DNA of 64,000 nt from Chondrosia reniformis (Eukaryota; Porifera; Demospongiae; Chondrillida; Chondrillidae): NCBI GenBank assembly GCA_947172415.1, contig OX359189.1, positions 1,200,501 through 1,264,500 of the forward strand, given 5' to 3'. Positions 1-64,000 of the stretch are shown here, one piece after another. How positions within the stretch are numbered: position 1 is the stretch's first letter; every line of letters begins with the position of its first letter. The notes under the pieces were generated by a model. The model saw only the letters and a program-made list of their open reading frames with translations, was not told the DNA's origin and did not search any database. The position numbers and the translations under genes were made by a program.

Positions 1-123
1 CTGATGGAGTGGGTCTGGGAAAACTTTTCCGAGAGCAGAAACACGGGACGCTGGATTGCGATGGACCTGTTACTGCCAACATCAATAGTTTTAACAGCAA
101 ATGAAAAAACTCCCAGACCCTGA
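1..123 (+). CDS. Possible 3'-terminal exon of an upstream gene (partial)
   Basis: The frame starting at base 1 is open for 40 codons and ends at a TGA at 121-123. Its composition is protein-like (MEWVWENFSES..., several Trp residues) and it is not followed by an obvious splice donor, so it could be the tail of a plus-strand gene entering from the left. I do not recognise the family. The opposite strand of 1-72 is also open and is preceded by an acceptor-like ttggcag, so a minus-strand exon is an alternative. Short open stretches arise by chance, hence the low confidence. Confidence 0.3.
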   Translation: MMEWVWENFSESRNTGRWIAMDLLLPTSIVLTANEKTPRP

Positions 124-583
124 ATTGTCACGCCCTGGTGTAAGAGATTTATTGTGAAGCACTAAATTACGTAAATTCAACAAAAATACAGTGTGAGCGG
201 GTGTCTACCTTTCTCAAAATCATTTGCCGTTCGATAAATTCTGACACAACAGTCCAAACACTGGCCACATCTACATAAAGCAGTATCTACCATTTCGAGT
301 GTACTTTAATTCTAATTAACAATTCTGCAAAGAACCTTCATCAGATAGTTGTGGAACGAAAGAGGTTTTTGCTCTTCTTGATTCAGATATCAACTTGACC
401 AGGATGTCATTCATGTCTGCTCACTCCTTCTGTCCCTGATGGTCCAGCAGTTGTGAATCAGTTGTTTGGATAATCAAAAGTTGAATATCATTGGATATTA
501 AAAATTCTGTTGCTAGGGACGCTATTGGATAGCTTATCGCATACTAATCGAAGAGCAACGTATAAGTATTAACGAAAACGCAA
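124..583 (+). promoter_or_regulatory. Non-coding region upstream of CDK8 (presumed promoter)
   Basis: I see no coding exon here. The segment lies directly before the CDK8 start codon and should contain its promoter and 5' UTR. No TATA box or initiator could be assigned with confidence. Confidence 0.3.
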
Positions 584-3500
584 ATGTTTGGCCACAACCC
601 ATTTACTATGGTAGACATAGATTTCAAAGAAAAAATAGCCAGTAGAAGAGAGAAGGTATCAGATTTATACGATTATGAAGGCAGAAAGATAGGAAGAGGC
701 ACGTACGGCCACGTGTACAAAGCCACGCGGAAGGACGGGTATGTTGGGTGGACAAGTTCTTCGGACCACTTGAAAGGCTCGTGGTGCTGTCGTCACGCTA
801 TATCTATATACATCATTCCGCCTATGTAGTTCTAATAGTAAGGAATACGCACTGAAGCAGATTGAAGGTCCTGGATTATCGCTGTCAGCATGTAGAGAAA
901 TTGCTGTGAGTGGTTCCTATTGCTTAGCAGTGACTAGAGAGATTAACCACTAGTAGGTTGCCTAGTAGCATCGTGCATTAGGCGTTGTGACAGATGTTCC
1001 TGTTTGTGAACGTATAATTTGATAAGATAGTGTTGACCCACACATGGAGGTGTGTGCAATATCAATTATCAGGCACGTTGCATATCTAACGAGATAACAA
1101 CTGTAATTTCTAATACTGAACCTGGGAGAGAATGGACTTACTTCTTTAATATCCTCCATGGAACAGGATAATTGTATTTGGAAATCTCCAGTGACACCAG
1201 AAGTGCTTATGTATATGTGTACTTTTAGTATGTACGTATAGTACCAATATATGTACGTAGGTGTCAAATACGTAGTAGCTCTGACTTTGGTCTACAATGT
1301 AATTGTATAAAGACTATGTTGTGTGTATGTATTGACCACATTTGTTACATGGTGAATGTGAATGTGTATATACAGTTACTTAACACACGGTCAGGTTTAA
1401 TGTATCAATAGCTAGGAGGTATGTGATTGCATAAGAGGACCTGAGGTGCTAGTGTGTGATTGCATAAGAGGACCTGAGGTGCTAGTGTGTGATTGCATAA
1501 GAGGACCTGAGGTGCTAGTGTGTGATTGCATAAGAGGACCTGAGATGCTAGTGTGTGATTACATAAGAGGACCTGAGATGCTAGTGTGTGATTGCATAAG
1601 AGGACCTGAGATGCTAGTGTGTGATTGCATAAGAGGACCTGAGATGCTAGTGTGTGATTGCATAAGAGGACCTGAGGTGCTAGTGTGTGATTGCATAAGA
1701 GGACCTGAGGTGCTAGTGTGTGATTGCATAAGAGGACCTGAGGTGCTAGTGTGTGATTGCATAAGAGGACCTGAGGTGCTAGTGTGAGTTGCATAAGAGG
1801 ACCTGAGGTGTTAGTGTGTGATTGCGTAAGAGGACCTGAGGTGTTAGTGTGTGATTGCATAAGAGGACCTGAGATGCTAGTGTGTGATTGCGTAAGAGGA
1901 CCTGAGGTGCTAGTGTGAGTTGCATAGTGATAATGCAGCCATTTTCCATTCCCTAATTCTTTTCAGTGTGTGTTGCATAGTGATAATGCAGCCATTGTCC
2001 ATTCCCTAATTCTTGTCAGTGTGTGTTATAGTGTGTAAGTGTTTAACTCAAATTACACTTATTTAAATGTATGTGTTAAATAAGTGGTCATTAGGTACAT
2101 CTGATTCCCACTCTCAGCTGTTACGTGAACTGAGACATGTCAATGTCATCAGGCTCCAGCGTGTCTTCTTATCACATGTGGATCGCAAAGTGTGGCTGCT
2201 TTTAGACTATGCAGAGCATGATCTATGGGTTAGTTGCTATATCTGTTGGTTGCCATAGTGATGATCACATGCAGGGAGAGTTGTATATCATGATACTAAT
2301 AGTCCTAGTTCAATAGCTAAACTATTGGTGTCACTGTATATTATTGTTATGGTTTTGTAAGCACTCTTTCTGCATGCTACACTAACACCTATATTGTCTC
2401 GTTTGTGGTTCATCTTACCCAACTTGACTAAATTTCACATTGGGAAATTGTAAACCTTTTAGAAGGAAAATGATATAATCATAAAATGCACTAATAAGAA
2501 TTTCCTCCAAATGACTTTCAAAAGATTTAGAATGAGATTATACTGTACTCATAGTTGTAGAACACTGTGTCCAATTTCCTCATGACCTCAGACTATCAAG
2601 TTGTTGTTTATTCAGACACAGCTTATTGTTCTTGTAGCACATCATTAAGTACCACAGAACCGCTAAAGCTAACAAGAAACCGGTTCCTGTGCCAAAGAAT
2701 ATGGTAAAATCACTGCTGTACCAGATCTTGGATGGAATACACTTCCTTCACACTAACTGGGTACTTCACCGAGATTTGGTATGTCATAGTATATATCAGT
2801 TTCCATTCCAAATTTAAATATCTAAATTGGATTCTAGTTATCAGTCAAGAATTAGGCTAGTTAGTTACTATTTGGAACTAGGTTTGTTACAAGAATATGT
2901 ATTTTAGAGTATGTGTCGCCCTGTTTTGTACATAGATATTTGATATATAATTGTAGCAATCTACGTCTTGTAGTTAAGTGTTTAAAAATACCACACATGT
3001 CACAGGTTGCCTTTGTTGCCATAGAAACCAGCCAACATATTAGTTATGGGGGAAGGACCTGAAAGAGGACGAGTGAAAATAGGTGAGACATAGTGATCTC
3101 ATGCATATCACATGACTGCAAACTACTACAGAGAAGGAATGATAACACCATTTTTGGGAAGTCATATTACTTGTTATTATTGGCACCCCTTTACATGGTG
3201 GCTACTGATTAGATGATTTAAGACATTCAGTAGAGCCTGAATAAGATAACCTTTGCACCCTGCTGCCATAGTGTTACGGAATCGCAATAGTGACCTCCCT
3301 ACCCAGGTGACCTCCCTATTCAGGTGACCTCCCCGCCCAGGTGACCTCCCTACCCAGGTGACCTCCCCGCCCAGGTGACCTCCCTACCCAGGTGACCTCC
3401 CTACCCAGGTGACCTCCCTACCAGGTGACCTCCCTACCCAGGTGACCTCCCTACCAGGTGACCTCCCTACCCAGGTGACCTCCCTACCCAGGTGACCTCC

Positions 3501-5739
3501 CCGCCCAGGTGACCTCCCCGCCCAGGTGACCTCCCCGCCCAGGTGACCTCCCCGCCCAGGTGACCTCCCCGCCCAGGTGACCTCCCCGCCCAGGTGACCT
3601 CCCCGCCCAGGTGACCTCCCCGCCCAGGTGACCTCCCCGCCCAGGTGACCTCCCTACCCAGGTGACCTCCCTACCCAGGTGACCTCCCTACCCAGGTGAC
3701 CTTCCTACCCAGGTGACCTCCCTACCCAGGTGACCTTCCTACCCAGGTGACCTCCCTACCAGGTGACCTTCCTACCCAGGTGACCTCCCTGCCCAGGTGA
3801 CCTCCCCGCCCAGGTGACCTCCCTACCCAGGTGACCTCCCTACCCAGGTGACCTCCCTACCTAGGTGACCTCCCTACCCAGGTGACCTCCCTACCTTGTG
3901 TCACTTTATCCATTTCCTTTTTTCCATTTCATCACATTAGCTGATATGGGGTTTGCTCGTCTGTTTAATGCTCCTCTGAAGCCGTTGGCCGACCTGGACC
4001 CAGTGGTGGTCACCTTTTGGTACAGAGCACCAGAGCTGCTGTTAGGGGCCAGACACTATACTAAGGCCATTGGTAAGCTCTATTGTCACATCTGTAAAGT
4101 GATAAATGAAAACCACAAGCTTTTCCCTGTAGATATTTGGGCAATTGGGTGTATATTTGCTGAACTGTTGACCTTTGAACCAATTTTCCACTGTCGGCAA
4201 GAGGATGTTGACACCAACAGTCCTTATCACTTTGATCAGCTGGACAGAATATTTACAGTTATGGGATTTCCAGCAGGTAATTGAACATGGTTACCCAGGC
4301 AACATAATCTGGTTACCTAGGTTACGGTACAGAATGCTTATCCTAGCTTGATTCCCAGCTATTTGTGTTTTGCTTAATAATGAAACAGTTGTGGTTTGAT
4401 TATCATGTTGATTATTCATGCATATCTTGATCAATCTTGAATGTCTGTGAATGGATGAGTTTTATTTTTCAAAGTGTGTAATTAAAATGTGATATGAGGG
4501 TTCCTGTATTTTTTTCGTTTTTATATGAAGAAAAAGATTGGGAAGATATAAAGAAGATGCCAGATTATGAAAACCTAAAGTCTGATTTTAACAGTCGGAA
4601 GTGAGTGCATGTACAACAGCTCCTGAGATTCTGTGGTAGCCTCAACTTATATTGTTTGATAATATTATACATAAGAGATTCATACACTTGGTGTTTACAA
4701 GTTATTTTGTTTTAATTATTAGTTATAGTACCTGCAATTTACAGCGTTACATGGAGAAGCACAAGATTAGAGCTGAATCTAGCGCATTCCACTTGGTATG
4801 GTACCTGATGTTGTATAAACAGTTTTTGGAGTACAACCATCTTGTTGTTGTTTTAAACCTGAGATAGTTAAGGATTGAGTATACAGTTCAATTTAATACC
4901 TGCTTAATGCACTTCATAGACCTTTACTCTAAAGTAGATGTAGCATGTTAGAAAATGTGGGGTGTATTATTCGTGTGTGATGCAACCAAAGAACAGTATT
5001 GCACAATAAAGTCTCTCGTGCCAGTCCCCTTCACTACAGATGTTGCCCTGTGAGGCTAGCCCCACCCCCAACATGCACCTCGGTAGATCCACCTAGATTA
5101 GTACATGTCCATGACCACCATCCCTCTGTGTTCACAGCTGCAGAGGTTTCTCACAATGGACCCTACCAAGAGGATCACCTCGGAACAAGCACTGGTGGAT
5201 CCATACTTTTTGGAGGATCCAAAACCGACAGCAGATGTATTTGATGGCTTTACCATTCCCTACCCCAAGAGAGAGTGCATCAGTGAAGATGGTGACAAAG
5301 GAGATGAAAAGAACGATGTCAAAGTATGCTGACATTATACATCCATTATTATCATCATAGCCTTGGCACGGCTCAGTGCAATTAACTCCCCTAGTTCATA
5401 TACTGTATATATTGTGTGTGAAATTGTATAGAGATTCAGGAACAAAGATTGTATTTCAGCAAATATGTTAAATTATACTTTATCAGTTGTATGTCTGTGT
5501 CTCCATAGCAACCAGGAGCCCCTCTCAATAAAACTGCAGTTAGCCAGGAATCTGAGCCCTCAGCCAAGAGAAGTAGAATCACTACAACAGCTACAACTGA
5601 CTATCATCAGTCCAGTAATGTTCAAGTCACAAGTGGTCCCACCCGAGGCTATCACCACGCCCCCACCACAACCTATGGCTCCTCGCAACAGGGCCACCAG
5701 ACCCATCACTATGGACACCAGAGACAGCCGGGATACTGA
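584..5739 (+). CDS. CDK8: Cyclin-dependent kinase 8 (Mediator kinase), complete, 11 exons
   Basis: CDK8 with cyclin C, MED12 and MED13 forms the Mediator kinase module and phosphorylates transcription factors and RNA polymerase II in the nucleus. Exons read by splice sites and phase: 584-738, 830-905, 2118-2228, 2638-2778, 3025-3082, 3941-4072, 4133-4276, 4531-4600, 4729-4795, 5138-5323, 5509-5739. They join in frame to 456 aa, against 464 in human CDK8. Visible motifs: glycine loop [10 protein letters not shown] (residues 37-46), ATP-lysine ALKQIEG, helix-C SACREIA, catalytic HRDLKPAN (about 158-165), DMG in place of DFG (182-184), which is the CDK8/19 hallmark, and [14 protein letters not shown] in the activation segment. 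The tail is Gln/His/Ser/Thr-rich and ends HQRQPGY, like vertebrate CDK8. An in-frame ATG at 608 is an alternative start closer to the human N terminus. Exons 6-11 and 8-11 recur downstream as truncated copies. Confidence 0.95.
1420..1923. repeat. 33-bp minisatellite in CDK8 intron 2
   Basis: About 15 tandem units of 33 bp (gtgtgattgcataagaggac followed by ctgaggtgctagt), with small point variants and two shortened units. Because 33 is a multiple of three, both strands are open over long stretches, but these are repeat artefacts inside an intron. Confidence 0.95.
1921..2026. repeat. Two-copy 53-bp tandem repeat in CDK8 intron 2
   Basis: The block beginning tgcatagtgataatgcagcc occurs twice, 53 bp apart, with two mismatches. 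It follows the 33-bp minisatellite directly. Confidence 0.85.
3290..3896. repeat. 17-bp minisatellite in CDK8 intron 5 (block copy 1)
   Basis: About 35 tandem units of ccaggtgacctccctac, with Tac/Cgc variants and some 16-bp units. It ends 44 bp before CDK8 exon 6. Each unit contains CAG|GTGACC, an acceptor-donor-like junction. The array also sits near the left end of the triplicated block and is present, at different lengths, in the other two copies. Confidence 0.97.
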
Positions 5740-5886
5740 GAGACACACAGGGCCAACATCACTACGTGGAACATTATTATTAATATTTTATATATAATAT
5801 TATTATTGTATTTAAATTTCTGCAGTGAAGTGTTATCAGAGAGTATATAGGGGATGGACTTGTAGTTTCAGCATGCACAGGCATCT

Positions 5887-5892
5887 AATAAA
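5887..5892 (+). terminator. CDK8 polyadenylation signal
   Basis: AATAAA lies about 150 bp after the CDK8 stop codon. It is conserved in block copy 2 (19512-19517) but missing from copy 3, where the sequence after the CDK8 stop is deleted. Confidence 0.5.
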
Positions 5893-6065
5893 GCATGTCC
5901 AACAAGTTTTTATCAATGTACCAATATTTTCCCTATCTCTCTCCATACTATATTTAATGTAATGTAGACACTGCAAGGCACTTGGTGTTCAGTACTTGTT
6001 TGGATGTACTACACTCTTAGCTAGCCTATTGTGTTTCTATGGTAATACAATATGGCGACTGCATG

Positions 6066-6158
6066 ATGTCAAAAGGTAAAAAGTCTGCAGGAAAATCACT
6101 GCCAAGTGCTGTAGATGGAAACTGGGAGTAGCTTTTAGCCGATGATACTCTGTACAAG
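6066..6158 (+). pseudogene. Relic of SPAG17 exon 1 with a premature stop (block copy 1)
   Basis: This 93-bp stretch matches SPAG17 exon 1 at 40631-40723, including the flanking tttctatggtaatacaatat leader and the donor after TACAAG. It reads [11 protein letters not shown]... but the codon after NWE is TAG instead of AAG (6129-6131). It lies just downstream of CDK8, before the death-fold gene. It is a dead duplicate of the SPAG17 5' end and older than the triplication, because block copy 2 carries it with the same stop. Confidence 0.85.
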
Positions 6159-7096
6159 GTTTGTGTAAGTAGATTATCCATATTTAAAATTCTGATTTTA
6201 TTGAAGTAATATCAGAGATCTACTAATGGTAGTATAGGATATTACCAATTAGGTTGACATGGTAGCTTATTTAATGTACACATATATACGTACAAGACAT
6301 GAACAGAGATGTCAGTCTATACAACATAATGTATACCATTTTGGATAGTGCATGGCCCTAGCATGCATCAATCTGCCCAGATGCACTTTAAAAGCTAACC
6401 AATACACCAGGTGACCTTCAAATACACATGCTAAAATACTGGAGATCGGGTATTTATACATATGTATACCAATATATTGGCTGATGATTGGTGGACTGGC
6501 AGTCTCTTGTGATTGTGTGATGACAGAGTGATGACAGAGTGATGACAATGGACAGTCTAACCTATATAGTCTTGTATACTGCACAATAATCACATCATCT
6601 GATTGATCATATATATGTCTGTAAATTACAGATTGTTCAACATCTCTTGTATATAATAATTCAACAGTCCCCTAACGATCGGTTATACAGTAAGGACTTT
6701 TGCTTTGAATCAAATTTTAATGATATACCATATTAATCACCCATACATTGGTGGCATATAATCTTGGATGTATATTTACATTGAAACAGCCTGATCTTAA
6801 AATAATATTGTGCTATTATTAGACTTGTGATGTAATAAAGGAATTTTAGGACATTGCCTTATATAGACGCTGAACATGGCTGTCGGGGCGAAAAGAGGGC
6901 GTTCTAGTCTCTCGATCTAGCACGTGGACTATAGCAAGTGAAGCCGAACTAGTTAATTATAAACAGAAAGGGTGATTGAAGCATTATTCGTTTGGAATCT
7001 TAGACGTGATACCCATTGAAATCCTTATTCTCTTCCGTAAATCTAATATTTCTGAGTTGCCGTGCAAGTGTTTGGTTTAATTTTGATAAAGATAGC
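6159..7096. other. Intergenic region between CDK8 and the first death-fold gene
   Basis: No coding exon is supported. The sequence recurs nearly unchanged in the other two block copies (19785-20735 and 31745-32677). It should contain the promoter and 5' UTR of the death-fold gene. A short frame starting at an ATG at about 6876 ends after 14 codons. Confidence 0.5.
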
Positions 7097-10000
7097 ATGA
7101 ACAGAGAATCAAGAGTCAGAGGTAATGTACGCATTGAAATGTGTTATGATATTTTGAAGATACAGTATTTATAGTTGAGATTTCTCTCCCTTTCTGTAGA
7201 CTATCCAAACTTTGAATCTAAACTGAGAACACATGTGCATTTAAAAGATTTATATAACTGGAAAGTGGTGTTGGCCCATCTTGGAATACCACTTAAGAAA
7301 TGTCATACAGCACTCCGTAATAACTTTGGTGATTCTAATGCAGCCTTTTTTGAGTGTCTTCTCCACTGGGTCCACTTGAATGTGAAGGATACTAAAGGTA
7401 CATGGAGTGAGCTATTTGATGCTCTGAGAAAAGGAGAAGAAGTAGGAGCAGCTGTAGACTTGGAAGAGGATATCTTTAGTTCTCTCTCACAAACTGGTTA
7501 GTTTTACAAGTATTCACTAGTCTTAGGGCTGATGTTTTTTAATTCCTCTCAATTTCTCTGCTTTCACATTGTCCTATGATAATTGTAAATGATGTGCTGT
7601 CACTGTATGCTGTCCTATTCTCTTTTTATATTTCAATTCCTGTTTTTGCTAAGTGATCTGTATAATACAATATCTATATTTCATAAGAGTGATTGACATG
7701 ACACTCAAGGTAGTTCTTTTGTCAGTTATTAAGTTACATAAGCTGTTATTACATGTATCATTTTTAATTCAATAATGTAGTTCTGCAAGGGGGGCTGTAA
7801 CTACGGTTGATGGAGACTCAGACAGCAGTTACTCAGATAGAGATTCAAGGTAACATATAATCAACAAGCAGAGAAGACACTGGCCATCCCTACTTCTAAT
7901 TACATTTTTAAATGTTTAAATTAGATTGCTAATGTTGCTAGTTCCAATTTTAGGTAGTTTGAAAGTATAATCATCATCTTTAAATCCTTTCTATAGTGGC
8001 CTTCTCGATGAGACAAAACATATGGCTGTGCTCAAGAAGTACATAGTTGACAAGGTCCCTCATAAGTGGAAGAACATAGCTACTGAACTTGGATTTGACT
8101 TCACTAAAGTGCAGGCTATAGAGGCTGATTCTGCAAGGAATAGTGATCGACTGTTGACTGTCTTTGGTTTGTGGTTAAGGAAAGAAAGAGGAACTGGAAA
8201 GAAGGAGAGAACACTTCAAATACTCCATGAGGCACTAGACAATTGTGACTGCACGCCTGAATCAGAGGACCTATCACAACATTTTGGGATTAGTAAGTCT
8301 AGGCTAGAAAAAATCTTTCTTTTAAGGATAAACTCTAAATGTTAATGTTCCCTATTTTGATGTATCCTGTACTATATATTATAGGGCCTCTGACTCACAA
8401 CATTTTTTAATTCAATATACAGTGGCATAGGAAGTGGTCCAGTTGGTCTGGGTTTAGCAAGACCACATTTTACTACTCAACAAACATTTAAGTCTTTTAA
8501 CTTCCTCTAGGTCAGCACTAGGCAGAAACTTCAGCTGAGGTCAAACCAAGTATTTGTTCCCTATAGTGCATTGGACGGAAGTAGCTAACAGTGACTTAAG
8601 TGCTCTGTCTGCAACTTCACAGATTTATGAATTGTCTTAAACAATTTAAAGTATAATTGACAAAGATGATCCATTTGAATTCATCGGACATCTGTCCTTG
8701 GAACACCAAATAGTTACTTGCAACACTGTGTCATTTAAGTATATCATCATCATTAAACTCTGGGTATTACTCCTGCCCACTCATGTCCCCTGAGGAGCAC
8801 AATGAGCTTAATGGGCGGAACCGAAGTTCGCTTGATGGGAACCAGAGTCTCCCCCTAGCCAAAAGTGTGCCTGACCACTAATATGGAATATTCCATATAA
8901 GTGGTCAGCCACACTTTTGGCTGTACCCCTTATCTGCTGATAAGGAAACCACAAGCTTTTTGCTTCTGGGAGTACTTATTAGCAGACTAGCCACTCAAAC
9001 TTCCATCGTATGCCATACTGATGAGTCCTAATAAGGACGAAACAGCTGTCTATGGCTCGACCATCTTTTTGAGTGGCTAGGGGGAGACTCTGGTTCCCAT
9101 CAAGTGAACTTCGGTTCCGCCCATTAGCTCATTGTGCTCCTCAGGAGACACAAGTGGGCAGGGATTATATCCAGAGTTCAATAATGATGATATCAATGCT
9201 TTAAGATCGGCTTTAGATCTTGAAGTTCCCCTATTTTTTCCATTTAAGTATATTTGTCTATTGTTACTGTACTAATTAACCTGTAGGTCTTACAACTGCT
9301 GAGGAACCACAGAGCATTGAGACATCAACTAACCCAACACATACACAGCATGGTTCTGATAAGCCTATTAACAGTCAAGAACACAGTGAAGAGGTATATC
9401 AAATACCATATGCATACATATTTTTGTGGGACATATATTTTGCGAATGCCCTGTAGCAGCCTTAATTGGCAGGCGGTCCAGCTAGTTGTTATAATTGTCA
9501 CACAAAATATTCAGGGTGTAGTTTATGTACATTTTTTATGAGCTTACTAAAAGGTTGACACAATGCTGCACAACCTCATATACGTCATATAAATGACTTG
9601 CATAATATTGAAACATTTTAAAGTTTAATTTATTAAACAACTCTATATAATTTTAAAAATTGGGACTTTAAGATCTACGTACGTATATATATAACTTATG
9701 AATATATACGTACATACGTACATTTAATTCTGGATTTACCCGACCCACTCATGACTCAATTGACATAAACTAGAGTCTCCCCTTTGTTACTCAAAAGGAT
9801 GGTAGAGCCACAGTTGTTTTGTTTTTAAGACTCATTAGGATATGATGGAAATATGAAAACGAGATACTCAACGTGTGTCTGAGTCAGTGACCACTAAATA
9901 TTGAATAATATGCAGTTTTATGATCAGCTACATAATTTGTAGATCTTAAAGTCTCCTATTTTTCCAATAACTACATACTATATGATATGAAATAGGGTAG

Positions 10001-13000
10001 ACTGGTAATAATACTTTATCTCCATTTGCATGCTATTGATTGCAATGTACGTATACGTATGTAGTTTCAGACTATAAGCCAACATCATATATAATATACC
10101 TTGTATACAGTGCACTCCGCCTAATCCGCCATCACTTTATCCGCCAAACCGCACAATCCGCTGACCTTCTCCTGCACGAATTCATTTGTATTACAAAACT
10201 ATATACGTAGATCCACCGATAACCCGTAAATCTGCCATCCACCATAGTTTTTTGACATCAATTCCGCATAATATATTGTTTACATACCACTTAATCCGCC
10301 ATCAGCCCTTTTAACATTTCTTTAGTCGTTTACATAACGCTTTAGTCGTTTACATAACACCTCAGGGTTTGCTACAGTTGTCTACCGTTATGGCGTCAAA
10401 AAGTTCAAGGACTGATTTATCTACTGCGAATAAGAAAGAAATCTGTGACTACAAGGATAAGAATACGAAGGCCACTCAAGACCAGATCACTGTCTGACTA
10501 TTTTTGTACATAGTTATATAATCTTACACATTTATGCATGTAGTATTTATACATTTTACACATTTTCAATGACAAAAGTCGTGATAAACTTGGCTTCATA
10601 TTGTATAATCCCCCATAAAATTGCCTAAACCAATTGCGGCGGATAAAGCGGAGTGCACTGTATACTGCAATACACTATATGCACATTAGAAAACCATATC
10701 TCAAAAATTTGAAATTCTTAAGGCATAATAATATAGCTAAACAAAATGAGTGACAACATTTTAATGTACGTACATATAAAACGTTATCATAATCTCTCTC
10801 TTGTCCTTAGGTCCCACCATGGTATAAAGAAGCCATAGATAAACATGGCTTTGTTATTGTAAGAGTTAATCGAAGTGTGTTCACTGGCTCATCTCGTGTG
10901 GGTAAGACCTCATTAAAGTACAACTTGCTCCACAATAAGCCAAGGAAAGTAAAGTTCAGTACTGCCTTACTTGAGGCACCAGAAGTAGCCATGATTTCAG
11001 AGGCATATGTCCCAGATGGGTCTGTTCTTTGGGAAGAAGCTAAAGATGAATTTCTTGGAGAAATGTTTTCAAATGCAGAAATCAAATCCAAAAAAAAGCT
11101 ACCAACTGTGAAACTCCCCTCAAATGAGCAACCTGTACCGGCTAGCAATTCTACAAGTGAAGAGGTTGTAGAGGAAGATGAAATTCTGTCAGATGACTCT
11201 TCACAAAAAGCAGCTGACTCATCAGATGGTGATAGAGATCTCGTGTTGCTATATCATGCACACAGATCATTTCTGGAGCGATACAAAGGCAAATCTGAAC
11301 ATGACGTTCAGCTGAAGGATGTCACATTCATCTATCTTCTAGACACAGGTGGGCAGCCATCCTTTCAGGAAGCGCTTCCAATGTTGCTGGATTTTCCCTG
11401 CAACTTTGTCCACACATTCAATGCTTCTTGCAAGCTCACAGATCCCTACATCGATACCTACTGCAGAGATGGCAAGACAGAGGAGAAATCTGAAGGGGAA
11501 AATAGCCAAACCAGTTGGGAGCTCATGCAGCAATCTCTAATGTCAGCCTATACTATGTCACTGAAGCACAAACATTATCTGAAAAAGTTTGGTGGAAATG
11601 ATCCCAAGCTGCGAATCTTCATCGTTGGTACACATCTAGGCAAGTTGAAGGATTCTCCTGATAAAGAGGAAGTGTTAATTTCTCATGATAATGTCCTTAG
11701 GCAAATCGAGTCCAAAGTATACCATACGTTCAGAAAATTTCCAAAGGTCACCTACCAAGACCACAAATCTTATTTGCTTTTAGATAGCCAATTTGAAGGT
11801 GAAGAAGATGAAATTGATCATAGCAAAAAGGCCTTGGCTGATCTTCGTCAGCAGCTTTCTGATAAGGAAGCGTGTATGGAATTGGCTGTACCAAAGTTGT
11901 GGTATTGTCTGCTACTCATTACTCGTAAAATCGAAAAGAAAATGTGGAACTATTCTGACCTGAAGATGTTTTGTATCGAAAAGTCTTACATTGATGAGGA
12001 TCATGCAGATGAGCAATTTAAAGCGATGCTTTCTCTTTTCCATTCTCTGGGATTTTATGTCTACTTCCACATGCCAGATAAAATGAGCAGCGAATCCAAT
12101 TTAGTTTGCACAGATGCCACTTTTCTATATCAGGAGATATCCAAAGTCCTTACCGTGCAATATGCAGATCAAGCTGAAAATGGGAACGTTTTTGATTTTA
12201 GGAAAACGGGAGAGATACCAGCTGAGATAGCACCAGATCTATTTAAAAATGCTCTTCATATTGACAAGAGCATTCCGCCGGCATGGCTCCTCAATGTACT
12301 CCATCATGTAGGGATAGCTGCCAAGACCTCTCAGGGTAGTAAATACCACTATTTCTTGCCCATTGTTCTCCCCAGTAGGAATGCTCTCGATTTACCACCA
12401 CAAAGAGGCACTGTAGATAATCTTAGTTTTACCATTTCCTGCAAAACCAAATTTAAACGTGTCCAGTTTTATGGCCTACCCACTGGTGTATTCCATCGTC
12501 TGGTAGTAGATATGGAAAATAGGTCCAGCACCGAGGATGCAGAAAGTTTACACACCTGGGCTAGGATCCCTGATCAAGCGAATAGTAACATTATAAAATT
12601 TAATATTGCTAATATTTACTCAGACGTTTACTTGGTTAGGAAGGTAGACCACATTGAGCTAGTATTGCTCTGTAAGAGTTACCGCTCACTTGATGTTCAT
12701 GAGCTCAATATGCTCTGCACTGCAATTAAATGCGAAATGAATAAGCGAATTGAGTATGTTTTGGAAAGCCTCTTTGGGAAGGATCTCAGCCAAGTTACCC
12801 TCAAGACGGGAGTGCTATGTACTCGTAAATCTTGCCAGTCTGAGAAGAGGGAGCATTTGTTACTTCTGACTGACCCGATTGCTGGCAGTTGTACCAAGAA
12901 TAATGAACAAGATAAGCTCCAACCAAGACAGTCTATTTGGATGGAGAAGGTAATGATAAAGTATCTATGGCCAGTAATCACTGTTAGCACACAGTATATT

Positions 13001-15570
13001 CTATTTTCACTTTATTCTGTAAAAAGAACCTTTTTCCCGCTAATTAATATGATTTGCTTTAGTCACACTTATACTTTATTAATTTACAGAATGTCACATT
13101 TTAAATAGGAATGCTGCAGTAGCTGTATAACTCTTACTATTGGCTCAATGGTGAATTCACTGCTGTATATATAGACATTGTAAAATGATGTTCTGTTTGT
13201 GCAACCATTTAAGCAAATATTCATCATAGCTAATGATTGCATTGATAGCATCATACTTTATTCCAAATAATTAACATCTGTATATATACATTTACGTACA
13301 TGTATTTATTTTGTAGGAAGTAGGAGTTGAGGGAAGACTTGAGGGAAGACTTGAAACGAATGGCAACTATTGGTTCTTAAATGATTCAGAATCAGGTAAG
13401 TTTACATTGCACTCCTATAAAGTACCTTTTGACATTTCATTTCATAAGAGTGATTGACATGACATTCAAGGTAGTTCTTTTGTCAGTTATTAAGTTATAT
13501 AAGCTGTTATTACATGTATCATTTTTAATTCAATAATGTAGTTCTGCAAGAGGATAAAGGGGGTGCTGTACAGTGTGACACTAAGTACTCAGACAGCAGT
13601 GACTCAGATGGAGATTCAAGGTAAAATATAATCAACAAACAGAGAAGACACTGGCCATCCCTACTTCTAATTACATTTTTAAAATGTTTAAATTAGATTG
13701 CTAATGTTGCTAGTTCCAATTTTAGGTAGTTTGAAAGTAAAATCATCATCTTTAAATCCTTTCTAGTGTCCTTCTTGATGAGACAAAACATATGGCTGTG
13801 CTCAAGAGGTGCATAGTTGGCAAGTCCCTCATAAGTGGAAGGACATAGCTACTGAACTTGGATTTCACTACATCAAAGTGCAGGCTATAGAGGCTGATTC
13901 TGCAACGAATAGTGATCGACTGTTGACTGTCTTTGGTTTGTGGTTAAGGGAAGCAAGTGGAACTGGAGAGAAGGAGAGAACACTTCAAACAGTCTACAAG
14001 GCACTAGACAATTGTGACTGCAAACCTGAATCAGAGGACCTATCACAACATTTTGGGATTAGTAAGTCTAGGCTATAAAAAATCTTTCTTTTAAGGATAA
14101 ACTCTAAATGTTAATGTTCCCTATTTTTATGATCCTGTACTATATATTATAGGGCCTCTCTGACTCGCAACATTTTTTAATTCAATATACAGTGGCATAG
14201 GAAGTGGTTTAGCCAGACCACATTTTGCTACTCAAAAAACATTTAAGTCTTTTAACTTCCTCTAGGTCAGCACTAGGCAGAAACTTCAGCTGATGTCAAA
14301 CCAAGTATTTGTTCCCTATAATTGTGACAGTTTTCTGTTCTCCTCATCTGCCTATTACAGTGCATAGACCAGACCACTTTCAAATTGCTTCCTATGCTCC
14401 TGATATTGAATAAACATTCCTATTTGGAGATTAACAAACTGCTTCATATGTCTCCAAAGACTTTATATGCATGTGTGAAAGCTTTGTTAAATACCTGTCT
14501 TATAATTTTGTAATTTTGTAATTATAGCAACTCCTGATCAAAGTCAAGTGACCAAGAGGAATAGAAAAAGGACAGTTCTCCAGGTTTGTTTTGTATAAAG
14601 TGTATGTAGTTTATACAGTATATCTTTTGAAGGATCATCTTTTGACTTTTAGAGTGTCTAAATCTTAGTTGTCGGACGTTTCAACCCCGAGGGTCTTCTT
14701 CAGTGACTAATATTGGTCTGCAAGTGTCTACTTTTATAGGCCTTGGTTCCTGCCATTTTCGATTACCTCATCAATGACATCATCCATCACATTTCCGGGG
14801 GAAGGAGAAGAAAAGGAAGTACAGTGGACCCTCGCTTATCCGGACCTCGAGTATCCGGCCGCTCGGATTATCCGGCCTTTGATTCTGTTCATAATTAACA
14901 TCCACCGTTTAATAGCGTGTACGAGTTTACGACAATGGCTAGCTGTAGCGATGTCTCCTTGAAAAGGAAGCATTGTTGTGGTCTTTAAAGACCAAACTAA
15001 CTTATTTAAACTAACCACTCGACGAAATCAACCGAAATACTACTCGTTCCTCACTTGAAAACCTCGATCGAGGTGGCGTTTCTTTTGCTTCACATGCATA
15101 TCCAGTCGTTTCAGTTACCTGGACATAGTCCGGTCCCGTTGGGTCCGGATAAGCGAGGGTCCACTGTACTCATAAAAAAGGGTTTTCAGCCTAGATCCTA
15201 ACCGGATCTTCAAGTGTCTCTGCCTATAAAGTAGACACCTACAGACCAACATCAGTCACTGAAGAAGACCCTCGGGGTCGAAACGTCTGATAATCAAAGA
15301 GATAACAAAACTGCGTCTTTAGACGCTGTAAAAGTTGAAAGATGATCCTTTCAAAAGATAAGTTCGATGCAGTTACGTAGAAGGAATCCTTACTCTATTT
15401 CATACAGTATGTTTATAAGCAAATATTTTGTATAACACAATAGTATGTATATATTTATGTATATAAAAGTGCATATGTATTTTGATCTACAGTATGAACC
15501 AAGTGCTAGTCAATCAAGCAATGTCAGCAGTAAAAAAACAAGAAAAAATGAAAAACATTTTAATAGCTGA
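7097..15570 (+). CDS. Death-domain ROC-COR GTPase, copy 1 (rearranged, partly broken)
   Basis: First of three paralogues. Exons: 7097-7121 (start MNRESRVR), 7200-7496 (Death domain 1), a foreign Death cassette 7781-7849 plus 7997-8292, linker 9287-9393, ROC-COR exon 10811-12949, 13317-13395, 13542-13620, frameshifted Death 13767-14061, 14528-14583, 15493-15570. The ROC exon has the P-loop GSSRVGKTS, the G3 motif DTGGQP and VGTHLG in the G4 position, followed by a COR-like region. The family is thought to act in cytoplasmic signalling; the ligand is unknown. Copies 2 and 3 carry CARD-like exons between Death 1 and ROC; here they are replaced by a Death cassette. The first exon of that cassette is 69 bp, which breaks phase, and hits a stop when joined to Death 1. 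Skipping both Death cassettes gives an intact 926-aa Death-ROC-COR frame (phase 1 to phase 1). Whether this copy is functional is uncertain. Confidence 0.7.
7781..8292 (+). other. Ectopic second Death-domain cassette inserted upstream of ROC in copy 1
   Basis: Exon-like pieces 7781-7849 (acidic Ser/Asp stretch) and 7997-8292 (Death fold, e.g. HKWKNIATELGF and LLTVFGLWLRKERG) match the C-terminal cassette of copy 2 at 27309-27372 and 27519-27814, introns included. Homology covers roughly 7640-8565 and corresponds to about 13440-14325 of the same gene. The 296-bp Death exon is itself intact and ends in phase 1, so it can splice in frame to the linker exon at 9287. The 69-bp exon before it is not frame-preserving. 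Confidence 0.8.
8744..9240 (+). mobile_element. Foldback element carrying a hammerhead ribozyme, 12-bp target duplication
   Basis: A 497-bp insertion flanked by the direct repeat catttaagtata (8732-8743 and 9241-9252). Block copies 2 and 3 have a single copy of that target (22849-22860 in copy 2), so the empty site is seen directly. Inside, about 120 bp near 8745-8870 is repeated inverted at 9070-9195 (for example cccactcatgtcccctgagg against cctcaggagacacaagtggg). A second palindrome lies at 8875-8935. It has no coding capacity. The 3' end, with gctttaagatc...gatcttgaagttccccta and a T-rich tail, resembles pieces at 61915-62030 and 63400-63475. A TSD of this size suggests a SINE-like, LINE-mobilised element, which is inference. 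Confidence 0.85.
8987..9080 (+). ncRNA. Type I hammerhead ribozyme
   Basis: The core is canonical: CTGATGA (9018-9024), stem II GTCC-taataa-GGAC (9025-9038), GAAAC (9039-9043) and the cleavage triplet GTC ending at 9050. Stem I pairs CCATA (9013-9017) with TATGG (9051-9055). After an internal loop, which in natural ribozymes makes tertiary contacts, it continues as a perfect 13-bp helix between 8987-8999 and 9068-9080. Stem III is minimal (acagctgt, self-complementary), as in hammerheads of animal retroelements that may cut as dimers. Predicted self-cleavage is after C9050. All universally conserved core bases are present. Confidence 0.9.
9659..9966 (-). mobile_element. Decayed relative of the ribozyme element (block copy 1)
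   Basis: The ends are inverted (gggactttaagatctac and gtagatcttaaagtctcc). The interior carries ggatttacccgacccactca and tagagtctcccct, as in the intact element. On the minus strand about 9788-9850 aligns with the hammerhead, but the core is mutated (CTAATGA instead of CTGATGA, AAAAC instead of GAAAC). It is present in all three block copies, so it is older than the triplication. Confidence 0.7.
10108..10660. mobile_element. Tigger/pogo-like MITE, family A (block copy 1)
   Basis: Terminal inverted repeats CAGTGCACTCCGCCTAATCC and its near-complement ending GGAGTGCACTG are flanked by TA, the Tc1/mariner-superfamily target duplication. Inside, 10390-10497 reads a 35-codon peptide (MASKSSRTDLSTANKKEICD and on) resembling the N-terminal helix-turn-helix of CENP-B/Tigger transposases. 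The element is therefore an internal-deletion derivative. It is found at the same place in all three copies. Confidence 0.9.
13767..14061 (+). pseudogene. Frameshifted C-terminal Death-domain exon of copy 1
   Basis: The homologous exon in copy 2 is 296 bp; this one is 295. One G is missing in the stretch aaggtccct, here aagtccct (near 13822). Reading on from the preceding exon reaches a stop within about 30 codons. The rest of the domain is still recognisable in another frame from 13809. Confidence 0.85.
14621..15360. mobile_element. Foldback element with nested MITE (block copy 1)
   Basis: The ends tatcttttgaaggatcatct and gatgatcctttcaaaagata are inverted repeats. Inner arms (gtttcaaccccgagggtctt and aagaccctcggggtcgaaac) are also inverted. 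The same element without the nested insertion is at 28376-28744 and 39509-39890. It lies in the last intron of the death-fold gene. It has no coding capacity. Confidence 0.8.
14822..15166. mobile_element. Tigger/pogo-like MITE, family B, only in block copy 1
   Basis: Terminal inverted repeats CAGTGGACCCTCGCTTATCC and GGATAAGCGAGGGTCCACTG, flanked by TA. Block copies 2 and 3 have the empty site (ggaagtactcataaaa), so it inserted after the triplication, or was lost precisely from the others. A short frame MASCSDVSLKRKHCCG inside may be the remains of a transposase N terminus. Confidence 0.9.
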
Positions 15571-16241
15571 CACAATGCAGGATTGTAATAGATAATGTTT
15601 TCTTGGCTCAAGGATAATATATGCAATCATATTTAGCTACACTAGACTAATTGAACTAATATCCACTAGCCACTCTTTCAAGTTTTTATATTTTGCACAC
15701 TATGTAGCACTTGGTGTTTATTTGTACGTATATATATTTACTATTGATAAGAAATCTTTGGATACATATTTGCATAATCAGTGTATACCAAGGCTAATGT
15801 ATGTGTGATTGAATTGCAGTAAAGTAATGTCAGGGAGTGTGGTATAGTATACTTTCTAATTGAGGATGAACAATTGAGGTCTCAGGAATAAGCAAAGGTG
15901 GATGCTAATACTTGGTGTCAGCATTCACAGATATCTATAAAGCATATCCAATGAATTTTAGAAATTTGATGTATATATAGGCCTTAGGCCCTACCTACGT
16001 AGATCTTTTACCATACATCTCATATACTGGTAGTTAACGTTATAAAAACTGGTTTGGATATAAGTATGCAGTTGTATGTATACAGTTGTATAACTGTAGA
16101 CATTCATCAGTTTTGACTATTATGTATCGTTGTATAGTGCTAAATAGACATAGTGTGCATAGCACATGAAGCACTCAAATAATAATAATAATAATAATAA
16201 TATACGTTTCTATGGTAATACAATATGGCGACTGATACATA
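15571..16241. other. Intergenic region before the first truncated SPAG17 copy
   Basis: No coding exon is seen. Part of it (about 15890-15960, with cagcattcacagatatct and aaagcatatccaa) resembles the CDK8 3' flank at about 5860-5915, followed in both places by SPAG17 exon 1. This implies an older duplication of the CDK8-SPAG17 border. An (aat)n microsatellite lies at about 16178-16201. Confidence 0.6.
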
Positions 16242-16638
16242 ATGTCCAAGGGGAAAAAGTCTGCAGGAAAATCGCAGCCAAGCGCTGCAGATGGAAACTG
16301 GGAGAAGCTTTTAGCCGATGATACTCTGTACAAGGTTTGTGTAAGCATATGTAACAGATCATAACAAGGTACCAAACCGAACGAAATTGAACAAGATTGA
16401 GTATACTCGCCTATATAGTCGTGCTGTAAACTTGCAGTTCAACTAGTGCTGAGCTGATAGATTCACTTCTGTTACACTATTTCTAGTTATTTCCTAGGAT
16501 GACTGGAAACCTTACATTGCATTTATCGAGGGAGAAGGACGACCCTCAGAAGAACACTTGGATGCGCTGATGGCCGTAGTGGAGAAAGGATACAGGCGCA
16601 AATTTGGCTGTATCGTAAAGAGTCAACTGCTAATCTCT
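16242..16638 (+). pseudogene. Truncated SPAG17 copy (exons 1-2), end of block copy 1
   Basis: Exons 16242-16334 and 16498-16638 match SPAG17 exons 1 and 2 at 40631-40723 and 40883-41023, with intact frame and splice sites ([11 protein letters not shown]..., then DDWKPYIAFIEGEG). The gene stops in intron 2, where the sequence switches to CDK8 intron 5 at about 16652. Splicing exon 2 to the following CDK8 exon 6 is out of frame, so a fusion protein would be short. The promoter may still be active. Confidence 0.9.
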
Positions 16639-16644
16639 GTAAGT

Positions 16645-16660
16645 TACTATTTAAGATAAC
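16645..16660. other. Duplication junction: SPAG17 intron 2 joined to CDK8 intron 5
   Basis: Left of the junction the sequence follows SPAG17 intron 2 (gtaagttactattta). Right of it the sequence follows CDK8 intron 5 (taagataacctttgcaccct, compare 3243 onward). The parents share only about 2 bp (ta) at the switch, so the join looks like end-joining rather than repeat-mediated recombination. The same junction recurs at about 29940. Confidence 0.9.
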
Positions 16661-16730
16661 CTTTGCACCCTGGCTGCCATAGTGTTATGAAATCGCAATA
16701 GTGACCTCAGTGAGGTAGTTAGTGACACAT

Positions 16731-17510
16731 CCAGGTGACCTCCCTACCCAGGTGACCTCCCCGCCCAGGTGACCTCCCTACCCAGGTGACCTCCCCACCC
16801 AGGTGACCTCCCCGCCCAGGTGACCTCCCTACCCAGGTGACCTCCCTACCCAGGTGACCTCCCTACCCAGGTGACCTCCCTACCCAGGTGACCTCCCCGC
16901 CCAGGTGACCTCCCCGCCCAGGTGACCTCCCCGCCCAGTTGACCTCCCTACCCAGGTGACCTCCCTACCCAGGTGACCTCCCCACCCAGGTGACCTCCCT
17001 ACCCAGGTGACCTCCCCACCCAGGTGACCTCCCCACCCAGGTGACCTCCCTACCCAGGTGACCTCCCCGCCCAGGTGACCTCCCTACCCAGGTGACCTCC
17101 CCACCCAGGTGACCTCCCTACCCAGGTGACCTCCCCACCCAGGTGACCTCCCCACCCAGGTGACCTCCCCACCCAGGTGACCTCCCCACCCAGGTGACCT
17201 CCCTACCCAGGTGACCTCCCTACCCAGGTGACCTCCCCACCCAGGTGACCTCCCCACCCAGGTGACCTCCCTACCCAGGTGACCTTCCCTACCCAGGTGA
17301 CCTCCCTACCCAGGTGACCTCCCTACCAGGTGACCTCCCTACCCAGGTGACCTCCCTACCCAGGTGACCTCCCTACCCAGGTGACCTCCCTACCCAGGTG
17401 ACCTCCCTACCCAGGTGACCCCCCTACCCAGGTGACCTCCCTACCCAGGTGACCTCCCCATCCAGGTGACCTCCCCTACCCAGGTGACCTCCCTACCCAG
17501 GTGACCTCCC
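16731..17510. repeat. 17-bp minisatellite in CDK8 intron 5 (block copy 2)
   Basis: The same ccaggtgacctccctac unit as copy 1, about 45 units, with more Cac variants than copy 1. It ends just before CDK8 exon 6 of the truncated copy. Confidence 0.97.
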
Positions 17511-17559
17511 TACCTTGTGTCACTTTATCCATTTCCTTTTTTCCATTTCATCACATTAG

Positions 17560-19364
17560 CTGATATGGGGTTTGCTCGTCTGTTTAATGCTCCTCTGAAG
17601 CCGTTGGCCGACCTGGATCCAGTGGTGGTCACCTTTTGGTACAGAGCACCGGAGCTGCTGTTAGGGGCCAGACACTACACTAAGGCCATTGGTAAGCTCT
17701 ATTGTCACATCTGTAAAGTGATAAATGTAAACCACAAGCTTTTCCTTGTAGATATTTGGGCAATTGGGTGTATATTTGCTGAACTGTTGACCTTTGAACC
17801 AATTTTCCACTGTCGGCAAGAGGATGTTGACACCAACAGTCCTTATCACTTTGATCAGCTGGACAGAATATTTACAGTTATGGGATTTCCAGCAGGTAAT
17901 TGAACATGGTTACCCAGGCAACATAATCTGGTTACCTAGGTAACGGCACAGAATCCTTATCCTAGCTTGATGTCCAGCTATTATTATCTTTTGTGTTTTT
18001 GCTTAATAATGAAACAGTTGTGGTTTGATTATCATGTTGATTATTCATGCATATCTTGAATGTCTGTGAATGGATGAGTTTCATTTTTCAAAGTGTATAA
18101 TTGCAATGTGATATGAGGTTAGTATTTCCTATATTTTTTCATTTTTTATATAAAGAAAAAGATTGGGAAGATATAAAGAAGATGCCAGATTATGAAAACC
18201 TAAAGTCTGATTTTAACAGTCGGAAGTGAGTCCATGTACAACAGCTCCTGAGATTCTGTGGTAGCCTCAACTTATATTGTTTGATAATATTATACATAAG
18301 AGATTCATACACTTGTTGTTTACAAGTTATTTTGTTTATTAGTTATAGTACCTGCAACTTACAGCGTTACATGGAGAAGCACAAGATTAGAGCTGAATCT
18401 AGCGCATTCCACTTGGTATGGTACCTGATGTTGTATAAACAGTTTTTGGAGTACAACCACCTTCTTGTTGTTTTAAACCAGAGATTGTTAAGGATTGAGT
18501 ATACAGTTCAATTTAATACTTGTTAATGCACTCCATAGACCTTTACTCTAAAGTAGATGTAGCATGTTAGAAAATGTGGGGTGTATTATTCGTGTGTGAT
18601 GCAACCAAAGAACAGTATTGCTCAATAAAGTCTCTCGTGCCAGTCCCCTTCACTACAGATGTGCTTGTGAGGCTAGCCCCACCCCCAACATGCACCTCGG
18701 TAGATCCACCTAGATTAGTACATGTCCATGACCACCATCCCTCTGTCCCTCTGTGTTCACAGCTGCAGAGGTTTCTCACAATGGACCCTACCAAGAGGAT
18801 CACCTCGGAACAAGCACTGGTGGATCCATACTTTTTGGAGGATCCAAAACCGACAGCAGATGTATTTGATGGCTTTACCATTCCCTACCCCAAGAGAGAG
18901 TGCATCAGTGAAAATGGTGACAAAGGAGATGAAAAGAACGATGTCAAAGTATGCTGACATTATACAATATTGCTTATCATCATAGCATTGTCACAGCTCA
19001 GTGCAATTACTCCCCTAGTTCAATATACTGTATATATTGTGTGTGAAATTGTATAGAGATTCAGGAACAAAGATTGTATTTCAGCAAATATGTTAAATTA
19101 TACTTTATCTGTTGTATGTCTGTGTCTCCATAGCAACCAGGAGCCCCTCTCAACAAAACTGCAGTTAGCCAGGAATCTGAGCCCTCAGCCAAGAGAAGTA
19201 GAATCACTACAACAGCTACAACTGACTATCATCAGTCCAGTAATGTTCAAGTCACAAGTGGTCCCACCCGAGGCTATCACCACGCCCCCACCACAACCTA
19301 TGGCTCCTCGCAACAGGGCCACCAGACCCATCACTATGGACACCAGAGACAGCCGGGATACTGA
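17560..19364 (+). pseudogene. Truncated CDK8 copy, exons 6-11 (block copy 2)
   Basis: Exons 17560-17691, 17752-17895, 18156-18225, 18349-18415, 18763-18948 and 19134-19364 have the same lengths, phases and splice sites as CDK8 exons 6-11, with no stop or frameshift. Exons 1-5 (ATP-binding lobe and catalytic HRD) are absent, so it cannot be an active kinase. The Met of the DMG motif is in frame and could start a C-lobe-plus-tail protein. I count five silent and one replacement change (Asp to Asn in the acidic linker) against the full gene, so it may be under constraint rather than a plain pseudogene. Confidence 0.85.
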
Positions 19365-19691
19365 GAGACACTCAGGGCCAACATCACTACGTGGAACATA
19401 ATTATTAATATTTTATATATAATATTATTATTGTATTTAAATTTCTGCAGTGAAGTGTTATCAGAGAGTATATAGGGGATGGACTTGTAGTTTCAGCATG
19501 CACAGGCATCTAATAAAGCATGTCCAACAAGTTTTTATCAATGTATGAATATTTTCCCTATCTCTCTCCATACTATATTTAATGTAATGTAGACACTGCA
19601 AGGCACTTTGTGTTCAGTACTTGTTTGGATGTACTACACTCTGTAGCTAGCCTATTGTGTTTCTATGGTAATACAATATGGCGACTGCATG

Positions 19692-19784
19692 ATGTCAAAA
19701 GGTAAAAAGTCTGCAGGAAAATCACTGCTAAGTGCTGCAGATGGAAACTGGGAGTAGCTTTTAGCCGATGATACTCTGTACAAG
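19692..19784 (+). pseudogene. Relic of SPAG17 exon 1 with a premature stop (block copy 2)
   Basis: Same sequence and same GAG TAG stop as the relic at 6066-6158. Block copy 3 lacks it: there the sequence jumps from the CDK8 stop region to the following intergenic block at about 31745. Confidence 0.85.
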
Positions 19785-20735
19785 GTTTGTGTAAGTAGAT
19801 TATCCATGTTTAAAATTCTGATTTTATTGAAGTAATATCAGAGATCTACTAATGGTAGTATGGTATATTACCAATTAGGTTGACATGGTAGCTTATTTAA
19901 TGTACACATATATACGTACAAGACATGAACAGAGATGTCAGTCTATACAACATACTGTATACCATTTTGGATGGTGCATGGCCCTAGCATGCATCAATCT
20001 GCCCAGATGCACTTTAAAAGCTAACCAATACACCAGGTGACCTTCAAACACACATGCTAAAATACTGGAGATCGGGTATTTATACATATGTATACCAATA
20101 TATTGGCTGATGATTGGTGGACCGGAGTGCTGGCAGTCTCTTGTGATTGTGTGATGACAGAGTGATGACAGAGTGATGACAATGGACAGTCTAACCTATA
20201 TAGTCTTGTATACTGCACAATAATCACATCATCTGATTGATCATATATATGTCTGTAAATTACAGATTGTTCAACATCTCTTGTATATAATAATTCAACA
20301 GTCCCCTAACGATCGGTTATACAGTAAGGACTTTTGCTTTGAATCAAATTTTAATGATATACCATATTAATCACCCATACATTGGTGGCATGTAATCTTG
20401 GATGTATATTTACATTGAAACAGCCTGATCTTAAAATAATATTGTGCTATTATTAGACTTGTGATGTAATAAAGGAATTTTTAGGACATTGCCTTATATA
20501 GACGCTGAAAATGGCTGTCGGGGCGAAAAGAGGGCGTTCTAGTCTCTCGATCTAGCTCGTGGACTATAGCAACACCAAGTGAAGCTGAACTAGTTAATTA
20601 TAAACAGAAAGGGTGATTGAAGCATTATTCGTTTGGAATCTTAGACGTGCTACCCATTGAAATCCTTATTCTCTTCCGTAAATCTAACATTTCTAAGTTG
20701 TAGTAGTTGTTTGGTTCAATTTTGATAAAGATAGC

Positions 20736-23700
20736 ATGAACAGAGAATCAAGAGTCAGAGGTAATGTACGCATTGAAGTGTGTTATGATATTTTTGAAGA
20801 TACAGTATTTATAGTTGAGATTTCTCTCCCTTTCTATAGACTATCCAAACTTTGAATCTAAACTGATAGTGCATTTAAAAGATTTAGGTAACTGGAGATG
20901 GGTGTTGGCCCATCTTGGAATATCACTTATGAAATGTGATGCAGCACTCCGTGATAGCTTTGGTGATTCTAATAAAGCCTTTTTCAAATGTCTTCTCCAC
21001 TGGGTCCACTTGAATGTGAGGGATACTAAAGGTACATGGAGTGAGCTATTTGATGCTCTAAGAAAAGGAGGAGAAACAGGAGCAGCTGTAGACTTGGAAA
21101 AGGATATCTTTAGTTCTCTCTCACAAACTGGTTAGTTTTACAAGTATTCACTAGTCTTAGGGCTGATGTTTTTTAATTCCTCTCAATTTCTCTGCTTTCA
21201 CATTGTCTTATGATAATCACAAATGATGATCTGTATCTTGATGTGCTGTCACTGTATGCTGTCCTATTCTCTTTTTATATTTCAATTCCTGTTTTTGCTA
21301 AGTGATCTGTATAATACAATGTCTACTAAATGTAAAGTACTGTAAATAATAAATATACATATAGATCTTATATACTAAGATGGTTCTCCATAGGCCAGAC
21401 CACTTTTAACCACCATATTTATTTGAGAATGTAAAAAGGAGAAGTGGAAGTGATAATAGGTCGTCATTACCAGAATGTTCTTTACTTTATTAGGAGAACA
21501 TGAGTCATCAGAGTTATCCCAAACAGAACCACAAGCCAGTCAGACTGCAGACCAGACAGAACCACAAGCCAGTCAAACTGCAGATCAGACAGAACCACAA
21601 GTCAGTCGAACTGCAGATCAGACAGAACCACAAGCCAGTCGAACTGCAGACCAGACAGCAACCATCACAAGTCAGTCAAACAGTTGTATAACTTATAGAA
21701 ATGTTCTACTGATGATGCATGATAAATGAGTATTTACCTGTGAAAACCAGTAGCTATACCATTTCACACAAAGCCATGCAGTACAAAGTACAGTCACTAT
21801 AGTCAGTATATTGCTTATAAAGTGCTTATCATGGCAGCTCACCATTAAGCGTTTACTATGATTGCAGTTTACCATTTTGAAAGTGTATATAGATACATAT
21901 ACATACGTAGATATACAGCTTCACTGCATGTAAATGTACCTGCAGTTCATTGTAAAGTTATCATTTCACAGAGTGTATATGCTACAAAAAGTAGACTTTA
22001 CATAACTGTAATGAATTAAGGCTTCACATGCTTGTCCATATAGCAATGGAAAAGAGTCCACAAGAGATCATTGCATTCCTGGACCAACACTGGGAGAGCC
22101 ATATAAAGCACTGTAATGCAAAAGCAATGCGTTTTGATCTTGAACGTGAGCATGTCATATCTCAAGGACAGAGACAACAGTTTGACTCTACTTTAAGTGC
22201 AGCTGATGCAAATACCCTGTTCTACCAGTGCCTTCGCAATGACCCAGCTCCAGAAACACTTAAAGCAGCTGCTAAAGTACTAAAGAAAGCTCCATATACT
22301 ACAAACATGAACAAGAGGTTTGCAAAGGTTATTGAAGATTTCTTGTCTCTCAAAGTTACCTCATCAGGTGGGTATTCATGTGTAACTATGAGTGACATCC
22401 TTAAATTTAAACTTAGCTTTGCCTTACAGCCTGGTGGCATTTTTAGCTCCCAGAACAGCTTTTTTTAACTAACTGAAAGTTGTCTGAAACAGCCAATAAT
22501 GGCTACAAGTACGTACGTGGGTAGAACACCTTTCTCATTTTCTTCTTCTTTTCTTTATTTCACGCTAGCACACAAACTAGCCTATATTTGTAAATAAATA
22601 TTATTTGATATATTATCGTCAAACTTTGTAGAGGCTAGGGAATGGGCACCCTTAGGTTTGAGACATGGTCTCACAGTGCATGGGACGGAAGTAGCTAACA
22701 GTGACTTAAGTGCTCTGTCTGCAACTTCACAGATTGATGGATTGTCTTAAACAATTAAAAGTATAGTTGTTAAAGATGATCCAATTGAATTCATTAGACA
22801 TCTGTCCTTGGAACACAAAAAGTTACTTGCAACACTGTATCATTTAAGTATACTTGTCTAATGTTACTGTACTAATTAATCTGTAGATCTTCCAACTGCT
22901 TCGGAACCACAGAGCATTGAGACATCAACTAACCCAACACATACACAGCATGATTCTGATAAGCCTATTAACAGTCAAGAACACAGTGAAGAGGTATATC
23001 AAATACCGTATGCATACAAATTTTGTGGGACATATATTTCATGAATGCCCTGTAGCAGCCTTAATTGGCAGGCGGTCCTGCTAGTTGTTATAATTGTCAC
23101 ACAAAGTATTCAGGGTGTAGTTTATGTACATTTTTTATGAGCTTACGAAAAGGTTGACACAATGCTGCACAACCTCATATACGTACATCATATGAATGAC
23201 TTGCATAATAGTCAATGAAGTTAGTTTGTGGTCTGAAAAATTGAAACATTTTAAAGTTTAATTTATTAAACAACTCTGTATAATTTAAAAAATTGGGACT
23301 TTAAGATCTACGTACGTATATATGTAACTTATGAATATATACGTACATACGTACATTTAATTCTGGATTTACCCGACCCACTCATGACTCAATTGACATA
23401 AACTAGAGTCTCCCCTTTGCCACTCAAAAGGATGGTAGAGTCACAGTTGTTTTGTCCTTAAGACTCATTAGGATATGATGGAAATATGAAAATGAGATAC
23501 TCAACGTGTGTCTGAGTCAGTGACCACTAAATATTGAATAATATGCAGTTTTATGATCAGCTACATAATACGTAGATCTTAAAGTCTCCTATTTTTCCAA
23601 TGTGTAGTAACTACGTACTATATGATATGAAATGGGGTAGGCTGGTAATAATACTTTATCTCCATTTGCATGCTATTGATTGCAATGTACGTATGTATAA

Positions 23701-26700
23701 GTAGTTTCAGACTATAAGCCAACATCATATATAATGTACATTGTATACAGTGCACTCCGCCTAATCCGCCATCGCTTTATCCGCCAAACCGCACAATCCG
23801 CTGACCTTCTCCTGTACGAATTCATTTGTATTACAAAACTAGATAGATCCACCAATAACCTGTAAATCCGCCATCCGCCATAGTTTTTTGACATCAATTC
23901 CGCATAATATATTGTTTACGTACCACTTAATCCGCCATCAGCCCTTTTAACATTTCTTCAGTCGTTTACATAACGCTTTAGTCGTTTACATAACACCTCA
24001 GGGTTTGCTACAGTTGTCTACGGTTATGGCGTCAAAAAGTTTAAGGACTGATTTATCTACTGCGAAGAAGAAAGAAATCTGTGACTACAAGGATAAGAAT
24101 ACGAAGGCCACTCAAGACCAGATCACTGTCTGACTATTTTTGTACATAGTTATATAATCTTACACTTTTATGCATGTAGTATTTATACATTTTACACATT
24201 TTCAATGACAAAAGTTATGATAAACTTGGCTTCATATTGTATAATCCCCCATAAAATTGCCTAAACCAATTGTGGCGGATAAAGCGGAGTGCACTGTATA
24301 CTGTAATACACTATATGCACATTAGAAAACCATATCTCAAAAATTTGAATTTCTTAAGGCATGATAATTATAGCTAAACAAAATGAGTGACAACATTTTA
24401 ATGTACATACATATAAAACGTTATCATAATCTCTCTCTTGTCCTTAGGTCCCACCATGGTATAAAGAAGCGATAAGAGATAAACATGGCTTTGTTATTGT
24501 AAGAGTTAATCGAAGTGTGTTTACTGGCTCATCTCGTGTGGGTAAGACCTCATTAAAGTACAACTTGCTCCACAATAAGCCAAGGAAGGATAAGAAAAGT
24601 ACTACCTTACTTGAGGCACCAGAAGTAGCCATGATTTCTCGTGTGGGTAAGACCTCATTAAAGTACAACTTGCTCCACGATGAGCCAAGGAAGGATAAGA
24701 AAAGTACTGAGGCACCAGAAGTAGCCATGATTTCAGAGGCATATGTCCGAGGTTGGTCTGGTCTTTGGACAGAAGTTAAAGATGAATTTCTTGGAGAAAT
24801 GTTTTCAAATGCAGAAATCAAATCCCAAAAAAAGCTACCAACTGTGAAGCTCCCCTCAAATGAGCAACCTGTACCAGGTAGCAATTCTACAAGTGAAGAG
24901 GTTGTAGAGGAAGATGAAATTCTGTCAGATGACTCTTCACAAGAAGCAGCTGACTCATCAGATAATAACAGCGATCGCATGTTGCTATATGATGCACACA
25001 AATCATTTCTGGAGCGATACCACAGCAAATCTGAACAAGACGTTCAGCTGAAGGATGTCACATTCATCTATCTTCTAGACACAGGTGGGCAGCCATCCTT
25101 TCAGGAAGCGCTTCCAATGTTGCTGGATTTTCCCTGCAACTTTGTCCACACATTCAATGCTTCTTGCAAGCTCACAGATCCCTACATCAATACCTACTGC
25201 AGAGATGGCAAGACAGAGGAGAAACCTGAAGGGGAAAATACCCAAACCAGTTGGGAGCTCATGCAGCAATCTCTAATGTCAGCCTATACTATGTCACTGA
25301 AGCACAAACATTATCTGGAAAAGTTTGGTGGAAATGATCCCAAGCTGCGAATCTTCATCGTTGGTACACATCTAGGCAAGTTGAAGGATTCTCCTGATAA
25401 AGAGGAAGTGTTAATTTCTCATGATAATGTCCTTGAGCAAATCGAGTCCAAAGTATACCATGACTTTATAAAATTTCCAAAGGTCACCTACCAAGACCAC
25501 AAATCTTATGTGCTTTTAGATAGCCAATTTGAAGGTGAAAAAGATGAAATTGATCATAGCAAAAAGGCCTTGGCTGATCTTCGTCAGCGGCTTTCTGATG
25601 AGGAAGCGTGTATGGAATTGGCTGTACCAAAGTTGTGGTATTGTCTGCTACTCATTACTCGTAAAATCGAAAAGAAAATGTGGAACTATTCTGACCTGAA
25701 GTGGTTTTGTATTGAAAAGTCTTACATTGATAAGGATCATGCAGATGAGCGGTTTAAAGACATGCTTTCTCTTTTCCATTCTCTGGGATTTTATGTCTAC
25801 TTCCACATGCCAGATAAAATGAGCAGCGAATCCAATTTAGTTTGCACAGATGCCACTTTTCTATATCAGGAGATATCCAAAGTCCTTACTGTACAATATG
25901 CAGATAATCATCCAAGTCTTCGTCGTTTTAGGAAAACGGGTGAGATACCAGCTGTGAAAGCACCAGATCTATTTGATGCTCTTAGTGTTGACAAGAGCAT
26001 TCCTCCAGCATGGCTCCTCAGTGTACTCCATCATGTAGGGATAGCTGCCAAGACCTCTAAGGGTAGTAAAGACCACTATTTCTTGCCCTCTGTTCTCCCC
26101 AGTAGGAATGCTCTAGATTTGCTACCACAAAAAGGCACTGTAGATAATCTTAGTTTTACCATTTCCTGTGAAACTGAGTGTGCAAGTGACCATTTTTATG
26201 GCCTACCCACTGGTGTATTCCATCATCTGGTAGTAGATATGGCAAATAGGTCCAGCACCAAGGATGCAGAAAGTTTACACACCTGGGCTAGGATCCCTGA
26301 TCAAGCATATAGTAACATTATAAAATTTAATATTGCTAATATTTACTCAGACGTTTACTTGGTTAGGAAGGTAGACCACATTGAGCTAGTATTGCTCTGT
26401 AAGAGTTGCCACTCACTTGATGTTCATGAGCTCAATATGCTCTGCACTGCAATTAAATGCGAAATGAATAAGCGAATTGAGTATGTTTTGGAAAGCCTCT
26501 TTGGGAAGGATCTCAGCCAAGTTACCCTCGAGACGGGAGTGCTATGTACTGGTAAATCTTGCCAGTCTGAGAAGAGTGATACTGAGCATTTGTTACTTCT
26601 GACTAAATCGATTACTGGAACATGTACCAAGAATAATGAACAATTAGAGCTCCAACCAAGACAGTCTATTTGGATGGAGAAGGTAATGATAAAATATCTA

Positions 26701-28322
26701 CTACCAGAAATCACTGTTAGCACACAGTATGTTCTATTTTCACTTTATACTGTAAAAAGAACCTTTTTCCTGCTAATTAATATGATTTGCTTTAGTCTGG
26801 CCATACTTATACTTTATTAATTTACAGAATGTCACATTTTAAATAGGAATGCTGCAATAGCTGTATAACTCTTACTATTGGCTCGACAGTGAATTCACTG
26901 CTGTATATGTAGACATTGTTCTGATTGTGCAACCATTTAAGCAAATATTCATCACAATTCATTTAATCCTTACAATATTATTCCTATATATGCATATATC
27001 TCCTAGCTAATGATAGCATTGATAGCATCATACTTTATTCCAAATGGTTAACATATGTATATATACATTTACGTACATGTATTTATTTTTGTAGGAAGAA
27101 GTAGTTGAGGGAAGACTTGAAAAGAATGGCAACTATTGGTTCTTAAATGATTCAGAATCAGGTAAGTTAACATTGCACTCCTTATACAGTACCTTTCGAC
27201 ATTTCATTTCATAAGAGTGATTGACATGACATTCAAGGTAGTTCTTTTGTCAGTTATTAAGTTATATAAGCTGTTATTACATGTATCATTTTTAATTCAA
27301 TAACTTAGATAGAGGTGCTGTAACTACGGTTGATGGAGACTCAGACAGCAGTGACTCAGATAGAGATTCAAGGTAACATATAATCAACAAGCAGAGAAGA
27401 CACTGGCCATCCCTACTTCTAATTACAGTTTTAAATGTTTAAATTAGATTGCTAAGTTGCTAGTTCCAATTTTAGGTAGTTTGAAAGTAAAATCATCATC
27501 TTTAAATCCTTTCTATAGTTGCCTTCTCGATGAGACAAAACATATGGCTGTGCTCAAGAGGTACATAGTTGACAAGGTCCCTCATAAGTGGAAGGACATA
27601 GCTACTGAACTTGAATTTGACTACATCAAAGTGGAGGCTATAGAGGCTGATTCTGCAACGAATAGTGATCGACTGTTGACTGTCTTTGGTTTGTGGTTAA
27701 GGAAAGCAAATGGAACTGGAAAGAGGGAGAGAACACTTCAAACACTCTGCGAGGCACTAGACAATTGTGACTGCAAACCTGAATCAGAGGTCCTATCACA
27801 ACATTTTGGGATTAGTAAGTCTATGCTAGAAAAAATCTTTCTTTTAAGGATAAACTCTAAATGTTAATTTTGATGTAACTCTCAATGTTACCTACGTATA
27901 TTGATGTATCCTGTACTATATATTATAGGGCCTCTCTGGCTCACAACATTTTTTAATTCAATATACAGTGGCATAGGAAGTGGTCCGGTTGGTCTGGGTC
28001 TTTTAACTTCCTCTATAGGTCGGCACTAGACAGAAACTTCAGCTGAGGTCAAACCAAGTATTTTTTCCCTATAATTGTGACAGTTTTCTGTTCTCCTCAT
28101 CTGCATATTACAGTACATATATAGACCAGACCACTTTCAAATTGCTTCCTATGCTCCTGATATTGAATAAACATTCCTATTTGGAGATTAACAAACTGCT
28201 TCATATGTCTCCAAAGACTTTATATGCATGTGTGAAAGCTTTGTTAAATACTTGTCTTATAATTTTGCAATTTTGTAATTATGGCAGCTCCTGATCAAGT
28301 GACCAATTGGCGACTGGAATAA
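20736..28322 (+). CDS. Death-CARD-ROC-COR-Death protein, copy 2
   Basis: Exons 20736-20760, 20840-21130 (Death 1), 21494-21670 (11-aa repeats like EPQASQTADQT), 22044-22367 (CARD-like, e.g. EHVISQGQRQQFDST), 22887-22993 (linker), 24448-26682 (ROC-COR), 27095-27161, 27309-27372 (Asp/Ser-rich), 27519-27814 (Death 2), 28288-28322. All junctions keep phase, giving about 1206 aa. The ROC part carries the P-loop motif SRVGKTS twice, 35 residues apart, then DTGGQP and VGTHLG; the COR-like region follows. Death folds recruit partners by homotypic contact and ROC-COR modules are GTP-regulated dimerisers, so a scaffold or receptor role in innate-type signalling is likely but inferred. The penultimate region lost the basic tail of copies 1 and 3: a small change in the last exon gives TPDQVTNWRLE then stop. 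It has the fullest domain set of the three. Confidence 0.85.
21510..21660 (+). repeat. 33-bp coding repeat (11-aa units) in exon 3 of copy 2
   Basis: About four in-frame units of QTEPQASQTAD. The matching exon in copy 3 (33481-33624) is exactly 33 bp shorter and has three units. Copy 1 lacks this exon. Confidence 0.9.
23293..23600 (-). mobile_element. Decayed ribozyme-element relative (block copy 2)
   Basis: Same element as at 9659-9966. On the minus strand about 23419-23490 keeps a better stem II (GTCTTAAGGAC) and the stem I strand ccactcaaa, but the core has CTAATGA and AAAAC, so cleavage activity is not expected. Confidence 0.7.
23748..24296. mobile_element. Tigger/pogo-like MITE, family A (block copy 2)
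   Basis: Orthologous to the MITE at 10108-10660, with the same terminal repeats and TA flanks and a few point differences. It lies in the intron before the ROC exon. Confidence 0.9.
24532..24732 (+). repeat. Tandem duplication of the P-loop segment in the ROC exon
   Basis: The segment coding SRVGKTSLKYNLLH to EAPEVAMI (24532-24636) is repeated directly at 24637-24732, 105 bp apart. The second unit has a 9-bp deletion (TLL missing) and Asn-Lys changed to Asp-Glu. Copies 1 and 3 have one unit. The frame is kept, so the protein has two Walker A motifs. Confidence 0.95.
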
Positions 28323-29533
28323 AAAGGCCAGTTCTCCAGGTTTGTTTGCATAAAGTGTATGTAGTTCATGCAGTATATCTTTTGAAAGGATCATCTTTTG
28401 ACTTTTAGAGTGTCTAAATTTTAGTTGTCGGACGTTTCAACCCCAAGTGTCTTCTTCAGTGACTAATGTTGGTAGGCATTGGTTCCTGCCATTTTCGATT
28501 GCCTCATCAATGACATCATTCATTACATCATTTCCTGGGGAAGGATAAGAAAGGGAAGTACTCATAAAAAAAGCCTAGATTCCAACCAGATCTTCAAGTG
28601 TCTCTGCCTATAAAGTAGAGACCTACAGACCAACATCAGTCACTGAAGAAGACCCTTGGGGTCGAAACGTCTGATAATCAAAAGACACATCAAATTGTGT
28701 CATTAGACGCTCTAAAAGTCGAAAGATGGTCCTTTCAAAAGATAAGTTAGACGCAGTTAGAAGAAATCCTTATTCTATTTCGTACAGTATATTTATAAAC
28801 AAATATTTTGTATAACACAATGTCTGCAGTAAAAAACAAAAATAAATGAAAAGCTGACAATAGATGTTTTCTTAATTGTTTTTTTTTTTAATTTGATACA
28901 GTTGGCTCAAGGACAAGATATGCAATCATATTTAGCTACACTAAAATAATTGAACTAATATCCACTATCCACTCTTTCAAGTTTTTATATTTGCACACTA
29001 TGTAGTACTTGGTGTTTATTTGTACGTATATCTATTTACTATTGATTAAAAATCTTTGGATACGTATTTGCATAATCAGTGTATACCAAAGCTAATGTAC
29101 ATGTGATTGAATTGCAGTTAAGTAATGTCAAGGAGTGTGGTATAGAATACTTTCTAATTGAGGATGAACACTTGAGGTCTCAGGAACAAGCAAAGGTGGA
29201 TGCTAATACTTGGTGTCAGCATTCACAGATATCTATAAAGCATATCCAACGAATTTTAGAAATTTGATGTTTGGGCCTTAGGCCCTATCTACGTAGATCT
29301 CTTACCATACATCTCATATACTAGTAGTTAATGTTATAAAACTGGTTTGGATATACTGAAGTATGCAGTTGTATGTATACAGTTGTATAACTGTAGACAT
29401 TCATCGGTTTTGACTATTATGTATCGTTGTATAGTGCTACATGGTCTAAATAGACCTAGTGTGCACTCAAATATTAATAATAATAATAATAATATACGTT
29501 TCTATGGTAATACAATATGGCGACTGATACATA
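28323..29533. other. Region between copy 2 death-fold gene and second truncated SPAG17 copy
   Basis: It holds the foldback element (28376-28744), the remains of the old last exon (gtcagcagtaaaaaac-like sequence near 28824, degraded), and the intergenic block also seen at 15571-16241. An (aat)n microsatellite lies at 29472-29493. No intact coding exon is seen. Confidence 0.6.
28376..28744. mobile_element. Foldback element without nested MITE (block copy 2)
   Basis: Same inverted ends as at 14621-15360 (tatcttttgaaaggatcatc and its complement). It retains the empty target site for the family B MITE. Confidence 0.8.
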
Positions 29534-29926
29534 ATGTCCAAGGGGAAAAAGTCTGCAGGAAAATCGCAGCCAAGCGCTGCAGATGGAAACTGGGAGAAGC
29601 TTTTAGCCGATGATACTCTGTACAAGGTTCGTGTAAGCATATGTAACAGATCATAACAAGGTACCAAACCGAGCGAAATTGAACAAGATTGAGTATACTC
29701 GCCTAGTCGTGTTGTAAGCTTGCAGTTCAACTAGTGCTGAGCTGATAGATTCACTTCTGTTACACTATTTCTGGTTATTTCCTAGGATGATTGGAAACCG
29801 TACATTGTATTTATCGAGGGAGAAGGACGACCCTCAGAAGAACACTTGGATGCGCTGATGGCCGTAGTGGAGAAAGGATACAGGCGCAAATTTGGCTGTA
29901 TCGTAAAGAGTCAACTGCTAATCTCT
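29534..29926 (+). pseudogene. Truncated SPAG17 copy (exons 1-2), end of block copy 2
   Basis: Exons 29534-29626 and 29786-29926 match SPAG17 exons 1-2 with intact frame. The sequence then crosses the same SPAG17/CDK8 intron junction at about 29940 as block copy 1. Joining to the next CDK8 exon (exon 8 at 30494) would be out of frame. Confidence 0.9.
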
Positions 29927-30014
29927 GTAAGCTACTATTTAAGATAACCTTTGTACCCTGCTGCCATAGTGTTATGGAATCGCAATAGTGGCCTCATTGA
30001 GGTAGTTAGTGACA

Positions 30015-30174
30015 CATCCAGGTGACCTCCCTACCCAGGTGACCTCCCCCATCCAGGTGACCTCCCCCATCCAGGTGACCTCCCCACCCAGGTGACCTCC
30101 CCACCCAGGTGACCTCCCTACCCAGGTGACCTCCCCATCCAGGTGACCTCCCCACCCAGGTGACCTCCCCACCC
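30015..30174. repeat. Shortened 17-bp minisatellite (block copy 3)
   Basis: Only about nine units of the ccaggtgacctcccyac repeat remain, against 35-45 in the other copies. CDK8 exons 6-7 that should follow are missing. Confidence 0.95.
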
Positions 30175-30493
30175 AGAATACAGAATCTCAGAATACATAG
30201 TAACATCGTAGTTCCCTAAGAAAGTCTTAAGTACCCCATGCATCAATCCAATGAAGTAAAGTATTCTTAGAATACATAGTTTTTTGACATCAATTCCACA
30301 TAATATATTGTTTACATACACTTAGTATTGAGATCCTCTTTGAGCTGAAGCAGCTTGGGATCAAAGCAAATGCATTAACAATGGTCAGTTTGCAGTTTGG
30401 TTTTTGTAATGAGTTTCATTTTTCAAAGTGTGTAATTACAATGTGATATGAGGGTAGTATTTCCTATATTTTTTTTTTCATTTCAATATAAAG
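30175..30493. other. Complex rearrangement junction in block copy 3
   Basis: Between the minisatellite and CDK8 exon 8 lie, in order: about 100 bp of unplaced sequence (agaatacagaatctcagaat...), a 45-bp piece of the family A MITE (about 30277-30321), a SPAG17 exon 6 fragment (30324-30383) with its donor, then CDK8 intron 7 sequence from about 30405. CDK8 exons 6 and 7 are deleted. Such a patchwork suggests template switching during repair. Confidence 0.8.
30324..30383 (+). pseudogene. Fragment of SPAG17 exon 6
   Basis: Matches 42059-42118 of SPAG17 (agtattgagatcctct... tgggatcaaagca...) including the start of the next intron (gtcagtttgc), with changes such as GAT to AAT and AAG to ATG. It is isolated from other SPAG17 sequence. 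Confidence 0.85.
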
Positions 30494-31711
30494 AAAAAGA
30501 TTGGGAAGATATAAAGAAGATGCCAGATTATGAAAACCTCAAGTCTGATTTTAACAGTCGGAAGTGAGTGCATGTACAACAGCTCCTGAGATTCTGTGGT
30601 AGCATCAACTTTATATTGTTTGATAATATTATACATAAGAGATTCATACACTTGTTGTTTACAAGTTATTTTGTTTTAATTATTAGTTATAGTACCTGCA
30701 ACTTACAACGTTACATGGAGAAGCACAAGATTAGAGCCGAATCTAGCGCATTCCACTTGGTATGGTACTTGATGTTGTATAAACAGTTTTTGGAGTACAA
30801 CCACCTTCTTGTTGTTTTAAACCTGAGATAGTTAAGGATTGAATATACAGTTCAATTTAATACCTGCTTAATGCACTCCATAGACCTTTACTCTAAAGTA
30901 GATGTAGCATGTTAGAAAATGTGGGGTGTATTATTCGTGTGTGATGCAACCAAAGAACAGTATTGCACAATAAAGTCTCTCGTGCCAGTCCCCTTCACTA
31001 CAGATGTTGCCCTGTGAGGCTAGCCCCACCCCCAGCATGTACCTCTGTAGATCCACCTAAATTAGTACATGTCCATGACCACCATCCCTCTGTGTTCACA
31101 GCTGCAGAGGTTTCTCACAATGGACCCTACCAAGAGGATCACCTCGGAACAAGCACTGGTGGACCCATACTTTTTGGAGGATCCAAAACCGACAGCAGAT
31201 GTATTTGATGGCTTTACCATCCCCTACCCCAAGAGGGAGTGCATCAGTGAAGATAGTGACAAAGGAGATGAAAAGAACGATGTCAAAGTATGCTGACATT
31301 ATACAATATTGCTTATCATCATAGCATTGTCACAGCTCAGTGCAATTTACTCCCCTAGTTCAATATGATATACTGTATATGTATTGTGTGTGAAATTGTA
31401 TAGAGATTCAGGAACAAAGATTGTATTTCAGCAAATATGTTAAATTATACCTTATCAGTTGTATGTCTGTGTCTCCATAGCAACCAGGAGCCCCTCTCAA
31501 TAAAACTGCAGTTAGTCAGGAATCTGAGCCCTCAGCCAAGAGAAGTAGAATCACTACAACAGCTACAACTGACTATCATCAGTCCAGTAATGTTCAAGTC
31601 ACAAGTGGTCCCACCCGAGGCTATCACCACGCCCCCACCACAACCTATGGCTCCTCACAACAGGGCCACCAGACCCATCACTATGGACACCAGAGACAGC
31701 CGGGATACTGA
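30494..31711 (+). pseudogene. Truncated CDK8 copy, exons 8-11 (block copy 3)
   Basis: Exons 30494-30563, 30693-30759, 31102-31287 and 31481-31711 correspond to CDK8 exons 8-11, same lengths and phases, no stops. Against the full gene I count nine silent and one replacement change (Gly to Ser in the acidic linker). No kinase motifs remain apart from the C-terminal part of the lobe, and no upstream start exon is evident. Confidence 0.85.
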
Positions 31712-32677
31712 GAGACACTCAGGGCCAACATCACTACGTGGAACATTAGTAGATTATCCGTATTTTAAATTCTGAAGTAATATCAGAGATCTACTAATGG
31801 TAGTATGGTATATTACCAATTAGGTTGACATGGTAGCTTATTTAATGTACACATATATACAAGACATGAACAGAGATGTCAGTCTATACAACATACTGTA
31901 TACCATTTTGGATAGTGCATGGCCCTAGCATGCATCAATCTGCCCAGATGCACTTTAAAAGCTAACCAATACACCAGGTGACCTTCAAACACACATGCTA
32001 AAATACTGGAGATCGGGTATTTATACGTATGTATACCAATATATTGGCTAATGATTGGTGGACTGGAGTGCAGGCAGTCTCTTGTGATTGTGTGATGACA
32101 GAGTGATGACAGAGTGATGACAATGGACAGTCTAACCTATATAGTCTTGTATACTGCACAATAATCACATCATCTGATTGATCATATATATGTCTGTAAA
32201 TTACAGATTGTTCATCATCTCTTGTATATAATAATTCAACAGTCCCCTAACGATCGGTTATATAGTAAGGACTTTTGCTTTGAATCAAATTTTAATGATA
32301 TACCATATTAATCACTAGCACTCATACATTGGTGGCATATAATCTTGGATGTATATTTACATTGAAACAGCCTGATCTTAAAATAATATTGTGCTATTAT
32401 TAGACTTGTGATGTAATAAGGAATTTTTAAGACATTACCTTATATAGACGCTGAACATGGCTGTCGGGGCGAAAAGAGGGCGTTCTAGTCTCTCGATCTA
32501 GCACGTGGACTATAGCAAGTGAAGCCGAACTAGTTAATTATAAACAGAAAGGGTGATTGAAGCATTATTCGTTTGGAATCTTAGACGTGATACCCATTGA
32601 AATCCTTATTCTCTTCCGTAAATCTAACATTTCTAAGTTGTAGTACAGTTGTTTGGTTCAATTTTGATAAAGATAGC

Positions 32678-35600
32678 ATGAACAGAGAATCAAGAGTCAG
32701 AGGTAATGTACGCATTGAAGTGTGTTATGATATTTTTGAAGATACAGTATTTATAGTTGAGATTTCTCTCCCTTTCTATAGACTATCCAAACTTTGAATC
32801 TAAACTGATAGTGCATTTAAAAGATTTAGGTAACTGGAGATGGGTGTTGGTCCATCTTGGAATATCACTTAGGAAATGTGATGCAGCACTCCGTGATAGC
32901 TTTGGTGATTCTAATAAAGCCTTTTTCAAATGTCTTCTCCACTGGGTTGATTTGAATGTGAAGGATACTAAAGGTACATGGAGTGAGCTATTTGATGCTC
33001 TAAGAAAAGGAGAAGAAGCAGGAGCAGCTGTAGACTTGGAATACAATATCTTTAGTTCTCTCTCACAAACTGGTTAGTTTTACAAGTATTCACTAGTTTT
33101 AGGGCTGATATTTTTTAATTCCTCTCAATTTCTCTGCTTTCACATTGTCCTATGATAATCGCAAATAATGATCTGTGCTGTCACTGTATACTGTCCTATT
33201 CTCCCTGTCTGCCAAAGATTAATGTCTCCACTGTAAATTTTTATATTGGAATTCCTGTTTTTGCTAAGTGATCTGTATAATACAATGTCTACTAAATGTA
33301 AAGTACTGTAAATAATAAATAAATAGAGCTAGTTCCAACATATACGTATAGATCTTATATACGAAGATGGTTCTCCATAGGCCAGACAACTTTTAACCAC
33401 CATATTTATTTGAGAATGTAAAAAGGAGAAGTGCAAGTGATAATAGGTCGTCATTACCAGAATGTTCTTTACTTTATTAGGAGAACATGAGTCATCAGAG
33501 TTATCCCAAACAGAACCACAAGTCAGTCAAACTGCAGACCAGACAGAACCACAAGCCAGTCAAACTGCAGATCAGACAGAACCACAAGCCAGTCAAACTG
33601 CAGACCAGACAGCAACCATCACAAGTCAGTCAAACAGTTGTATAACTTATAGAAATGTTCTACTGCATGCATGGTAAATGAATATTTACCTGTGAAAACC
33701 AGTAGCTATACCATTTCACACAAAGCCAGTACAAAGTACAGTCACTATACGTAGTCAGTATATTGCATATAAAGTGCTTATCATGGCAGCTCACCATTAA
33801 GCGTTTACTATGATTGCAGTTTACCATTTTGAAAGTGTATATACGTAAATACATATACATATGTAGATATACAGCTTCACTGCATGTAAATGTACCTGCA
33901 GTTCATTGTAAAGTTATCATTCCACAGAATGTATATGCTACAATAAGTAGACTTTACATAACTGTAATGAATTAAGGCTTCACATGCTTGTCCATATAGC
34001 AATGAAAAGGAGACCACAAGAGATCATTGCATTCCTGGACCAATGCTTGCAGAGTCATATAAAGTACTGTGATGCGAAAGCAATACGTTTTGATCTTGAA
34101 CTTGAGCATGTCATATCTAAAGGACAGAGACAACAGTTGGACTCTACTTTAAGTGTAGCTGATGCAAATACCCTGTTCTACCAGTTCCTTTACAATGATC
34201 CATCTCCAGTGACACTTGCAGCAGCTGCTAAAGTACTAAAGAAAGCTCCTAATACTACAAACATGAATAAGGCATTTGCAAAGGTTATTGAAGATTTCTT
34301 GCATCTCGAAGTTACCTCACCAGGTGGGTATTCATGTGTAACTATGAGTGATATCCTTAATTTTAAACTTAGCTTTGCCTTACAGCCTGGTGGCATTTTC
34401 AGCTCCCAGAACAGCTTTTTTAACTAACTGAAAGTTGTCTGAAACAGCCTATAATGGCTACAAGTACATAGGTAGAACACCTTTCTCATTTTCTTCTTCT
34501 TTTCTTTTATTTCACGCTAGCACACAAACTAGCCTATATATGTCAATTAATATTATTTGATGTACGTATTATTGTCAAAAATTTGTAGAGGCTAGGGAAT
34601 AGGCAGCCTTAGGTTTGAGATGTGGTCTCACAGTGCATGGGATGTAAGTAGCTAACAGTGACTCAAGTGCTCTGTCTGCAACTTCACAGATCGATGGATT
34701 GTCTTAAACAATTTAAAGTATAATTGACAAAGATGATCCAATTGAATTCATTAGACATCTGTCCTTGGAACACAAAATAGTTACTTGCAACACTGTATCA
34801 TTTAGGTATACTTGTCTAATGTTACTGTACTAATTAATCTGTAGATCTTCCAACTGCTGAGGAACCACAGAGCATTGAGACATCAACTAACCCAACACAT
34901 ACACAGCATGATTCTGATAAGCCTATTAACAGCCAAGAACACAGTGAAGAGGTATATCAAATACTGTATGCATACAAATTTTGTGGGACATATATTTCAT
35001 GAATCCCCTGTAGCAGTCTTAATTGGCAGGCGGTCCTGCTAGTTGTTATAATTGTCACACAAAGTATTCAGGGTGTAGTTTATGTACATTTTTTATGAGC
35101 TTACTAAAAGGTTGACACAATGCTGCACAACCTCATATACGTCATACAAATGACTTGCATAATAGTCAATGAAGTTAGTTTATGGTCTGAAAAATTGAAA
35201 CATTTTAAAGTTTAATTTATTAAACAACTCTATATAATTTAAAAAATTGGGACTTTAAGATCTACGTACGTATATATAACTTATGAATATATACGTACAT
35301 ACGTACATTTAATTCTGGATTTACCCGACCCACTCATGACTCAATTGACATAAACTAGAGTCTCCCCTTTGCCACTCAAAAGGATGGTAGAGCCACAGTT
35401 GTTTTGTTTTTAAGACTCATTAGGATATGATGGAAATATGAAAACGAGATACCCAACGTGTGTCTGAGTCAGTGACCACTAAATATTGAATAATATGCAG
35501 TTTTATGATCAGCTACATAATATGTAGATCTTAAAGTCTCCTATTTTTCCAATAACTACATACTATATGATATGAAATGGGGTAGACTGGTAATAATACT

Positions 35601-38600
35601 TTATCTCCATTTGCATGCTATTGATTGCAATGTACGTACGTATGTAGTTTCAGACTATAAGCCAACATCATATATAATGTACATTGTATACAGTGCACTC
35701 TGCCTAATCCGCCATCGCTTTATCTGCCAAACCGCACAATCCGCTGACCTTCTCCTGCACGAATTCATTTGTATTACAAAACTATATAGATACACCAATA
35801 ACCCGTAAATCCGCCATCCGCCATAGTTTTTTGACATCAATTCTGCATAATATATTGTTTACGTACCACTTAATCTGCCATCAGCCCTTTTAACATTTCT
35901 TCAGTCGTTTACATAACGCTTTAGTCGTTTACATAACACCTCAGCGTTTGCTACAGTTGTCTACCGTTATGGCGTCAAAAAGTTTAAGGACTGATTTATC
36001 TATTGCGAAGAAGAAAGAAATCTGTGACTACAAGGATAAGAATACGAAGGCCACTCAAGACCAGATCACTGTCTGACTATTTTTGTACATAGTTATATAA
36101 TCTTACACTTTTATGCATGTAGTATTTATACATTTTACACATTTTCAATGACAAAAGTCGTGATAAACTTGGCTTCATATTGTATAATCCCCCATAAAAT
36201 TGCCTAAACCAATTACGGCAGATAAAGCGGAGTGCACTGTATACTGTAATACACTATATGCACATTAGAAAACCATATCTCAAAAATTTGAATTTCTTAA
36301 GGCATGATAATTATAGCTAAACAAAATGAGTGACAACATTTTAATGTACATACATATAAAACGTTATCATTACCTCTCTTTTGTCCTTAGGTCCCACCAT
36401 GGTATAAAGAAGCCATAGATAAACATGGCTTTGTTATTGTAAGAGTTAATCGAAGTGTGTTCACTGGCTCATCTCGTGTGGGTAAGACCTCATTAAAGTA
36501 CAACTTGCTCCACAATAAGCCAAGGCCAAGGAAGGATAAGAAAAGTACTGACTTACTTGAGGCACCAGAAATAGCCATGATTTCAGAGGCATATGTCCCA
36601 GATGGGTCTGTTCTTTGGGAAGAAGCTAAAGATGAATTTCTTGGAAAAATGTTTTCACATGCAGAAATCAAATCCAAAAAAAAGCTACCAACTGTGAAGC
36701 TCCCCTCAAATGAGCAACCTGTACCAGCTAGCAATTCTACAAGTGAAGAGGTTGTAGATGAAGATGAAAGTCTGTCAGATGACTCTTCACAAGAAGCAGC
36801 CGACTCATCAGATGATGATAGCAATCTCATGTTGCTATATGATGCACACAAATCATTTCTGGAGCGATACCACAGCAAATCTGAACATGACGTTCAGCTG
36901 AAGGATGTCACATTCATCTATCTTCTAGACACAGGTGGGCAGCCATCCTTTCAGGAAGCGCTTCCAATGTTGCTGGATTTTCCCTGCAACTTTGTTCACA
37001 CATTCAATGCTTCTCGCAAGCTCACAGATACCATCATCGATACCTACTGCAGAGATGGCAAGACAGAGGAGAAATCTGAAGGGGAAAATAGCCAAACCAG
37101 TTGGGAGCTCATGCAGCAATCTCTAATGTCAGCCTATACTATGTCACTGAAGCACAAACATTATCTGAAAAAGTTTGGTAGAAATGATCCCAAGCTGCGA
37201 ATCTTCATCGTTGGTACACATCTAGGCAAGTTAAAGGGTTCTCCTGATAAAGAGGAAGTGTTAATTTCTCATGATAAGGTCCTTAGGCAAATCGAGTCCA
37301 AAGTATACCATATGTTCAGAAAATTTCCAAAGGTCACCTACCAAGACCACAGAGCTTATGTGCTTTTAGATAGCCAATTTGAAGGTGAAGAAGATGAAAT
37401 TGATCATAGCAAAAAGGCCTTGGCTGATCTTCGTCAGCAGCTTTCTAATAAGGAAGCATGCATGGAATTGGCTGTACCAAAGTTGTGGTATTGTCTGCTA
37501 CTCATTACTCGTAAAATCAAAAAGAAAATGTGGCACTATTCTGACCTGAAGAGATTTTGTATCAAAAAGTCTTACATTTATGAGGATCTTGCAGATGAGC
37601 AGTTTAAAGCGATCCTTTCTCTTTTCCATTCTCTGGGATTTTATGTCTACTTCCACAAGCCAGATAAAATGAGCAGCGAATTCAATTTAGTTTGCACAGA
37701 TGCCACTTTTCTATATCAGGAGATTTCCAAATTCCTTACTGTACAATATGCAGATAATGATCCAATTCTTGATTTATTTAGGAAAACGGGTGACATATCA
37801 GCTGTGAAAGCACAAGATCTATTTGATGCTCTTAGTGTTGACCCGAGCATTCCGCCGGCATGGCTCCTCAGTGTACTCCATCATGTAGGGATAGCTGCCA
37901 AGATCTCTCAGGGTAGTAATGACCACTATTTCTTGCCCTCTGTTCTCCCCAGTAGGAATGCTCTAGATTTGCTACCACAAAGAGGCACTGTAGATAATCT
38001 TAGTTTTACCATTTCCTGCAAAACCGATTTTCTTGATGTCCAATTTTATGGCCTACCCACTGGTGTATTCCATCGTCTGGTGGTAGATATGGCGAATAGG
38101 TCCAGCACCACGGATGCAGAAAGTTTACACACCTGGGATAGTTACTCTGACCAATCGAATAGTAACATTATAAAATTTCATATTGATGATATTTACTCAG
38201 ACGTTTACTTGGTTAGGAAGGTAGACCACATTGAGCTAGTATTATTGGTCTGTGAGTATTACCCCTCCCTTGATGCTCATAAGCTTAAAGAGCTCTGCAC
38301 TGCAATTAAATGCGAAATGAACAGGCGAATTAAGTACGTTTTGGAAAGCCTCTTTGGGAAGGATCTCAGCCAAGTTACCCTCAAGACGGGAGTGCCATGT
38401 ACTTGTACATCCTGTCAGAAGAGTGCTACTGAGCATTTGTTACTTCTGATTGACCAGATTGCTGGCAAATGTACCAAGACTAAGGAACGAAAAGAACTCC
38501 AACCAAGGCAGTCTATTTGGATGGGGAAGGTAATGATAAAGTATCTACTACCAGAAATCACTGTTAGCACACAGTATGTTCTATTTTCACTTTATACTGT

Positions 38601-40100
38601 GAAAAGAACCTTTTCCCCGCTAATTGATATGATTTGCTTTAGTCTGGCCACACTTATACTTTATTAATTTACAGAATGTCACATTTTAAATAGGAATGCT
38701 GCAGTAGCTGTATAACTCTTACTATTGGCTCGACAGTGAATTCACTGCTGTATATGTAGACATTGTTCTGATTGTGCAACCATTTAAGCAAATATTCATC
38801 ACAATTCATTTAATCCTTATAATATTATTCCTATATATGCATATATCTCCTAGCTAATTATAGCATTGATAGCATACGTACTTCATTCCAAATAGTTAAC
38901 ATCTGTTTATATATTTATTTTTGTAGGAAGTAGGAGTTGAGGGAAGACTTGAAAAGAATGACAACTATTGGTTCTTAAATGATTCAGAATCAGGTAAGTT
39001 AACATTGCACTCCTTATATTAAGAGTGGTTGATATGGCATTCAAGGTAAATCTTTTGTCAGTTATTAAGTTATAGGCATAGGAAGTGGTCCGGTTGGTCT
39101 GGGTTTAGCCAGACCACTTTTTGCTACTCAACTAAGTCTTTTAACTTCCTCTAGGTCAGCACTAGGCAGAAACTTCAGCTGAGGTCAAACCAAGTATTTG
39201 TTCCCTATAGTTGTGACAGTTTTCTGTTCTCCTCATCTGCCTATTACAGTGCATAGACCAGACCACTTTCAAATTGCTTCCTATGTTCCTGATATTGAAT
39301 AAATATACCTATTTGGAGATTAACAAACTGCTTCATATGTCTCCAAAGACTTTATATGCATGTGTGAAAGCTTTGTTAAATATTTGTCTTATAATTTTGC
39401 AATTTTGTAATTATAGCAACTCCTGATCAAAGTCAAGCGACCAAGAGGAATAGAAAAAGGCCAGTTCTCCAGGTTTGTTTGTATAAAGTGTACGTAGTTC
39501 ATACAGTATATCTTTTGAAAGGATCATCTTTGACTTTTAGAGCATCTAAATCTTAGACGTTTCAACCCCGATGGTCTTCTTCAGTGACTAAGGTCTGCAA
39601 GTGTCTACTTTTATAGGCCTTGGTTCCCACCATTTTCGAATATCTCATCAATGACATCATCCATTACATTTCCAGGGGAAGGAGAAGAAAGGGAAGTACT
39701 CATAAAAAGTGTTTTCAGCCTAGATTCTAACCGGATCTTCAAGTGTCTCTGCCTATAAAGTAGACACCTACAGACCAACATCAGTCACTGAAGAAGACCC
39801 TTGGGGTCGAAACATCTGATAATCAAAAGAGACAACAAAACTGTGTCTTTAGACGCTCTAAAAGTTGAAAGATGATCCTTTCAAAAGATAAGTTCGATGC
39901 AGTTACGTAGAAGGAATCCTTACTCTATTTCATACAGTATGTTTATAAACAAATATTTTGTATAACACAATAGTATGTATATATTTATGTATATAAAGGC
40001 ACATATGTATTTTGATCTACAGTATGAACCAAGTGCTAGTCAATCAAGCAATGTCAGCAGTAAAAAAACAAGAAAAAATGAAAAACATTTTAATAGCTGA
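32678..40100 (+). CDS. Death-CARD-ROC-COR protein, copy 3 (intact, lacks C-terminal Death)
   Basis: Exons 32678-32702, 32782-33072 (Death 1), 33481-33624 (three 11-aa repeats), 34000-34323 (CARD-like), 34845-34951, 36391-38529 (ROC-COR), 38927-38993, 39417-39472, 40023-40100. They join in frame to about 1076 aa. P-loop GSSRVGKTS is at about residues 323-331 and DTGGQP near 477. After ROC-COR the sequence around 39075 jumps across the two exons that encode the acidic linker and Death 2 in copy 2; because the flanking introns are both phase 1, the frame survives and ends in a basic Ser/Lys-rich tail (KKTRKNEKHFNS). The gene sits directly before the real SPAG17. The role as an innate-type signalling scaffold is inferred from domains only. 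Confidence 0.85.
35247..35550 (-). mobile_element. Decayed ribozyme-element relative (block copy 3)
   Basis: Orthologous to 9659-9966 and 23293-23600; the hammerhead-like stretch is about 35370-35443 on the minus strand, with a mutated core. Confidence 0.7.
35691..36239. mobile_element. Tigger/pogo-like MITE, family A (block copy 3)
   Basis: Orthologous to the MITEs at 10108 and 23748; TA-flanked CAGTGCACTC ends. A piece of the same family was reused in the rearrangement junction at 30277-30321. Confidence 0.9.
39509..39890. mobile_element. Foldback element without nested MITE (block copy 3)
   Basis: Orthologous to 14621-15360 and 28376-28744, in the last intron of the copy 3 gene; it also shows the empty site for the family B MITE. 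Confidence 0.8.
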
Positions 40101-40630
40101 CACAATGCAGGATTATAATAGATAATGTTTTCTTGGTTTTTCTTGGCTCAAGGTTAATATATGCAATCATATTTAGCTACACTAGACTAATTGAACTAAT
40201 ATCCACTATCCACTCTTTCAAGTTTTTATATTTTGCACACTATGTAGTACTTGGTGTTTATTTGTATATATATTTACTATTGATAAGAAATCTTTGGATA
40301 CATATTTGCATAATCAGTGTATACCAAGGCTAATGTACTTGTGATTGAATTGCAGTAAAGTAATGTCAGGGAGTGTGGTATAGTATACTTTCTAATTGAG
40401 GATGAACACTTGAGGTCTCAGGAATAAGCAAAGGTGGATGCTAATACTTGGTGTCAGCATTCACAGATATCTATAAAGCATATCCAATGAATTTTAGAAA
40501 TTTGATGTATAGGCCTTAGGCCCTATCTACGTAGATCTCTTACCATACATCTCATATACTAGTATAAAACTGGTTTGGATATATTGATGTATACGTTTCT
40601 ATGGTAATACAATATGGCGACTGATACATA
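40101..40630 (+). promoter_or_regulatory. Region upstream of SPAG17 (presumed promoter)
   Basis: No coding exon is seen. The last part, with tttctatggtaatacaatat just before the ATG, is conserved in every SPAG17 5' copy in the window (6040, 16208, 19660, 29500), consistent with a 5' leader or core promoter. Confidence 0.4.
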
Positions 40631-43600
40631 ATGTCCAAGGGGAAAAAGTCTGCAGGAAAATCGCAGCCAAGCGCTGCAGATGGAAACTGGGAGAAGCTTT
40701 TAGCCGATGATACTCTGTACAAGGTTCGTGTAAGCATATGTAACAGATCATAACAAGGTACCAAACCGAGCGAAATTGAACAAGATTGAGTATACTCGCC
40801 TAGTCGTGCTGTAAGCTTGCAGTTCAACTAGTGCTGAGCTGATAGATTCACTTCTGTTACACTATTTCTGGTTATTTCCTAGGATGACTGGAAACCTTAC
40901 ATTGTATTTATCGAGGGAGAAGGACGACCCTCTGAGGAACACTTGGACGCGCTGATGCCAGTAGTGGAGAAAGGATACAGGCGCAAATTTGGATGTATCG
41001 TGAAGAGTCAACTGCTAGTCTCTGTAAGTTACTATTTATAAAGTGTGTGATTACTTAGGTCAGTTTCGGCTGTTGTTGGTCATTGCAGGCAAAGAACGAC
41101 CTTCAGAAATCCCAAGCGGCGGCCCCGAGTGGGGGTAAAAAGAGCAAGCAAGCGGCCGCCCCCAGCGCTCTCCTTCCTCATATTGCAGCCTGTGAGCAAG
41201 CAGTGAGCTCAGCATCATCATATATATACGTAGCATTGGTTGGACCAGGTCTTATAGACTGTACTCATATAACTGCATGCAAAGGTCGTACATTCAGTTT
41301 AGCTAAGTGTTCTGTATACATACGTACAAGCTTATCAAGTAGCAGGAGACCTTTGTATATGTATACTCATATGTATATACGTAGGTACATACATATAGGT
41401 ACGTACATATGTGTACATATGCGTGTATGTTGGACTTGTGTAGTTTCAAAATTTTTATAGAAAATGGCTTGTTAAATAAATGGCTGTACCCCCTTCTCAG
41501 GTAACAGCTTCAGAGGAAGGTACTCTCACTGACAGTTTGTTAGCAAAGTTGCTCAAATACAAAATGATAAGAATGCGTGATGCTGAAATTGAGAAGCGAA
41601 ATGCAAAGGTACGTATATCTACAGTATAGGCCAACAAGTAATCAGATAGACCCAGCTATACGTACGTACATGGTCCATCCTTAACTGACCACTCGACTGA
41701 GACGGTAAATTTGTGTATTTTGATGTTGCAGGCAGCTGGAGTGGTGGACAAAGGCAATGTGAAGGGAGACGATGCAAAGGGAAAGAAAGGCAAGTCGGCC
41801 GGTAAGGCAAAGGGAAAGACAACTCCGGCTGTGGACACAGAGGCTTCAGTACCAGTTCCAAGTCTCCCTCCAACTGAGATGAAGAAGAGAGGAGAGGAGG
41901 GAGATGGACCACCTCCAATAAGTATGCACTTGTCTACCTATATTTTGTATATGTACATTTGTATTATGTACGTATGTTAGCTTTAGTGTGTTCCACTGTT
42001 GCTAGATGATGAACCAAAGGACGGTCCTGACTACTACATACTTGTCACTGGGTTCTCCAGTATTGAGATCCTCTCTGAGCTGAAGCAGCTTGGGATCAAA
42101 GCAGATGCATTAATAAAGGTCAGTTTGCTGCTCAACAAGTTTTGTAATTCCACATGTAAACATGTACGTACATACGTATGTATGTAATTCCATATGTACA
42201 TACGTACATGTGTACATAGGTAAAGAACCCAGATCCAGATCAGGTTGAGGCAGAAAGACAGGCCAAGAAATCCCTCAGCCCACATAGAGGAGCTGCCACT
42301 GAGCTTCAGACAGAGGATGAGGAGGAGCTGAGGAAGAAGAGAGAGGCAGAAGAAGCAAGACAGCAGCAGTTAAATGAGTTTTGGAAGTTTGTGGAGCCAC
42401 TAGTGGAGTCTACGGAGTCAGGCTCAATGTTGAGGGACATGGCTCAAGTGGATATCTCACCACCAAAGGCCTTGGTACCAGAGAGGACTGATGAAAAGGT
42501 TCCTTAATAGTAGTAGTAGTATGAGCGTATTGATATTCTAAAGTACGTACATAGGTACCGTATGTACAGTAATGTACATACATACGTATGCATAATGTTA
42601 ACAAAGGCGATGCTATTCGTACATATGTACGTACATAAGTATTATTCTGAAACATACTACATCTTAAAGTGTAGATGCATATCCTACAAATATATACATA
42701 TACACATACCATCATGATTTTATTTATACAGTATGGTACGTAAATACAGATTAGTTAGTGTAGGGATTGTGTGTTACAGAAATGCGAGAATAAATCAGAT
42801 GGTCAGGTTAACTGTGCATGCATGTTTGTTCTGTTAATAGTTCTCTTTGTATTTGCATATATGATAACAGTAGAATACGTATGTTGACAAGTCTATATCC
42901 TCTTCCACAGGAGGCCTATGGATTGGAGTTCTTTGAGAAGGTGGCTCTCCTATTGTATGAGCTGTTGGAGACATTTAAACAGTACAAACGCTACATACAG
43001 TATGTGGACTTTATAGATCTCACTCCTCCCACCCCCGGTCCCCAGGAGCTGTTTCTCACCCCCACACCCTCAACCACAGTACTCCCTCAAGCTAGTGAGT
43101 ACACACATGCATAGGGATGTATCTGTTCCTTAGTGAGTACACATGTGCATAGAGACGTATCTGTTCCTTAGAGAGTTCACATGTGTATAGGGACGTGTCT
43201 GTTCCTTAGTGAGTTCACATGTGCATAGGGACGTGTCTGTTCCTTAGTGAGTACACATGTGCATAGAGACGTATCTGTTCCTTAGAGAGTTCACATGTGT
43301 ATAGGGACGTGTCTGTTCCTTAGTGAGTTCACATGTGTATAGGGACGTGTCTGTTCCTTAGTGAGTACACATGTGCATAGGGACGTGTCTGTTCCTTAGT
43401 GAGTACACATGTGTATAGAGACGTGTCTGTTCCTTAGTGAGTACACATGTGCATAGGGACGTGTCTGTTCCTTAGTGAGTACACATGTGCATAGAGACAT
43501 ATCTGTTCCTTAGTGAGTACACATGTGCATAGGGACATATCTATTCCTTAGTGAGTACACATGTGTATAGAGACGTATCTGTTCCTTAGTGAGTGCACAT

Positions 43601-46600
43601 ACATAGTACCTTTATGCTAACTCCTCCTCCCCAGGCACCCCATCAGTTCAGCCTGGTGTCAAGCCTGCCTCCTCCACTAGTGTCCTGAAGGAGAAGTCTC
43701 CCACGGAGACCTATAGTCACAGGTACTATGATGAGCTGCTGAGGGAGGTACCACAGGAGTGTGTCTCCGTACCTCTCATTCTGTACAGTATGGTGGAACA
43801 GGTGCGCCAGTATACTGACTGAATTATATTATGTTCTTATGTAGTATACATTTGTATGTACATAACTACGTACGTACGTATGTATATAACTCTCTCACAT
43901 GTATGCATGTACATATGTAAGTACTGTTTGGAAGGTACGCTCCCTGAGGCCATTTGAGCACTCAGGATGACAATCTCTTCTCTCTCATACACTGTGTACA
44001 GAGGTACAATACAGGTACATACTCTATAGCTTTGCACACCTCACCCTTTTTGTCCTTTGCTTTGCATGATACAGGTGTCTGTGAATTTAAGTGAAACCAA
44101 TCCTTTGGCTTACAAAGATGAGGTGAGGTCTGTAGTCGACACCTCAGTCTTTACCAACTTTGTCACTCAACTAGCTCTACCTGATGATCAGAAGGAGGTG
44201 AGGGACACACCTCTTGTTCACACAGTATGCCTCTTGTACATACCATTGCAACCAGTGTCTGTGTCCGTCTGTGTCCGTCTGTGTCTGTGTCCGTCTGTGT
44301 CTGTGTCCATCTGTGTCTGTGTCCATCTGTGTCTGTGTCCATCTGTGTCTGTGTCCATCTGTGTCTGTGTCCATCTGTGTCTGTGTCCATCTGTGTCTGT
44401 GTCCATCTGTGTCTCTGTCTCTGTCTGTGTGTATCCTACTTTTCAACATGTACATGTACATAGGTATGAATATGTACAGTTGTGCACATGTATGTACTTC
44501 TGCAGAAGCTAATCATAGAAGATAATGATGGAGAACCATGCGAAGACCTGGCTCCACTTGGGAGATCCATCCCTCCTGTCAATGAGCAGGGTCCTACTGT
44601 TCTTCCTTATTCAGATGAATCAGCTCGCAGACTCTACCATCTGAAGAATGGTAAACTTCTGGATGTGGCTGCAGCTGAGAGCCACATGAGAAAGCTTTCC
44701 TTTAACAATCGGGTGCTTCATCTTCCTCAGCTGGGAGAACAGCTGGCCAAACAGATCGACTCACAAATTCATGCACTGCAGCACTTGGCCTCTGAAAACA
44801 TATCCCAACAGGTATGTCTACCACATATATGTACGTACACATATACATATGCTACTGTCGTACTGTTCTTAACTGTCTCTTCTTTATTTATTAAGATTGT
44901 ATTATAATGGTACTGCTCTTTTTAGAGCTTTAAATGTACATCTGTACATACATATGTGTACTTGTACGTATACTAAAGAACAAATGAGACCAATTGTATC
45001 AGTTTCAACATCTCTTAGCTCATGGTGTACTATATCGCTTACTATATCTCTTACTACGTATGTATATGGCTTACTATATCACTTACTATATCGCTTACTA
45101 CGTACGTATATTGCTTACTATATCGCTTACTATATTGCTTACTGTATCGCTTACTATATCGCTTACTATATAGCTTACTATATCTCTTACTATATCACTT
45201 ACTATATCACTTACTACGTATATCTCTTGTAGCTGATGAAAACTCAGTTGGTTCAGTTGGCCTTTGAGCAGATGGTTCTTACCAGTGCAAGTACTGATAA
45301 CAGTGATCTTGTCATCAAGGAAGACAATCAACTTATACAATCCAGTTTGAAGGTAGATTGGCCCTTCTCCATTTCTCTGACGTCTCCAACAGACAGTGGA
45401 CCAGAAGGACCAGACTCTCAGACTGCACTTGTTAAAAGGGAGAACCAGACTGACCGGTTGGTCAAGGGAAGCCCAGAGGACTCTGACACCACTGACATTC
45501 CACTCCTTCAGTTGCCATCCTCTGTCTACTCTCTGGATGACTTCTGTGTGTTGGAGAGGCTCAAAAAAGATCACGTTCTACAGCTGCTGGCACAAGAGGG
45601 TCAGATCCGCCCATATTTAGACGTCTACTACCACAAGGCTACCAAATCCCTCCTCCTGGCATCCCATAGTGGGTTCAACTCCAATCTCAGGGAGCAATGC
45701 CTCTGGGAGAGGCAGGTACACTCACAAGTGGGATTCAACAACTACATCAGACACTGCACTGCCAAATATGGTGATATGGTATGTAAGGACCAGTTTTTTG
45801 AAATGACCACCCATACATAATGTATGTACATATTATTGATGCAGTTAAATAATATTATTAGCTTATTGTGTTAATGTTCTATCCTACCTGTGTAAGGTTG
45901 ACGATGTTTGGTTCAAAGATGAAGAGAGAAAAGCTAAAGAATTAAGTGAGTGGCAGCAGATGGTGGAGGAGAAGATCAAGCAGTACAAGGAGCAGGCGGC
46001 TGCCGATGTGGCTGAAGAAGAGTCTAAACAGAAGAGTGCCAAGGGCGGTAAGAAGACTTCCCAGAAGAAGGATACTGGAGGGAAGACCTCAGCTAAAGGA
46101 AAGACATCAGCCACAGGGAAGAAGCAAAAGGATGCTGTGGATGAAACTGAAACAGTAACAGCTACCTCATTGGGGCTGGGGGAGTTTGAGTTCAATCCCA
46201 GTAGAGCTTTCTCTGGCTACAGTATAGGAGATAAAGTTCTCTTGCTTAAATCTACAGTCTCCACTGCTTATTCTCCAGATGGACATCAGGTGAGTACGTA
46301 CGTATATATTGGTATAAGTATATGTATACACTTTAAGGATTGATGAACCTCATTGTATTGGTCTATGTGACATCTATAGTACATACTGTAGGTCAGTATT
46401 TTTCTAACGTACATATTGCCACCTCCTATAAAGATTTTGTTATCAATTTACCTACATGCATGTAAACGTACATGAATATGTAGATAAGAGTGTTTTCCAG
46501 TGATCCTGTGGATGCCAGGCCACGGAGGCACTTCTCTGTTGTTGGACCTGATATTGGTATGAGTGTGTCGCTACAGTTGACAGACAAGAAAGAGGAGATG

Positions 46601-49600
46601 ATTGCTGCACTGAAAGAGAGGAAAACAAAGCCAACGACTACAGGATCCTTGGCTCCCGTTCAAGAGACAGAGGGTGGTGATGGAAAGACAGAGGATGAAT
46701 GTGAACAAGGAGATAGACTGTCTTCTGAAGGACCAACCCTTCCCAGTGGAGTGCAATCGGTTCTCTTCTCTGCCCAAATGGGTGACTATATACACATATC
46801 TACCAACCACTTTGGTCCAAACGGAGATAGATCCCTGCCACTACCTCCTAAACCAGAGCTACCTCCAGCACAGATTGAAGGTACAGTATACGTACCTTTT
46901 TAACATACATATACATAGATAAATGTATATATGTACGTACGTACATATATGATCGTTTTATCAACTACACTGTACTAATAGTAGATCTGTACTCACTACA
47001 ACACTATACAAATGTTACTACCAAAGAATGGCATGTTGACATCTACTGTACATATGTGTCCACGCATACTTATAGTAACCATTACATGTTGTTATTGTGT
47101 ATATTTTATGTCTTTGTTATTGTACTTTATAGATTCATCATCACGACCTGGTTCCCGGAAGGCCTCTGCAACACCAAAGAAGATGTCAAAGAAGGATCAG
47201 GAGGCGCAACAGGCACAACTTTTAGAGCAACAGAAGCAGTTGGAGCAGCAGAGGAGAGAGGAAGAAGAAAGGCTGACTGCTCTTTGGAGGGAGAAGGTGG
47301 AAAAGATAAAGGCAGAGAATCAGGTCCAACAGTTGAATGTGAGCACGGCTGCTGGGCTGCACATACATTGCAGAGTGGTTCCCTCCCCTCAAGGAGGAGA
47401 CACACCTCTTCTGAGCATCCATCAAATGTACCCAATTAAGACAGCAGGTACGTACCATTGGCAACATACATCTTTACATCATGTATACAGTTTCATTATA
47501 AAAACACTGGAAATATATTTTTAATAAAACTGCTTCACTTTGATGATATTTAGGTAGCCAGAGCTGTGAGAAGAACAGATTGCTAACTCTCAAGGAGACG
47601 TCTCGCACTCTGTATTCAGATGGTACACTAAACAAGGTGCTGGAAAATGGTTCCTTTGAGATTCTCTCACCAGAAGGGGTCATTTATAGATCTGCCAATG
47701 ACAAAGAAAGAGACATGTTTGTATCCTTGTGTTCCAATGACAAAGAAAGGCCTGTCACTGGAGGAAGTCAGCAAAAATCAGAAAATGAGGATGAAGGAAT
47801 GCCTCGCAGTACAAGTCGGGTGACATTCTCTGGTATACCTGGTGGGGAAGGAGATCGTCCAGTGGACAGTGCCAATCAACTGGGTGTGAAAGAAGACTCC
47901 TACTCTGAAGACATTTGGATCATAATTCTACCATCAGGCGAGCGCTATGCCTGGAAAAAGTGTAGTGCCAATGGAACTGGAAAGAAGCCATTAGTAAAGG
48001 AGACAATTAAAGAGGAGGCGACTGGACAGCAGGAGCTAAATGAGAATGGTAAACAAGAGGATCAAGAGGAAGAGAAAAATGATGAGAAGAAGGAATTGTT
48101 CCTACCTCTGAAAAGTTTAGAAATAAGTTCCTCAAAAGATCCAGTCACTAATGAGGTACACACAAGGACTGCCTTTCTAATTCCTTACTCATTGAAAACA
48201 CAGCAAATGCTGTCTTTTGAGCTCTATTCACTTCTTCCAATGTGCACACATCTAATCTACTGTGTAATAATGATGTTTTGTTTGTATAATGTGCTTGTTA
48301 ATGTGAACTTATATCCATGTTTTGTGTTTAGTAAATCTGTTTACTAGGTTTCCTGTTAATGTTTCTGTTCTCTATGTCAGGAAATGATTACTAGAGAAGA
48401 TAAAGTTATCTTTGTGAAGCGTCCAAATGGCCAGTTCGTAGTAGATTATCCAGATGGCACAAGATTTACAACACAATCCAAAAAGGATACGGCAGCCCTG
48501 GAGAGTTTCACAGTTGAATGCATGGGATATGCCAAGACTGTTTACAACTCTTCTGACAAAATGGTCCAGGTTTTCCTTCCTCATGATGTCACCATCTCCT
48601 GCTCTCTCACAGGAGACTACACCGTGGAGAAGGCTGGAGGAGACTGCTTGAGTTTCTCCTCCAAGGGTACAGCCACCTACCAGCCAGCACTAAACAAGTG
48701 CCAGTACGTAGTAGACTATTCCTTGAGTCAGGAAAACGTGATTACATGTGTTAAGTCTGCCAAACCGGTCATCACAGCTGACCTCGATGGTCAAATTAGT
48801 CCCAATTCAGTGGCTCTGGATGGAAGTGCCACCCATCACCTTCCCTCCCTGTATATTCTCGCGGCAGATGGGACCTGCTGTAGACTTACCTCCATGTCTG
48901 AGCTAAAGAGGTTGATGGGTGTGGCACAGTCCCACCCTAAGGGGATGGTCTTGGAGGACACCCTCCCTGGTGAGCCACTTCAGAAGAACATTACAGTTTT
49001 TGATGTAGACAACTCCTCAGATCCCTGTTACCATGTTCTGCCGTATAATGAGGAGAATATCATTCCGCCTAGCCTTCGTAATCTTGCCTATCCTTCCAGC
49101 ACTAGCACTGCCAACAGAAGCCGTACAGACGGATCCAAAAAGCCACGTTTTGGTGTCAATGTTGGAAAAGGTCTGATGATAGGTAGTCTTAAGCGTCCTT
49201 CACCTCCAGGTCCCATGCCAGTGGTAAAGGCTCTACTACACAGACATTTTGTAGTACCTCAGGATCATCCTAAAGCTGTACAATCTGCTGCACGAGAAGC
49301 TCTAGCAAGATATGTGGAATGGCGCAGCAAGGAAGAACAAAGCCTGAAGGACCTCCTTCCCAAGGACCTGCGCAGCGATGAAGAAAAGGCTGAAGCTACA
49401 AAGCAGCATACAGAGGCAATGGAAATGGCAGAAGAACAAGAAGTTCTGGAGACAGATAGTGAACTGTGGACAGGCTATGTCCAGAGATTAAAGGGAATTG
49501 ACAATGCCAGTTTGGCTAGTGTGGCATTGGAAAAACAGACAGAAATGTCAGAATCTGTGCAGCAGAAGATAGCTGAAAAGAAAAGAGAAAATCAGGAGAC

Positions 49601-51998
49601 TGAAGCAGCCAAGAATGTGCTCATAAGTGGCAAGATTCCTCCCTATTTTGAAAGTGACTCTGGTCGGGCCTTTTTGGCCGCTCAGGCGGCTGACTTACAA
49701 AGACTGACACAGAAGTTGGCTCAGCCGAGGAGCCAGCAGCCGTATAAGGTAAAGGTGTCCTTTGAGGATCCCCACCATGCCATCCCTGCTCCTCCATCTG
49801 GAGGTTCCACTCCCTCCACCACTTGCTCTACTGCTGTCCCGATGGGAGAGAATACCTCCTCCCCCTCCCCCACTGAGTTGGGACAGATGAGCTCACCCTC
49901 AGCCATCAGGGCCCAGAACCCCACCCCCTTTCATGCTGATGGCCAAGGAACACCCACTCAGGCCCGACCTCTGAACCCAACCCCAGGACACGCCTTCAGA
50001 CCAGATGCTCTTATTCAGAATGGAAATGCAAGTAGTCCTCAGTCTGCACCAGAAATAGGATCCTTTTCTAACAACAATGGCCAGAATTCTTTACTCCCAG
50101 CCACATACAATCAGGCAAGACAAATTTTAGTCTCAGAAGATTTACAATTTGAAGCAGAATCACCTATAGCAGACACTATAGTGATGCTTGACCAAGAAGG
50201 GACTGTAGTGGAGAGTGACGTCAACATGGAGACAAAGGTACACAAGTACAGATACTATTGCTAAATGTCTAATACGTATGTTAGACAATACATATATGTA
50301 TATTCGTAAGTAACTTCATTTACCAACTTAATACATGTAATTGCTTATGTACGTATGTATGTACATACTTACGTACATACTGTGCTAATACTGAGACTCT
50401 GACATTATACACTTTGTTCAGTAACTGCTTAAACTGATGCTCTGTTTGTAGGATTTGGATGACGTTGATCCTCCTAAACGGTTCAATCGAAGCACTTACT
50501 TTACTGTCACTGGTGAACAGAGGAGGAACGAGATAATGATCCCCCAGTCCCTCATGGGATCTAAGCCTGGAGAGGTACCCAACAAGCAAGTAAGTGAAAC
50601 AAGTTGACTGTGATCTTTAAAAGGGAACATACTTGTCTTTATTGTTTGCAAATGCATAGAGCTGCTTTAGATTGGATATATATTTTGTCATACGATTGTC
50701 AGAGCCTTATGTTTCTAACTAAAGTCAAAAACTGAAATTTATGGAGTTTACAATTTGGCATCCACACTTATATACGTAAATCTATGGGAGTGATCTATGG
50801 TGCTGTATGAGTATGTGAACCTGTTTGTCCTTCCAGTTTATGGAAGTCGAAGAACCAGTACGTCGAAAGGTGATGACATCAAGCATTGCTAAGCCCCTTT
50901 CCCTTGGGGAGAAGACCATGACGGAGATGAGAGGCTTCGAGCTGTATCCCACAGAGGTTGTCTTTGGTGTGCTGAAGGAAGGCTGTTGCTATGGTTACAC
51001 AGTGACCATTAGGAATGTTGGCATAGACAGCTGTCGCTACAAGGTCAGGCCGCCACCTCCCTCAACAGGACTGAAAGTCAGGTACACTCCTGGACCGGTG
51101 AGTCTCAAGGATGTGTGTATGCACCTGACACACCTGACCCTCACATGCTCTGTGAAGTATATACGTACGTACATCCATATTATATTATGCATTTCCACAT
51201 TAAAGGGGATGTGATCAATCTATGTACAGTAAACTCTTAAAGTCCTAATAAAAATCACATGTACAGTATAATGTGCTGTACATAAGGCGTTCTACAGCCA
51301 CCTCTTTAATAAGTTAAGCTGGCCCCAAGCTGATCGACTGCATTATTGTATACTGTTTGGACATTTCAGCATATATCACCTACCTATAGTGTGGAATATA
51401 TATGTTTACTGATTCATTCCTTATACGTGAATAATAATAATAATAATAATAATAACATCTTGTTCAGTCTTATGGAGGTAGATGTGTTTTCTATCTCCCA
51501 CATGCAGATTGCTGCTGGGATGAAGAGTACCTTTGATATAGAGATCTATGCAATGGCTGTGGGTGTCATTGGAGAGAGTGGAGTAGGAGCAGTGAGGCAT
51601 ATTTTGGAGATCATCACTGAAACAAGCATTCTCCATCTACCTATCACAGCAAATATCCTCTTAATCACACTAACAGTTTGAATTGTGTCAATTTTAGTGG
51701 TGTATTCAATCTTATAGCCTAGACATGACAGACATGTGTAGAAACACTAGTCTGATGCTGGTATTTTTGCATTAGTTCGTAGTATACTACATAAATTATG
51801 TATGTATGTAAGTAAGTACATATATCCATTTTAGTGCCCCTTCCTTAGCTTGTATTACTAATCCTGACCCAGTCTGCCTATGAGAAGAGACAGGCCATCC
51901 ACCCTCAAGGGAAGCAGGGACCAGAGGTGAAACTCCTTTCTGGGAGACCTTCCAGTAGAGAGAGAATAAACAGACCTTCTAGGGAAGATCAGCATTAA
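40631..51998 (+). CDS. SPAG17: Sperm-associated antigen 17 (central-pair protein), complete, 21 exons
   Basis: SPAG17 (PF6 in algae) builds the C1a projection of the axonemal central pair in motile cilia and flagella. Exons: 40631-40723, 40883-41023, 41089-41202, 41501-41608, 41732-41921, 42006-42118, 42220-42498, 42911-43094, 43635-43801, 44075-44197, 44506-44811, 45233-45778, 45897-46289, 46484-46880, 47133-47447, 47554-48155, 48381-50237, 50452-50589, 50837-51097, 51508-51675, 51873-51998. All phases agree and the product is about 2206 aa (human 2223). Hallmarks: [17 protein letters not shown] near residue 145, Lys/Ala-rich disordered stretches, [12 protein letters not shown] and [19 protein letters not shown] mid-protein, a large exon 17 (619 codons) and an ASH/HYDIN-like beta domain near 2025-2110 ([17 protein letters not shown]). 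The last intron is the least certain: an acceptor at 51848 would add 8 in-frame residues. The first two exons are duplicated twice upstream. Confidence 0.95.
43095..43598. repeat. 37-38-bp minisatellite filling SPAG17 intron 8
   Basis: About 13 units of gtgagtacacatgtgcatag followed by ggacgtgtctgttcctta. The array starts exactly at the 5' splice donor, so each unit repeats a donor-like gtgagt preceded by a pyrimidine-rich ttccttag. Confidence 0.95.
44250..44432. repeat. GTGTCTGTGTCC-type minisatellite in SPAG17 intron 10
   Basis: Tandem gtgtctgtgtccatct units of 16 bp. Both strands are open in several frames because of the repeat; these are not genes. Confidence 0.95.
45018..45227. repeat. 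12-bp repeat (tatatcgcttac) in SPAG17 intron 11
   Basis: About 16 imperfect units of tatatcgcttac/tatatctcttac, interrupted by tacgtacgta. It ends at the acceptor of exon 12, supplying a pyrimidine-containing tract. Confidence 0.9.
51428..51455. repeat. (ATA)n microsatellite in SPAG17 intron 19
   Basis: A run of about nine ataata units. Similar runs lie at 16178-16201 and 29472-29493. Confidence 0.9.
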
Positions 51999-52840
51999 CT
52001 ATTATTATAAATCCCCTTTTTTGTTAACAATCACCAAGTCTACATGACTATTATTACATTTCCTTGTGTCATTATTGCTCACACAACTACTTGAATATTT
52101 AAAGTCCAACAATAGGTACAATATGGCATACGGCTACATAGGTATATATTTGAGTTAGAGCAGTGTGATCAAAAACAATTAAGAGTATATTCCATAAGAC
52201 ATCCTACATATGTTATATTGTTTTGACTATGGAACAAGCTGCTACCATTGTCTCCCAAGCAGTTAATGGATCAGGTGTCATCCTCAACATTGGACAGGAT
52301 CTCCAAACTCCAAATAGCACCCACGTGTCCGTCTTCCTGCATTGAATCTCCACTGAGTGGTATTGGATTACCATTCGGGACATTCTCCTATGACATTGCC
52401 CATATATAACATGACTAAGCACTTGCGTTATTATAGTGAAGTATCACACAGATGAGCTCTGGCTAAGGATGACAAAACAACTCTAGCTCTGCATGTGGTT
52501 CTTTGATGATTTCTCATCTTGGAATTACTGGTTGCCATTTTTAATAGGACTTTGATCTCCCAATTAAGTTGAGACATCAGTCACTAGCATATACTGTACG
52601 TATAGGCTGGTTTGGTGTATATAATAATGTATATGCTTATACATGGCCTTAGCACAGGCCTTACATATACAATTACAGAGTAAACTTAAGGTATTGATCC
52701 TAGCATTGTAGATTGAGTTCTATCATACCTGACTTGGGATACAACTTTCAATTTCTTGAGACACTTTGTAGTGATCTACAATACCTATATCTAAGGGACA
52801 TGCCATATGTAGTATCATAATACACTAGAACCACTTTGAA
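51999..52840. other. Convergent intergenic region between SPAG17 and the ankyrin gene
   Basis: The stop codons of the two convergent genes are 842 bp apart. A 38-codon frame from an ATG at 52229 is open but has no splice support. I see no other gene here. Confidence 0.5.
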
Positions 52841-55800
52841 TTACTGACTTGAATTGGACCAGGTGGGGCTCTGGGGTGAAGTTTCCAGATTCAATGATAC
52901 CATCTCAGCAGATGATGGCACTCCATTTTCTTTGGTAGGACATTTTAACATTTCACACTCACCACTTTCATTAAAGTCTTTGGCATCAGGCACCTCTGTA
53001 ACAGCTGGCCTGGCAAGAGGTAGTGATGGTGTTAATGTTTCTTCACACTTGCTGTTACTGCTGGAGTCTCCTGAGTCAAACGTCTGCTGATTGTTAATAG
53101 CAGTGGACGGTTCCTCCTTATTTGATGTGGCATTGTTGTCACATGGAGTGGTCTACATTGTAGGCAAGTCTTGTAACAGCTAACAGCATTGTCAGTATTG
53201 TATAGCAAAATTACTATCATGGTTAAACAATACAGAGAATAAAGCATACTCTAATACTGTGAATAGGTGATCTTTTACATGCTATTGCTAAGATACGTAC
53301 GTATATTGGAATTAAATTATTATTACTCTTCCCTTACTGGAAGGATGTTGTTCCATTCATCACCATACAAGTCCCGAGCATACTCCAGGGCATTGAGCAT
53401 TTTACAGCCATGTTTACATTTGATGTAAGGATTAGCCCCTTCTTTCAGTAGTAATTCTGCAATAGACTTATCTCCATTCTTAATAGCACGATGAAGAGGA
53501 GTAAGACACTCTTCATTTCTATGATCCACATCAGCACCAGCCTGTATCAGCTGTTTAACTCCTTGATAGCTTTCTGCTTCCACAGCCAAATGGAGCAACT
53601 CAGACCAATAATTATTCAAAGGGTCTCCTTTTTTGATAGCTTGACTGACTATTTGTCTAATGACAACTGGGCACAATTGAGCACTTAAGTTGCAATATGT
53701 AGAATAGTATCCCATTTTCTCAGCCAAAGGTAACAAAACAGCCAAGTAGTTGCTCACATCACAATCATTTGTGATTGCTTGCTGGAAAAGTCCTTCAAGG
53801 ACTATAGCTAGCTGTAGTAAGTTCCCTAGCAGTGATTGAACACTTTGAGATTGCATTTGAAAAATGAATATAAACAAGTCTTACCATTTTGGGGAATTGA
53901 TACTTTGACAACCTCTACATCACAAGTCTTACCACTTTGGGGAGTTGATGCTTTGACAACCTCTACATCACAAGTCTTACCACTTTGGGGAGTTGATGCT
54001 TTGACAACCTCTACATCACAAGTCTGAAACTATAGATAACAGCAAATGCACACCATAAGGACATGCACAGCATTCATGGGCCTACATACTGTAGCGAGTG
54101 CATTCAGCACTGAAATGTACCTTTTCATTGGCTGACTCTATATCTTCAGTTTTTTCACTGACACTAAAGACCTTTCATTCAGATAGCAAAAACATACTTT
54201 AATACAATGTAGATCACACCTCTCTAGATATACCATGAAATTACCTAATAAATCATTAAGTTTTATCATGAACTTGAATTTTATAAAATACTCTCCATGT
54301 ACGTATACGTACATACACAAGCACCACATTACTTCAGCTACGTACGTGCATGTTTCTTTAAGTTTAAGTTTACCTCATCAAATTTATTCAACTCTTCTTT
54401 TTTCTTAGAATATAAGTCACCCTCCTAAATCAAATCGGGCACAATATGTGTGGTCATTATTAAACCACGTTATGATTAAAATGGTCTAATGAAGTAGTTC
54501 CTACGTCTTGAAAAACATCAACGATACAGTCATAGTTCGCTGGAAGATGCATATGGATTGGATCACGTAATCGGAACGCACCATTGGTAAAGACTCTCAA
54601 TCAAGTTTTCACGATGTTTCTTCAACGAAATCTCGTGACTGCATGCGGTTGCCCAGAGAATTCCCCCAACCCCTGCAGTCTTTATATCTAATATGTATGT
54701 GTATTATAATTATCTTTTACATTATTAAACAAAATTTTATGTTTCAAACAAGCTCTTGGTTCTCTACTTCACTCTGACATTCTTGGGTTGGCAGGGAGAG
54801 CTGAGGATGCACACAGGATTAAGATAAAAGATACTTAGGCAAGGTTACAGTACATCGTACCACATTTAACAAGAACATTCTAGTCACTATCTTTTATCTT
54901 TAATTGTCAAGGGGCTCAAAGGTTCAAAAGTGAAATTGTACATGAAAAATCTAATATACCATTTTCCTACATGCTATGACTATTCTGTAAAAAAAGCCTA
55001 TAGGGGAACTAAATTTGAACATGAATTGAACCTGAACATGTTTGAATCTGATACAGGTTACTCTAATTTCTATATACGGTACGTAGTCATGTTTATTTCA
55101 AATATAATTGCTGACTGAGGAAGACCCCATGCAGGGTTGAAACTTCTGATTCCCATTAAACAAACTGTACATGTCTGTAGACACTATAAGAATTAGAGAT
55201 GAACCATCTCAAAGATACATAAGTTTGGCACAGTTAGAAGAAATCCCCATCATCTAACAGTTCTTCAACTATGGGAGCATTATTCTAGTAATTAGGTCTA
55301 CATGTAATTTAATTACTCTAATTTGACTAGGTAGAATAAAAAGGTATATTATGAACAGATTATATTCACCTGTTCAACCACAAGAAGATCCTTCCCTTGC
55401 TGTTCCTTAACTTCTTTCAACACTATTAAGGACAATAAGATAAATACGTACCATATCTCACAAAGAAAATCTACACAAACCCAATGCAACATATAATTCT
55501 TATGCATGAGAACTAAAACTCAGTGAAAGGCAACACTGGAAAAGGTTATTTGCACCTACCTAAGTTCAAAACATGAATGGCTTATTTCAAAAAGGAAATT
55601 TGTGGTCCATTAAGCAAATATACCAAGGTTCAATTTATATAAAAGATTTTAGTAAAAGTTCAAGAAATACATTTCTTAACACAATTTATAGATGTACGTA
55701 CAAGAAGACTACTGCTAATGTGTACAGGTGTGTGTGTGGATAGGAGTGAGTAGCTCTTCAACAAACTTTTTAGAATTTCATTTTTGTCTGGAGATGAGAG

Positions 55801-58596
55801 CGTCATCTGTTGAATCTGCTGGGTAAACTAACACAGAAGTAAAGAAACATTTGAAGTGTAAGCAGTATTAGGTTATGATGGATGCCTATTGGAAGTACTA
55901 ACCACTTCTAAAAGAGCAGCAACCGTGTCCACTTGACTGGCTAGTGGTTGTCCACCAACTGCACCTTCCACAGCCTCTTCTTTCAGACCTTCTTGAAGTG
56001 TTTCATTAACCTTTGAAAAGAGATAATTTCTATTCAGTAGACCACTCTATGTATATACATAGTTAAAACTCAAAACTTATTGTCAATTTTCAAAGTGGAG
56101 AGGATTAATTATTGCTTGGGGAAGTTAAAAATGGTATACTACATCACACTAGACTTGATGGAATATCAAATATCAAAGCCCCCCCCACTAAGCCCCCTTT
56201 CTGTAATACTCGTTATGATACGCTAAATAAACCGCACTAACAAATGAACTTCAACCATAATACCACTTCAATAAGAATAACATTCTAGAACAGAATACAC
56301 GCAGCAGTATACAAGTTACAACCAGTCAGTCAATTACAATCACACAAGTCCTGCTAAATTGATAACGGATACTACACTTTCCACTAAAGGCTCCCTCTCA
56401 TTAAAGGCCCCCTTTCCACTAAAGAGCCCCTCTCACTAAAGGCCCCCTTCTTACTAAAGGCCCCCTTCCCACTAAAAGCCCCCTCTCATTACAGCCTCTT
56501 CCCCAAAGGTCCCCTAAAAGGCTCCTCCCCAAAGGCCCCTTCTCTAAACTTGTCTCCCACCCACTTGTGCATAATCTTCCAAATGAGCTGCTAGTGTCAC
56601 TGACCTTGCGCTTCTCAGCCAACTGCTCTCCAGGAGCACCCTCACTTGGCTTCACCAGCGAGTCGACCTGTATTGCAATACACTATGTACTAATATTTAA
56701 AATGGACATTCATACGCACTATGTACAGTATATATGTATCAACTCACTACACTTTCTCTATCAAAACTTTCATTTGAGCTGCCAACACTGGACGTGGTCA
56801 GTGCCCGCTAAATGAACACAACAACAAGCAGGAATGAAGAATGAAACATCAACAAGCAGGAATGAAGAATGAAACATCAACAAGCAGGAATGAAGAATGA
56901 AACATCAACAAGCAGGAACAAAGAATGAAAACATCAACAAGCAGGAATGAAGAATGAAACATCAACAAGCAGGAATGAAGAATGAAACATCAACAAGCAG
57001 GAATGAAGAATGAAACATCAACAAGCAGGAATGAAGAATGAAACATCAACAAGCAGGAACAAAGAATGAAAACATCAACAAGCAGGAATGAAGAATGAAA
57101 CATCAACAAGCAGGAATGAAGAATGAAACATCAACAAGCAGGAATGAAGAATGTTCTGGTCTGAGATAACATGACTAGGCCTACAAGTTCAGAAATATTG
57201 AAAACACAGAAGAGAGACCACGAACACCAACTAGCCAACTAGACAAGCCAACTTATTATACAGACAAAAACACAATATGATTAGTGGAGCACCTTGATAT
57301 GACATACTCACTTCAATGTTTTGCAGTTGCTTATCGTGTTGCTTAATCTTCTCCGTGTTTTCCTCTGTACTTTGTTGCTGTTTCTGTATCATCTTTGCTT
57401 GCTTGCTTCCAACAGATGCGTTCATTTTAATCTCTGTTTCATGATATTCTACAGTATCCTGGAGTTCTCTAACCTGCCCAATGTACGTATACCAGTACAT
57501 ATATATGTACATACGTATGTAACCACATAGCTGGAAATTACATACATTGACTTTATGTAAGGTTTTGCGTTTATATACGTACATGCATCTACGCATACAT
57601 GCGCCTATATATATGCACCTATATACATGTGTCTATATGCTGTATAGTACCTGTTCTGTGGTTATTTTAGATTCATATTCTAATTTTATCAACCGTTCAT
57701 CTTGTCTGGTCAATTTCTAACAAAAACAAGTACATAATATGTGGCTATACTATATTACACTTTGACCTTTACAAACCAAATACTTGTACACACATATGTG
57801 GGAAAGTTCTAAACATGTACCTGCATCATCTGTTGCATGACATCTGTGTTAAATGACCGGTGATTTTCAAAGGTTAATCTAATTTGTTCCACTAGAGCAA
57901 GTGTAACACTTTCAGACGGGTGACACTGTAGAATAAGACATTATCTTATCAAATGATAAACAAACAATTCAACATCATAAAAAGAGTCAATTATACATAC
58001 CAGTGAACGTGTAAGTAAACATGTACATCTACTGTACGTATGTGTGTGTGCTTGTTGATTAGATGTGACTGTGCATGCTATGACATACTGAATTGCCTCC
58101 AGCAGCCATCTTAAACGACTGCGGTTCAATGTGGCTACTTTCCCCTGCCTATACACAAGTAGACGTAAGCATGTCATGAATTAACATTCAACAAATTAGT
58201 GGAAACTGTATTAGAATATGGCTCATATATACACGTTACGTGTCATTTCTATACACGTTCTCACTGAAATGCGTTGAGCCTCAATTCCTTGTATATAAGA
58301 AATAACTTAGCATTTGGTTTAACTTTCATAACCTCTTCTTGTTCAAGGAATTCCCTTCTGTTCGATCTAGGTTCTTCCTTTTTTGACGAGTATTCAAATT
58401 CACTTTCTATACCACAACCAGTTGAGATTGTTTGAAACTCCGTCGGTGAGGTCGGTGTTCGGACGTCAAAATAGGCCCCCGATAACTCCTAAGTAATAAA
58501 TTGGAGATGAATCTCCTTAGATTAATGCTTATCTGTGACTCAAACTACCTTTTCTTCGTTATCCCGCGCAGTCTTGTTCCTTATAAAAGAAGACAT
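52841..58596 (-). CDS. Coiled-coil protein with C-terminal ankyrin repeats, 16 exons (uncharacterised)
   Basis: Minus-strand exons in coding order: 58549-58596 (start MSSFIRNKTARDNEEK), 58333-58488, 58089-58148, 57821-57925, 57651-57716, 57312-57473, 56748-56807, 56605-56667, 55903-56010, 55767-55827, 55370-55422, 54374-54424, 54121-54171, 53885-54023, 53338-53825, 52841-53152. Nearly all introns are phase 0 and the join gives about 660 aa. Residues about 150-200 are coiled-coil-like (VRELQDTVEYHETEIKMN, QKQQQSTEENTEKIKQHD). Exon 14 has three 16-aa repeats of TCDVEVVKASTPQSGK. Exon 15 ends in two to three ankyrin repeats (e.g. TPLHRAIKNGDKSIAELLL), and exon 16 is a Ser/Pro-rich tail. I do not recognise the family; a cytoplasmic scaffold is a guess. 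Exon 10's donor (gtttgt) is weak and the exon 15 donor (CCA|gtaagg) could be read through to a stop at 53323, giving an alternative C terminus. Confidence 0.75.
53885..54023 (-). repeat. 48-bp coding tandem repeat containing splice donors
   Basis: Three in-frame 16-residue units TCDVEVVKASTPQSGK form one exon of the ankyrin gene. Each unit end reads AGTG|GTAAGAC, a good splice donor, and the true donor is the last one (AATG|gtaagac). The exon therefore could be shortened by whole repeats through alternative donor use. Confidence 0.85.
55085..55265. repeat. Interspersed repeat fragment in the ankyrin gene
   Basis: Contains gactgaggaagacccc, gtctgtagacact and gatgaaccatctcaaaga followed by gtttggcacagttagaagaaatcccc. 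It resembles, partly in inverse orientation, 61555-61715 and the arms of the foldback element at 14621-15360. It is a dispersed, non-coding repeat family. Confidence 0.6.
56820..57150. repeat. 28-bp minisatellite in an intron of the ankyrin gene
   Basis: About 12 units of aacatcaacaagcaggaatg followed by aagaatga, with a recurrent gaacaaagaatgaa variant that recurs every few units, suggesting a higher-order repeat. Confidence 0.95.
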
Positions 58597-58878
58597 CTTT
58601 TTCAAGATTTTAGAAAGGGAAATATTTATTCGTATTAGGGGATTTTACTGAATGCAAATTAGTGCTAGCTAAGCAGGTTATATTTAGAATTATACAAAAC
58701 CGAAAGAGAAACGCGGTCCCTCGAATCACATCCTTAGGAGATTACTTCCTCCGTAAACTTTTAGGAGGAAACTAAAGGGTCCATGCACTGCCGTGTACAA
58801 CAAAAGTCAGATGAACGACTGTATACGTTTGCGATAAGGATGCGTTTCTTTGTGTTCCAATTTGGTTTCTAGTATAAA
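58597..58878. promoter_or_regulatory. Shared (bidirectional) promoter region of the ankyrin gene and CHORDC1
   Basis: The two start codons face away from each other 282 bp apart. Such head-to-head spacing usually means a shared promoter. A short inverted repeat (ttaggagattacttcctccg...cttttaggaggaa) lies at 58733-58771. No TATA box is obvious. Confidence 0.6.
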
Positions 58879-61800
58879 ATGGCGGAGGAAGTGTCACTGG
58901 AGAATGGAGAGTTGACTTGCTATAACAAGGGATGTGGGAAGCGTTACACCGAAGAGGAGAATAATGATGGTAAGCAAAATATGCTTACGTACTAAATCTA
59001 TTCATTACCAAGGATCGCATGGCTACAATGTGACAAATAATATAGTGGTTTGAATAAAACGTTCTTATATAACGCATACAGAGATGTAGTATTGTTGTGT
59101 GTCAACAAATTGAATCACCATTTTGATATTTGTTAGATTCCTGTAGCTATCATCCTGGAGTGCCCATCTTCCATGATGCAATGAAGGTTAGTGAGGGTGG
59201 AGGAGTGGAGGGGCAGGTAGTGAGGGTGGAGGAGTGGAGGGGCAGGTAGTGAGAGTGGAGGAGTGGAGGGGCAGGTAGTGAGTGTGGAGGAGTGGAGGGG
59301 CAGGTAGTGAGTGTGGAGGAGTGGAGGGGCAGGTAGTGAGTGTGGAGGAGTGGAGGGGCAGGTAGTGAGAGTGGAGGAGTGGAGGGGCAGGTAGTGAGAG
59401 TGGAGGAGTGGAGGGGCAGGTAGTGAGTGTGGAGGAGTGGAGGGGCAGGTAGTGAGTGTGGAGGAGTGGAGGGGCAGGTAGTGAGGGTGGAGGGAGGAGG
59501 GGCAGGTAGTGAGTGTGGAGGAGTGAGGGGCAGGTAGTGAGTGTGGAGGAGTGGAGGGGCAGGTAGTGAGGGTGGAGGAGTGGAGGGGCAGGTAGTGAGT
59601 GTGGAGGAGTGGAGGGGCAGGTAGTGAGTGTGGAGGAGTGGAGGGGCAGGTAGTGAGGGTGGAGGAGTGGAGGGGCAGGTAGTGAGGGTGGAGGGAGGAG
59701 GGGCAGGTAGTGAGTGTGGAGGAGTGGAGGGGCAGGTAGTGAGTGTGGAGGAGTGGAGGGGCAGGTAGTGAGGGTGGAGGAGTGGAGGGGCAGGTAGTGA
59801 GTGTGGAGGAGTGGAGGGGCAGGTAGTGAGTGTGGAGGAGTGGAGGGGCAGGTAGTGAGGGTGGAGGAGTGGAGGGGCAGGTAGTGAGAGTGGAGGAGTG
59901 GAGGGGCAGGTAGTGAGGGTGGAGGAGTGGAGGGGCAGGTAGTGAGGGTGGAGGAGTGGAGGGGCAGGTAGTGAGGGTGGAGGGAGGAGGGGCAGGTAGT
60001 GAGGGTGGAGGAGTGGAGGGGCAGGAAGTGAGGGTGGAGGAGTGGAGGGGCAGGTAGTGAGTGTGGAGGAGTGGAAGGGCAGGTAGTGAGGGTGGAGGAG
60101 TGGAGGGGCAGGTAGTGAGGGTGGAGGGAGGAGGGGCAGGTAGTGAGGGTGGAGGGAGGAGGGACGGGTAGTGAGGGTGGAGGGAGGAGGGGCGGGTGGC
60201 GAGGGTGGAGGGAGGAGGGGCGGGTGGCAAGGTGGAGATTTAATATCTAATTAAAGAGCCAAGCATGTTTCTGACATGTGTTATCATATCTAGGGATGGT
60301 CCTGTTGTAAGAAGATGTCCACAGATTTCACAACCTTCCTCAGCACTCCAGTAAGTAGATTCATATAACATGTCATGTACGTAGTTAGAATACACACAGA
60401 TGTCATTACTCCACATCACAATTATTTCTTGATAGACACTAGTACTAGTTGTACGTGGACATGAATGTCATTTATTATTTATTTATAATGTCCAATGTCT
60501 CTTCCTGTTAGGGATGTACAAATGGGCGTCATAGCAACGTTAAGCCTGCTGAACCCCAGAAGACCACTTCACAGCCTCTTTCAGGAGAGGTCAACAAGGA
60601 AGGCATGGAGTTGCAGAGGAAAAAGAAGCCACCAATGGAAAGACCATCGTAAGTTGCTCACTACAGCTGCTGTTGATGTAACACATGTTTGTGTTATTGG
60701 AATACATATGTAACTACGCTAGTGCATGACTTGTTGACAATTGATTTTATTAGATTGCTGACTGGCAGATGCATACATCCGTTAATTATATAGTAGTTGC
60801 TGTGGTGTGTCTATTATTGCTTGTATGGTGAGAATTATTATTGAATTAAAAAAGTGAACGAACTTGTGTTCTGGTAGCGGAGATTATTCGAAGGTTCTGT
60901 TGGTGTTTAGAGGTATTTCGGACAACGGACGACAGATAATAAACGAACTTTGTTACACATACTTTTACAAGTTTGTGTATATGAATTGGTAACTCTGTAT
61001 ATTAATGAAGATTTTTCCTAATCTTGGAGAGTTTATGCCTAATGGTTCGAATATCTGTTTCCTACGATTACATACATAAGAGCATAATAAATTATTTCAC
61101 CACTTTTTGTTTGTATGTACATATTACGTACGTATGCAATCAATAAATTCATCTCTTTACGTCCTCAGAGTGTGACTACATAACTTGAAATGTAATTAAT
61201 TTAGTTGCTAGGCACGACTCACTAGCAATCAGCAGTGTTGCAAGGCATTAGTAAATAATGCATTCACTCTTAATGACGTCTATAGAGGTATTAAAAGCAG
61301 ATTACTTTCTGATTATGGCCTCAAAGGGACACATAATTAAAAAGAAGCTTACATACATACCCTTTGTGAACCCAGCAATACCAAAGTCAGAGTTCAGCTA
61401 ATGAGTATATGGGGGAAGTTTTAGCGGAAATATTCAAGGAACTCTTGCATTTCATTATATGTTTTTCTTTGCAATGGTGACTAATTCAATGTTTGTACTG
61501 TTTAAAATACATGGGGGAAGGCTATTGTACATCAAGAATTTATTTGTTAAATGATAGGGATTTCTTCTAATTGCGCCAAACTTGTCTTTGAGATGGTTCA
61601 CATTTAGTCTTTTGAGCACCGCCAGGGTCAACATTTCAATTTATCAAGAAACAAACTGCGTCTCTAGACGCTCAAAATCGTAAAGATGAAACATCTCAAA
61701 GTCATTTAGTCCCACATTCCTGTGTGTCTTTAGGGGAGACCTTCCAATGATGAAGCTGCACTATACTGTAGTACCCTCACTGACTGCAAAGTTAAAGAAG

Positions 61801-62545
61801 ATTGTGGAAGAACAGGCTAGTAAACCAAAGGAAGAGGTCAGAGAAGGTTTGAGATTCACGACCACTTATTTGTTCAATGTAAACTGAGTTTTTACATTAC
61901 TTATATCATCTCTTTTGATTCTGGATTTACCTCACCCACTCATGTCTTTGAATGAACTACGTAACTGGTAAAATAATGATGGTAATCAAAGCTTTAAGAT
62001 CAGATTGAGATCTTAAAGTCCTTTTTTTCAATGCATTTTCATACCAAAAATATGTTAAAATAGACAATGTAGGGTTAATATGGATGTTAATAAGGTTAGT
62101 ATGGATAATTACTTTAAAAATTATTTGTTTTTAGAAGATGAAGATGAAATTCAAATTGGAACAAAGTGTAAAAACATGGGATGTGATCAAGTATGGAAGT
62201 GTATACAACCCTTAAAACATGTGTATGCATGTACATGCAGCTAATAGTGTTCTTGTTGAGGCATCATAATATGTGCTTCGGTAGTCACTCACATATATAG
62301 CATAATTAAATACCACACATACATTTATAGAACTACGGTATTGGGTATTTTATGGTAGAGACATTTCTCATGACAAAAAGGATAGTTAAGGTTATTTATA
62401 ATAAGTAGCTAATGTGTATATATAGATGAAGAATATTGCAATAATTGTATTAGATTCCAGTTGTATTCAATTAGGAGTACCATTCTACTGCTAGTAATCT
62501 CACAGACTGTATCCACCATCCTGGAGGACCAGTGTTTCATGACGG
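58879..62545 (+). CDS. CHORDC1: CHORD domain-containing protein 1 (HSP90 co-chaperone), 5' part, 7 exons
   Basis: CHORDC1 (CHP-1, morgana) binds HSP90 and, in animals, restrains ROCK and centrosome duplication. Exons in the window: 58879-58969, 59137-59186, 60294-60350, 60512-60648, 61734-61846, 62135-62190, 62475-62545; phases agree. The start gives MAEEVSLENGELTCYNKGCG. The first zinc-binding CHORD has its Cys/His pattern in order ([34 protein letters not shown]). A basic/acidic linker follows, then DEIQIGTKCKNMGCDQ opens the second CHORD, which reads CIHHPGGPVFHDG where exon 7 ends in phase 2. The rest of CHORD II and the CS domain must lie beyond 64000; I found no further exon in 62546-64000. 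Confidence 0.93.
59187..60235. repeat. 29-bp G-rich minisatellite filling CHORDC1 intron 2
   Basis: About 36 units of gtagtgagtgtggaggagtg followed by gaggggcag, starting right after the exon 2 donor. Each unit holds CAG|GTAGTG, an acceptor-donor-like junction, and runs of G. The complementary strand is open for 365 codons only because of the repeat. Confidence 0.97.
60649..61733. other. CHORDC1 intron 4, with an interspersed repeat at its end
   Basis: A 1085-bp intron with no exon of its own. The part 61555-61715 belongs to the dispersed repeat family at 55085-55265 (gatttcttctaattgcgcca, gcgtctctagacgctc, gatgaaacatctcaaag). Confidence 0.6.
61915..62035. repeat. Piece of the ribozyme/SINE-related repeat family
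   Basis: Reads tctggatttacctcacccac, then agctttaagatcagattgag and atcttaaagtcc with a T-run, the same blocks as in the element at 8744-9240 and the relics at 9659-9966. No hammerhead core is present in this shortened piece. Confidence 0.6.
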
Positions 62546-62789
62546 GTGAGTGACTAGTACGTATAGGTATTGCACCTTTATGCTGGGGAGTACCATGACA
62601 AGGAAGTTAATATATATAATTACCATGGTTTTGATGATGTATGGATAATCAGTAGTGCTCATCCCTACAGCCAAGAGTACCACATACTATGCATAGATAC
62701 CTACGTACGTATCTGTATAATCTACAGTCACTCGTGGGTCCTATAGTAGCTTGGCCTTGTCATGAAAGCATGATGGAGGCATTGCTGTG

Positions 62790-62861
62790 GCAACTGTAGC
62801 TCAGTGATAGAACAACTCGTAGTCATAAACAGCTGTCCTGGGTTTGATACCCAGCAATTGC
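62790..62861 (+). repeat. tRNA-derived SINE head (tRNA-like sequence)
   Basis: The 72-bp stretch has an A-box-like tagctcagtgataga and a B-box-like ggtttgataccc, a five-pair T arm (CTGGG/CCCAG) and acceptor strands GCAACTG/CAATTGC with one mismatch. The anticodon arm does not fold. It is followed by a tail (ttttgtgttttccctcttta ... ttacttgtggtttgattatc) also seen at 63290-63350, so it is best read as a SINE, not a working tRNA gene. Confidence 0.65.
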
Positions 62862-63780
62862 TTCTTTTGTGTTTTCCCTCTTTATGATGTTTGAAATGAT
62901 TATAATTACTTGTGGTTTGATTATCACTTCCATTATTCATGTTTCACCTTAATAAGTATTATATACGTACGTAATTTGAATAAAGCCTGTATTACGCTGT
63001 ATATGAGTATACAACTCATTTACAATCACAAATGTTTCTCTATACCTATTCTGGTGTGCTATCCCCTACTTCCTGCCCACCATCCGTGTTTGAGAAAGTA
63101 GAGCTTCATGCCGTACATACAAACACTAGGGCCGGGTTACTGGTTGTTATAACTAATGGATTATTACCAGTAATTGGATATATTAAAGCTAATTGGTTTA
63201 TACTAATAAGAGGAGGAGACGATTGTGACTGATTGACAAGGTACTTGTGGAGGAAACATCCCTTTTCTGGGTCAATTGCTGGAAATTTTCTTTTGCATTT
63301 TTCTCTTGATGATGTTTAACAGGGAATTACTTGTGGTCTGCTTATCTAAACAAGTATTCATTGGTTAAGCCCTGCCAAGTTGAATAGCAAGTTAGGATAT
63401 ACTTACTGGTTCCAGAGTCAAATGATGATATCATTGAAGCTTTGAGATCAGCCCTGTAAGTCCTAAAGTCCCCTAGCTTTCAACACTTACTGGTTCATTT
63501 TATTAAATAATCATTCCGAGACCAAATGAAATACCTCTGTCATCATCATGAGAATTTGGACTTTCCCCTCCCACACACGTCTCCTGAGGAATGCATTGAG
63601 CTATTGGATGGGGACAATAGTCAACTTGTTTTCTGAATCAGAGGTTTGCCTTTTAAGGAAGTGTCTAGTAAATCAGTAGCCGGGGACTGTGATTTGATAG
63701 CTAGATGTTTACCATATACACAACACCAAACATGCAAGCTGTACAGGCTATAGGCTTTATTCCAAAAGTCTAGGAAATCA
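62862..63780. other. Intronic region with SINE-like pieces
   Basis: No exon is seen. 63236-63475 repeats the SINE tail and ends in a block (gaagctttgagatcag...cctaaagtcccctag) shared with the ribozyme element's 3' end. 63536-63625 (cacgtctcctgaggaatgca) resembles the element's inverted-repeat arm. Confidence 0.5.
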
Positions 63781-63781
63781 G

Positions 63782-63964
63782 TCTATTCTGTGTTTTAGTC
63801 TATTCTGTGTTTTAGTCTATTCTGTGTTTTAGTCTATTCTGTGTTTTAGTCTATTCTGTGTTTTAGTCTATTCTGTGTTTTAGTCTATTCTGTGTTTTAG
63901 TCTATTCTGTGTTTTAGTCTATTCTGTGTTTTAGTCTATTCTGTGTTTTAGTCTATTCTGTGTT
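63782..63964. repeat. 17-bp minisatellite (tctattctgtgttttag)
   Basis: About 11 nearly perfect units of tctattctgtgttttag in CHORDC1 intronic sequence near the window end. Each unit ends in a T-rich tttag, acceptor-like. Confidence 0.95.
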
Positions 63965-64000
63965 TATATGATTTCTTTTAGTTAACCTCGTATTCGTACA

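Follow-up and report, generated by a model that had tools for sequence, protein, structure and literature searches.

Evidence for diversifying selection on a CARD exon family of a tandemly repeated Death-CARD-Roc-COR gene in a sponge-like genome

How can coding exons of tandem gene copies be more diverged than the introns between them, and does such a pattern reveal selection on codons? The question is raised by a window (the whole stretch of 64,000 nucleotides of DNA that was analysed) of a sponge-like genome, where a Death-(CARD or Death)-Roc-COR gene occurs three times in tandem. A preliminary description of the window had read higher exon than intron divergence as a mark of diversifying selection. 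The three copies are a lineage-expanded gene in which death-fold adaptor domains (Death, CARD) are joined to a Roc-COR GTPase, and judging from these domains its role is most likely that of an intracellular immune or self/non-self switch.

Organization and domains of the gene copies

All exons lie on the + strand; the coordinates given in the preliminary description and the exon phases were correct. Copy 1 begins with a short coding exon (7097..7121) that has an ATG, a GT donor and a phase compatible with the following Death 1 exon (7200..7496; open frame, splice sites). The slot occupied by the REP and CARD exons in copies 2 and 3 here holds a Death 2 exon (7997..8292; Pfam Death, 2.5e-8), which lacks a full-length in-frame exon upstream; the sequence around it (7678-8565) has counterparts in two tail regions, 13439-14320 and 27206-28073. 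The linker exon (9287..9393) has an open frame and aligns with those of copies 2 and 3, and the Roc-COR exon (10811..12949) forms an open frame of 713 codons, with Pfam Roc and COR-A matches in its relatives. The tail exon (13317..13395; splice sites) is followed by a second Death 2 (13766..14061) whose frame is broken: no single open frame spans the exon, and 80 of 98 query residues were matched in one frame.

In copy 2, the Death 1 exon (20840..21130; frame, splice sites, Pfam scan) precedes a REP exon (21494..21682) with TEPQASQTADQ repeats, encoded by a 33-bp tandem repeat, and a CARD exon (22044..22367; phase 1-1, 107 open codons) homologous to the modelled CARD of copy 3. The linker exon (22887..22993) is open, the Roc-COR exon (24448..26682) carries an internal duplication, and a tail exon (27095..27161; splice sites) and a C-terminal Death 2 exon (27519..27814; Pfam Death, 2.3e-7) complete the copy. 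Copy 3 consists of Death 1 (32782..33072) and REP (33481..33636) exons, both with splice sites and open frames, the CARD exon (34000..34323), an open linker exon (34845..34951), the Roc-COR exon (36391..38529) and a tail exon (38927..38993; splice sites); unlike the other two copies, it has no Death 2 tail.

The CARD exon product has a six-helix death fold closest to CARDs (structure alignments with 33 of 35 CARD hits, P0106 and P0137 omitted, plus two window exons); by sequence, Pfam gave no family for copy 2 and unrelated weak hits only for copy 3. Death 2 matches Pfam Death (PF00531) with 34.4 and 31.3 bits at a cut-off of 22.6, and Death 1 stays under this curated cut-off (15.2 bits in copy 2, no match in copy 1). 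The fold of the large exon, that of copy 3 included, matches LRRK1, CtRoco and LRRK2 (E 3e-14 to 3e-11; 52 of 102 hits plus one window exon aligned). Pfam detected Roc in 29 and COR-A in 16 of 53 alignment members, and had no hit in the window's own Roc-COR exons tested (copies 1 and 3); a Roc GTPase followed by COR, the Roco arrangement, is supported by the fold and by the relatives. No Pfam match to NACHT or NB-ARC occurred in the exons scanned, and the GTPase is Roc-like. The extent of the expansion is illustrated by 63 scored candidates matching Roc-COR (four with one stop) among 212 first-look candidates.

Divergence of exons relative to noncoding sequence

The claim that the CARD exon is more diverged than the introns holds. 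Copies 2 and 3 differ at 35 of 324 exon positions compared to 91 of 3219 noncoding positions in introns and upstream sequence (Fisher p=6e-10) and to 33 of 869 positions in the two adjacent introns (p=1.5e-5), which differ by 2.5% before and 4.7% after the exon (97.5% and 95% identity). The noncoding baseline covers neither the CDK8 region nor intergenic DNA (1.2-3.4%) nor the Roc-tail intron (3.5-6.7%); the last was added to it when the exon tests were repeated. The approximately 23 amino acid changes reported previously were confirmed as 23, and the approximately five silent codons correspond to seven silent steps by the Nei-Gojobori method, alongside 28 replacement steps. These seven changes in 70 silent sites exceed both the noncoding level (2.8%, p=0.004) and the adjacent introns (p=0.02).

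The Roc-COR exons (2.1-2.2 kb) also exceed noncoding sequence, with 122, 160 and 157 differences in 2130 positions compared to 2.8-3.3% (p=1e-4 to 3e-14, or 6e-4 to 2e-14 against a baseline that includes the Roc-tail intron), at a whole-exon omega near 1. Their silent sites are unevenly affected. Four-fold sites changed at 10 of 460 positions in the N-terminal and 26 of 291 in the C-terminal half when the three dependent pairs were pooled (p=4e-5), and the contrast persists for copies 2-3 alone (p=0.04); the C-terminal half reaches 9/97 against 2.8% in noncoding sequence (p=0.002). Between copies 2 and 3, the N-terminal half shows silent divergence equal to that of noncoding sequence and replacement divergence above it; this replacement excess is not significant in the other two pairs. 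Along the exon, the numbers of replacement and silent changes rise and fall together (Spearman 0.58, 0.88 and 0.86 for copies 1-2, 1-3 and 2-3), and site patterns among the three copies and P0002 occur in blocks (p=0.007).

Silent sites are thus raised roughly threefold over noncoding sequence in the CARD exon and in C-terminal Roc-COR. The exon excess noted in the preliminary description is real for CARD, but it is not in itself a mark of codon selection, because silent sites are raised too; their increase may point to exon sequence that is older or was exchanged. As a control, we used the CDK8-like exons that lie in the same units. In copies 1-2 they carry 1/527 replacement and 4/163 silent changes, the latter at the noncoding level, and in copies 2-3 their silent sites (6/97) are somewhat over it (p=0.06). 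Compared to this last value, the silent excess is not significant in either CARD (7/70, p=0.39) or Roc-COR (9/97, p=0.59).

The Death exons gave a different outcome from that first described. For the Death 2 pair 7997-8292 and 27519-27814, in which no silent change had been seen, three silent and 17 replacement steps were counted, and the supposed excess of the exon over its flanks (20/296 versus 17/474) is not significant (p=0.056). Between copies 2 and 3, the Death 1 ratio of about 8:1 became nine replacement to two silent changes, with no excess over noncoding sequence (11/288 versus 91/3219, p=0.36); comparisons with copy 1 do exceed it (23/291 and 26/291; p=5e-4 and 4e-5).

Pairwise dN/dS of the Death, CARD and Roc-COR exons is about 1.0-1.9 (NG86) or 1.2-2.2 (maximum likelihood), and the short REP and linker exons show values of 0.5-0.6 or zero silent change. 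In none of the eight window pairs is omega significantly above 1 (likelihood ratio against omega=1 of at most 2.08). The pairwise counts that had been offered as evidence of selection were consequently rejected as proof of it.

Site models of the CARD exon family

The CARD exon is a member of a dispersed family with about 29 closely similar copies. Site models were applied to 25 distinct of 27 exons over 107 codons, after removal of the identical L012 and L013 rows; L046 (under the length filter) and the partial copy C11:740977 are outside this set. The family has an M0 omega of 1.33, and models allowing positive selection fit far better (M1a versus M2a, 2dlnL 85.8, 2e-19; M8a versus M8, 84), with 27% of codons at omega 3.65 and 32% at 0.18. 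Three segments analysed on separate trees were each positive (sum 59.4 on 6 df), and 66.1 was still obtained without the window copies. When sites were called from the other exons only (29 of 107), 12 of the 23 replacements between copies 2 and 3 fell on them (p=0.0035). Null simulations reached at most 7.2 in 20 runs without tip shuffling and 32.8 in 32 runs with complete tip shuffling between four segments. All but one of the 27 exons are stop-free, and the sole stop is the last codon. These results strongly support diversifying selection on a subset of CARD codons and constraint on another subset.

The diversifying selection first proposed thus stands for CARD, by way of the paralogous exon family, and is not established for Death 1. 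The Death 1 site models (13 of 16 rows, L039-L041 with 42-54% identity being excluded) gave 2dlnL 21.6, which was matched by one of 32 recombinant null simulations, and PHI detected recombination (p=0.006); Death 1 was accordingly rejected as positively selected. Copies of Death 2 were too few for site models.

Relationships among CARD exons and their flanks

The copy 2 CARD exon is as similar to unlinked exons (C7 exons 90%, C2 exons 89%) as to copy 3 (89%), and in no third is it closer to copy 3 than to these. Among unlinked loci, L027 and L047 differ at 4 of 339 alignable adjacent flank positions and at 41 of 324 exon positions. The match to copy 2 begins at the exon acceptor at several loci, and P0108 shares the flanking-intron translation of copies 2 and 3 while its CARD differs from theirs at 17 and 21 of 105 residues. 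Exon distances are uncoupled from intron distances at this locus. An apparent second haplotype was also seen, in the form of proteins.

PHI found no recombination within the CARD exon (p=0.68), and the search for a conversion donor was negative: when the exons of copies 2 and 3 were compared third by third, even the closest match differed at 6/108 positions. The exon tree groups copies 2 and 3 as sisters (support 90/82), and for 19 of the 38 CARD pairs listed, divergence of the exon is not significantly different from that of the flanks. Homogenisation of the exon alone, considered for L011-L014, was rejected, as flanks are near-identical too in the two rechecked pairs (L011-L013 and L012-L011). 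A GENECONV-like run test, in which six of 300 pairs stood out and none of 200 permutations reached the observed run, was left unused since a slowly changing stretch confounds it.

Explanations of the pattern

We consider the chances slightly better than even that CARD is under diversifying selection and that exchange between copies uncouples its exons from the introns. DNA would be exchanged among copies and alleles by gene conversion, which may keep introns alike, import exon variants from other copies, or both, and selection would favour copies with differing domain surfaces. The likely target would be the partner-binding surface in CARD-CARD assembly, with the possible outcome that paralogues assemble with their own partners only or evade blocking pathogen proteins. 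Selection alone on CARD and parts of Roc-COR, with exon silent sites mutating faster than noncoding ones, has to be weighed as well, since comparison with the CDK8-like exons leaves the silent excess non-significant. We regard it as unlikely. It accords with the positive CARD site models, with CDK8-like silent sites of copies 2-3 that are not significantly under those of CARD or C-terminal Roc-COR, with the sister position of copies 2 and 3, and with the negative PHI and donor searches, but it leaves unexplained why four-fold sites differ between halves of a single Roc-COR exon, why patterns form blocks with P0002, why the copy 2 CARD exon is equally near to unlinked exons and to copy 3, and why CDK8-like silent sites of copies 1-2 remain at the noncoding level. 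Distinctly less probable is a mere peak of divergence between old copies, in which conversion homogenises introns and selection blocks it in a few exons, with no ongoing codon diversification. The joint rise of silent and replacement changes in CARD and C-terminal Roc-COR and their covariation along Roc-COR agree with it, and opsin exon 5 offers a reported precedent (PMC3924837); an omega of 3.65 at over a quarter of CARD codons across unlinked loci, found also without the window copies, and the replacement excess over noncoding sequence at unraised silent sites in N-terminal Roc-COR of copies 2-3 do not.

That ectopic replacement alone copied CARD exons from diverged paralogues, an omega near 1 then reflecting a mixture of old variants and not selection, appears improbable. 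The matches beginning at the exon acceptor and the lack of special proximity between copies 2 and 3 in any third would fit, yet no donor tract was found, and the variants would still need selection, given 26 of 27 stop-free exons and the requirement for both constrained and positive classes. Hardly credible is the drift of extra copies under relaxed constraint, with neutral replacements: the omega near 1 of whole Roc-COR, the broken tail Death 2 of copy 1 and its middle Death 2 without a full-length in-frame upstream exon speak for decay, whereas replacement rates above noncoding sequence in CARD and Roc-COR contradict neutral drift, the exons remain open, and about a third of CARD codons are held at omega 0.18. 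We attach just as little probability to exon-targeted hypermutation, a mutational rather than selective cause. As it would predict, CARD and C-terminal Roc-COR have silent and replacement rates of similar size, both higher than in introns; against it, the CDK8-like control exons show hardly any replacements and, in copies 1-2, near-noncoding silent rates, silent sites show no rise in N-terminal Roc-COR, and the CARD site classes differ sharply in omega. 

In immune switches, rapid change usually affects the sensing part; here it affects CARD, the partner-recruiting part, in an animal of an early-branching lineage. Should the positive sites turn out to make up the CARD-CARD contact, the about 25 diverged CARDs would be a natural set for the study of specificity in death-fold assembly, and the family would be a concrete candidate for sponge self/non-self studies. 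A bolder reading, which we hold tentatively and think rather unlikely, is that CARD exons are exchangeable hypervariable phase 1-1 cassettes that spread or convert across chromosomes and alleles, providing an individual-specific, self-matching signalling set; an allorecognition or pathogen-evasion code would then reside in an adaptor domain and not in a receptor. Among the titles listed in a literature search, with subscription papers mostly outside its reach, none dealt with sponge CARD or Roc-COR families under positive selection.

Comparison with known systems

Apaf-1/CED-4 and NLRs likewise carry Death or CARD adaptors on nucleotide switches, but here a Roc-COR GTPase serves as the switch, and the exons read showed neither LRR nor WD repeats. 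The fold of the large exon is shared with the Roco proteins LRRK1/2 and CtRoco, from which the present gene differs in its Death and CARD exons, its large expansion and the lack of any kinase or LRR exon among those seen. A link of DAPK to Roco is given in Pfam's Roc description. Among the lineage-specific immune expansions of marine invertebrates, the TRADD-N proteins of the sponge Amphimedon resemble the present family in being a large sponge-specific expansion, in having Death-like domains at the N-terminus and in their inferred diversification (PMC8195603). The expanded domain in Amphimedon is reported to be TRADD-N, and diversity there was derived from column entropy (PMC8195603), whereas codon models on CARD were employed here. 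The duplicated red/green opsin genes, which are reported to show a peak of divergence under gene conversion, combine diverged exons with near-identical flanking introns as the present copies do, with the difference that dispersed paralogues here additionally show site-specific positive selection (PMC3924837).

Organization of the tandem units

The window holds three tandem units of about 11-13.6 kb each, which run from the 3' portion of a gene for a CDK8-like kinase through a start exon, Death 1, a cassette, a linker, Roc-COR and a tail to a recurring piece at the unit end (approximately 16201-16653, 29493-29930 and 40590-41038). At its final site (40590-41038) this piece runs into an apparent SPAG17-like gene, to which the recurring pieces are tied solely by location; an ORF farther right matches SPAG17. 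Copies 2 and 3 have a cassette made up of REP and CARD, and that of copy 1 is a Death 2 exon. A terminal second Death domain of the Death 2 type is present in copy 2, frame-broken in copy 1 and absent from copy 3. A small acidic exon ahead of the middle Death 2 of copy 1 (7781-7849) lacks a full-length in-frame acceptor, its frame being kept by shorter alternative acceptors only, and copy 1 may therefore skip Death 2.

At or close to the unit junctions (3290-3895, 16731-17514 and 30018-30176) there is a 17-bp minisatellite (GTGACCTCCCTACCCAG), which may have mediated the triplication. Copy 1 contains a type I hammerhead ribozyme (9012-9056, plus strand; Rfam, 37.1 bits) within an inverted-repeat stretch (8741-9193; arms 98% and 87% complementary) that is probably a small mobile element. 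The copy 2 Roc-COR exon carries an internal duplication (24448-24700) in which a P-loop-like stretch (SRVGKTSLKYNLLH) is repeated.

Divergence of exons and noncoding sequence

Between copies 2 and 3, the CARD exons (22044..22367 and 34000..34323) differ at 35 of 324 positions versus 91 of 3219 in noncoding sequence (p = 6e-10), and the exon is also more diverged than its two adjacent introns taken by themselves (9/355 and 24/514; p = 1.5e-5). Divergence shifts near the exon borders, from 3/100 in the preceding 100 bases to 7/54 in the first 54 exon bases, and from 7/54 in the last 54 exon bases to 3/99 in the first 100 intron bases. The Roc-COR exons of the same copies (24448..26682 and 36391..38529) also exceed noncoding sequence (157/2130; p = 3e-14). 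The preliminary description, according to which CARD and Death exons diverge faster than introns, is thus confirmed for CARD and only in part for the Death exons: the Death 2 pair (7997..8292 in copy 1, 27519..27814 in copy 2) is borderline (20/296 versus 17/474 in the flanks, p = 0.056), and Death 1 shows no rise over noncoding sequence between copies 2 and 3 (11/288, p = 0.36) but is raised in comparisons with copy 1.

Exons of the CDK8-like gene within the same duplicated units served as coding control. Copies 1 and 2 differ there at 1/527 replacement and 4/163 silent sites; copies 2 and 3, in the two exons that both possess, differ at 2/314 and 6/97, respectively. In the 3' pieces of this gene in copies 2 and 3 (17520-19400 and 30409-31750), each pairwise comparison of a coding exon gives 0-2 replacement differences; since these exons are almost unchanged, the truncated pieces appear to be under selection or recently copied.

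The exon peak is repeated at other loci of the genome, yet is not universal. The CARD exons of loci L027 and L047, on contigs C3 and C6, differ at 41 of 324 bases (35 replacement, 6 silent), and their flanks at 4 of the 339 bases to which alignment extends (89 before the exon, 250 after). A screen covered pairs whose flanks differ by no more than 10%; these pairs share sequences and are non-independent. The CARD exon was more diverged than its flanks in 13 of 38 (p < 0.05), less diverged in 6 (all among loci L011-L014) and not different in 19; the corresponding numbers for Death 1 were 10, 5 and 10 of 25.

Pairwise omega and silent sites

The positive selection proposed for the paired exons was not borne out by pairwise omega, which was 1.12 (NG86) or 1.47 (ML) for CARD of copies 2 and 3 and 1.2-1.3 (ML) for Roc-COR, none being significantly above 1. 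Silent divergence of CARD between copies 2 and 3 (7/70) exceeded that of noncoding sequence (p = 0.004) and of the adjacent introns (p = 0.02). Across all three Roc-COR pairs (copy 1 exon, 10811..12949), four-fold silent divergence was noncoding-like in the N-terminal half (1.3-2.7%) and 8.7-9.3% in the C-terminal half (10/460 versus 26/291 pooled over these non-independent pairs, p = 4e-5; copies 2 and 3 alone, p = 0.04). Silent sites are not raised by a process that acts at the codon level alone. They suggest sequence exchange but fall short of proving it, because neither CARD (p = 0.39) nor C-terminal Roc-COR (p = 0.59) had a significantly higher silent rate than the CDK8-like exons in the comparison of copies 2 and 3, whose own rate is slightly over noncoding (p = 0.06).

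Codon site models

For 27 CARD exons (25 distinct, 107 codons), site models were fitted with our own GY94/F3x4 implementation, with branch lengths fixed from M0 except for scale. Omega under M0 was 1.33 (2dlnL of 6.0 against omega = 1, an upper bound as branch lengths were merely rescaled). Gains were 85.8 from M1a to M2a and 84.1 from M8a to M8, 66.1 when copies 2 and 3 were left out, and 13.2, 21.8 and 24.4 for three segments with their own trees. Nulls simulated under M1a reached at most 7.2 without recombination (20 replicates) and 32.8 when tips were completely shuffled between four segments (32 replicates); PHI detected no recombination within the CARD exon (p = 0.68). Of the 23 replacements between copies 2 and 3, 12 fell on the 29 of 107 sites predicted from the other CARD exons, which is above expectation (p = 0.0035). 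Diversifying selection on CARD is hence well supported at the level of the family. Sites 4, 6, 13, 16, 22, 26, 34, 50, 52, 57, 64, 91 and 107 had posteriors >0.95; on a CARD model four of them lie in helix 1, three in helix 4, two in helix 2 and one in helix 6. Helices 3 and 5 have none, and the remaining three sites are outside helices. In the type I death-fold contact, one side is made up of helices 1 and 4. The gain for Death 1 (21.6; 13 sequences) was reached by the recombinant null in 1 of 32 replicates, and PHI detected recombination (p = 0.006).

Origin of the pattern and possible function

At the window locus, distances between exons are decoupled from those between introns. Possible sources of this are homogenisation of the introns by conversion, import of exon sequence, selection acting alone, or some combination of these. 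When the three Roc-COR copies are aligned with the public protein P0002, the 42 two-against-two sites are clustered by pattern (p = 0.007). A search for a conversion donor of the CARD exon found none, and copies 2 and 3 stay sisters in the exon tree (support 90/82). P0002 and two public CARD ORFs, P0103 and P0108, each lie on a contig of 618,827 bases, presumably the same one. P0103 matches copy 3 CARD at 106 of 107 residues; P0108 differs from copies 2 and 3 at 17 and 21 of 105, respectively, and its reading frame continues into the intron translation common to both. Judged from these proteins, a second haplotype is likely, carrying an allele or extra copy at the window locus.

The 102 listed public Roc-COR proteins include those of copies 2 and 3 but no exact copy 1 protein, so copy number may vary between assemblies or haplotypes; a public contig has 10,369,955 bases versus 10,409,357 in OX359189.1. 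As far as the literature on related expansions indicates (PMC8195603), and given their domain content, these genes may act as immune or self/non-self switches.
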